A stretch of DNA of 45,516 nt from Chromera velia (Eukaryota; Sar; Chromeraceae), in NCBI GenBank assembly GCA_018398765.1, contig JAHBMJ010001901.1:62698-108213 (forward strand). The letters are read 5' to 3'. This document shows, piece after piece, positions 1-45,516 of the stretch (its first letter is position 1; each line of letters starts with the position of its first letter). The position numbers and the translations under genes were made by a program. Below the pieces are notes generated by a model. That model did no database searches and had not been told where the DNA came from. It saw only the letters and a program-made list of their open reading frames with translations.

Positions 1-1
1 C

Positions 2-1933
2 TCGTTAGGCGGGGCTCTTCGCAAGGCTGTCGTTCCTTTTCTGAAAATCCTCAAATTGATGCCTCTTCTCCCGCCTCCGATAATACACAAAGATGGGGCG
101 GCAGCCTTTCTGGCTGCCTTGAGTTCTTCAGAGTGTCCGACCTCACTCGATTTTGTCACACTAGCTCTCAGTTCAACTGCTCTCGAAAATGACGAGGTAG
201 TCGCACTCGGGTCGGGTAAATATCCGTCTCCCCGTGTTCTTCGTTTGACCCTTTTCAGACACGAAATGGTGCCTTTCCTTCGTGCATTGGTCAACTGTCA
301 AGAAGAGCCAAAATTTGAGGAGCTCAGATTGGATTTCATGATATCGGAAGAGGGAGGGGGGGGAGGAGAGGGGTTGTTTATACAGACAGTGAGGTTGCTG
401 AGTGATGCAATTGTGCTCGGGCGTATAGACTCCATCCGATCGTTGACCATTCTTGGCAAAAGCAGCCATGTCTCACGGAGAGAAGTCATGTTTGGTTTCT
501 TCTCTGCCCTCGCTTCTCGAAAGCTCCCTTTCTTGCTGCGTTTCTCTGGTGAGGGTTTCTCTGTCACTGACTCAGAAGCGATCGCATTGGGGGAGGCAGT
601 CAAGGTCGGTAACCTTCCCTCACTTCGTGAACTGATTTTGAAACGAAGGAAAGTGGATGAAGAGTGTCTGGGCAAGGTTGGGATGGAGGCCCTGATGGGT
701 GCTGTGACTGAGAGTGCAGAGGGGTTGCCTCTTCTCGTGGAGATTGACCTCTCTAGCACGCACGCAGGCATGGGGGGAAGGTCATTGGGGACTGCTCTGA
801 TGTCTGGGAAGTTAGGGAGTCCTGCAGTGATCCGGATGAGGAACTGCTCCCTCACCAATGACGCCCTTCGTGGGCTTGCAGATGCAGTGAGAGCGGGATC
901 TCTTGTCGATCTCACTTTTCTAGACCTGGCCATGAACTGGAATGTCACGAGAGCGGTGTGGGGGGAATTCATGCAGGCCATTGTTAAAAGTGAGAAGGGA
1001 CTTCCCAAACTTAAATATTTGCGTCTCTCCACAGGAGGGATGTATTGTGCAGGGCCGATAGCGACCGCTCTTAGCTCTGGAAAGCTTCGGTGCCTTGAAA
1101 GGTTTGGTTCAGACTTTGGTTCAGACTGCCCCTCCATATTTGTACCTGATCAGGCAGGACTGCGGGCCGTCGCAGCTGCAGTCAGAACAGGAGGGTTTCC
1201 GTCTGGTCTGAGGGAAAGCGGCATCCGTTTCCGATTCGAGCTTCAAGAGGTCAACATGGATGATTTGTTTGTTGCCATTGCAGAGAGCGAGACAGGTCTC
1301 CCGTCTTGCGTCTTCGATCTCGGATTTCATGGGGGACGTTTAGGAAATGAGGTGCTTGTGTCTCTTGCGGCACGGGAGGGGGGGGGCTCGGGGGGTAGAT
1401 TGTCGGGTTTGCGTTTCCTTCGTTTCTCAAATTGCAGGATTGACGACACTCTCATGAAGAGTCTCGGGGAGGTTTTCAAAACGCATGAGTCCCCGAATCT
1501 CGAACAACTTCATCTTCAGGGCAACTCGATCAGTGCTCAGGGAGTGGCTGCGTTCTTTGAGGCGCTCAGCCCGAAGTCTCTCCCAAAACTGAGTACGATA
1601 CGCGTCGGAAGGCAACATGGGGTTGAGGGGGAAATTTTGGAAGGTGAACAAGAGAGAGAGTTCATAGAGTCAGTCAAAGCGCTGTTGGCGAGCGCTCACG
1701 CAGAGGGAAAGCTGCCGTCCTTGGACAGCTCAGGGTGCACGTGTGAGGACGAGAATGATAGTGAGAGTGAGACGGACAGTGAGAGTGAGACGGATAGTGA
1801 GAGTGAGACGGATAGTGAGAGTGAGACGGAGAGTGAGGCTGATGGATCGGATGAGGGTGACAGTTCTGTGTCTGAGGAGATGGAAGATGTCTCGGATATT
1901 GGTGACTCGGAATCTGAAGACATCGCCGAGTGA
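2..1933 (+). CDS. Leucine-rich-repeat protein with acidic Ser/Glu/Asp tail, 5' end outside window
   Basis: The frame is open from base 2 without a stop, and the residues before the first ATG (59) already read like an LRR segment, so the gene probably starts upstream and this is its 3' part (last or only visible exon, stop TGA at 1931-1933). The body is a series of ribonuclease-inhibitor-like LRRs, about 28-40 residues apart, with the recurring pattern LxxLxLxxN/C and alternating helices such as LGTALMSGKL and LADAVRAGSL. Repeats of this kind form a curved protein-binding solenoid. The last 60 or so residues are an acidic low-complexity tail built on SETDSE repeats. No signal peptide, membrane segment or catalytic domain is visible. 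The partner cannot be predicted. LRR family membership is secure; function is unknown. Confidence 0.8.
   Translation, partial: SLGGALRKAVVPFLKILKLMPLLPPPIIHKDGAAAFLAALSSSECPTSLDFVTLALSSTALENDEVVALGSGKYPSPRVLRLTLFRHEMVPFLRALVNCQEEPKFEELRLDFMISEEGGGGGEGLFIQTVRLLSDAIVLGRIDSIRSLTILGKSSHVSRREVMFGFFSALASRKLPFLLRFSGEGFSVTDSEAIALGEAVKVGNLPSLRELILKRRKVDEECLGKVGMEALMGAVTESAEGLPLLVEIDLSSTHAGMGGRSLGTALMSGKLGSPAVIRMRNCSLTNDALRGLADAVRAGSLVDLTFLDLAMNWNVTRAVWGEFMQAIVKSEKGLPKLKYLRLSTGGMYCAGPIATALSSGKLRCLERFGSDFGSDCPSIFVPDQAGLRAVAAAVRTGGFPSGLRESGIRFRFELQEVNMDDLFVAIAESETGLPSCVFDLGFHGGRLGNEVLVSLAAREGGGSGGRLSGLRFLRFSNCRIDDTLMKSLGEVFKTHESPNLEQLHLQGNSISAQGVAAFFEALSPKSLPKLSTIRVGRQHGVEGEILEGEQEREFIESVKALLASAHAEGKLPSLDSSGCTCEDENDSESETDSESETDSESETDSESETESEADGSDEGDSSVSEEMEDVSDIGDSESEDIAE
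1757..1837 (+). repeat. 18-bp in-frame tandem repeat coding SETDSE
   Basis: About four and a half copies of the unit GATAGTGAGAGTGAGACG lie in frame inside the LRR gene and encode the acidic DSESET repeat of the C-terminal tail. Copies differ by single bases (GAC/GAT, GAG). The reverse strand is also open here but reads only low-complexity Ser/Leu or Pro/His. Confidence 0.85.
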
Positions 1934-2232
1934 TACTAGGGCAGCCTGCTCTTTGCTGAATCACTGCTGATAACGGTGGCATGCTGACGCTGTTTGGCAG
2001 CGTTTGCGTATATTAAATTGTGCAATACGTATAGAATGTACGTAATAATACACAAAAGCAGAGACTAGAGCCTAGACTAGAGCAGGGATAGTTTCAAGTT
2101 GAAGTTATATTATCTAGTTCCAACTAAGTTTAGTGTATATTCTTCTAGTAGATATTCTCTAGCTAAAATATATTGTGTGTATACATTATTCGTCGCTAAT
2201 ATTCGAGCGGCAGCCCCCTGGCGGGAGTCAAG
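1934..2232. other. 3' flank of the LRR gene
   Basis: AT-rich DNA between the LRR stop codon and the transposon-like element. It contains ATTAAA- and AATAAT-like stretches near 2010-2050 that could serve for polyadenylation. No gene is visible. Confidence 0.4.
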
Positions 2233-3593
2233 TAGGCCTGGGAAAAGGTTCATTGAGAAAAGGTTCAAATCTAAAAAAGGGAACCTGTTGAACCTGTTTT
2301 GAACCTGTTGAACCTGTTTTGAACCTGTTTTGGAGGCCAGACGCGCGGCCACTGGCACAAGGCCGGCCAGGCCCGCGCGCCGCCCACGGCCCATATAGGT
2401 GAAATAAGGAGCCGGAGCCGTGCGCACAGCAACTGCCCCCAGCCGGTTCAATCTGTTGTATCGGACAGACGCATGTCAGCATATGTCAGCATCATATGTC
2501 AGCATAAAAACTCATGCTGACGGTTGCAGAAGTGAAGAAGTACACGTGACTTACCAAGTTTTCCACTTGCAAGGCCCCGCATCAAAACGGACAGTCTCTA
2601 CTGAAGGAATGAGGAAGTATAGAGTTTGTTTGACAACAGTTTGCACAACAGTGTAATTGACAATATCTTTTTGGAGGGGCTGCTTCAGACTCGTGCCGGT
2701 AGGGATCAATCAAAAGGGGTCTGCAAGGCTTGCTCCGTTCCGATCATCCGTGAAGGAAGCAGGAAAACCGGAACAGGAAATTTGTTTACACCTTTTCTAA
2801 GAGGGGGGTTCCAATGATAACGGTACGATGGTTAGAAATTTTATATATGGGGACTGAGTACAACACCGGGCAGGCTCCGAAGTGGACGAGACGGGGGTTT
2901 GAACAAGAATGTTACTGTTTATACGAAGTACAAAGCAGGTGACACAATATTACCAATTTATATGATCGGGTGCACTGATGAGTATTCGAAAACAGAGTTT
3001 CAATCCGATTTTGTGTGGCAAAAGGTTAGAACGAATGTAAACCCAGATGTTTGGGTGCCACCTGCGGTAGCTGGGAGCGGTGGAGGCCATGGGGAGGAGC
3101 AGGGGGGGGGGTAACAGGCCAGGCCGGGAGCAGCAGGTCAAAGAGGCGGCGGTGCACGGAGAGGGAGGGGAGGAGCAGGGGCCGCAGGGCAACCGGTGAG
3201 CAGATGAAAGAAAGAAAGAAACGCTGTGATGGTCTTATGTTGAGTAAATTGTCATGATTGATACGATCATATAAATTTAATGTTGGTATTTTCCAATTTT
3301 TTCAGGCTTTTTTAATTACTAATTTTCGACTATAGACAGTGAATAACTTGAGACTAGCACCTAATGTGAGCGTAAATATTGATTTAAACTATTTAAAAAC
3401 ACTACTAAGGCATAGATTCTATAATAAAACGTTCTAAAAATGCATTAAAGCCTAATTTAAAAACATAAGATAATATAAAAAAATGAGGTTTCTATTAATT
3501 AAAAGTGAACCTGTTTTTGAACCTGTTTTTGAACCTGATTCAGGTTCATTACTTCGAAGTGAACCTTGAACCTTGAACCTTTTCCTAGCACTA
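2233..3593. mobile_element. Non-autonomous hAT-like DNA transposon (MITE-like)
   Basis: The ends form imperfect 19-bp terminal inverted repeats: TAGGCCTGGGAAAAGGTTC at 2233-2251, and its inverted partner at 3575-3593, matching at 16 of 19 positions. Just inside both ends lie clusters of the subterminal motif GAACCTG (2281-2330 and 3508-3535) and AGGTTCA in inverse. TAGG-type termini with subterminal motif clusters are typical of hAT elements. The 8-mer GAGTCAAG abuts the left end, and CAGTCAAG (7 of 8) lies 3 bp beyond the right end, a possible imperfect target-site duplication. There is no transposase ORF. The inside mixes GC-rich (2335-2430, 3050-3200) and AT-rich DNA. A short direct repeat ATGTCAGCAT lies at 2470-2510. 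Confidence 0.55.
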
Positions 3594-4404
3594 GCTCAGT
3601 CAAGCCTGATATTTAGCCTCATATATCTATTGAAATATCTGAGTCTACTACTCAGTCTAGTGAAAATCAATAGTCAAAATTAAAAAGGAATAAAAGTAAA
3701 CTTGAAAAACTACGTGAAAGAATGAAAAACATGTTTTTAAAAAGGCTTATAGGCCTTATAGTTTGAGCCTAGATTTGAGCTATATGATTAGGTGTATTGA
3801 TTATGATCAGATTATTTAAAAAGATTTAGTATGAGTGCTTTAACCCACCGAGTGTTATGATAACTGCTGTGTCTAGGCATCCTCTAGTAACTAACTAACT
3901 AGCTAGCTAATATAGTAACCAAGTTAAACCAACTATTAGGATTGCAACTAAGTACTAACTAACTAACTAACATTACTATTACCTAGACCATTACATGGTG
4001 GTGGTATAACCTCTGTAGAATCAAATTAATATAAACCCTAGTATAAAACGTATATTATAGGGAAAAATGTACAAGCCTGAGACTACAGGTAGCCTGCCAC
4101 TGAGGTCCTGTTACAGTAGACTATTATGATACTCGCTTTTACTGAGAGCAACTCATACTGATCTCAGTGATCTCACTTCAAGTTCCGAAACGTTCATTAC
4201 TTTCAAAGGAATCAAAGCTCAACATGCTAATCATTCGTTAAATCAAAAGACTCATCTCTAGCTGATTTGAGCCGATCGATGCCATTGCATCAGCTCATAT
4301 TGACTCATTCACACGTGGATCTGGCTTGCTGTGCAATTTGCTTAGAAGTTTGCGTTTGACAAATGCAAAGAATGCAGGAGAGCGGAGGAAAAGCAAAGTC
4401 GGCC
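3594..4404. other. AT-rich intergenic DNA
   Basis: AT-rich DNA with short tandem stretches of CTAA (around 3890-3970: ACTAACTAACTAACTA). I see no ORF with protein-like composition and no RNA gene. The right part (4260-4404) is the 3' flank of the JmjC gene. Confidence 0.5.
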
Positions 4405-6662
4405 TCAGCTTCGCAGTGCCTGCTCCACATGGTCCGTCCTGCAACACTCTACCGGCACTGGTAGCGTCGTCGAATTTGTTTCCTTTCTGTGGGTCAGCAG
4501 TGAGGACAGGGACTGGCTGGGTGGACTTCCCGGAATGCGCTGAGAAGCTGCCCGTGTCTTCTGCGACAATGCACCTGTCAGGAATCCCTCGAATCTCACT
4601 TGCGTGACGTTCGGTCTTTTCTGGATGGATAGAGTTACATTCTGGTGCCGACCAGAGCGGTGAGGAAACGCCAATCTTCTGGTCTGCTTCACCTTTCGAA
4701 TGGACACACACAGCATTTCTCTGGCAGTGTGCTTTTTGTTCTGAATTACTTCCCAGACCAGCAATGCGCTCTGTAGAAACTGAGACCTCGACAGGCATGT
4801 CGCAATTTCCAGAATCTTCTTGAGGGAATCTGGCAGAAGAATGTGAAGATACTTCTCGGCCCGTGTTTCTTTCATATCCTTTCTCGCGAAGTGCCCCTCC
4901 AGATCTTTCCACGTCTATGTCTACCAACGAGAAGCCCTCTCTTCTTCTGCCTGTGCAACAAAAAGACATTAAGGGAGCCGTGCCGTTCCCGGCAGCAGCG
5001 GCTGTGACTACAGAAGAAGGAGAGGACGAAGAACACGACGGGAGCGGAGAAGAAGACGCTGGATGCTGGAGGCGCACTGCAGCCGGAGACAGCCAGAAGT
5101 TCACCGCGACAGCTGCCTGCATCCATCGACAGCATTGCGACCACAGGTACACGACGTCAAACACGCATAGATACATAGCACGTACTCACGCGCGAGACAG
5201 ATGACACGAGGAAATCACGTAAGAAGGGAGGACGAAGAGACGATTTGTCAATTCCTGAGCAGCCGCATGATGCCCTAATGTGGTACCATCCCACCGAAGT
5301 CGAATGAATCAACCAAAGACCAAGACCACACCCACACACAGTAAACCAAACCAACCTGAGAAGTGAAGACCTCGTGCCACCACCCTGCCGGGATGAACAG
5401 ACAGGAGCCCGCAGAAACTCTCACGGAGATCCGCCGAGACAGCGCCCTGTGGAATCTGAAGAGAAATTGATGCAAGGACAGAGACAAAAGGTCGGTGCAA
5501 TTCGTTCTGTAGTGTTCGCTCTTTGAAGAGGAGGATAAGTGTACAAGAGCACCGACAAAAAAGAACTGAGAGGCTTTTTTCCCCCTGTCATTTTCTGCTT
5601 TCTGCCTTGCCTGACCACACGCGGCGCACACATGCACACGACCTACATGATTGCGGACGAAAGGCTGACAACTTCCGTCTCAGTGACTCACTCACTCACT
5701 CATCCCCATTCTGACTGACCCCGGAAAGCGGCGTTGCCGGGAGGGATCCCTCTCAAATCGCCGTCTCCCCTCAACGCTTGCAGTGATCGGGAGCTGCAGC
5801 CTCATCGGCGTCCGCCCCCCACTCTGAGACTCACTCACACGCTCCCTGTCGTCTCCAGACCGACGCTCTTCTTCCCCTTCCGCCTCTTGTGTCTTGGGCC
5901 TCTTTCCGGAAGTACATGTTTCAGAGGAAACCTCCCCGAGAGCTCTCTTTTGCTCTCTGTAATTGTGACTGCAGAGGCTTTCAGAGGTTTTCGCGTCTTC
6001 ACCCTCGGAGTCACAGCTAGAGCCAGAATCCTCTCTTCGTTCTTTTTCTAGAAGGGAGGGCACCAGGTCGATCAGCGTGTCCAGACTGAATCATGCAGAG
6101 TGCAGCACGCAGAGAGAAGCAACTGGAAGGATGGCAAAGCAACCCCGCTGTTTGGATGGGGGGAAGGAAATGAAAGTTCAGCATATCGTCTGTCCAGCAG
6201 GGGGATAGGGGTTCATGGAAAGTGCAATCAAGAAGGCGAGGGATGCATGAGAAGGAGAGACAAGGATGGAAGAAAGAGATACAGAAATAGAAAAAACGAA
6301 GCCGGCCCTTTCCCTACGGCTCCCATCTGCTCCAAGTCTCCCTTCCTCCACTGCGTCCAAGACGAAAAGGCTACCAAAATCAACAACATTACCTGCTGAC
6401 CACGGCAGAAAACTAATCAAGAGGAAAAGAATGCCGCTCCCATTCCAGACCGCTTGCAAGAATGCATAGTCACATTCATCCGCTCAAACGATCGAAAGCG
6501 GTGGAGCAGACGCGCAAAGACACACCGCTGCGAGGAAAAGGACAGAGAGAGCAGTCCTCCCAGTTCCCATCCATTATTTTTGTAAGTCCATTACCCCCCT
6601 GATCAATAGCTTTTCTTTTTTATTCCTGACTTCGTTCTATCTGTCATCTTACTGACCATCCA

Positions 6663-6704
<42 letters not shown>

Positions 6705-8813
6705 CTTTCCATCTACTTTGCTTGCATGACTGCCTCCCAGGGCCCACCGCCCGCCCATTTTATTTCTCACTGAATGTCCCTCCCACCCACCCACTCACTC
6801 ACTCAGGAGGGTACAGATCCACATCCTTCCATCCGTCGGTCACGCAGAGGCAATTGTCAAGCCCGTCATAGTGGAGACCTGCAGACGCCGACACATCAGA
6901 CTCAAAAAGATGGTTCCTCCCTCACAGACAGTCAATGACACATCGCCACCCCTGTCCGTCTCATTTCCCGGCGTCATTAACAACAGAACTGAGGAAGCAG
7001 AGACTGCTCTCTCTCTCTTTGCGTTCACGGAAGACAAAAGCGACAGAGAGAAATAGGTTGAAAGACGGACAAGCCAGCACCAACATAAAATACAGACGTA
7101 GAAAAAAAACTGAAAGACCCCCAACCCCCCCCCCCCCAACCCACCGGAAGTGTCCCAGTTGCCGATCCAAAAGTTCGTCTCTCTCACGTCCTCAGCTGAC
7201 ACAAATGAAGGAAGAACTGAAGCAGGAACTTTGTAAAGAGACCCCAGTGAATCACTCATCTCCCCTCCCCCCCCTCCCACTTGAGAAAAGCCGTACACAC
7301 GCTCTGCCATCAGACGCACCAACTCGACGCTCGCATCCCTGGACCCCTTTCCTGTTCCCTCCAATCTCTGACTGGGTTTTGGTTTCGAAACCTCCCCGCG
7401 TCCCCTTTCCCCACCGTCTACGTCAGCCGACGCCTCCCCTTCCTGCATAGGGAGAGCTCCCGAATCTCTGCGCTCTTGCTCTTGCATCTCTTTTGTCTGA
7501 GATGGAGAAGGCAGGCCCCTCCACTGGAGATACACAAAGTCTCCATCAAACGCACGTTCGGACACGTCGGTGGAATCAGAATTTTCCGACGTCTCCTTGT
7601 CCTTCTCTCTCTCTTTGGCTCCGTCTCCTTTCTGTTCCAGAAATTTTTGAAGCAGTCTCTCAAAGGGCCAGCTCTCTCTCAGGATCTCTGAGCCTTCATG
7701 TTGTCGGCAGAGAACTTCTACCTGCGTCGCCAAGGCCGCGCATTCACAGAGCAGAGAATGTTGCAGAAGAGTAAGTCGTCTCGGGCCAACCGAACATGCA
7801 CGAACGCCAGACTGACCTGATATCCTTCGACAGTTTGCAAGCTCGATAGCAAAGATTGGCACTCTTCTCTGCTCTCCCAGCTCCGTCTGCCCAGTTTCCC
7901 CGCTGGTTTGAAGAGGAAAGGAGGAGAAGCAAGGNCAACCCCCCCCCCCCCAACCCACCGGAAGTGTCCCAGTTGCCGATCCAAAAGTTCGTCTCTCTCA
8001 CGTCCTCAGCTGACACAAATGAAGGAAGAACTGAAGCAGGAACTTTGTAAAGAGACCCCAGTGAATCACTCATCTCCCCTCCCCCCCCTCCCACTTGAGA
8101 AAAGCCGTACACACGCTCTGCCATCAGACGCACCAACTCGACGCTCGCATCCCTGGACCCCTTTCCTGTTCCCTCCAATCTCTGACTGGGTTTTGGTTTC
8201 GAAACCTCCCCGCGTCCCCTTTCCCCACCGTCTACGTCAGCCGACGCCTCCCCTTCCTGCATAGGGAGAGCTCCCGAATCTCTGCGCTCTTGCTCTTGCA
8301 TCTCTTTTGTCTGAGATGGAGAAGGCAGGCCCCTCCACTGGAGATACACAAAGTCTCCATCAAACGCACGTTCGGACACGTCGGTGGAATCAGAATTTTC
8401 CGACGTCTCCTTGTCCTTCTCTCTCTCTTTGGCTCCGTCTCCTTTCTGTTCCAGAAATTTTTGAAGCAGTCTCTCAAAGGGCCAGCTCTCTCTCAGGATC
8501 TCTGAGCCTTCATGTTGTCGGCAGAGAACTTCTACCTGCGTCGCCAAGGCCGCGCATTCACAGAGCAGAGAATGTTGCAGAAGAGTAAGTCGTCTCGGGC
8601 CAACCGAACATGCACGAACGCCAGACTGACCTGATATCCTTCGACAGTTTGCAAGCTCGATAGCAAAGATTGGCACTCTTCTCTGCTCTCCCAGCTCCGT
8701 CTGCCCAGTTTCCCCGCTGGTTTGAAGAGGAAAGGAGGAGAAGCAAGGTCCATCCGTCTACAGTCGAACTCATGCCCAGTGACCTCTTCGTGAGAAACAA
8801 TGGAGACGGACAT
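4405..8813 (-). CDS. JmjC-domain Fe(II)/2-oxoglutarate-dependent oxygenase
   Basis: Seven exons on the - strand: 8631-8813, 7145-7721 (or its copy 7959-8535), 6803-6878, 5720-6085, 5356-5455, 5078-5116, 4405-4914; 616 residues, all phases consistent. The start is the ATG at 8813. The JmjC cupin core is clear: NFWIGNWDTSG, then HYDGLDN (iron ligands H256 and D258), SCLFIPAGWWHEV (distal iron ligand H428), and AVNFWL closing the barrel. Family members hydroxylate or demethylate proteins, or modify tRNA (TYW5-like), using Fe(II) and 2-oxoglutarate; the substrate here is not predictable. The first and last ligands are about 170 residues apart because of a charged low-complexity insertion in exon 4. 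The 39-bp exon 6 and its weak donor (GTGCGC) are the least certain part. An 813-bp duplication around the gap at 7935 doubles exon 2. The gene is divergent from USP39. Confidence 0.82.
6663..6704. repeat. (CT)n(GT)n microsatellite
   Basis: CT dinucleotide run followed by GTGTGTGTGT, inside intron 3 of the JmjC gene. Confidence 0.9.
7122..8748. repeat. Exact 813-bp direct duplication split by a gap (7122-7934 and 7936-8748)
   Basis: Two copies, 814 bp apart and apparently identical, are separated by a single n at 7935. Each begins with CAA followed by 13 C. The unit contains exon 2 and part of exon 1 of the JmjC gene. The second exon-2 copy would break the reading frame if both were spliced in. 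Identity plus the gap at a poly-C run points to a contig-overlap artefact rather than a real tandem duplication. Confidence 0.9.
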
Positions 8814-9361
8814 CGTGGCTGGAAACAGGGAGCCGCACTTTCCGGGATACGCAATCTAAAGAATAAAGGCGTTGCACCTGGCAGCCTCGTGACGTCTGCA
8901 ATTGACTGTGTCTACCAGAAGCACCCAGCTCTGCGCTCCTTTTTGCACTCGCAGAATCACAAACTCAATTTCTTGTCGCGGTCGATCGAGTCGGATCGAC
9001 TGTCTTGTTTTGATGCCGTCTCCATGCAGCTCGCGCGGAATGCGCGCAAACGGGGTGATTTCTGTGGGATTTAATTGCGCATGCATGCATCGCCGCGCGG
9101 GATTGGCGAGCCGTCTCCGAGTCTGACTGTCTGAGTCCGAGACTCTGGCCATCTCTGACATATTCTTCCACCCTCGTCCGCTTTCCCACTGCCAGCTGCA
9201 ACTGCATTCACCGGTGCTGATTCTTGCCCACCCTTTTGCTGTCCGCTGTTTGGACGTTCGCTTTACTTTTGAGTCCGTTTGGTGTTGTCGGTCTGAATTG
9301 TCTCAAGGGGTTCGATCTTTGCTTTCTTCTTCTCTCTCGTCGTCTCTCAGGTCTGCCGACC
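8814..9361. promoter_or_regulatory. Shared divergent promoter region of the JmjC and USP39 genes
   Basis: 548 bp separate the two start codons, which point away from each other, so this segment must hold both 5' leaders and promoters. It contains the palindrome TGCATGCA at 9082-9089, within GCGCATGCATGCATCGCCGCGCGG, and pyrimidine-rich DNA directly before the USP39 ATG (9315-9350). No TATA box is evident. TGCATGCA is a known binding motif of ApiAP2 factors in apicomplexans; its use here is an inference. Confidence 0.6.
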
Positions 9362-11469
9362 ATGAAGCGTTCGGCACCAGACGATATGCCTGCAAAGAAG
9401 GCCAAAACGGACGCTCACGAGACGAAAGAGGAGAAGGGTGAAGTTCCGAAAAAAGAAGAAAAGAAAGAAGCTGTCGTCAAGACGGAGACAGGAGAGACGA
9501 AAACCAAAGTTGTCGCACGGCGAGAATGTCCCTATCTTGGTACAATCAACCGACAGCTCTTGGATTTTGATTTTGAGAAATTGTGTTCTATCACGATGTC
9601 GAACCTCAACGCGTACTGCTGTCTCATTTGCGGAAGATACTTCCAAGGTCCGTGTGTTTTCGCCCCTCTCACCAGTACGCATGCCCCCCCCCCCCCCNNN
9701 NNNNCCCCCCCTCATCCTTCAGTGATGATGCCAGCTGGTTATTCCGCTGAGACCCACGCGACTGCATTCCTGTGATTTTTTTTACCAGGCCTTGCTTCCT
9801 GCCTTTCTCTGTGCCTGCAGGAAGGGGGAAGCACACCCCCGCATACACTCACGCCCTGGAGGAGCAGCATTTTGTGTTCCTCAATTTGCACACGTGCAAG
9901 GTGAGCTGCTTGTGTTTAGCTCACTTGCATAAATGGTTTTCAAGTTTTTTGTCCCGCATTTGGCACACGTGCAGAAGAACGTGAGGGGCTGGAGGGAGCC
10001 ATTCCTTTGTGCCTCCTCAACTTCAAGCTTACCTGTTCTTTCCCTTTCCTTCTTTTCCTTTCCTTTGATCCCCCGTCTTCCCCTCCCTGTACCTCTCCTG
10101 TGCCGCCATCCTTGATCATGGTATCGAGATGCTGCGCTGCATTAAGGGAAACCTCGGGGAAACGTCCCATCTTTCTCTCTTTGTCCTTCCTGATGCAGGT
10201 CTACTGTCTTCCAGAGAATTACGAGGTCGAGGATGCCTCTCTGAATGACATTAAGGTCAACCGACTTTTTTCTCTCTCATGTTCTTCCCTCCTGCAATTT
10301 TGGAATGCATTTTTAAAGTGAACTGATGCTCAGTGACAAACAGGTTAAAGCATCGACTGACCTTCCACCTGTCTTCTCATATGCACTTGTACAACGACCT
10401 TCTGCTCAAGGAAACGTCATTTTCAAAACTCCTGTCCTCTTTTTTTCAATGTGTGGAACGGCCAGTTTCCATCAAGTGATAAGTGATTTAGTGGTGCCCT
10501 AGAGCACTGTCGCCGTTTTGTCTTTTAGAGGTCGCCCCCTGCAAACGGCAGCGGGATTGTTGAAAACGCGTACACGCAGAGAAAGCACGCACCATGACGT
10601 TTCTCTCTCCCTTCTCCGGTGCATGCACGCAGTTCTACTTAAACCCGACCTTCTCGTCCGAAGACGTGAAGGGGCTGGGGACAGTGGTTCAATACGGAAA
10701 GTCTCTCGATGGAACGGATTTTCTGCCAGGTCGGTGGGAGGGTGCAGCTCTCTTCGTCCCTCCATGCTCCTCTTTCGTTTGGTCTTTTCGAGACGGAAAG
10801 CATCGGAGATGTGGAGGGAGGAGTACAGGACAGACGACCGTCTGCTTCCTGTCTTTGGTACTGTGCAGTTTTTGCTTGACGGGGATGCTTTGTTGTTCCG
10901 ATGCTCTGTTTTTATTCGCTCGTTTTCTGTTTTTGACTCTTCTGTATCTGTCCCCGGACTGTTGTGTGTGTTCGTTCGTTCAGGGTTGATCGGGTTGAAC
11001 AATCTGGGGAAGACGGACTTCTTCAATGTCGTCATCCAGTTGCTCCTCCAGGTCCGTCCGTCCAGTATGTTGTCGGTCCGCATTTCTTTCACGCATGCAG
11101 ATCGTATGTGCGTCCGCCTAATGCGTGTCTGACTGACTTGAGGGGAGAGGTCTTTTGACTGCCTGCCTGTTGACCTGCAGTCCGTCTTCCGGTCTCTCCG
11201 TTTGTGAGGACATGGGATGAAAATAAAAACGTTGGAGGGGAGAGGGGGGCCTGTTGCAGTTGGTGTAAAACTGGAGGTGACTGGTTGATATGCGAACGAA
11301 CGGGCCTTTACTTGACTGACTCCCTTATTCCGTTCGTCTTGATTCAGTCCGTCACAGTCTCTCCATCTGATCGTCGCTTGTCTGTCTGTTCTCATTTTTT
11401 CCTGTGGCCTTCAGGTGACACCTGTGAGGAACAATCTTCTCTTGATGGACTTCGACAACATTCAGGTGA

Positions 11470-11508
<39 letters not shown>

Positions 11509-12176
11509 TGAGTGAGTGAGTGTGTGTGTGTGTGTGCGGCCGTCGTTCTTCGGATGCCTCCACGTAGCTGTTTCTTTTGCCTTTTCTTGTTTGCTCCCAT
11601 GAACGCGACGGAGGAAAATCTCTCTCAGCAAAGTTCCTGATTGACTGCTGACACAGAGCCTTCCAGGCTCCAGGGAGAAGCCGACTTTATACTGCCATGT
11701 AAGGATCCTGTGCCCAGGTGCACTCCCAAATTGACTGCAAAAGCTACACCTCCTGAGAAGGAAACAACGGAGCGGAAAGCCAAAAACTAAGAAGGGGTGC
11801 TTCGTGTATCTACAGACCTGTGTCTGGATGCATGAACGCCTCTCTCCATGTCCATGCTGCATCCGCTCACTTTGATTTTTTACGTCCTTCTTTATTCAAC
11901 CATTCAGGACAATTGTGTGTTTGCGTTCAGAAACCCGACCCGGTCCTCCTCTCTCTTTCGGAGCTCTCACGGAAGATCTTCAATCCGAAGAACTTCAAGG
12001 GTATCGTGTCACCGCATGAGTTTCTGCAGGTGCGTGCGTCTGTGCAGTGAAAAGATGCATCTCTATTTTATGCATAAGTCAGACGGATTTGGACACAACA
12101 GAAATTGATATCGATGTTTGCGGTGCTCCGTATGAACGAACCTGTCTCGCTTCGTGTTCCATGCACTCACGTTCCC

Positions 12177-12243
<67 letters not shown>

Positions 12244-12745
12244 CCTTTTGTTTGTTTCAGGCTGTCGGCATCGCTTCAAAAAAACAATTCCGGATCGGTG
12301 AACAGAGGGATCCTCTGGCCCTCCTCTCTTGGCTTCTGGCGAGACTTCATCAGAGACTGAAGAGGGATGATGGAGGTCGGCTTTCGTTCCGTTTTCTCCT
12401 TTTTCCTTTTTACGTTTTTTGATTGTGTACGTGTGTGTTTGCTGATTCCTTTTTTTCTCGTTTTTCTTTTTTTTCTACACAGATCCCTGGTGCTGCCGCA
12501 CTCTCTTCCCCAACCTGCCCCTCTTTTTCGTTCCTTGTTTTCATTCTTCCGGACCCGAGTCCTTTCTTTTTTTATTTCCATCTTATTTTCTCCTCCTCCC
12601 GTTCACTTCTTTCCTCCTTCCCCTTTCCTCCCTCCTCTGCCCCTCTCTGTTTCTTTCCGTCTTTCTTTCCTTCTTTCCTTCCCTCCTTCCTTCCTTCCTT
12701 CTTTCTTTCCCTGTTTCTTTCTTTCTTTCTTTCTTTCTTTCTTTT

Positions 12746-12777
<32 letters not shown>

Positions 12778-15700
12778 TTTCTTTCTTTCTTTCTTTGTTT
12801 CTTTCTTTCTTTGTTTCTTTCTTTTTTCTTTGTTTCTTTCTTTCTTTGTTTGTTTCTTTCTTCGTTTCTTTTTTCTTTCTGTCCGTTCCGTCTACTTCAT
12901 AATCAATCTCCGCATCTGCACTTTCGCATGTCTGCATATCTCTGTACCACAAATTCCACCTGCCTGCAGCGTCCGTAGTCCACGATGCTCTCCAGGGCTT
13001 GGTTCGGGTTCGCTCCTCTGACGGTTGGTTTGTTCGTTTGTGGCTCGGGAATGTTAGGGGGACAATGCAGAGAGGGAATGCGGTGGTCTGGATGGGGGTT
13101 GGATGAAGGAGAAGGGTCTTCTTCATCGACTGACCGGACCTTGAGGATTCGTCTCTGTTTTATCAGCAATACGTTGTGAAAAAGAAAGAAGTAAACACAA
13201 GAAGAAGAGATACGAGCCAGTAGGGACACTGTGCGCAGAGAAACGGCCTTCTCACGATCCTTGCTTCCGAATTCCGCCACCACGTTTCTCTCTGTCCCGG
13301 CTCTCTCGCTCTCTCTCTCTTTCCCATTCCATTCCTGCTGTGAGGTGCCTTCTGAACACAGAATTGCTCATACTCTTTGAGAGGTGGATGGAAAAACATA
13401 CAAAATCACATGTGCATGATGTCTCGAATTTCTCCCTGCAGCCTCAAAGCTCCACCTGGATCCTGAAGAGTCCTCACAACCCTACCTGTCAGTCCGTCGA
13501 ACTATCAGACTCGCAGGCAGACAGGCAGGCAGTGGTAGAGGAGAGGCAGTCGTCATCTTTCCTGTGTTGTGTTGTGGTGGATTGATGGAATCTGTTCATG
13601 ACAACAAGCTGTGCGGGCGGGAGTTTCCCTTTCTTCCTATCTCAGCTTGGTCTGCTCTGCTCTGCCCACCTCCTCTCTTGGGTATCCTCTGACGGGCAGT
13701 GCTTATGCGTTGATTGAGAGCTCTGAGAGTTATGGATGGGTGGGAATTAAAAGCTTGTCGTCCTCGTGAATGATCGCCTTGCTTGTATCTGGCTTCAGGA
13801 GAGACTGTGTACATGCGTGTGTGCGTGTTTTTGCAGGTTTCTCTCTCTGGAGGTCCCTCCGGCCCCGATTTTCGTTGACTCCCTCGACAAGTCGAGAATC
13901 CCTCAGGCAAGTCACCCAGGCAGTCAAGAACTCACTCACTCACTCACTCGGCATTTCCACGCTTGCTCTCTTTCATGGGTTCCTCTCGCCTGTTTGTTTC
14001 GGAGGTCTTTTCATTGTGGAAGACTCCTTGGTTCGAATGCTCGAGCTTGGTATCTCAATCAGCCCGCAAACAAACAGACAAGAGAGCGAGGGTTGATGCC
14101 TTGCTGTCTATCTATCTGTGTATCTTTCTGTCTGCCTCTTGGTCTGTCTCTGTCTGTGTGTACGTTTGTGAGTCGGCTGACCTGTGGAAGAAAGGGTCCA
14201 TCCGTATCAAGAACAGATCGGGGCGCTTCTCTGAGCACGTTGCTGTGCACACACTCACTCACTCGTTCGATCTGGGCCCCTCCGTGAGGGTCCGTTTGCA
14301 GGTTCCGATCTTCGACTTGTTGCAAAAGTTTGACGGCGAGAAGGTCTTCGAACCCACGCCCAACAAATTGAAGCGCTACGCTCTTGAAAAGCTTGCGCCG
14401 TTTCTTCTCATTCAGGTCGGTCCGCAGCTTCCTTTCTCCTTGAGGTCAGACGAGAGAGAGCAAGCCAGATGACAAAAGGACGGATCATCTTGTCATTAAT
14501 TGTGAAACGATCGGCGGGAAAAACGAGGAGAGAAGAAAAGGAGGAGTCCTTCCGCGCCTCATTTCCTCAAGAGAACCGAAAAGAAGAGAGCAGTGCAGAA
14601 TCTGGTTGGGATGGAGAAAGAAGAGAAAACGTTTTCAGCTTGCACAAGAGCGTGCGTCAGAAGACCAACGAGAGAAGGTTAAAGATCAAAGTGAACACGC
14701 TTCTTCGAGTTGATGCCGATATCGGTAGGATCGAATAGATGAGTGCTATCAAGATCTTCTGTCTTTCCCTCCCTCCGTCCTGCAGATCCAACGGTTCTCC
14801 AAGAACAATTTCTTCGTCGAGAAAAACCCGACCATCGTGACCTTTCCAGTAAAACATCTGGACCTTGCAGATTGTCAGTGGGGGAGGGAGGGCAGGAGGG
14901 AGGAAACAAAAAGCCAGACTGACGGGAATGATCCCAAGTGGGAAAATCACCCCGCAGACAGAAGGGAAAGAAACAGACGCTCGTTTCAGCCTGTCGCATG
15001 AAGACGCACCCTGAATGGCAGACGCGACATGCGTATGATGCGAAAAACGAGAATGGGATGAAGAGGTCTCTGCACTCTTTGCTGTCGGATTGCCGTATGT
15101 TCTCCCCCTCACTCACTTTCTTTCTTTTTTTCTTCAGCTCACGGTGTATCTACGTATGGAAAAGTGCGCGAGAGAGTGTGTGTCCCCCTTTGTCTTTCGT
15201 CATGCAGTCATCGCCCCCGACATCCCCCCGACAGACAATCCTGTGACCAAGTATGATTTGGTTGCGAATATTTGCCACGAAGGAAAGGCCTCCGCGGGTT
15301 CCTTCAAAATCCACGCTCTCCATGTGGTCAGTGAGTCACTCGTCAGTGAGGACGTCATTCTGCCGGCAGATATGTGGATAGACAGCGACGCAATCAATCG
15401 GTCATTCTGTCGACCAGCTAGTCTTCCTCCTTCGCTCCCTCTCCGTCTGACTCCACTCAGTGTGACGTTGGAAAACCTCCCCGTATCCCCTTACCGATCT
15501 CTACCGCACAGAAACAAACACACGCACTCCTGTAATAAAGACGTTCCAGGCAACTCATCCGTCTCTCTTCGTCTTCAGTATCCTTCCTGTGTTCTCTCTG
15601 CTGTTTTTTTTTTCATCCTGAAAGCAGCCGACGAGCACGTGGTACGAGATTGAAGACCTCCGAGTGACTCAGGTGCTTCCCCAACAGATTGCCGTCTCAG

Positions 15701-17349
15701 GTCAGTGTTCTTTCCTTCTGTTTCCTTTTTCTCTACGCTCCTTTCTTCTTTCTTTTCTGCGAGAGAGAGTCTGTCGCATTCCGGCTGGTTCAGCTGTCCG
15801 GTGGTCTTTTCTTTTCTCCACTAGAGAAAGTTGAAAGAACAAGAGAATAGAAAAACAGACGCAGAGAGAGTAGAGCGGAAGGGACGGAGGAACATTTCAG
15901 GCAGGAAGCCGACAGACCGAAGAGTGTGCAGAAAAACAGAGAGAGCGATTCTAGACCTGCAGTTGTCGGCACAAGGTCGGGGGCAGGAAGGAAGAGAGGA
16001 AAAGGATAAAGCTCTGAAAGATCCTTTGCTTATGCGTTTGTGAGACTGTGGGGGAGAGGTCTGGGCGGAAAGAGACTGGTAAAGTGCTTGTTTTGCTTTG
16101 CTTTGGGGTATCATGTTGTTTCTTCTTTGTTTGATGCTTCTGTGCAAGCTTTTAATTTGGCTTCGTACTCTCTCTTAACCCTTGCTTGTCTTGTCCACGC
16201 AGAGTCGTACGTGCAACTGTACAGGAGACAGGACGTCAAACCGGATGGGTCTTTGGACACAGAAATGAGACGTCAAAGTGAGTCAGTGAGTTGACTGCAT
16301 TTTTGTCGTAGAGATCGATGGCCATCGGGTCGTTGCCATGTATTTCATGGAGGGTGCTGAGGATGAAAGCAGACGGCACCCTTACGGGGGCACGAGACAT
16401 CTGAGTGTGTCTCGTTGTCCTCGTGTGTTGGTGTGGCTGTGCACTCGTTCGTTGATTTGCCTCTTCTTCTTCTTCTTCTTCTTCATTCTTCTTCTTCTTC
16501 ATTCTTCTTCTTCTTCATTCTTCTTCTTCTTCATTCTTCTTCTTCTTCTTCATTCTTCTTCTTCTTCTTCATTCTTCTTCTTCTTCTTCATTCTTCTTCT
16601 TCTTCATTTATCTTCTTCTTCATTCTTCTTCTTCTTCATTCTTCTTCTTCGTCATTCTTCTTCTTCATTCTTCTTCTTCTTCTTCATTCTTCTTCTTCTT
16701 CGTTCTTCTTCTTCTTCTTCATTCTTCTTCTTCTTCATTCTTCTTCTTCTTCATTCTTCTTCTTCTTCGTTCTTCTTCTTCTTCTTCTTCTTCATTCTTC
16801 TTCTTCATTTTTCTTCTTCTTCATTCTTCTTCATTCTTCTTCTTCTTCTTCTTCATTCTTCTTCTTCTTCATTCTTCTTCTTCTTCTTCCTTCTTCTTCT
16901 TCTTCATTCTTCTTCTTCTTCTTCTTCATTCTTCTTCATTCTTCTTCATTCTTCTTCATTCTTCTTCATTCTTCATCATTCTTCTTCATTCTTCTTCATT
17001 CTTCTTCATTCTTCTTCATTCTTCTTCTTCTTCTTCTTCTTCTTCTTCTTCTTCTTCTTCATCGTCTTCTGCTTCTTCTTCGTGCCTCGTTGAGCCCTTC
17101 TCGGGAGCTTCTGAGCCGGCTTTGTCGCTCCGGTACACGTGATCGACAGATTTTGGCGGCATGCGTTCGGCGATGAACTTGAGTGAATAGATCTGTCTCC
17201 CTGATTCTTCGCTCTTGTTGATTCTCCCCCCTCCTCTCGTCTGGTCTGCTTTGATCTTTTCAGGAATCGCGGAGCTGAAGGCGGCAGCAGCGCCTCCAGA
17301 GGGGGGGGACGCGACAGACGATATCGACATGTTTGCTGATGGAGAGTGA
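9362..17349 (+). CDS. USP39: U4/U6.U5 tri-snRNP-associated protein USP39/Sad1 (inactive ubiquitin-protease fold)
   Basis: Seventeen exons: 9362-9647, 9821-9900, 10199-10255, 10633-10729, 10984-11051, 11415-11465, 11931-12029, 12261-12375, 12970-13023, 13442-13487, 13837-13906, 14302-14415, 14786-14873, 15208-15326, 15628-15700, 16203-16277, 17264-17349. The product is 525 residues (human USP39 has about 565) and every phase fits. Order: a basic/acidic disordered N-terminus (1-50), then a UBP-type zinc finger (C56, C75, C86/C87, C90, His cluster 100-119), then the USP fold. The catalytic-cysteine box reads GLNNLGKTDFFN, with Asp185 in place of Cys as in known USP39 proteins, so it should be a non-enzymatic tri-snRNP assembly factor in the nucleus. 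Other family blocks are NPKNFKGIVSPHEFLQ, NNFFVEKNPTIV and YDLVANICHEGK. Intron 11 has a GC donor. Exons 9-10 cover a poorly conserved loop and are slightly less sure. The 7-n gap is in intron 1. Confidence 0.95.
11467..11536. repeat. (GT)n/(GAGT)n microsatellite in USP39 intron 6
   Basis: GTGAGT donor runs straight into GT and GAGT repeats, so the 5' splice site of intron 6 is itself part of the microsatellite. Confidence 0.9.
12181..12239. repeat. (TC)n(TG)n microsatellite in USP39 intron 7
   Basis: A TC run followed by a TG run directly upstream of the acceptor of exon 8 (12261); it forms an extended polypyrimidine tract. Confidence 0.9.
12655..12882. repeat. (TTTC)n low-complexity array in USP39 intron 8
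   Basis: Degenerate TTTC/TTCC repeats on the sense strand of the gene. The open frames across it (Phe/Ser/Leu or Lys/Glu/Arg) are products of the repeat, not genes. Confidence 0.9.
16462..17082. repeat. (TTC)n / TTCATTC array in the last intron of USP39
   Basis: About 620 bp of TTC triplets interrupted by ATTC, with TTC on the sense strand, inside intron 16 (16278-17263). Long TTC/GAA arrays can form triplex DNA. The Ser/Phe/Leu frames across it are not genes. Confidence 0.95.
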
Positions 17350-18560
17350 TAGACAGTCCGACGGAACCCATTTTCAAACTGTGGGAGAACTGCATCCACA
17401 ATTCATGAGCAAGTGTTTGGCTTTGTGGTCGCAAAGCACAGTAACGCTGTTTGCTTAGGAGACCATAATAGTAATGTTTGCTGGGCGTTTGAAAAAAATG
17501 TGTATAGTGGCTTTATAAAAGTTGCGTTACAATTTTTTCTTTTAAAAAGTTGTGAAACTATTTTAAGTTACGTTACTAATGTCTGCGACCTGCGCTAGCA
17601 CCTAGGTTAGTACACAGAAAATGTTGAAATCGACTTAGAATTTGACTCTGATTTTATAAAAAAATTTACTTGTGTTTTCATTTATATACATATATGTATA
17701 TGGCACATGATGATAATATGTATCATGTATGAATTACTCTCAAAATTATTCTAAGCATCATAATATCTATAGCTACTAATCATCATGCGACGCGTGTACA
17801 TAGGCCTTTATAACATATTGCTACACGTACAGGAGAATCTAGAGGAGAATATACTGACCTCCGAGTTTCTATTTCTTGATCAATCAGCCAGGCGCTAGGC
17901 CAGGGAGGGATTAAACCCGGGATTCAAATTCATTCAACCTTTCAATCTTTTATGCAAGATCGATCTATAGAGATCGACACTTGTTCGACCTACCTCCTAC
18001 TTCTCTTTGGGGTTCCTGGCTGTCCTCGGCTGCGATCGTATGTTCCATCATGCACCTATCATCCATCCATCCATTCATGTAACGACATGCAGTCGATCGT
18101 CCATGCATGCTGCGAATCATGCAACCACATCATTGCAGTCTGATACATGCAGAGTGAATTCCAACCTGCAAATCGATCGCTGCATCGAACTGTGATTCGA
18201 ACAGTTAATTCATGCAGGAAAACAAAAGCAGCAGGGCACATCATTTTGCGATAGAACTGAAAGCCATGCACATACAGACTATAAACGCAAAGGGAAGACA
18301 GTGAAACGTGTGGAGTGCAATGCGCTCCCCCCCACCATGGATGCACATTCTGACCTCACCAAACGTTTTCTTCTCCCCCCACCACACACCCCTTTCACAC
18401 TCGAGAGGCGTTTGTCAGATCAATCAACCCACCCTTCCACCTTCATTCTAATAGTATTTGCACTCACAGTAGGTTGACTTTCACTGCGGCATCACATCCA
18501 TTCATTTCGACAGTCGACACAATTTGTTTCGCCAAATCAATTGGGCTGCATGAGATACAA
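17350..18560. other. Intergenic region between convergent USP39 and ankyrin genes
   Basis: The part near 17360-17800 is AT-rich, with ATATACATATATGTATAT at about 17684. The part at 18050-18230 is dense in short palindromes (CATGCATG, CGATCG, ATCGAT) and in CATC repeats. No gene is visible. Both neighbouring genes end here, so the 3' processing signals of both should lie within. Confidence 0.5.
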
Positions 18561-20732
18561 CTAGTCCTGATCGCTGGGAGGTCGTGCGGGCATCACAAGG
18601 TCCACCATCTCCGGAAATGTGCGCCTGTCGACAGGGTGATACTGCCAAGAGCGCGCATACCGAGCGATTTGTCTGGCAAGCTGATAGGGAGTTCTGTCGA
18701 GTTCATCCCGACTCTCCAGGTCCGCCCCTCTCTGAACGAGGAACCAAACAATCTCGATCACACCCAGCTGCACAGCACGGTGCAGAGCCGAGTGCGTCCC
18801 CACTCGGGAGTTCACACCCACCCCCCTGTCTAAAAGGATCTCCAAGATCCTTTGCACATTCAATACGAAATCATCCCTCTGGACACGGGCTTGAGGGATG
18901 GCCCTGAGGAATATCGACCCCGTGGCTGTTGCACCGTTGTCCACAAGGATCTTCACAAATTCGACACGGCGTTTCTGCACGGCGTAGTCTAAGGCCGTGA
19001 GGTCCAACGGATTCGCTGCGTTGATGTCAACCCCCTTTGAAAGGGAGAGCAGCAGGAGATCGTTGATGTCAACCCCCTTTGAAAGGGAGAGCAGCAGGAG
19101 ATCGTTGATGTCAACCCCCTTTGAAAGGGAGAGCAGCAGGAGATCGTTGATGTCAACCCCCTTTGAAAGGGAAAGCAGCAGGAGATCGTTGATGTCAACC
19201 CCCTTTGAAAGGGAGAGCAGCAAGAGATCGTTGATGTCAACCCCCTTTGAAAGGGAGAGCAGCAGGAGATCGTTGATGTCAACCCCCTTTGAAAGGGAGA
19301 GCAGCAGGAGATCGTTGATGTCAACCCCCTTTGAAAGGGAGAGCAGCAGGAGATCGTTGATGTCAACCCCCTTTGAAAGGGAGAGCAGCAGGAGATCGTT
19401 GATGTCAACCCCCTTTGAAAGGGAGAGCAGCAGGAGATCGTTGATGTCAACCCCCTGTGAAAGGGAGAGCAGCAGGAGATCGTTGATGACAACCCCCTTT
19501 GAAAGGGAGAGCAGCAGGAGATCGTTGATGTCAACCCCCTTTGAAAGGGAGAGCAGCAGGAGATCGTCGATGTCAACCCCCTTTGAAAGGGAGAGCAGCA
19601 GGAGATCGTTGATGTCAACCCCCTTTGAAAGGGAGAGCAGCAGGAGATTGTTGATGTCAACCCCCTTTGAAAGGGAGAGCAGCAGGAGATCGTTGATGTC
19701 AACCACCTTTGAAAGGGAGAGCAGCAGGAGATCGTTGATGTCAACCCCCTTTGAAAGGGAGAGCAGCAGGAGATCGTTGATGTCAACCCCCTTTGAAAGG
19801 GAGAGCAGCAGGAGATCTTCAAACTCATGCAAGCAAAAGAAATGAACGAGAGAGAGGGACTGAAAATTAGCCACGTCGGCAGTCTTCTCGAGAAGGGCTT
19901 TGAGGGCCCTTTGCACGGCAGAGCGCAGTGCGGGGTGATTCTCTTGGGGCAACACGGTGCTATCAAAAAGACTCTCCTCACCCTCAGAAAGCTGCACCTC
20001 GGCCGCCTCACAAGCGACCTCGAGGGCCTTCTTGCCGTCTGCCGTGACTGCGTTTGCATTCGCTCCTTCTGCAATCAGCCATTCAAGCATGCCCCACCGA
20101 TGCAGACGGGCGGCGGCGATCACCGCCGTGTCTCCAACCACGACCCCCCCATGCACATCCCTTCCGATCTTGCCTTCCAAATCCACCCCGTCTCTCACGA
20201 GCATCTCTGCGGCTTCCCTGTTGTCCGCAACCACACATCTGATCAGCGCAGTGTGGCCATCAAACAGGCCATTCACGTCTGCACCCACTTTCAGGCAGAG
20301 ACGCAAATCGTCCCCGTTGGTCGTACCGTCGAGGAAGGTACAGAGTGCCTTCTGGGTAGTCTCTACGGAGATTGGACAGAAGAGGCGAATCATCTCGTAC
20401 ACCCCCATCTCGTGTAGCAGGCCCACGTCCATCTCGACGTGCCTACTCACAACCTCTCCCAGCTTCCCTCTGACTTTTTTCGAAAACTCTCTAATTATCT
20501 CCTCCACCGACTCAACTACTGTCACGTCCTCGTGTCGCACGCACCAGAGAGGCACTTCCTCATCTGCTGCTGCTGAGTTCTCCCCTGTGTGGCCCTTCTT
20601 TGCCCTGAGGACTTTCTCAACGATTTCGATCTGCTGTTGAAATTGGGAGGCGACAGAAGTCTGCAACAAATTCAGACGCTCCAGGAAGGCATCGAGGGTT
20701 GGGGGAGGGGGAAGAAGAGCCGTCTCCTCCAT
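18561..20732 (-). CDS. Ankyrin-repeat protein with a 19-copy 14-residue internal array
   Basis: Single uninterrupted frame of 723 codons, ATG at 20732. Residues 1-150 are helical and charged without a recognised domain (possible coiled coil near 12-45). Ankyrin repeats follow at about 160-270 (motifs VGADVNGLFDGHTALIRC, EGANANAVTADGKKALEVA). Residues about 304-570 are 19 copies of LLLLSLSKGVDIND. Ordinary ankyrin repeats resume at about 571-690 (PLDLTALDYAV, VEFVKILVDNGA, HSALHRAVQLG, LVQRGADLESRDELDRTPY). The 14-mer matches only the second helix and hairpin of an ankyrin repeat (LLLxxGADIN), so the array is an expansion of half a repeat. No enzymatic domain is seen; the expected role is protein binding. 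The gene converges with USP39. Confidence 0.85.
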   Translation of the reverse strand: MEETALLPPPPTLDAFLERLNLLQTSVASQFQQQIEIVEKVLRAKKGHTGENSAAADEEVPLWCVRHEDVTVVESVEEIIREFSKKVRGKLGEVVSRHVEMDVGLLHEMGVYEMIRLFCPISVETTQKALCTFLDGTTNGDDLRLCLKVGADVNGLFDGHTALIRCVVADNREAAEMLVRDGVDLEGKIGRDVHGGVVVGDTAVIAAARLHRWGMLEWLIAEGANANAVTADGKKALEVACEAAEVQLSEGEESLFDSTVLPQENHPALRSAVQRALKALLEKTADVANFQSLSLVHFFCLHEFEDLLLLSLSKGVDINDLLLLSLSKGVDINDLLLLSLSKVVDINDLLLLSLSKGVDINNLLLLSLSKGVDINDLLLLSLSKGVDIDDLLLLSLSKGVDINDLLLLSLSKGVVINDLLLLSLSQGVDINDLLLLSLSKGVDINDLLLLSLSKGVDINDLLLLSLSKGVDINDLLLLSLSKGVDINDLLLLSLSKGVDINDLLLLSLSKGVDINDLLLLSLSKGVDINDLLLLSLSKGVDINDLLLLSLSKGVDINDLLLLSLSKGVDINAANPLDLTALDYAVQKRRVEFVKILVDNGATATGSIFLRAIPQARVQRDDFVLNVQRILEILLDRGVGVNSRVGTHSALHRAVQLGVIEIVWFLVQRGADLESRDELDRTPYQLARQIARYARSWQYHPVDRRTFPEMVDLVMPARPPSDQD
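19021..19817 (-). repeat. 42-bp minisatellite, 19 in-frame copies
   Basis: Nineteen head-to-tail copies with no spacers inside the ankyrin gene. Seven single-base variants are seen: four transitions (near 19165, 19221, 19568, 19650) and three transversions (near 19457 T/G, 19488 T/A, 19705 C/A). All are in frame and none makes a stop. The unit is 3n long, so copy-number change keeps the frame. Confidence 0.97.
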
Positions 20733-21049
20733 TTTCTTTTTCGGGAAGGTTCGAATTGAGCGAAAAAGAAGGACAAGGAATCAGTCAGAATGTCCGGAGC
20801 ACCCTCGAACAGATAGAGCAGAGGCTTCGAAACCTACACGGACAAGGGGCACTTTGAGAACAGATCTTAAATCGGGTGAGAGCCAGCCTCCACGGTGAGG
20901 TGAAATGCAGGAAAGGACAGTACAATACACGGAGCCACGCGTAAATGGTGTACAGAGCAATAACCACACCAGTCTTGAGAATGCTTTCATCATCTTCAAA
21001 GGACCAAAGCACCCTTCAATTGTTTGATGAGAATTGCAAGAGCGAAAGC

Positions 21050-21088
<39 letters not shown>

Positions 21089-22445
21089 GAGAGAGAAAGA
21101 GAGGGGGACATGCACTGTCAAGCATCTGTCAAGCAGGCGGCAAAATTTTGTCAATCTTTTTTTGTGTAGTTTTCAGAGAGACGCGCGCGTCACGCGATAG
21201 TTACACATGAGCAAAAGAGAAAGAAGAAGAGAGAACCAAGAAGAAAGAGGCAGCTTCAAGCTTCCAACCACTGCTTCAGACTGTCAGCTCACGAAGGTAA
21301 TTAAGACAAAAATTTTAAGGAAGGTCAGCTCTAGAGTGATGATTATGATGCGTGCCCCCTGTTTGAGCGGAGGTTGCACGGTCCAATTAAGGGTTACACA
21401 AATGAACCTGAGGTCCGTTATGAGGAAGCAAATCTAAGAGCCCCTCAAACCACACGTACGAAGCGCAGGGAGCTGGCAAGTCGCGATTTAACTAGATTTG
21501 ACTTCTGATTGACGCGATACAATTAAATCGGTAAACTCTCGATCATCAATCGGTAAAGGTAGTTACCAGCTCAATTCTTGATACCCAACAGATTGAGTTG
21601 CATGCCTGAGTATCTCCTTCTTCGTGAATGCACATACATGATAAAGTCTTTAAATCATGCTGATAAGACCTTTTGCAAGGTTGAAATAGCTGTACAGAAC
21701 CCTGTATAGGAAGCGTAAAGACATATACACATTGCGGCATGATTGTGCATAAAGACCTTTGAGCAGCTCTGTATACAGTGACTCAGAAACAGATCAAACA
21801 GATCTACCATACTATAGCTACCATATCTCTCTGTCACTACAAGTTTAGAGAAACAAGACTTAAAAAGCTTTTACTGTGACTTGCTTAGATGCTCTAGCTA
21901 ACCGTCATATAATAGTCGGGATACTGCCCAGTAGCACATTATATTAATTGTTTGTGGCTAAAAAGTCCTAGAGAAAGTCCGTCACTATAGCTCTCTCATT
22001 CATCGTATACTATCGGATACTAAATATTGACAATTATATTGTTCTTTAAAATTCTTCTTGAAATCCACTTTTTATGGTTCAACATTGGTTTGTTGAGACT
22101 TTGTTACTTTGCTCACTTGTAGAATTATTTATGGTCAACTTAAGATAGAATAGGAGAGGATTAATACTAGTTTGGGTTGCTCCCCGGCTACCTGACAGTT
22201 CTATAACAATACCCTGCGGTCCACTGCCGGGCCTTACTACTAGTAGTAGTAACTTGCACCTTAGCTTTTTAGTAAAACAGTTTACGATTGATCATAACTT
22301 TTATTCCCTTTTGGGCCATATCTGTTACTAAAATTCCTAGTAAAACTTTTATACCATTGTTATATACGTACTAGGTTGTATAACGGAGTATACGATTGTT
22401 TGACAATTGTTGCCACTTATTGAAGAACAGAATGGACTGATCGGA
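20733..22445. other. Intergenic region upstream of the ankyrin gene
   Basis: Holds the promoter side of the ankyrin gene (20733-21200) with a (GA)n microsatellite at about 21050-21085, then AT-rich DNA to 22445 that includes the 3' flank of the next gene. A CTAGTAGTAGTAGTAA stretch lies near 22236. No convincing ORF or RNA gene is visible. Confidence 0.5.
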
Positions 22446-25400
22446 TCATAAAAGAATCTGGGCAGACGAGACACCCTTTGCTGCGGTGTGCGGGCGGCTA
22501 GGAATTGATCGAGGACTCAGGCGGGCAACCGTGACAGTTCCTGGTCTGGTGGTGTGGGCTGCAGAAGCGCAGTGGGACTGTGACAAAGAGCCTGGGGGTT
22601 GTGATACTGATGGGGTCAACAGGATAGAGGGAGGATGACGCATCGCCCAACGGTTTTGGGGGAAGACAGGGAAGCCTGTTCCTACAGGAGGAGGGCTAGC
22701 GCCCGATGACCGTCTCGCGACTCTTCGTTGAATCCTTCGGCGCAGCCCTGTGACCATTTCGGGTGCGGTGACGTGGGCTCTCGGTTGCTCGGAAGCCTGA
22801 ACAGAGACCTCCACATGGCCCTTCTCAGTCGAATGGCTCTGACCAACAGTATGCTCTACAGCTGCAGTAGAAAGGGGGTTTGCACTGCGCAAAGCTGCGG
22901 CTGAGGAGTCCGTATCGGTCCCTTCATGAGTGTCAAACATCAGCCTGAGGGGGGCATCCGTCTCCTCTGTGGTGGTCGCTCCCACAAGTGGCGTGTGCAG
23001 CCTGTTGAGCATTCTCAGGCTGTCTCCTAGAGGCAGGCCCTGGTTTGTATGGCTCTGTTGGTCTCCTGGAGGAAAGTTATTGCACATTGTGATCTCCTGA
23101 GGGAAAAGCAAATTAGGAAGGGAGAGGCTCTTCACCTTCCGCCTTCTTGTGTTTGCCTGTGCACGTGCCCTCTCTTGTACCTGCTCTTCATCTGAGGAAG
23201 TCACAAAAACGCATTCTCTCCCGTCGCCCTCGGGGGAGTGAATCACCCTCCATTTAATTGAATCCAGGTGCTCGATGTCCCTGCTCCTTTCCTCTCTCCT
23301 TTTTCTCTCTCGCTTCTGTAGAAGGGTGAGGAGTGTCTGTCTCAAACGGCTGTTTCCTGTGTCCAGCATGGACTCGTCCTGTCGAGCGTAGAATCCTGGA
23401 CCCCGAATCGGCCGTTTTTTACCTAACAAACCGGCCAGGTGCTTTCGGCGTGCAGACAGCTGAGCCCTCTGTGCCCTCTGCCACGACACTTCACTCCTCA
23501 GACTTCTGCTGTGTCCACGCACTGCTGAATATGCCTGTCCCTGTAATTTCAAATCAGGGGAACGCTTTTGCCATTGAGAGGGCCAACCACCACCTCTCGT
23601 GGAAGGCCTGCTAGAAGGTGAGGCTGCTCGCAAACTGACTGCAGGACGAGTGTGTGATTTTAGTCCCGGATCTGCAGGGGCAGACGCAGCCTCTCTCTTT
23701 TTTTTCTTTTTCCCCAAGTTGAATGACAGTGACCTCTCCCCGTGACGCTCCATGCTGACGTCAAGAGGCAATCGGACTGACTGCGAGTGCCTGTGGGAAG
23801 GCTGCCGGGGGGACCGGGACGATCTGCTGGACCTCGAGCTTCTGCTTCTGCTTCGGCTCCTTTCTGTGAATGCGGGTTGACGCGATCTATGGGAAAGGGG
23901 TCGCGCTGTCGAGCCAGATTTCTCTGACCGAGCTGCAAGGGCTGCCTTGGCAGGAAGACATGATGACTCCGCATTTGGTTGAGAAATGGGCTCAGGGGAT
24001 TTTTGAGCTTGCTGCTTTGATGATGTCTCTGAAGCCTTCATCATGGACTCCCCCCCCTGAAGAGGCCCCCCCCTCGATTCAGTGCAGCTGGGTTCCATCA
24101 TGTCTGTAGAGGCTAGGGTGACAGATACGTGGGGAGGGGAATGCGGGTTCTGGGCTGGGGCGTGTCCCGTCTCTTCATCCTCCTCATCAAGGAGACGGGG
24201 GGAGACGTGATTGGAGGGAATGGGAAGGGAGTGTCGTCTTTTGATCAGGGAAGGGGGAATGCGAAGAAGTGCCCCCTCAGCTGTGCTCGCACGGAGTTGT
24301 GGAGGAGATGCAGGCCTGAAGGAACCAGCAGCTCCGGCAGGAAGACGAATGTCCAGAGGGGAGGTTTGGGGACGGAAGGGAACATTTTGTGTATGCAGCT
24401 GTGTGACTTGCTCTAGGTTTGTCTCGTTTTTGGTCTCTTCTTTCGTCTCCTCATTCTTCTCTCTCGAGTCCACAAAGCGAACTGCTCTCCCGTGATGTGC
24501 AGGAGTGAGGCAGCGTGCAGGCGTTCCAGCCACAAGTAATTCCCCCCCGTTTCTGGGAGGAGAAAGGGAAACACGCGGGGAGGATTGCGGACACGTTTGG
24601 CGATTTCTGTTTCGAAAGAAGTAGTGCCGTGACACGGAAGCAATGCGCGGTAGACGGGGTTTTCTGTGTTCCCTTCTTTTCATTCTACTCGACTCACGGC
24701 TACTCGTGCTGCTATCATCCGCCCCGCTGCTACTATCTGCACCTTGATATGTACGTGCCTGCAAGTTTTGTTTTTTGCTTCTTTGGGGGAATGTCATGGT
24801 CATGTTCTGGACGGAAATCTGCGACTGTTGCGTTGAGAGTCCATGGCTACATCTCTTTTCATCGAATCGGTCCTCAACGAAGGGAGTTTTTGGCCTAGAT
24901 CTTCTTGTGTTAGGCAGAGAGGCAGTGACAGAGGGAGCCGTCCCCGTCTTGTTGGTTCCTGTGCCCTCCCTGGGCGACTCGACAGACATCTGATCTCCGT
25001 CTCCCCCCCTGAGAGTGTCCCCTCGAGGACTCGGGAGTCGCACGGGGGTCGGGGCTCCCTTGAGGGACCTGACCATCATTCCAGAGAGATGACTTTGGCG
25101 TGAAGAGGGGCGGGAGAGAGGGACACCCCCCTCAGTCATGAGAGTACCAGGGAACAGGCCGACTCTGTGGTCAGTGGTTGCAGGGGTGAGAAGGCGGGAG
25201 CCCGGAATGGTGGGGGAAGAGACCATGGCGTCACTCTCGGCGTTGCCATAGGAGAGGGGACGCATTCTGTCTCTGCCCTTGCTGTCTGGGCGCAGTGACT
25301 TGGAAAGGGAAAGGGAAAGAGACAAAGAAGCAGAGGGAAACGCCTGACTTCTCGATGCAAGCAGGTAGTCAGACAGCAAAATGACTCTGCCATCGCTCTC

Positions 25401-28110
25401 CCCCAGGTCTCCGAGGAGACTCTCATGACCACTCTTCACATGGTCAACCTCACCGCTGGGAGGATTCCAAGACGAAGGCGCGATGAAAGCGTCCCTCACA
25501 ACTTCATCCGGCTTCTGGCTTTTCCGTGCCTCCTCCTGTGGGGGTGTGACTCCGCTACCCTCTTTTTCTTTTTCCTTCGCTGGGGGGGTCTTCTCCCGAC
25601 TTCGCGTGGTCTGCTGCCGCTGCCTGGAGCTCCCTCGGGTGCTGAGGGGTGGCAGAGTCGTGACCATTGCACCAGAGCAAAAAAGGACAGTACCATCCTC
25701 GGGAGGTGGGCGGGTAGGGGGGAATGAAAGGCCTTTGCAGGGCTTCAATCGGGCCCCCCTGCCGTTGACGTCTGTTGCGGTGCCCTTTGTGCGTTCCAGC
25801 AGTCTGAGGAGATCTTTTCGGCGTCTCTCTCTTCTCTCGCGCCGTGTGTCTTTCGGAATGAGGGTACAGGAAGAGGAAGCAGCCATGGAGGGGAATGAAA
25901 TCTTCTGTACAGAGAGCCCCACGTTGGGAGCTGTTGCGGGAGGAAGGAGGATTGACTGCTGGTGGTTTGAGTTTCTGCTCTCCATCAGAGAGGTAAAGGC
26001 TTCTGCGTCTGCAATGGAGACGCCCCTCTCTCCTGCGGCTACGTTCTCCTCCTCTCCTTCACCCTCTGTATCCACAACATTACCACCGAGCTCAGCTGAA
26101 GACGAAAACTCTTCTGCTGACGTTTGACCCTCCGCCCCCACTCCCGCTACCCTTTTCTCCGTATGCCTCCTTCTCCTTCTTCGCTTCCCATTCTCTCGGC
26201 GTCTCTCATTCTCTTGAGCAGCCTCAGCTCGTCGATCGAGGAGCGTCGAACGAGAGACCTGCAGAGAGGAATGAGGGGAGCTGTCTGGAGCTGCCCCGTA
26301 GAGAGTGCAGAGACTCTGCCCCCCTCCCGAGAGGCTGTGCAGGGAGCAGCTGTGAGAGTGGAGGTGCCACCTGGGGGTTCCACTCTGGAGCCCTGCTGCT
26401 GAGTTCTCTTGAATCTGACTCAGCAGAGAGTCAGCAGGTCTTTCTATCACTCCTGCCTGCAGCCAGGAAGCGACACGGGCAGATGCAAGGAGGAAGGCAG
26501 ACTCTGGAGGAAGAATGATCACATTGTGACATGCACAGACATTCATTTACACCTGCACAGACATTCGCATGGAAGCAAAATGCGCCAACGAAAACTTAGA
26601 AAAGTCTGTACAAGGCTCGCGCGATAGAGAACGGAGGAAGGGTGAACCTCAAAAACCTTTGAAATGGAAGGAGTGCTTAGATCCTCAGGACAAAAGGAGA
26701 ATTAAAAGGGCCTTCTTTCGACCATTGATTCCCTTAATTTCTCTGCATGTGCCCTTGCCATAGATGCACAGACGGATAATTGACTAGCTCACTCACCCTT
26801 TGAGACTTCGGTTTGAGGACGGCTCCCGAGTCTGCAGGTCTCTTTCTTCCTGTCGGAGGCAACTGGAGAGACGTGGGGGGGGAGCCCCTTGAGGTCCCTG
26901 AGTGTGCATGCAGGAAGGCGGATGGGCTCTCTCCTCTCGAGGTTGTCAGAGCGGCCTCGTGGCTTTGGCTTGCAGTATCGGATTTCACGTTCATACCTCT
27001 CAGCGATATCTTCTCCCATCCCGCGGGGGTCCACGCCCTTCCCTCTGTGTTCACTCCCATCTCACACAGCTCGGCTCCCTGATCAACGTGCTCTGGGGCT
27101 GTGTTGGTGCTGTCCTTAAGTGGGCGAGAGAGAGATGATGAGAGACCGGGTGCAAGCTCTTCAGACAAAACGCAAAGAGGGGACTCAGCTCCTCCTGCTG
27201 TCTCCGACATGGCTGGCGTGTGGGTTGACGGATGGATGTCCTTGAAAGGGGGAACAGACAGAGCCTGAGAGGCATCTGCAAAGGTCACCCTCTGATGCTT
27301 GATCACGTCATACTGCTGTGATCCCGTAGTGTCCTCTCTCTCTCCGTCTCTTCCCTCTGTGTCAGTCATGGTGTTGATCTGCAAACTGAGAGTATGATCT
27401 GCTGCTTCCTGAGGGATTCCATCTGCTTCCTGGGCGTCCAGGACGGGTGAGGGGGGAGGGTGTAGATGAGCGCGGGGAAACTTTGAGGCCGGAAGCAGGT
27501 GATGAGCATCGTCTGACATGAACAGGTTGGAGGAGGATTGGTCCATCAAAAATGTGCTCAGGCTCTGCTGCTGTTCGGGTTCTGCTGCCGACAGAGAAGT
27601 GGGAAATGATATTTCAGTCGGGTGGACGGGGAGAGCGGGGGAGATTACTTGATGAAGAGGTGAACGACGAGATGAGACAGGCCCTGTTTCTCTGTCTCTG
27701 TCTCTGTCTCCGTGGGGGGAGTCTTGGGGGGGCCGTCTTCGGCGTTCTCTTTCCCTTCCCCTCCGACCCCTTCCCTCTTTTTCTTTTTCTTCCCTCCCCG
27801 ATACCCCCATTCTCCCTTCTGTCTGGCGTTCAACTAGGACAGGTGAAGGCAGGTCAGCATCCAGAGGAACAGAAGGGCAGACGTCTACAGGCATGGGACT
27901 GGAATTTATTGGACCGGGGCTCCTTCCGAGCCCCTCCTCCTCTGGGTGATAGTCTTCCGATGCATGCCATTCGAGGAGCGTGCCACTCTGTTGTGCGGGA
28001 CCGAATCCGAGAGCTGCTGCTGAGGAGGACGTCCACAGGGGGGAGAGAGAGGACTCAAAGGAGTGGAGGGCCGCGATTGAGGAGGACAGGTTGAGGGGAT
28101 GCATGTTCAT
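22446..28110 (-). CDS. Large disordered Ser/Arg/Pro-rich protein, function unknown
   Basis: Two exons are proposed: 26797-28110 (start ATG 28110) and 22446-26456. They are joined by a phase-0 intron with donor GTGAGT (26791-26796) and acceptor GGCTGCAG. The product is about 1,774 residues. The frame is open upstream of 28110 to an acceptor-like TTGCAG near 28231, so a further 5' exon is possible. Composition is dominated by Ser, Arg, Pro, Glu; features are an RS-like stretch (SRSRSRSSRSSRS, around 23830), basic clusters (KRRRRRRH near 26160; RRERRERRRKD near 25840) and a denser, more ordered-looking segment near 23220-23400 (RLRQTLLTLLQKRERKRREER followed by IEHLDSIKWRVIHSP). I recognise no family. 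The many charged clusters and the RS run would suit a nuclear or scaffold protein, but that is a guess. Uncertain points: exon 1 and the exact acceptor. Confidence 0.6.
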
Positions 28111-28955
28111 GGAGACGGAACTGGTCGACGAGAGAGACCGCAAACCCCCTCCCTTGGACAGACGAGGAGGAAGAAGGTTGACTTTCTTTGTCCCGCGAGA
28201 AAAGAGGGCAGGTTGGTTACCTGAGATCTGGAACCTGCAAGGGATTCATTGAACAGCTATTCACGCAGGATTAAAACCAGTGCATGCTCACAGTCTGCAT
28301 GTGAATCAAACACATGCTTTTTTATACAGCCTTTGCAAGGTCAGACCAGAACCTGGATGACTGACCGCAGAATGCCCCCACTGCCATGTACGCTTGTCCC
28401 TCCCTCCCCTGATAGGCGGTGTGTCGTCTTTCTGGGTTGAAAGAATGTCATTTGGTGAGCGGACAATGAATCACTTCATTCATGCAACTTGGAGACGTGC
28501 ATCTGAGACGTCTGCGGACCAATCCTTCAATATGTCTGTGTGCTTGGACCCGTCTTGCTCCATTCAATATTACTGTCAGCGAGCAATCTGATCGGAAACC
28601 TGTCGAGCATGCAGAACACTGATCTCTGAAATTGTGGGGACCAATACAATACCGCAAATCTCGATCGTGGTCGATCATGCAGCCAAAAAATCCATGCATG
28701 CACGGTCTGCATATGCATGCATAGATCGTCGTCCTTTTTCGCGCGCTTTGCGCAAAAATTATAACGCGGACCCGCGCGGCAAAGGCCATGCAGCTATAGC
28801 CGCCAACGTTCTGTGACCTGCAGAAAAAAAAAACGCTCTCTAAAAATCTGCATGCAAAGATCGTTATTGCTTGGAACAGAAGACAAAGTGTTGTTTCCGC
28901 CTTCTCTTTCAAAATAGTGTTGTTTTCCTCCCGTCCCCCCCCCCCNCCCTTGCAG
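28111..28955. promoter_or_regulatory. Upstream region of the large Ser/Arg-rich gene, with TGCATGCA cluster and a gap
   Basis: Contains three TGCATGCA palindromes (28695-28702, 28714-28721, 28849-28856) and GATCG/CGATC motifs, upstream of the - strand gene that starts at 28110. A single n at 28946 sits in a poly-C run, so sequence on its two sides may not be contiguous as drawn. No gene is visible apart from the LRR exon that begins right after the gap. Confidence 0.45.
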
Positions 28956-29135
28956 CATTTAAACTTTGAGGACAATGTACTCACCGGTGCAATTGTGAAT
29001 CCAATGTTGAGACTGCTAAGCTCGCAGCAGCTGCCTACTCTCGAGACATTGAGTCTTTCTGGGAATAGAGGGATTGATGAGAGATCGAGGGAATCGCTCT
29101 TCGGAACGCTTCCAGGAGTTATACAGTTTGATTAG
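28956..29135 (+). CDS. Last exon of a leucine-rich-repeat gene, rest missing at gap
   Basis: Directly after the gap and a TTGCAG acceptor, 59 residues run to a TAG stop at 29133-29135. They contain two LRR units (LQHLNFEDN and LPTLETLSLSGN; the first three letters precede the acceptor) followed by a short capping end. The segment has the same ribonuclease-inhibitor-like style as the gene at the left edge of the window but is not the same sequence. No upstream LRR exon is visible left of the gap, so the rest was probably lost in the assembly or belongs elsewhere. It could also be a pseudogene fragment. Confidence 0.55.
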   Translation, partial: HLNFEDNVLTGAIVNPMLRLLSSQQLPTLETLSLSGNRGIDERSRESLFGTLPGVIQFD

Positions 29136-30761
29136 TATCTCATGACGTAAAATTGTGTTTTGATTGTTGGACGACCTGAGTACTTACGATGACTCGCAAC
29201 TTTAATATACCAATTGATGTGATAAATTTATGAATCGTTTCGATTTATTCTTTAATATGAAGATCTAATGGCAGACTAGTACAAAGTACATATCATTGGT
29301 CCCTTACAATACTTACAGAGTTAGAACTATAATTTTTCATCATCATACGTGATCCGAGTCGTCATGGTCCATTAGTTTATAGTAGGTGTCTCGCCGTCGA
29401 GTCACCGACTCTATTCTTAAAACCGCGTACAATGCACACGACATCATTCCTATCGTTAGTACATCCTACATATCGATCATACCGATCATTATTAGTAAAT
29501 ACTAAGTAAATTTATGGCTTTCAGTACATATATCATTTAAGGGTTACGGAATTAATTTAGTAACTGGAGGGGGGTTAGACCCCCAAAGTTATGAAAAAAA
29601 AGTAAAGTACAACTTTCTAACTCTAGTACGGAAGTACAGTAAGAATTTACTAGGAAGTAGTACAGAAACAATCAAAACACTAGTGATGAAGCTAAACATC
29701 AATGTGACATCATTGTTTTATAAGGTTAGTACAAGCATTAACATCACTGAGAAGTCTTAGATCACTTAGTAGTATCCCTTATTAAACATAAAATTCAAAC
29801 TTATTACAACCATTGTAATATTATGACTATTATTGTCAGCCAAAAACATAAGTGTACCAGTGTAAGCCGTTTCATATAAGGCTATCATGCACAAAACCTA
29901 GAAGCTGCACAAAACTGTACGAAACTCCATACGTATGAAATGGTGACACACTTTTCTTAGGTGGACACACACTACTTTTTTGTGCAGTTCTTCATGAAAC
30001 TCTGCCATCTCCTCTCTTTTTGCTTTTTCTAACCAACAGTGTCACAGACTTAAACTTTCTTTTCTAAATAAGTAAGACTTGGTGACTTAAAAGCCTTTCA
30101 CGTCTGAATCGGTCTGAATGAAACGTTGTTTAGGAAAGGGGTAGTGAATGATGCAATATTTTGAAACGACTGCATGGAGATGGCAAGACAGACATGCACC
30201 AGAGATGGGCCCTGTAACCGAAAAAGACCCAAGCAATTCGGGGTCATGCAGTTATGCAATGTGTGTTTGTGTAAGACTGTGGTATGCTGGTATCCTACTA
30301 TATCCTACCTAAAACCTAAGCGTTGGCTAAAGAAAAAAAAAAAAGAAAAAAAAGTAAGCGAACAAAGGACATCTTTTTTTTTCTTTCTTTTTTACTTTTT
30401 TGCCCTTAACAACACCTAATAACAGTTGTGCAACATATGTACAACACCTGTGTAACACGTGAACAACAGTTGTTTGACTCAGTAATTGACTGAAAAAGAA
30501 AAAAAAAGTAAAGGGTTAATTTAGGCATTATTTTGGGGTGATCTTTTTTTTTTTCCTTTAGCCGACGCCTAGCCTAGAACTTAAGTTTTCATATTTTTAT
30601 ATCTTCCTAATGGAAAAGTATATTTTTAGGTATAAAAACTTTAAGTTATACATTTTTTGGAATTGCTTTTACATATGAAATCATCCTAGAACAAACTGAT
30701 TTTACCTAGGATTTTACGGTTCCGAAAGTTCAGTACTAAGGGGTTGGAGGCCTCCAGTAAC
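29136..30761. other. AT-rich gene-free DNA left of the retrotransposon
   Basis: Low-GC DNA with short A and T runs (30331-30400, 30480-30560). A weak tandem of CAAC(A)/TGTGCAAC motifs lies near 30405-30475. No protein-like ORF, tRNA or rRNA is visible. Confidence 0.5.
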
Positions 30762-31184
30762 TGTTGGTATGGCTAGCGTGACGGCAGTATGACGACTATG
30801 AACTTACGTGTAAAGTCTGTGTATCACTGGTTCAGTTCCTTCTTCCACTTTTTTTCGTCTTCGAACATTGCATCACAAAACTGTCATACATCTTGCTGTC
30901 TATCTTCCAATCTCATTTATTCATATTTAATTTGCATCTTCTATATTTCATCTATCCAATACAGAAACGGAATCTGTATCGTCATTTCTGTATGACTTCT
31001 TTTCATTTATTACAATACAGTTTGTTTGTTTACTTCTGTACAACGCATTCAAGTGTTGTTTGGAAAGTGTTGCATGGTTTACGTGCGCGGCGTGCATCAA
31101 TCACTCCGGTCCTCCGGGACCGTACTTCTCGCGTCCTCTCAGCCCAGAGCGTCACCCCGGCCCGCTCGCCTCTGAGGCCTAACA
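30762..31184 (-). repeat. 3' LTR (left copy)
   Basis: 423 bp, TGTTGG...CCTAACA, aligned without indels to the copy at 37422-37844. There are 23 differences (about 5.4%), all transitions. Confidence 0.95.
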
Positions 31185-31202
31185 ACCACTCCCCCCTCCA
31201 GT
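31185..31202 (-). other. Polypurine tract of the retrotransposon
   Basis: On the - strand, the purine run GGAGGGGGGAGTGGT lies directly before the 3' LTR, the standard position of the plus-strand primer. Confidence 0.75.
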
Positions 31203-31627
31203 CTGCTCATCCCGAGCAGATCATGCAAAGGACAAAGCAGGGGCACGTTAACATGTCATGCACCACTCAAACTCCCGGGGGCTGCCCTTACCCCGACGAC
31301 TTCGTTTCTTTTCATTCACAGAGGCTCTTGGATGCGTCCATCCTTTCGCACATTCGAGCAAGAAGGGAAAGAGGGTTTGCCTCACTTAACCAATCAGAAA
31401 AGACAAAGACAGCAATCACTGTGAGACATTCATTGGACTTACCGAAAAAATTTTTCTTTCGCTCTTTCATATACACCGACCAACTCTGGTGCATCCACCT
31501 CACTCTCCTTCATCCATGCGAAAGTCCCATCATCGAACGAGACTCGATACTCCTCCTCTCCATCCTCTGAGGGTCGTCCAGCCAGAATCCGAACTGGCTG
31601 AGGCGCTTTCCGCCTTCCCCTCTCTCT

Positions 31628-33046
31628 CTACCTTTCTTCTGGATGAACCTCCAACTCATCTCCCAATCCGAGCTCGTCGAAGAGCTCATCTATTTCGGGG
31701 TCGTCCCCTATCCTGAATATGGCGGGGCGATCGCTCGAGTGGGGGACTTGCTTCTCTTCTCTCTCTCTTTTTTTATCTGCAGAGTCTTCCTCTGCCTCTT
31801 CATTATCCTCTCTCTCTCGGGACTCTATCCGTGGCGCACCTGCAGGGATCTCTTCCCCTCCCCCTTCATGTTCATTTTCATTCTTCTTTCCTTCCTCCCA
31901 CAATTGCAATCGGTCTTCACTCACAACTTCCCTCTTCTTTCCTCCAATCGGTTGAATCACAGCGACATGCGGTCGGTTGTGTGGTATACCAACCACGACA
32001 AAAGGCCCATCTGCCTTCGCACTGAAAGCAGGGAAGCCGAGCTGAGGTACAGGACGACGGAAGAGAACGCGATCTCCCACTCAAAACTTTTGAGTCATGC
32101 ACAGGGGATTTCGTCTCTCTCTTGCCTGTCGCTCCCTCTCTGCTCGGTTGACCGCTCTGTCAATCTTCTCCACTCGCTTTTGCCGAATGAATCCATAGTA
32201 CTCATCATAGCAGACAGGAGGTGCTCTGGCTCTTTCTACGATTGGCTGAACTCTCAGCACAGACTGCGGTGTGTGCGTGAAGAGAAGCTCAAATAGAGAC
32301 AGCTCCGTTTCAGAATGGGGGGCCGTGCGGTAGGCAGCATTGAAGGGCTGAAGGTACAGATCCCAATCCCCCTTCTCATCATCTAGCTGCTTCCCTACCC
32401 CTTCTACCCAGGAACGGTTGAAGCGTTCTGGGATCCCGTTCGTCTGCGGATGGTATCTGGTGGTGGTGTGGTGTCGGGAACGCATGAGAACAAGGAGCTC
32501 CCTTACGATTTCACTGAGAAAGTTCGTGCCACGATCGGATACCAACACCTCAATGAACCCGTAGCGGCAAATGATCTCCTCGAACAGAATTTTCACCATC
32601 ATCCATCCAGGCACTTCGGGGAGGGCAAATGTCTTGGGCCATCAGGTGAGTGCACACGTCACCACGAGAACGAATCGGTTCCCTCGTTTTGTCAGCGGGA
32701 GGGGTCCCTTCACATCGATCCCAACCACCTGAAAAGGGCGGGTTGGGATAGAGAGCGTATGAGGGGTTCTGTGCGGTGCTGCTGCTCTCCTCTCTTGGCA
32801 CGGACAACACTTCTCTACCCATTCCCCGACATCTTTCTGAAGACCTGGCCATCAGAATTCTTTCAACAACCTCTCTGCCAAACGCCTGCCTGCAATGTGG
32901 CCTCCCATCGGATGGTCATAGTGCATCACCATGATAGTCTTTCTCAGGTGTGCGGGCATATACAGCTGTTCCGTCTCTCCCACATAACGGTACAGCAATC
33001 CACCCCGCAAGTCAAAGAGACTTTCCTGCGCCATCACCGTTTTCAT
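31628..33046 (-). pseudogene. Retrotransposon integrase (broken)
   Basis: One frame interrupted by in-frame stops at 32852-32854, 32642-32644 and 32081-32083 (all TGA). It shows the HHCC zinc-binding region (HYDHPMGGH ... CCPC), then the DDE catalytic core with GIDVKGP (first Asp), SDRGTNF (second Asp) and PERFNRSW (Glu), and a GDRVLFRRP-type C-terminal domain. A Glu/Asp/Lys-rich tail follows to 31628. Integrase would insert the cDNA copy into chromosomes. The catalytic residues remain but the frame does not. No chromodomain is evident. Confidence 0.9.
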
Positions 33047-34998
33047 TCAATTCCGTTCTGTGGGCAAAGTGCCCATCTTCAGATACTCATACACATCTCG
33101 CACAGCAGGGTCAGAGGGAACAGAGGAACGGACCTTTTCAAGAAAGGGGAGAGCCACTTGCATGGGGAGGGCATTTCCTGTGGCCCCAGCAATCGCTGTC
33201 TCAAAGCCCGGCCTCTCCGCGCTGCCCCCATCAACCGGACGGGAGCAGTGCCGACAGAACGGAGCCTCTGTGTCGATTGAGTGTTCAGCCGGCATAGGCA
33301 TCCTCGACACCGCATCGGCATCCGTGTGGCTCTTTCCCTCTTTGTAGAGATATTGCAGCCCATACTCCTACAGCTCTAATGCCCATTTCTCTATCTGTTT
33401 ATTGGCAAATTTATTCTTCCCCATAGCCAGATTCGGCTTGTGATCTGCTAGGTGATCTGTCTGAATCACGCGGAGAAAGACGGAGCTGCTAAGCAAATAA
33501 TGCCTCCACTGTCTGCAATAAAACAACCCAGCTAACGCCTCCTTCTCTGGCATTCCATAATTCAACTCAGTACCCTGCAGCCTTTTGCTCGCATACGCAA
33601 CCACCCACTCTCTCCCGTCTTTGATTTGCACAAGCATTCCTCCAATCGACATATCACATGCGTCGGGCTTCACAATGAAGGGAGTATGCATGTTGGGAAA
33701 GCACAGAACGGGGGGCTCAGTGAGACGACGGCACAGCTTTTGGAAGGCTGCATCGGCTTCTGCTGTCCAGACAAAGGGGCGTAGCTGTCCCTTCTTGTCA
33801 AAAGGCCGGAGAAGCTCATTGAGAGGGTGAGCTATCCGTGCAAACCCAGAGATAAAAGAGCGGTAATAATTGTACAGGAAGAGAAACGTGCGCAGACGTG
33901 CACGGTCAGTTGGGGTCGGCCAATTCTTGACCTTCTCGGTGTTCTTCTTGCTTAGATGCACACCCCGAGCAGAGACGGTGTGCCCAAGATACTCAACCTC
34001 CACCTTTCCAATTTGTGCCTTCTCCAACCATAACTTGAGACCTGCAACTCAGACGAGAAGGAAAACCTCCCTCAAGTCCTGCAGATGCTGCTGATGCCCT
34101 CGAGAGAAGACAATCATGTCGTCAACGTAGATGAGCGCTATGTCTCTCGGGAGGGCTGCAAGGACCATCGACATTGCCCGCTGAAAGATCGCAGGGGCAT
34201 TCACAAGACCGAACGGCATTCTAACGAACTCAAAGAGTCCGAAGGGGGTGATGAATGCGGTCTTCTCTGCATTATCTGGGTCCAGAAGGATCTGATGATA
34301 GCCGGATGTGTAATCCAAGGCGGAAAACACAGAGGAACTGGCCAAACGGTCGAGGGTCTCTTGAATGCGAGGAAGGGGGAAAAGGTCCCGCTTGGTGACT
34401 TCATTCAAACGTCTGAAGTCAAGGTAAAAGCGGATGGACCCATCAGGCTTCTTCACAAGGACAACAGGTGCTGTCCACGGTGACTGTGAAGGCTTAATGA
34501 TTCCCCCTTCCTGCATTGCATCAAGCTCCTTTTTGACTTCGTCTCTGCGGTGATAGGGCACGCGGTCCTGACTCCATCGGACCGGTGTGTCTGTGTTTGT
34601 TGGAATTTTTGCGTAGTAAGGCTTCCCTTGAAGCCTCAACGTTCCTATATCGAATCTCTCTCCACTCCAAATGTCCGAAAATTCTTCTAACAACTCCAAA
34701 TACCGCGGCTTCCACTCCTCTGGCACGGTACTCAAATCAACAGGGGGCAGGTCAGTTTGCTTTCTCTCTCCCTTTACGCCCTCTTTGGACGTTGACTTTC
34801 CCCCTAGGTCAAGAGGGACGGATGCACGGGCACCTCCCACCTGAGCAGAGGGCCAAAGACAGGGAGGAGACGAAGGAAAAGGGACAGGCCTGGTCTGACT
34901 GGGAGACGCCGAGACGGCGTTGACTGCGGCGATGTGCATCGAAGGCTCAGCATGAGTCAAAGTCACTTTCGGCCCCACCATCAATTTTAAACGGGAGA
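33047..34998 (-). pseudogene. Retrotransposon reverse transcriptase and RNase H (broken)
   Basis: RT motifs run in order: [14 protein letters not shown], the fingers/palm segment [21 protein letters not shown] and the catalytic YVDD. A TGA stop at 34049-34051 follows the RT core and a TAG at 33368-33370 ends the RNase H region. The connection/RNase H part has GHTVSARGV, FLYNYYRSFISGFA, KPDACDMSIGGML and QTDHLADHK. The region runs on to a TGA at 33047-33049. All segments stay in one frame between the stops, so damage here is by point mutation. The protein would copy element RNA into DNA in virus-like particles. Confidence 0.93.
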
Positions 34999-35326
34999 CG
35001 TATATAATTCCTCTAACAACTCCAAATACCACGGCTTCCACTCCTCTGGCACAGTACTCAAATTGACAGGAGGCAGGTCAGTTTGCTCTCTCTCTCCCTT
35101 TACGCCCTCTTTGGACGTTGACTTTCCCCCTAGGTCAGGAGGGACGGATGCACGGGCACCTCCCACCTGAGTAGAAGGCCGAGGACAGGGAGGAGACGAA
35201 GGGAAAGGGATAGGCCTGGTCTGACTGGGAGACGCCAAGACGGCATTGACTGCGGCGATGTGCGTTGAGGGCTCGGCATGAGTCAAAGTCACTTTCGGCC
35301 CCACCGTCAATTTTGAACGGGAGACG
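34679..35326 (-). repeat. Tandem duplication inside pol (34679-35000 and 35005-35326)
   Basis: Two 322-bp copies, 326 bp apart, cover the linker between protease and reverse transcriptase. The offset is not a multiple of three, so the protease frame runs into a stop at 34987 and the RT frame restarts within the repeat. The copies differ at 22 positions, all transitions, with no indels. Confidence 0.93.
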
Positions 35327-36117
35327 TTCGTGACCTCGATCACAGCTACCCCTGCACGGACAGTTGCGATCTGTGCGGGGACTGCTAGACCCGGAAGAGA
35401 ACGGGGGAAACCCTTTTGAATGAGGACATCATCTCGATCAAATGCATCAATCCGCACCTGCAGGAGACTGCAATACCATGCAGGAACCCTTATTCTCTTT
35501 AGAGCACACACCTTTATCGGCTTAACCCCGTCATCATACCATACACCGAACTCTGGCAGGTCTCCCACCTGCAACCTGTCCTTTTCAAATGCATACCTCA
35601 CCTCCGGGTGCCACCTCAAGAAATCTATGCCCAATACAATGTCATACCCCAAACCCTCAGCCACCAACACCGGGTGTTCAAACGTTTTCCCGGGATCTGA
35701 GGGATGTGCAATTTCAGATATTGTCTCCCCAACACACGGCACTGAATTATTGCCCAAAGCAACCAACCCCACACTGGGGGATTTCATCTCCACATCGGCA
35801 GCAGCAAGGTACCCCACATTAACGAAAGAAACTTGGGAACCTGAATCAAGCAATGCAGATGCAGGCTTTCCAAAAAGCAAAACACTCACCCACGGACGTG
35901 GTTTCACCTCAACAGACGCAACCTGTGCCTTGACAGCAGGGCAACGCTTCTCCTCCCTGCGAGAATGCTCGACAGACATGCACATAGGGTCCTCCTCTCT
36001 TGCACACACGGCGGGAATGAGAGGAGGCAGGTCTCTATAGACCGCATGATGGGAGGGCGGGCCTGCCTCTAAGCCCGACCTCCCCCCCCGTTTCCCGGCT
36101 TCGGAGGAAGAGGGCAC
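34987..36117 (-). pseudogene. Retrotransposon aspartic protease and linker (broken)
   Basis: Open frame of 376 codons with the retropepsin active site LLDSGSQ and, further on, the flap/hydrophobic segment YDIVLGIDFLRWHPE. It ends at a stop created by the out-of-frame 326-bp duplication. The frame is different from that of gag, so the element probably used a programmed frameshift or has an indel near the G run at 36083-36090. The protease would mature the Gag-Pol polyprotein. Confidence 0.88.
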
Positions 36118-37255
36118 TGCTTGACATGGTGGGCCTTAGACCCACAGTTCCGGCAGCTGATGTAGTTTGGATGCCCGAGAGTATTGCTCCCTGGGAGGAG
36201 GGTTTCAGAGAAGAACCCGGTTGAGGGATGGGACGGATAGAAAGGAAAGTTTGAGGGCGCTGGTTGCCCTCGGCCTCCTCCAAATCCTCCTCTGCCCCCC
36301 CCTGCCCAGCCCCCTCAACCCCAATTGAACCCACCCCGAAAGTTGCTGCCTGCCTGCCCATACTGAGTCGGGGCGGCCTGTGCGACTGGGTGAGTGCAGC
36401 AATTTGGACCTCCAGTTTGTCGAATCGGTCACTCTTCGGCTGCTCCTGCTTCTGCTTGCCCTTCAAATTTCGATTTGCGTCTGCAGCTGTGACTTGTGCC
36501 TTACCTTTCTGCTGTGAGTGCAGAAAACAAACTCGAGCGACGAGCTGGTGGTAGTCGTTGTACACAGTGGGCTCCCTGGTCAAATCCAAGGAGAGAGACG
36601 GGTACAGGGTGCCCAAGAAGGGCATGACTCAGGTTTGGTGCGGATATCCAGGTTAGGAGATTCGCATGAGTTTCTCGAATGCCTCTTTATGCGTTTTGAA
36701 GTCATCACCAGGGGTCAGTTTGAGCATAGAAAGCTCGTAGACTGCCTGGTTCTTTTCGGTCTCTGTTGGGGTCCACCGGAGCAAGAAGGCATCCTTGAGT
36801 TGTTGGAAGGTTAAGCGTTTCTTGCTCTTCTGGGCTAATCACTCCCGTGTGATAGGCTTGATGAGATGCTTCTCCACAAGCATCCACCACTCTGCGTCTG
36901 TCAGGTTTGCCTTCGAAGCCTTTGCCTCAAACATTTCCGACCACTCGACCGGACAGTCTCTGTCTGGGTCGAAATCCTTGACAATCGTGCGAATGTCAAG
37001 GTTCTTGAGTTTTGTGAGGTCAACATCGTTTGGGTTTTACTGCTGCTGTTGTTGCTGGGCTTGCTGCTGGGCTTGTTGCTGGGCTTGTTGCTGGCTTTGC
37101 TGCTGGGCTTGTTGCTGGGCTTGCTGCTGTGCCTGTTGTGCCTGCTGCTGCACCATCTGAAGGTCTGCCTGTGCCTGTGCCAGATCTGTCTGCGACTGTG
37201 CAAGCTGTTGCTGCAAGTTGGCAATTTGCTGCTACAGCTGCTGGTCGTCTGCCAT
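36035..37255 (-). pseudogene. Retrotransposon gag (broken)
   Basis: Starts at ATG 37255. Five stops lie in one frame: 37232-37234, 37037-37039, 36839-36841, 36653-36655 and 36629-36631. The N-terminal part is a Gln/Ala-rich coiled-coil-like run (QQQAQ repeats, about 37040-37200). A retrotransposon Gag core follows (DPDRDCPVEWSEMFEAKA, LRWTPTE-like). A classic zinc knuckle C-x2-C-x4-H-x4-C lies at 36114-36155 but in another frame than the upstream gag body, so an indel or frameshift separates them. Gag would form the particle and bind RNA. Confidence 0.85.
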
Positions 37256-37401
37256 CTCCTCTTCGCCTCCCTCGAAGAGCTCCTGGAACCACTGATTGAC
37301 TGCCTGGTTGGCTGGCAAGGAAGGGTTGAGGTAAGCCCTTCCCGATCGTGTGATTCCGGAGATGGCTACAACAAAAGAGAAACAGAGGCCGTGAAAAAGA
37401 A

Positions 37402-37417
37402 CGTACTCTGCTTACCA
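37402..37417 (-). other. Primer-binding site of the retrotransposon
   Basis: On the - strand, four bases inside the 5' LTR, the sequence TGGTAAGCAGAGTACG begins with the TGG complementary to a tRNA CCA end and resembles initiator-Met PBS sequences (TGGTA.CAGAG). The tRNA identity is an inference. Confidence 0.6.
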
Positions 37418-37421
37418 CTTT

Positions 37422-37844
37422 TGTTGGTATGGCTAGCGTGACGGCAACATGACGACTATGAACTTATGTGTAAAGTCTGTGCATCACTGGTTCGGTTCCT
37501 TCTTCCACTTTTTTTCGTCTTCGGACATTGTATCACAAGACTGTCATACATCTTGCTGTCTATCTTCCAATCTCATTTATTTGCATTTAATTTGCATCTT
37601 CTGTATTTCATCTGTCCAATACAGAAACGGAATCTGTATCGTCATTTCTGTATAATTTCTTTTCATTTATTGCAATACAGTTTGTTTGTTTACTTCCGTG
37701 CAACGCATTCAAGTATTGTTTGGAAAGTGTTGCATGGCTTACGTACGCGGCGTGCATCAATCACTCCGGTCCTCCGGGACCGCACTTCTCGCGTCCCCTC
37801 AGCCCAGAGCGTCACCCCGGCCCGCTCGCCTCTGAGGCCTAACA
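37422..37844 (-). repeat. 5' LTR (right copy)
   Basis: 423 bp, the partner of 30762-31184. It is adjacent to the primer-binding site, which fixes it as the 5' LTR for the - strand element. It should contain the promoter and polyadenylation site; neither can be pinned by eye. Confidence 0.95.
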
Positions 37845-38862
37845 ATAACTGGTACAAAGTTACGACTTTTCCAGTAACCAATTTTTGAGCCGAACCCGAG
37901 GGTGGGGTCTGATACCTCAGCTTAAGCTGGGGAACGCCCCGCCCTGCTAGCTCTGGCGACAGATAGACATAGCGGGAAGGCCCTAGGGCGGAACATATCA
38001 ATCAATCAATCAAACCCCCAACAGTAACTCTTAAATGATATATGTAGCTTTCAGTATCTTGGTCAGTATAAGCAAAAGGAAGGGATTCCCCTTCCCATCT
38101 TTTCTCGGCCCTTGAAGTAGTAGTAAGTAGTAGCCTCCAAAACTCTGTGCTAGGCTCTCTAATAGAATCTCTATTAAAATTTGAAAATAATAATTAATAA
38201 TGTAATCTCATAACATCGATCATATACTTTAAAAAGATCGACTCTAAAAAGAGAGATTGACAGACTCTGTCTATAAAGATACTCCTTTTTTTCTATTCTT
38301 TTTTTCCCCCTAGTTTTCACTAAAAGTTTTTCTGTTCCACTACGCCTATGAAGTGAGTTGTTCAACTGTGGTTGCATAACAGCTTCATGAACGCTCCACT
38401 CGCGGCTCGAGAGTTTATCTTGCAAAGTGGGTGACCACATTGGCTACGTGATCTTACGTGATCTAGTGCCTGATCGCCTGGACGCCGTGGACAGGAGGCT
38501 GGCTATGAGGCCGGGCCTTTGCCACTGCTCAGTGTGCCGCTCTGTATGGAGTCACTGACAAGGGACTCGAAGACTCCGCCTCTCTGTTCTTTCCCAATCG
38601 AGACTTGAGCCCTTCAGGTGTGAAATTCAGAGCGAGAAGGCGAAATAGTCGAAAATTGCGGAACGACAGCAAACCAGGGAAGACAGACTGAGGGGATGAA
38701 AGGGACGACCAGGGAGAACGAGGCAGAAAGAATGCCAAAGGGCAAAGCAAAAGCAAAACGACGGCGGAAGAGAAGAGTCTGTCTGGAAGGAACCCGGGGA
38801 GGGAGGGAGGGAGGGACGGAGGGAGGGAACACAGAAGAAAGAACACATCCATCTTTCCTTCT
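37845..38862. other. Region between retrotransposon and CWC22, with a possible SINE-like tail
   Basis: 37845-38005 is GC-richer than its surroundings and ends in ATATCAATCAATCAATCAA, as SINE/LINE tails often do. 38010-38460 is AT-rich. 38500-38862 is the 3' flank of CWC22 with purine-rich DNA (GGGAGGGAGGGAGGGACGG). No gene is supported; the open frames here are reverse-strand reflections of low-complexity DNA. Confidence 0.45.
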
Positions 38863-41800
38863 TCAGTCTCTTTCCTTGTCTTGTTCTCTCTCTTTGCCCC
38901 GCCTGTCATCTCTGTCTCTGTCCCTTCTGTCATCTCTGTCTCTGTCTCGATCCCTTCTTTCATCCCTGGATCTTCTTCCGTCATCCCTCTGTCCATCTCT
39001 CTCCCTCCTGTCACTTCTTTCTCTGTCTCTGTCCCTTCGGTCTTCCCGGTCTCTCTCTCTTTCCCTGTCTCTGCCTCTTCGATCGTCTCTGTTCTCGCGA
39101 TCGCGGCTTCTGTACCTCCCTCTCTCGCGGTCCTCTCTGCTCCCCCTCTCTCGCTCGTCTCTGCCTCCTCCTCTGTCGCGGTCAATTCCGTTTCTCTCAC
39201 GCCCTCTCCTCTCCTGGCTCCCCTCAGTCCGGCGGGATCCATTCAAATAGTCCCCCCTGCTTCCTCTTCCTCTCTCACGTCTCTCCCCCTCGTCATCTGC
39301 GACCTGACCCGCGTCTTCTTCTGGATCGTCTCGCCTCTTCTTTCTCTCTCGCTCTTTCTCTCCTCGGTCACCGTTCTGTTCTGTTCTGCGGCTGTCGCGA
39401 TGATCTTCTTCAGGGTGGCGGCCTTCCTCTCTGTCCCCCTCTCTTCCCCTCTTCTTGTCAGCCCGAGAGGGCGGAGAGATAGAGGGGTCTCTTCGATCCT
39501 CCTCTCCCCTCTTTCTCTTCTGTCTCTCTCTGTCTCCGTTTCGGTACTCATCTCCACGCTCTTCCACCTCTTCCTCTTTCACACGCACAGATGAAGATCC
39601 GTTTCTGCTCTCGTTACTCCTGTCTTTCTCTTTTCCCTCTCTGTCTCTCTTCCGCCCCTGATCCCTCCCCCCCTTCCCCTTCCCCTTTCTGTTTCCCCTC
39701 CTCCCTCCTCTCGAGGAGCGAGAGGAAGAAGAGTCAGAGCTCCCACCGCTGCTGCTACCAGAGTCGGAAGACCCGGAGGAGGACCCAGACGAAGAGGAGG
39801 AAGAGTCGCTGCCAGAGGACGAGGAGGAACCAGAAGAGGAACTCGAATCTGAGTCGCTGTCAGAGTCAGAAGAGGAAGACGAGGAAGAAGACGCTTCCTG
39901 GGCTTTCTGCAAGGACAAAGAAAGAAGAGGAAAAGAGGTCGGTCATGCAGATATCAATGTAACCTGAAGAAACGCTGTATGGAAAAGGTAGTACCACTGT
40001 ACCCGCTAGCTGATGGGGGTCCTCCATTGAGATGCCGGAAGCATCAGAAATTTTTTGGGGGGTGTTACAAGGAACTGCTGGCAGCAGGAGGGCGGGCAGA
40101 ACGGAGTGAGTGAAAAAAAAGGAGTCACGCATTCGCCACCCTGTCCTCTCTTCTCGTGGCTGTCTGTCTACCTGCCTCCTACATGCGTACCTTAAATTCC
40201 AGTGCTGCCTGCTGTTTCATCTGCTCTGTCTGCATTTGGAGAACCAGTCGGAGTCTGTCGGTGAGGCCCCCTAGACCGATGGAGGTAAAGAAGTTGATTG
40301 CAAACCGAATGTTCTTCGGGTGATCAGTCGGGAAAAGACCGATCAAGAAGGGCTGCAGCGGCTCTTCCTGCACACACACAAATAGTACAGAGACCCAGAC
40401 AGACTGTATGTTTCTTCTTCTGCTTTCTTTTCTTCATTTTCCTTCAGACAGACAGACAGACAGACAGACAGACTATCTCAGGGAGACAGACAGACGGACA
40501 GGCAGGCAGACAGACAAGAGCAAGATGGATGGATGTGGAAGAGCACAGCTGAGCGGGAAGACCGAACAGACGAAGGAGAGCAACGAGTCGTAGAGATGCG
40601 ACATTAGGAAGGTCGCAAAAAAAAAAAAAGAAACATTAATACAACAACGCAGCACAGACCACCAGAGCAGGGAGGGATTCCAAGGAGACGTCATAACAGA
40701 GGAGTGGCGAAGGTGAGATGAAAATCTTCTCGTTTGCCTTTTGTTCCTCCCCTGCTTCCCTTTCTTTTTTTCTGACCTGAAGTCTGGCGTTCAGTTTTTT
40801 GATACCCATATTTTCACTCAGATCCTGGAAGAGGACCTTGATGAAGATACGAGAGCTGCTGTTGGTCATCTGCTCTGTCAGCTGAATGAACTCAAGGCAG
40901 CTCCAAGGGATCGCGTCTGCATCCATCAATGCAAGTAAGGGATCGAGAGAGAAAAAGAGGAGAATGGAAAGCCATCTACGGAGCATCAAGAGGCATTCTT
41001 AGTGTCACGTCTCAGGCGAAAAACTCAAAGGACGGTCAGGAAAGAATGCCAAATTGGAGGAAGGGAAGTCTCTATGGATGTTTCGGAACTCGGCTACCGG
41101 TTTCGGAAACTCCCATACGTGGACGGAAGAAAAAGTCATTCTGCCCTGCTCTCTTTCTTTGTGCTGTCCTTCCTACCGACCTGTGTACATAAGATGAGAG
41201 AAGAATTTGGCGGTGTTCCTCAGTTTGCTCGTCTCCAGTCTGTGCACCGTGGCGTACTGGTCCCTCATGCACTTCACGAATAGCTCGGCATACTTCTGTT
41301 GCACCTTGCAGAGCCTCTCCGCCTGCGTGGGGGATTGGGGGGGGAGAAGGCAGACAGACAGACAGTCTGTTTCTTCTTCTTCTTCCTTCTTTACAGACTG
41401 TGGTTTCTTTCACTCCTTTTCTTCATGTACACAACAGAAAGAAAGACAGACACACGCACATACATACACACAGAGTTATCCACGCCGCAGAAGAAGAGCC
41501 CAAAGCGAAACGGCTTGTAGCTGCAGAGAAAGAAGCACCGCTTTCATCGTTTGGAGAGAACAGGCAGATAGACATGAAGAAACGAGAAAAAGGATCAACC
41601 GAAAAAAGAAGGTTTCTAAGCTCTCCACCCACTATGTTGTCTGCCAGTCGAGAGTCACTCTTTTTCTCTCAAACTTTGCTGGCCGTAGGAGCCCTTCAGA
41701 CAGACTGACTGACTGACCATCAGAGGAAAGTAAGTCTGGAAGGTGCGCTCCTGCAAACGGCAACAAAGGAAGGAAGACAGCCCGTAAAAAAAGTGACAGT

Positions 41801-44800
41801 AAAATACGAGACGAAAGCTGGAGAGGAAAGGGAATCAAAGCCAGAGCTTGGAACCTACCTTCTTTCTACCACACGCACAGAGAGACAGTCTCCCCTCCGG
41901 TTGATGCGTCCAGCTTCATCGTGCTGTGTTGTCTCCTCTTCTTTCTTTGATTTCAATGGAGGCTGAGAAAATAAGACGAAAAACATCCCAAAGAAGACGT
42001 CGGCTGGCAATGTCGACACAAAAGAATCTCGTGACACAACCTGCGTTTCGATTTTCCGTGGAAAGCATTCTTTCCTTTCTTTTGAATGGCCTCCGCGCTC
42101 ATTTCTTTCTTTTGCTTTTACGTTCCTGGCTTGTTTCTTTCAGTCCTTCCACACCTCTCTCGATCAGTGCGTGACGCACGCCAGACTCAGACTACTATTC
42201 GAAAGACCCACCATGGCGCACGCATCGATCAGAAGGGTGCAGATTTCGATCTCTTGGCCGTCCTGCAGAAAGAAAGGCATCATGACAGGGGAGAGGAAAA
42301 AAAGTGAAAACGTACACTACGAAAGAAATGCAAGAGGCAAAAGAATAGAAGTTCATCAATCCGGTCACACACAGGAGGCAAAAGGAATCCTCAGAACTCT
42401 TCATTCCTGTGTGACTGACTGACTGACTGACTGACTGACTGACTGACCTTGACATTCAACTTCATCAGCTTCGTAAGCGCTTCTTCGAACTGGGCAGAGG
42501 ACTGGAAGACGAGGTAGACGGTTCGCCTGACAGACAGAAGACGACCAAGCACGCAGACACAGACACCATGAGAAAGAGAGATCGACACAGATGCACAGAG
42601 AAAAAGGGACCGGAGCAGAGAAGAAGAGGAGAAAAGGGGGTCAAGTGAGCACTGCTGCCGTCAAATTTGTGTCATGGAACAACGGGTCCGGTTCCTGCTT
42701 TCTGCAGGCCTCCTGTTCTCTGTTTGTCTGTCCATCAACCCCTCTCTTCATTTCCCGGGCACACTCCACCTGTCTCTGTCTCTTGTCTCTTTCTCTCTCT
42801 GACGTCTCCCCTTTCCCTTCTACAAGAGAAGGCAAGCGATTCAACAGGAATACAATCAGACTCTGCTTCGCTTCTGAGACAAGCAGAAAGGCAGGAAGGG
42901 AGGTGACTGACTTGAGGTTGACCAGATCCTGTTCCGTCTCGTCTCTAATCTTCTGCTGCTCCAACTGTTCCTGCCGCTTTTGTTCCTCAAAGTCGGAATC
43001 CTCAGAGTCGCTGCTGGAAGAACTCCCTCCACTGCTTGAATCTGCAGGCAGATCGAGAGGGAGACGAGAGAGACATGCAGACAGACAAAACCGATTCTCA
43101 TCAGCAATTGCATCGAGGGGTACAAACACGCCAAGCATGCATGAACGGCGTGCGTGCAAACACCGGTGTTCTCAGAGGGAAGCAGGAGGAGAGAGAGAGA
43201 CAAAAGGACAGACGGACGCACCGAGAGACCGACAAACACACAGGCAAATAGACATGCATGCTTTGTGTTTCTTTCTTTTCCTTCCTTCTCTTTTTGTACA
43301 TATCAGACAGGAAGAGACACACACAGGCAGGTACGAAGCCAAACAGACAAATGGATCGACCGACCGGAGGATTCTCCGAGAAGTTCCTTCGACAATTCCG
43401 ACCACTTCTGTTCCTCGGCCGCGTATTGCTGCAGAGAACAGAGACGACACATTTTTGATATACAAACACAGGCAGACTAAAAAGCAGATGGATCCACAGT
43501 TGATGTCCATCCTCAACAGGATTTGCTAAGCAAGAAATGGAGAGAGAGAAAGAGAGGAGACTGCACAAAAGTACGCTCTAATGACGACAAAGACAGTGGC
43601 CACTTCAACTGACGGACTGACCGCTGGCGACACTTCCTTGAAGATGTTGAGCATCGCCTGAGAGTCCAGCGTGTCCTCCACGAGGTCCAGCTCGTGGGTG
43701 ATCCTGTCGTCTTCCTCCACCAAGTCCAGCTCTTCCAGAACCTGCATGTGCGCATGTTGGCGTGGGGCGGGCATGTTCACTTGCTCCGTCGGCAAAAAAG
43801 GGAAAAGAAGATTCATTCAGAATACAGAGAGAGAAATCCTGTGGTACTACAGCGCCCCAGCACACGCGCACAAAAAAATCCGACCAAGGAACGAGGGAAA
43901 GTGAATCACACTCTACTCGCTTAAATCCCTTCCTCCCTGAAGCCACCGAGCGCACCCACTCCCCCAAACAGACCACTGACCCCAGGGAAGTCAACAAACG
44001 GTGTGGGCTTTCCCTCGACCTTGGTCCGATAGTTTTTGAAGTACTCCTCGATGACGTACTGCGTTCTCTGGTTCACCTCGCCCTCCTGCAGGATCGAACG
44101 GAGACGGTCCGAGATCGCCCGCAACCCCTCCCCACAGACCTCATTCAGGACCTGTCCGCATTCCTGGACGAACTGCACAGCCACCTCCACGGAATCCTCT
44201 GTCGGCTTGTCCAGCAGGAGGGTGGCCACCTGCAGGGCCAAGATCTCACTGACGATGCGCTGATTCACCTGCACACACACACTCACAGACACACACGCAG
44301 AGGAGAGGAGAGAAGAGAGGGAAAGGGAAGAAAGTGGGAGGATATGCAAAAGTGGTGAAGGAGCTTGAGTCGCAGACCCGCCCGGAGGGGTGGAGACAAA
44401 GGAAGAGGGATTGATTGACGGAAGAAGTGCCCCCATGAAGGACGAGCAAGAAGAGTCGAAGAAGTCGCTAACACAATACAAGAACGGGAGCGATGCGAAC
44501 AAACAAACACAAAAGGATTCAAGTGAAGATTCCACCCTACGAACCGAACCAACGAACCATGTGTGCAATGAATTTGCATGCCGCCACGCTGGTGATTTTG
44601 TCGTTCTTCTTGTAGGCCCTTCTGAACTGCAGCACCAGCCTGTGCAAGAGGAGCTGCCCGATCTCAGGCAACTTCGAGTTCACCACAGAGAGGAGACCAG
44701 CGTAGATGTGGGTAAAGCCTGGAGACGCCAGTTGCGCTCTTAACAGAGCCCTGCACGCACGGACACATGCATTCATTATCATGTGGGGACGAGAATAATA

Positions 44801-44876
44801 GAGTTCGGAAAGAAATCTGGCGCAGCATGGAGGCGAGGAAGAGTTATTTTACAGGTATTCATAGAGGAGCACACGC

Positions 44877-44927
<51 letters not shown>

Positions 44928-45254
44928 GGGAGAGAGAACGACAAAAATAGAGAAGAGGAAGGTCGCTAACAGCAGTGGAAGCTCTCCAAAGAAAGAAAGA
45001 CACAAATTCAAATTGAAAGAAACGGCAGACGAAACAAAATCTACTCTGGTCGGCAAGACCCTGAGAGGGCGGAAAGAAGAGGAGCGATTGATCAAAGAGA
45101 AGCCGAAAGGAAAAGCCAATGGAGGCAGCTGCAGCAAACTGCCGCGTTCGCATACATACACTCCCCTCCCCTCCCCTCCCCTCCCCCCCTTTTCCATTCT
45201 CACACACCTCGTGAAAATTCCCCTGCCCCGCACGAGATTCTCTCGGAAGAGGTC
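38863..45254 (-). CDS. CWC22: Pre-mRNA-splicing factor CWC22, 5' end outside window
   Basis: Thirteen exons on the - strand: 45208-45254, 44558-44750, 44020-44268, 43622-43741, 43365-43428, 42912-43041, 42448-42526, 42196-42262, 41985-42040, 41181-41322, 40777-40916, 40191-40367, 38863-39906. They give 835 residues with consistent phases. CWC22 binds eIF4A3 and brings the exon-junction complex to the spliceosome. The MIF4G domain is clear ([48 protein letters not shown]), followed by [16 protein letters not shown], an acidic linker, and the MA3 domain ([69 protein letters not shown]). A long C-terminal tail of Ser/Asp then Arg/Asp/Glu-rich RS/RD repeats ends at TGA 38863. Exon 41985-42040 is placed by phase and weak similarity only. 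At least one N-terminal exon is missing. Confidence 0.93.
40447..40515. repeat. (CAGA)n microsatellite in CWC22 intron
   Basis: CAGACAGACAGACAGA tetranucleotide repeats with interruptions, in the intron between 40367 and 40777. Confidence 0.9.
42412..42447. repeat. (GACT)n microsatellite containing a splice donor
   Basis: Nine GACT repeats; read on the - strand they are GTCAGTCAGTCAGT, beginning exactly at the donor of the exon 42448-42526. Every repeat is a copy of the GTCAGT donor hexamer common in this window. Confidence 0.9.
44872..44926. repeat. (CA)n microsatellite in CWC22 intron
   Basis: ACACAC run, in the intron between 44750 and 45208. Confidence 0.95.
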
Positions 45255-45516
45255 CTGCAGTGCAAATCAATTGAATAGAGGGAGGGAGGTGAGCATGGGT
45301 ATGTTCATCATCATCCTGCATGGAGTGATCGTACACACAGAAGAAAAAGTTCCGTGGAGTCGCGGTGAGGACGGAAGAATCCGATCTTAGAAGGCGACAG
45401 ACAGACGGACTATATGTTTTTGCCCCTCCTCTTCTTCATGAAAAGACAGACAGGCAGACAGACAGACCCACGGATGCAGAGCCAGCTTGCCCAAACTCCC
45501 CCCCCCCCCCCCCCCC
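45255..45516. other. CWC22 upstream intron sequence and window end in poly-C
   Basis: On the CWC22 strand this should be intron leading to exon 45208-45254. I cannot place the preceding exon. It holds CAGA repeats (about 45395 and 45445-45467) and ends in an 18-C run, which is probably a contig break. Confidence 0.5.

Follow-up and report, generated by a model that had tools for sequence, protein, structure and literature searches.

In plants and vertebrates, methylated transposons decay by deamination of 5-methylcytosine, and in plants and mammals CpG is normally the dominant context. Repeat-induced point mutation (RIP) works on CpA/TpG sites and is believed to precede meiosis (PMC12543289, excerpt); the fungi for which a review lists it are mostly Ascomycota, and its evolution in other groups is considered possible (PMC9246332, excerpt). 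Among algae, retrotransposons of the dinoflagellate Symbiodinium carry a DNMT, and cytosine methylation together with its deamination has been considered there (PMC5890265, excerpt; its main text does not contain the term Chromera). A DNMT of Vitrella is mentioned in an excerpt of PMC10538959. Among the titles and abstract beginnings returned by our searches there was no paper on cytosine methylation in Chromera velia, the broadest search being too wide to tell, and the literature search gave no paper linking uracil-DNA glycosylase with Chromera.

Here we compare with these systems a retrotransposon in a stretch of 45,516 nucleotides of the C. velia genome (the window). The element has an LTR pair, a 5-bp target-site duplication and the order reverse transcriptase, RNase H, integrase (Ty3/gypsy-like; Table 1). 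Part of its pol is duplicated, and the two copies are offset by 326 bp, so that the reading frame is shifted; this duplication is not present in the eight other elements that we aligned. Rfam gave no match at gathering scores anywhere in the window, and querying plasmid proteins with a segment of the reverse transcriptase brought up three records holding distant relatives of that enzyme, an uninformative result.

Table 1. Features of the window, in positions of the whole stretch
Feature	Position	Strand	Basis or description
Second, unrelated dispersed repeat	2233..3130	+	first 470 bp with the same C>T direction
Flank with AT-rich island (~29251-30750)	28900..30761	.	mosaic of old repeats, partly TpA-rich
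Left target-site duplication GTAAC	30757..30761	.	sequence
LTR 1 (3' LTR of the element)	30762..31184	-	423 bp, TGTTGG...CCTAACA; element coding on the minus strand
Polypurine tract adjoining the 3' LTR	31185..31202	-	by eye; minus strand purine-rich
Integrase-like reading frame	32081..32641	-	motif spotted by eye; without Pfam match
RNase H of pol	33368..34048	-	Pfam PF17919, PF17917
Reverse transcriptase of pol	34049..35077	-	Pfam PF00078
Internal pol duplication, copy 1	34680..35001	-	self-alignment
Internal pol duplication, copy 2	35006..35327	-	self-alignment
LTR 2 (5' LTR of the element)	37422..37844	-	pairs with LTR 1
Right target-site duplication ATAAC	37845..37849	.	sequence; one transition away from left GTAAC

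A first-pass annotation, aligning by hand, had found nothing but transitions between the two LTRs and between the two pol copies. Computed alignments bear this out, with 23 transitions in the LTR pair (the alignment extends one chance base past the LTR end) and 22 in the duplication, without a gap in either; transversions, which that annotation had named as evidence against itself, are absent from both. Its context counts were reproduced exactly (CpA 14, CpG 3, CpT 4 and CpC 2 in the LTRs; CpA 5, CpG 9, CpT 6 and CpC 2 in the duplication), as were the three transversions among seven changes in the 42-bp ankyrin minisatellite. The probability of 45 transitions out of 45 is ~1e-6 at the transition fraction of the sampled tandem repeats (59/80) and 6e-9 at that of the differences fixed between the two subfamilies (120/183), rising to 0.006 when the private changes of nine elements, all taken together, set the fraction (794/891) and to 0.14 when six subfamily-A LTR pairs, including that of the window, do so (113/118). 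Chance is rejected by these values as the source of the pattern, and the four reference fractions together indicate that it is the family that is unusual, the window's copy being ordinary within it. A special local status of this copy was likewise rejected, as all 11 compared LTR pairs are transition-rich. At least 12 of the 22 duplication sites also vary among the eight other elements, and the 45 transitions are therefore not all independent new mutations; the pol duplication may join two copies that had already diverged.

The LTR family has at least 40 copies in the genome (among 41 LTR matches, one 44-bp fragment was unused). We inferred the direction of change in LTR pairs from the other copies, leaving the intermediate copies L022 and L023 out of the pool. 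Nine of the 11 pairs are standard, one element each, and these are the nine elements aligned whole; the other two, counted as well, are an inverted pair 106 bp apart (C344) and a partial pair about 2 kb apart (C3872). In the seven subfamily-A pairs, 113 of 125 polarised changes were C:G>T:A and 6 the reverse, with 10 of 135 differences ambiguous, and in the four subfamily-B pairs 31 of 38 were C:G>T:A, with 3 of 41 ambiguous. LTR 1 of the window's element carries 16 of its 23 polarised changes and LTR 2 the other 7. In the nine elements aligned whole, C:G>T:A made up 739 of 891 private changes (~83%), and the per-site rate of C>T was 11.8 times that of T>C. Comparing copies of the family, as the first-pass annotation had proposed, revealed a directional C:G>T:A excess in these 11 pairs and nine elements. 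The annotation had also counted a similar ratio in other copies against its reading; the ratio did turn up, and it refutes only the special status of the window's copy while strengthening the claim at the level of the family.

The two LTRs of one element are identical at insertion. In this family the two LTRs of single insertions carry different changes. The differences between subfamilies in the LTR (20 transitions, 17 transversions) arose on still-replicating lineages; over the whole element, 120 transitions and 63 transversions are fixed between subfamilies. Private changes number 140, 97 and 125 at codon positions 1, 2 and 3, without a third-position excess, and the fixed subfamily differences 12, 4 and 25. 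C>T and other changes stand in a homogeneous ratio across the nine copies (p = 0.29), as expected of a steady, clock-like process, and the subfamily-B elements carry 55, 55, 60 and 60 C>T changes. The changes are unclustered in all nine elements (p at least 0.06), form no strand runs (z between -1.6 and 1.4) and are strand-symmetric (367 C>T, 372 G>A). The decay of resident copies after insertion is mainly C:G>T:A, on both strands, steady and unclustered.

This pattern bears on several rival accounts. That it reflects an ordinary transition bias, or an accident of counting, is extremely improbable: transitions predominate in most genomes, and the aligned core of a triplicated LHC gene has 13 transitions and one transversion, but the excess in the transposons is directional and recurs in 11 LTR pairs and nine elements, and the replicating lineages of the same LTR show hardly more transitions than transversions. 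Since the LHC core lacks a C>T direction, an excess of transitions cannot by itself identify the process. Cytidine-deaminase editing, one of three causes proposed in the first-pass annotation, would, as the work of an APOBEC-like enzyme on retroviral-type cDNA ahead of integration, agree with C/G-directed changes in a retroelement, and G>A does outnumber C>T (23 to 8) in the subfamily-B LTR pairs taken alone. However, the four B elements as wholes have balanced private changes (115 and 115), no one-strand bias is seen over the nine elements, and the two LTRs of an insertion have changes of their own, which accumulate clock-like, so that we give this account almost no credence. A second proposed cause was a RIP-like process, in which homology would mark duplicated DNA as the target for bursts of cytosine mutation in a sexual phase. 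The C>T direction in repeats, both in this family and in a second one described below, would be in keeping with it, but clock-like, unclustered changes without strand runs would not.

Sequence context separates the candidates further. Per-site C>T rates over the nine elements were 0.041 at CpG, 0.034 at CpA and 0.016 at both CpC and CpT, an order that is the same within subfamily A and within B; CpG/CpA stand apart from CpC/CpT (odds ratio 2.3, p = 7e-29), and CpG differs from CpA at p = 0.06. In the LTR pairs CpA is slightly ahead (0.055, CpG 0.052, CpT 0.028, CpC 0.021). This lead, and the place of CpA among the favored contexts, would suit a RIP-like process, but over the nine elements CpG at least equals CpA and a preference for CpA is not seen. 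We suggest instead that the mutation spectra are best explained if cytosines deaminate slowly in resident transposon copies whose DNA is most likely methylated at both CpG and CpA (rough probability 0.6), which makes methylation-driven decay the best fitting of the three proposed causes. Several observations count against methylation: CpG exceeds CpC/CpT only ~2.5-fold, which is weak for classical CpG methylation, the CpC/CpT rates are themselves well above that of T>C, and in LTR columns 37422-37845 alone CpG (0.030) falls below CpT (0.034), on small counts. Two further candidates were rejected, namely CHG methylation, for which there is no signal (CHG 0.021 vs CHH 0.023), and a CpG depletion of the window's element beyond its surroundings (CpG o/e 0.69 vs 0.71 elsewhere in the window); the near-equality of these two CpG values is a further point against methylation.

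The raised C>T rate in every context might also arise if uracil went unrepaired, that is, if the host had no uracil-DNA glycosylase and plain cytosine deamination became fixed, methylation, if any, adding only an about two-fold rise at CpG/CpA. Neither PF03167 nor TIGR00628 matched anywhere in 177.8 Mb, and the GQDPYHG codon pattern was absent as well, though the search went by single exons and the assembly may have gaps in its coverage; exon-wise searches did recover HhH-GPD (three matches), SRA, histone and LHC domains. Against unrepaired uracil, 18 tandem arrays pooled gave 35 C>T, 24 T>C and 21 transversions, the three LHC gene copies (95-99% identity) gave 5, 8 and 1, and GC content lies at 45-60% in 146 of 179 sampled 500-bp windows. 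A genome-wide bias would therefore require some protection of genes and their surroundings, and we consider this account doubtful. One of the 18 arrays (L056:5026-5586) does lean to C>T on its own (12 C>T, 1 T>C, 3 transversions), so that some bias occurs outside transposons too, a point for unrepaired uracil and against methylation; pooled, the tandem repeats show little of the C>T direction, and the LHC gene none. The near-identical LHC copies, spared from a C>T excess, also argue against a RIP-like process.

These non-repeat controls are small and partly coding, and among the control stretches two (L055, L058) are mostly N and a third (L060) is one quarter N. The ragged ends of the LHC core alignment (rows 702-728 and rows without L084) were removed by eye; the wider alignment of one gene pair gave 24 transitions and 10 transversions, with 8:0 and 5:1 in the other two pairs. 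In an LHC exon the 11 differences of one gene pair include only transitions, 7 falling at fourfold sites, which counts against the methylation reading, as does the small size of the controls.

The second repeat family shares the direction of change, with 117 C>T, 11 T>C and 29 transversions among states found in up to two copies, and 47, 7 and 23 among strictly private states. That 23 of these 77 private changes are transversions counts against the methylation reading, and the context effect among them is weak (CpG 0.014, CpA 0.010, CpT 0.008, CpC 0.005). Beside the element lies a flank whose main repeat matches have 77-88% identity to other copies and which we propose as the end state of the same C>T decay. 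In old AT-rich repeat islands TpA o/e reaches 1.25, vs 0.46 in the window outside the element, as decay at CpA predicts. Such AT- and TpA-rich fossils have positive RIP indices, again in line with a RIP-like process; the nine elements themselves, however, have negative composite indices (-0.68 to -0.86; rest of the window -0.66). With four tests having gone against it, we regard a RIP-like process as very unlikely.

Returning to methylation-driven decay, the host probably silences the element by cytosine methylation at CpA as well as CpG; 5-methylcytosine would deaminate spontaneously to thymine and be poorly repaired in silent DNA, and silent copies would slowly become rich in AT and TpA. A search for DNMT-type methyltransferases, as the first-pass annotation had advised, gave four PF00145 matches on three contigs (C3982, C1092, C675), candidate DNMT genes of which one or all are possibly the tRNA enzyme DNMT2. 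DNMT5 was rejected, as a SNF2 match is absent on these three contigs. An SRA domain lies on a further contig (C2797), its best solved-structure matches including UHRF1, UHRF2 and TagI. The host's DNMT proteins would be the writer, and its SRA protein the reader, of the mark. A bolder version, which we think unlikely, is that the alga has a slow mutational defense of its own, in which every C before a purine in transposons would be methylated and uracil repair lost, turning copies into AT- and TpA-rich fossils and sparing genes, as a gradual, non-fungal counterpart of RIP.

If methylation-driven decay is correct, this alga places its transposon mark on both CpG and CpA, and the mark can be read from mutation spectra alone. 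The decay also matters for dating, as insertion ages from LTR divergence presume an ordinary mutation spectrum; ages here could be inflated because ~83% of private changes came by one route of decay.

Compared with the described systems, the locus resembles that of Symbiodinium, as far as the excerpt of PMC5890265 goes, in that algal retroelements, cytosine methylation and deamination are at issue, but the DNMT is element-borne there, whereas Pfam gave no DNMT domain in eight scanned reading frames of the window's element. With ascomycete RIP it shares C>T changes in repeats, CpA among the favored contexts and AT-rich fossils; unlike RIP, the changes are clock-like and unclustered, CpG is at least equal to CpA, and the one gene tested is spared. 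From the decay of methylated transposons it departs in that CpA changes nearly as fast as CpG, the lead of CpG over CpC/CpT is modest and methylation is deduced from mutations, yet it is like that system in being a directional C>T change, strand-symmetric and gradual, in resident copies of a host with DNMT and SRA domains.

Computed alignment of the window's LTR retrotransposon found 23 differences between its two LTRs and 22 between the two copies of an internal 322-bp pol duplication, whose 326-bp offset shifts the reading frame; all were transitions, with no gaps. The dinucleotide contexts tallied for both in the first-pass annotation were identical on recount, and the 42-bp minisatellite did show three transversions among its seven changes. 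The pol duplication (34680-35327) is present in this element alone among the nine aligned. Of the 22 sites at which its copies differ, no fewer than 12 are also variable among the other elements; it may therefore derive from the joining of two source copies by template switching, rather than from a later tandem duplication.

Features of the window's LTR retrotransposon
Feature	Position in window	Strand	Basis
LTR retrotransposon	30762-37844	coded on minus	alignment and domain matches
LTRs, 423 bp each	30762-31184 and 37422-37844		computed alignment
Target-site duplication, 5 bp (GTAAC / ATAAC)			
Polypurine tract, adjoining 3' LTR			
pol domains: RT (PF00078), RNase H (PF17919, PF17917)			Pfam
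Integrase-like frame			by-eye recognition

The window LTR has at least 41 matches in the genome (40 of 50 candidates scored), of which 40 are complete or partial LTRs and one is a fragment of 44 bp. Subfamily A is mostly 87-95% identical to it and subfamily B 79-82%, with two copies intermediate. Transitions and transversions numbered 23:0, 14:0, 18:1, 17:2 and 21:1 in the standard A pairs, 20:1 and 16:1 in two further A pairs (a partial one on contig C3872 and inverted neighbours on contig C344), and 7:1, 6:1, 9:2 and 13:2 in the B pairs. Among the nine standard pairs the window's ranks first in divergence, though only just (5.42% versus 5.39%), and is not out of line with the others. The transition-only decay first seen in one element is confirmed, and the excess is a property of the family. 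A repeat pair about 5.1 kb apart in another stretch (L057:1040-1277 and 6157-6394), with ten transitions and no transversion, is perhaps a further LTR pair.

The excess has a direction. With old and new states of LTR-pair differences told from other copies, the seven A pairs gave 113 C:G>T:A, 6 T:A>C:G and 6 transversions among 125 polarised differences (10 ambiguous), and the four B pairs gave 31, 1 and 6 among 38 (3 ambiguous); the pair in the window itself contributed 22 C:G>T:A and one T:A>C:G. Private changes in the nine aligned elements numbered 739 C:G>T:A, 55 T:A>C:G and 97 transversions, a per-site C>T rate 11.8 times that of T>C. If anything, this bias would be understated, because wrong polarity at often-hit sites would chiefly create false T>C changes.

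A second high-copy dispersed repeat lies at 2233-3130 of the window (218 first-look candidates, 40 scored). Across 2233-2702, compared in 22 sequences out of the many found, C>T, T>C and transversions numbered 117, 11 and 29 for states present in at most two copies and 47, 7 and 23 for strictly private ones; the direction is that of the LTR family, transversions are commoner, and the context effect is weaker among private changes. Eighteen tandem arrays, with each derived state counted once per column and several short arrays showing no change at all, pooled to 35 C>T, 24 T>C and 21 transversions, a spectrum different from that of the LTR-element family (p = 9e-14). One 108-bp array (L056:5026-5586, in another stretch) leans to C>T (12, 1 and 3); the other 17 gave 23, 23 and 18. 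A light-harvesting gene present three times at 95-99% identity showed 5 C>T, 8 T>C and a single transversion, counted by eye in the solid alignment core with the old state taken as two against one, and the fourfold sites of one gene pair differed by transitions in 7 of 7 cases. These two controls, both modest in size, cover tandem arrays and gene copies. Because the gene copies are transition-rich yet directionless, the earlier argument from the transition ratio is weakened as such, and the direction is the real signal; an ordinary transition bias is a most improbable account of it.

The bias also has a time. Fixed differences between A and B, which date from when the element still replicated, comprise 120 transitions and 63 transversions over the element (20 and 17, counted as near-fixed at 85%, in the LTR, which is non-coding), and fall 12, 4 and 25 on codon positions 1, 2 and 3, a third-position preference as expected under selection. 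Private changes fall 140, 97 and 125, with the third position not favoured. This contrast places the origin of the bias after insertion rather than during replication: it is found in resident copies and is absent from the replicating lineages, which reverse-transcriptase errors also shape. Editing of the cDNA, among the causes initially proposed, is given hardly any weight.

Accumulation was slow and without bursts. Relative to other changes, C>T occurs at a homogeneous ratio in the nine copies (p = 0.29; chi-square 9.7, 8 d.f.), and four B copies carry 55, 55, 60 and 60 C>T changes. Close pairs of changes did not exceed random placement in any of the nine elements (0/9 at p < 0.05), C>T and G>A are nearly equal (367 and 372), and no strand runs were found (z between -1.6 and 1.4). 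A RIP-like attack, also suggested at first, is very unlikely given so slow a pace without bursts, clusters or strand runs.

Sequence context is informative. In the nine elements, C>T per site was 204/4989 = 0.041 at CpG, 277/8056 = 0.034 at CpA, 129/8077 = 0.016 at CpC and 129/7919 = 0.016 at CpT. CpG and CpA did not clearly differ (p = 0.06), and together they exceeded CpC and CpT 2.3-fold (p = 7e-29). The same order was seen within A and within B; in LTR pairs CpA was slightly ahead of CpG (0.055 versus 0.052), and CpG (0.030) was lower than CpT (0.034) in a small subset consisting of the aligned LTR columns at 37422-37845. CHG and CHH did not differ (0.021 versus 0.023). The puzzle of why LTRs and duplication fit no common dinucleotide is largely solved, as the excess is split between CpG and CpA, with other contexts also elevated. 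We consider it probable (roughly 60%) that cytosines at CpG and CpA are methylated in silenced resident transposons and deaminate to give C>T, the methylation itself being read from the mutational pattern.

The host encodes candidate machinery. Four PF00145 matches fall on three contigs (C3982; C1092, in two pieces; C675); DNMT5 is unsupported, as no SNF2 match lies on these contigs. An SRA domain, a reader of methylated DNA, lies in two pieces on contig C2797, with UHRF1, UHRF2 and the TagI endonuclease as nearest solved structures. The host gene that carries this domain (L085:1279-2500) comprises two or more pieces and resembles UHRF1 and the TagI-type SRA closely. Exon-by-exon search of the whole assembly found no uracil-DNA glycosylase (PF03167, TIGR00628, GQDPYHG codon pattern), unlike other exon-split domains, which were detectable; HhH-GPD glycosylases had three matches. 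This could be a loss or a limit of such a search. Without the enzyme, plain cytosine would mutate nearly as fast as methylcytosine, judging from relative deamination rates, and its absence could therefore explain the shallow context effect. Unrepaired uracil as the main cause is nevertheless unlikely; lost repair is more likely a contributor, because the pooled controls lack a comparable C>T excess.

Outside the element, the window has a TpA observed/expected ratio of 0.46. In its AT-rich islands (e.g. 3501-4250, 21751-22500, 29251-30750) the ratio reaches 1.0-1.25 in most steps of 500 bp, two others giving 0.62-0.83, and composite RIP indices are positive. Two further AT-rich steps, 16501-17000 (a tandem array) and 17501-18000, are of another kind. 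The AT-rich island that adjoins the element is a patchwork of old repeats, with main matches 77-88% identical to other copies. In this flank lies a MITE-like repeat of about 260 bp (30310-30576), which is bounded by short inverted ends and is 76-81% identical to its many copies. Islands of this kind, rich in AT and TpA, are the outcome expected of decay at both CpA and CpG; no rise in TpA would be predicted from decay at CpG alone.

The window occupies 62698-108213 of contig C1897, in an assembly of 177.8 Mb and 4040 contigs; the published Chromera velia genome is 193.66 Mb in 5953 scaffolds, with transposons making up about 30 Mb (PMC4501334). The 813-bp stretches 7122-7934 and 7936-8748 of the window are exact duplicates separated by a single N, very likely through an assembly error at a scaffold gap. 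The host is very likely photosynthetic, as the chlorophyll-binding family PF00504 has 58 matches in the genome, counted exon by exon. Methylation-driven decay of transposons is of a known kind; the near-equal CpA and CpG rates here would make it a variant.
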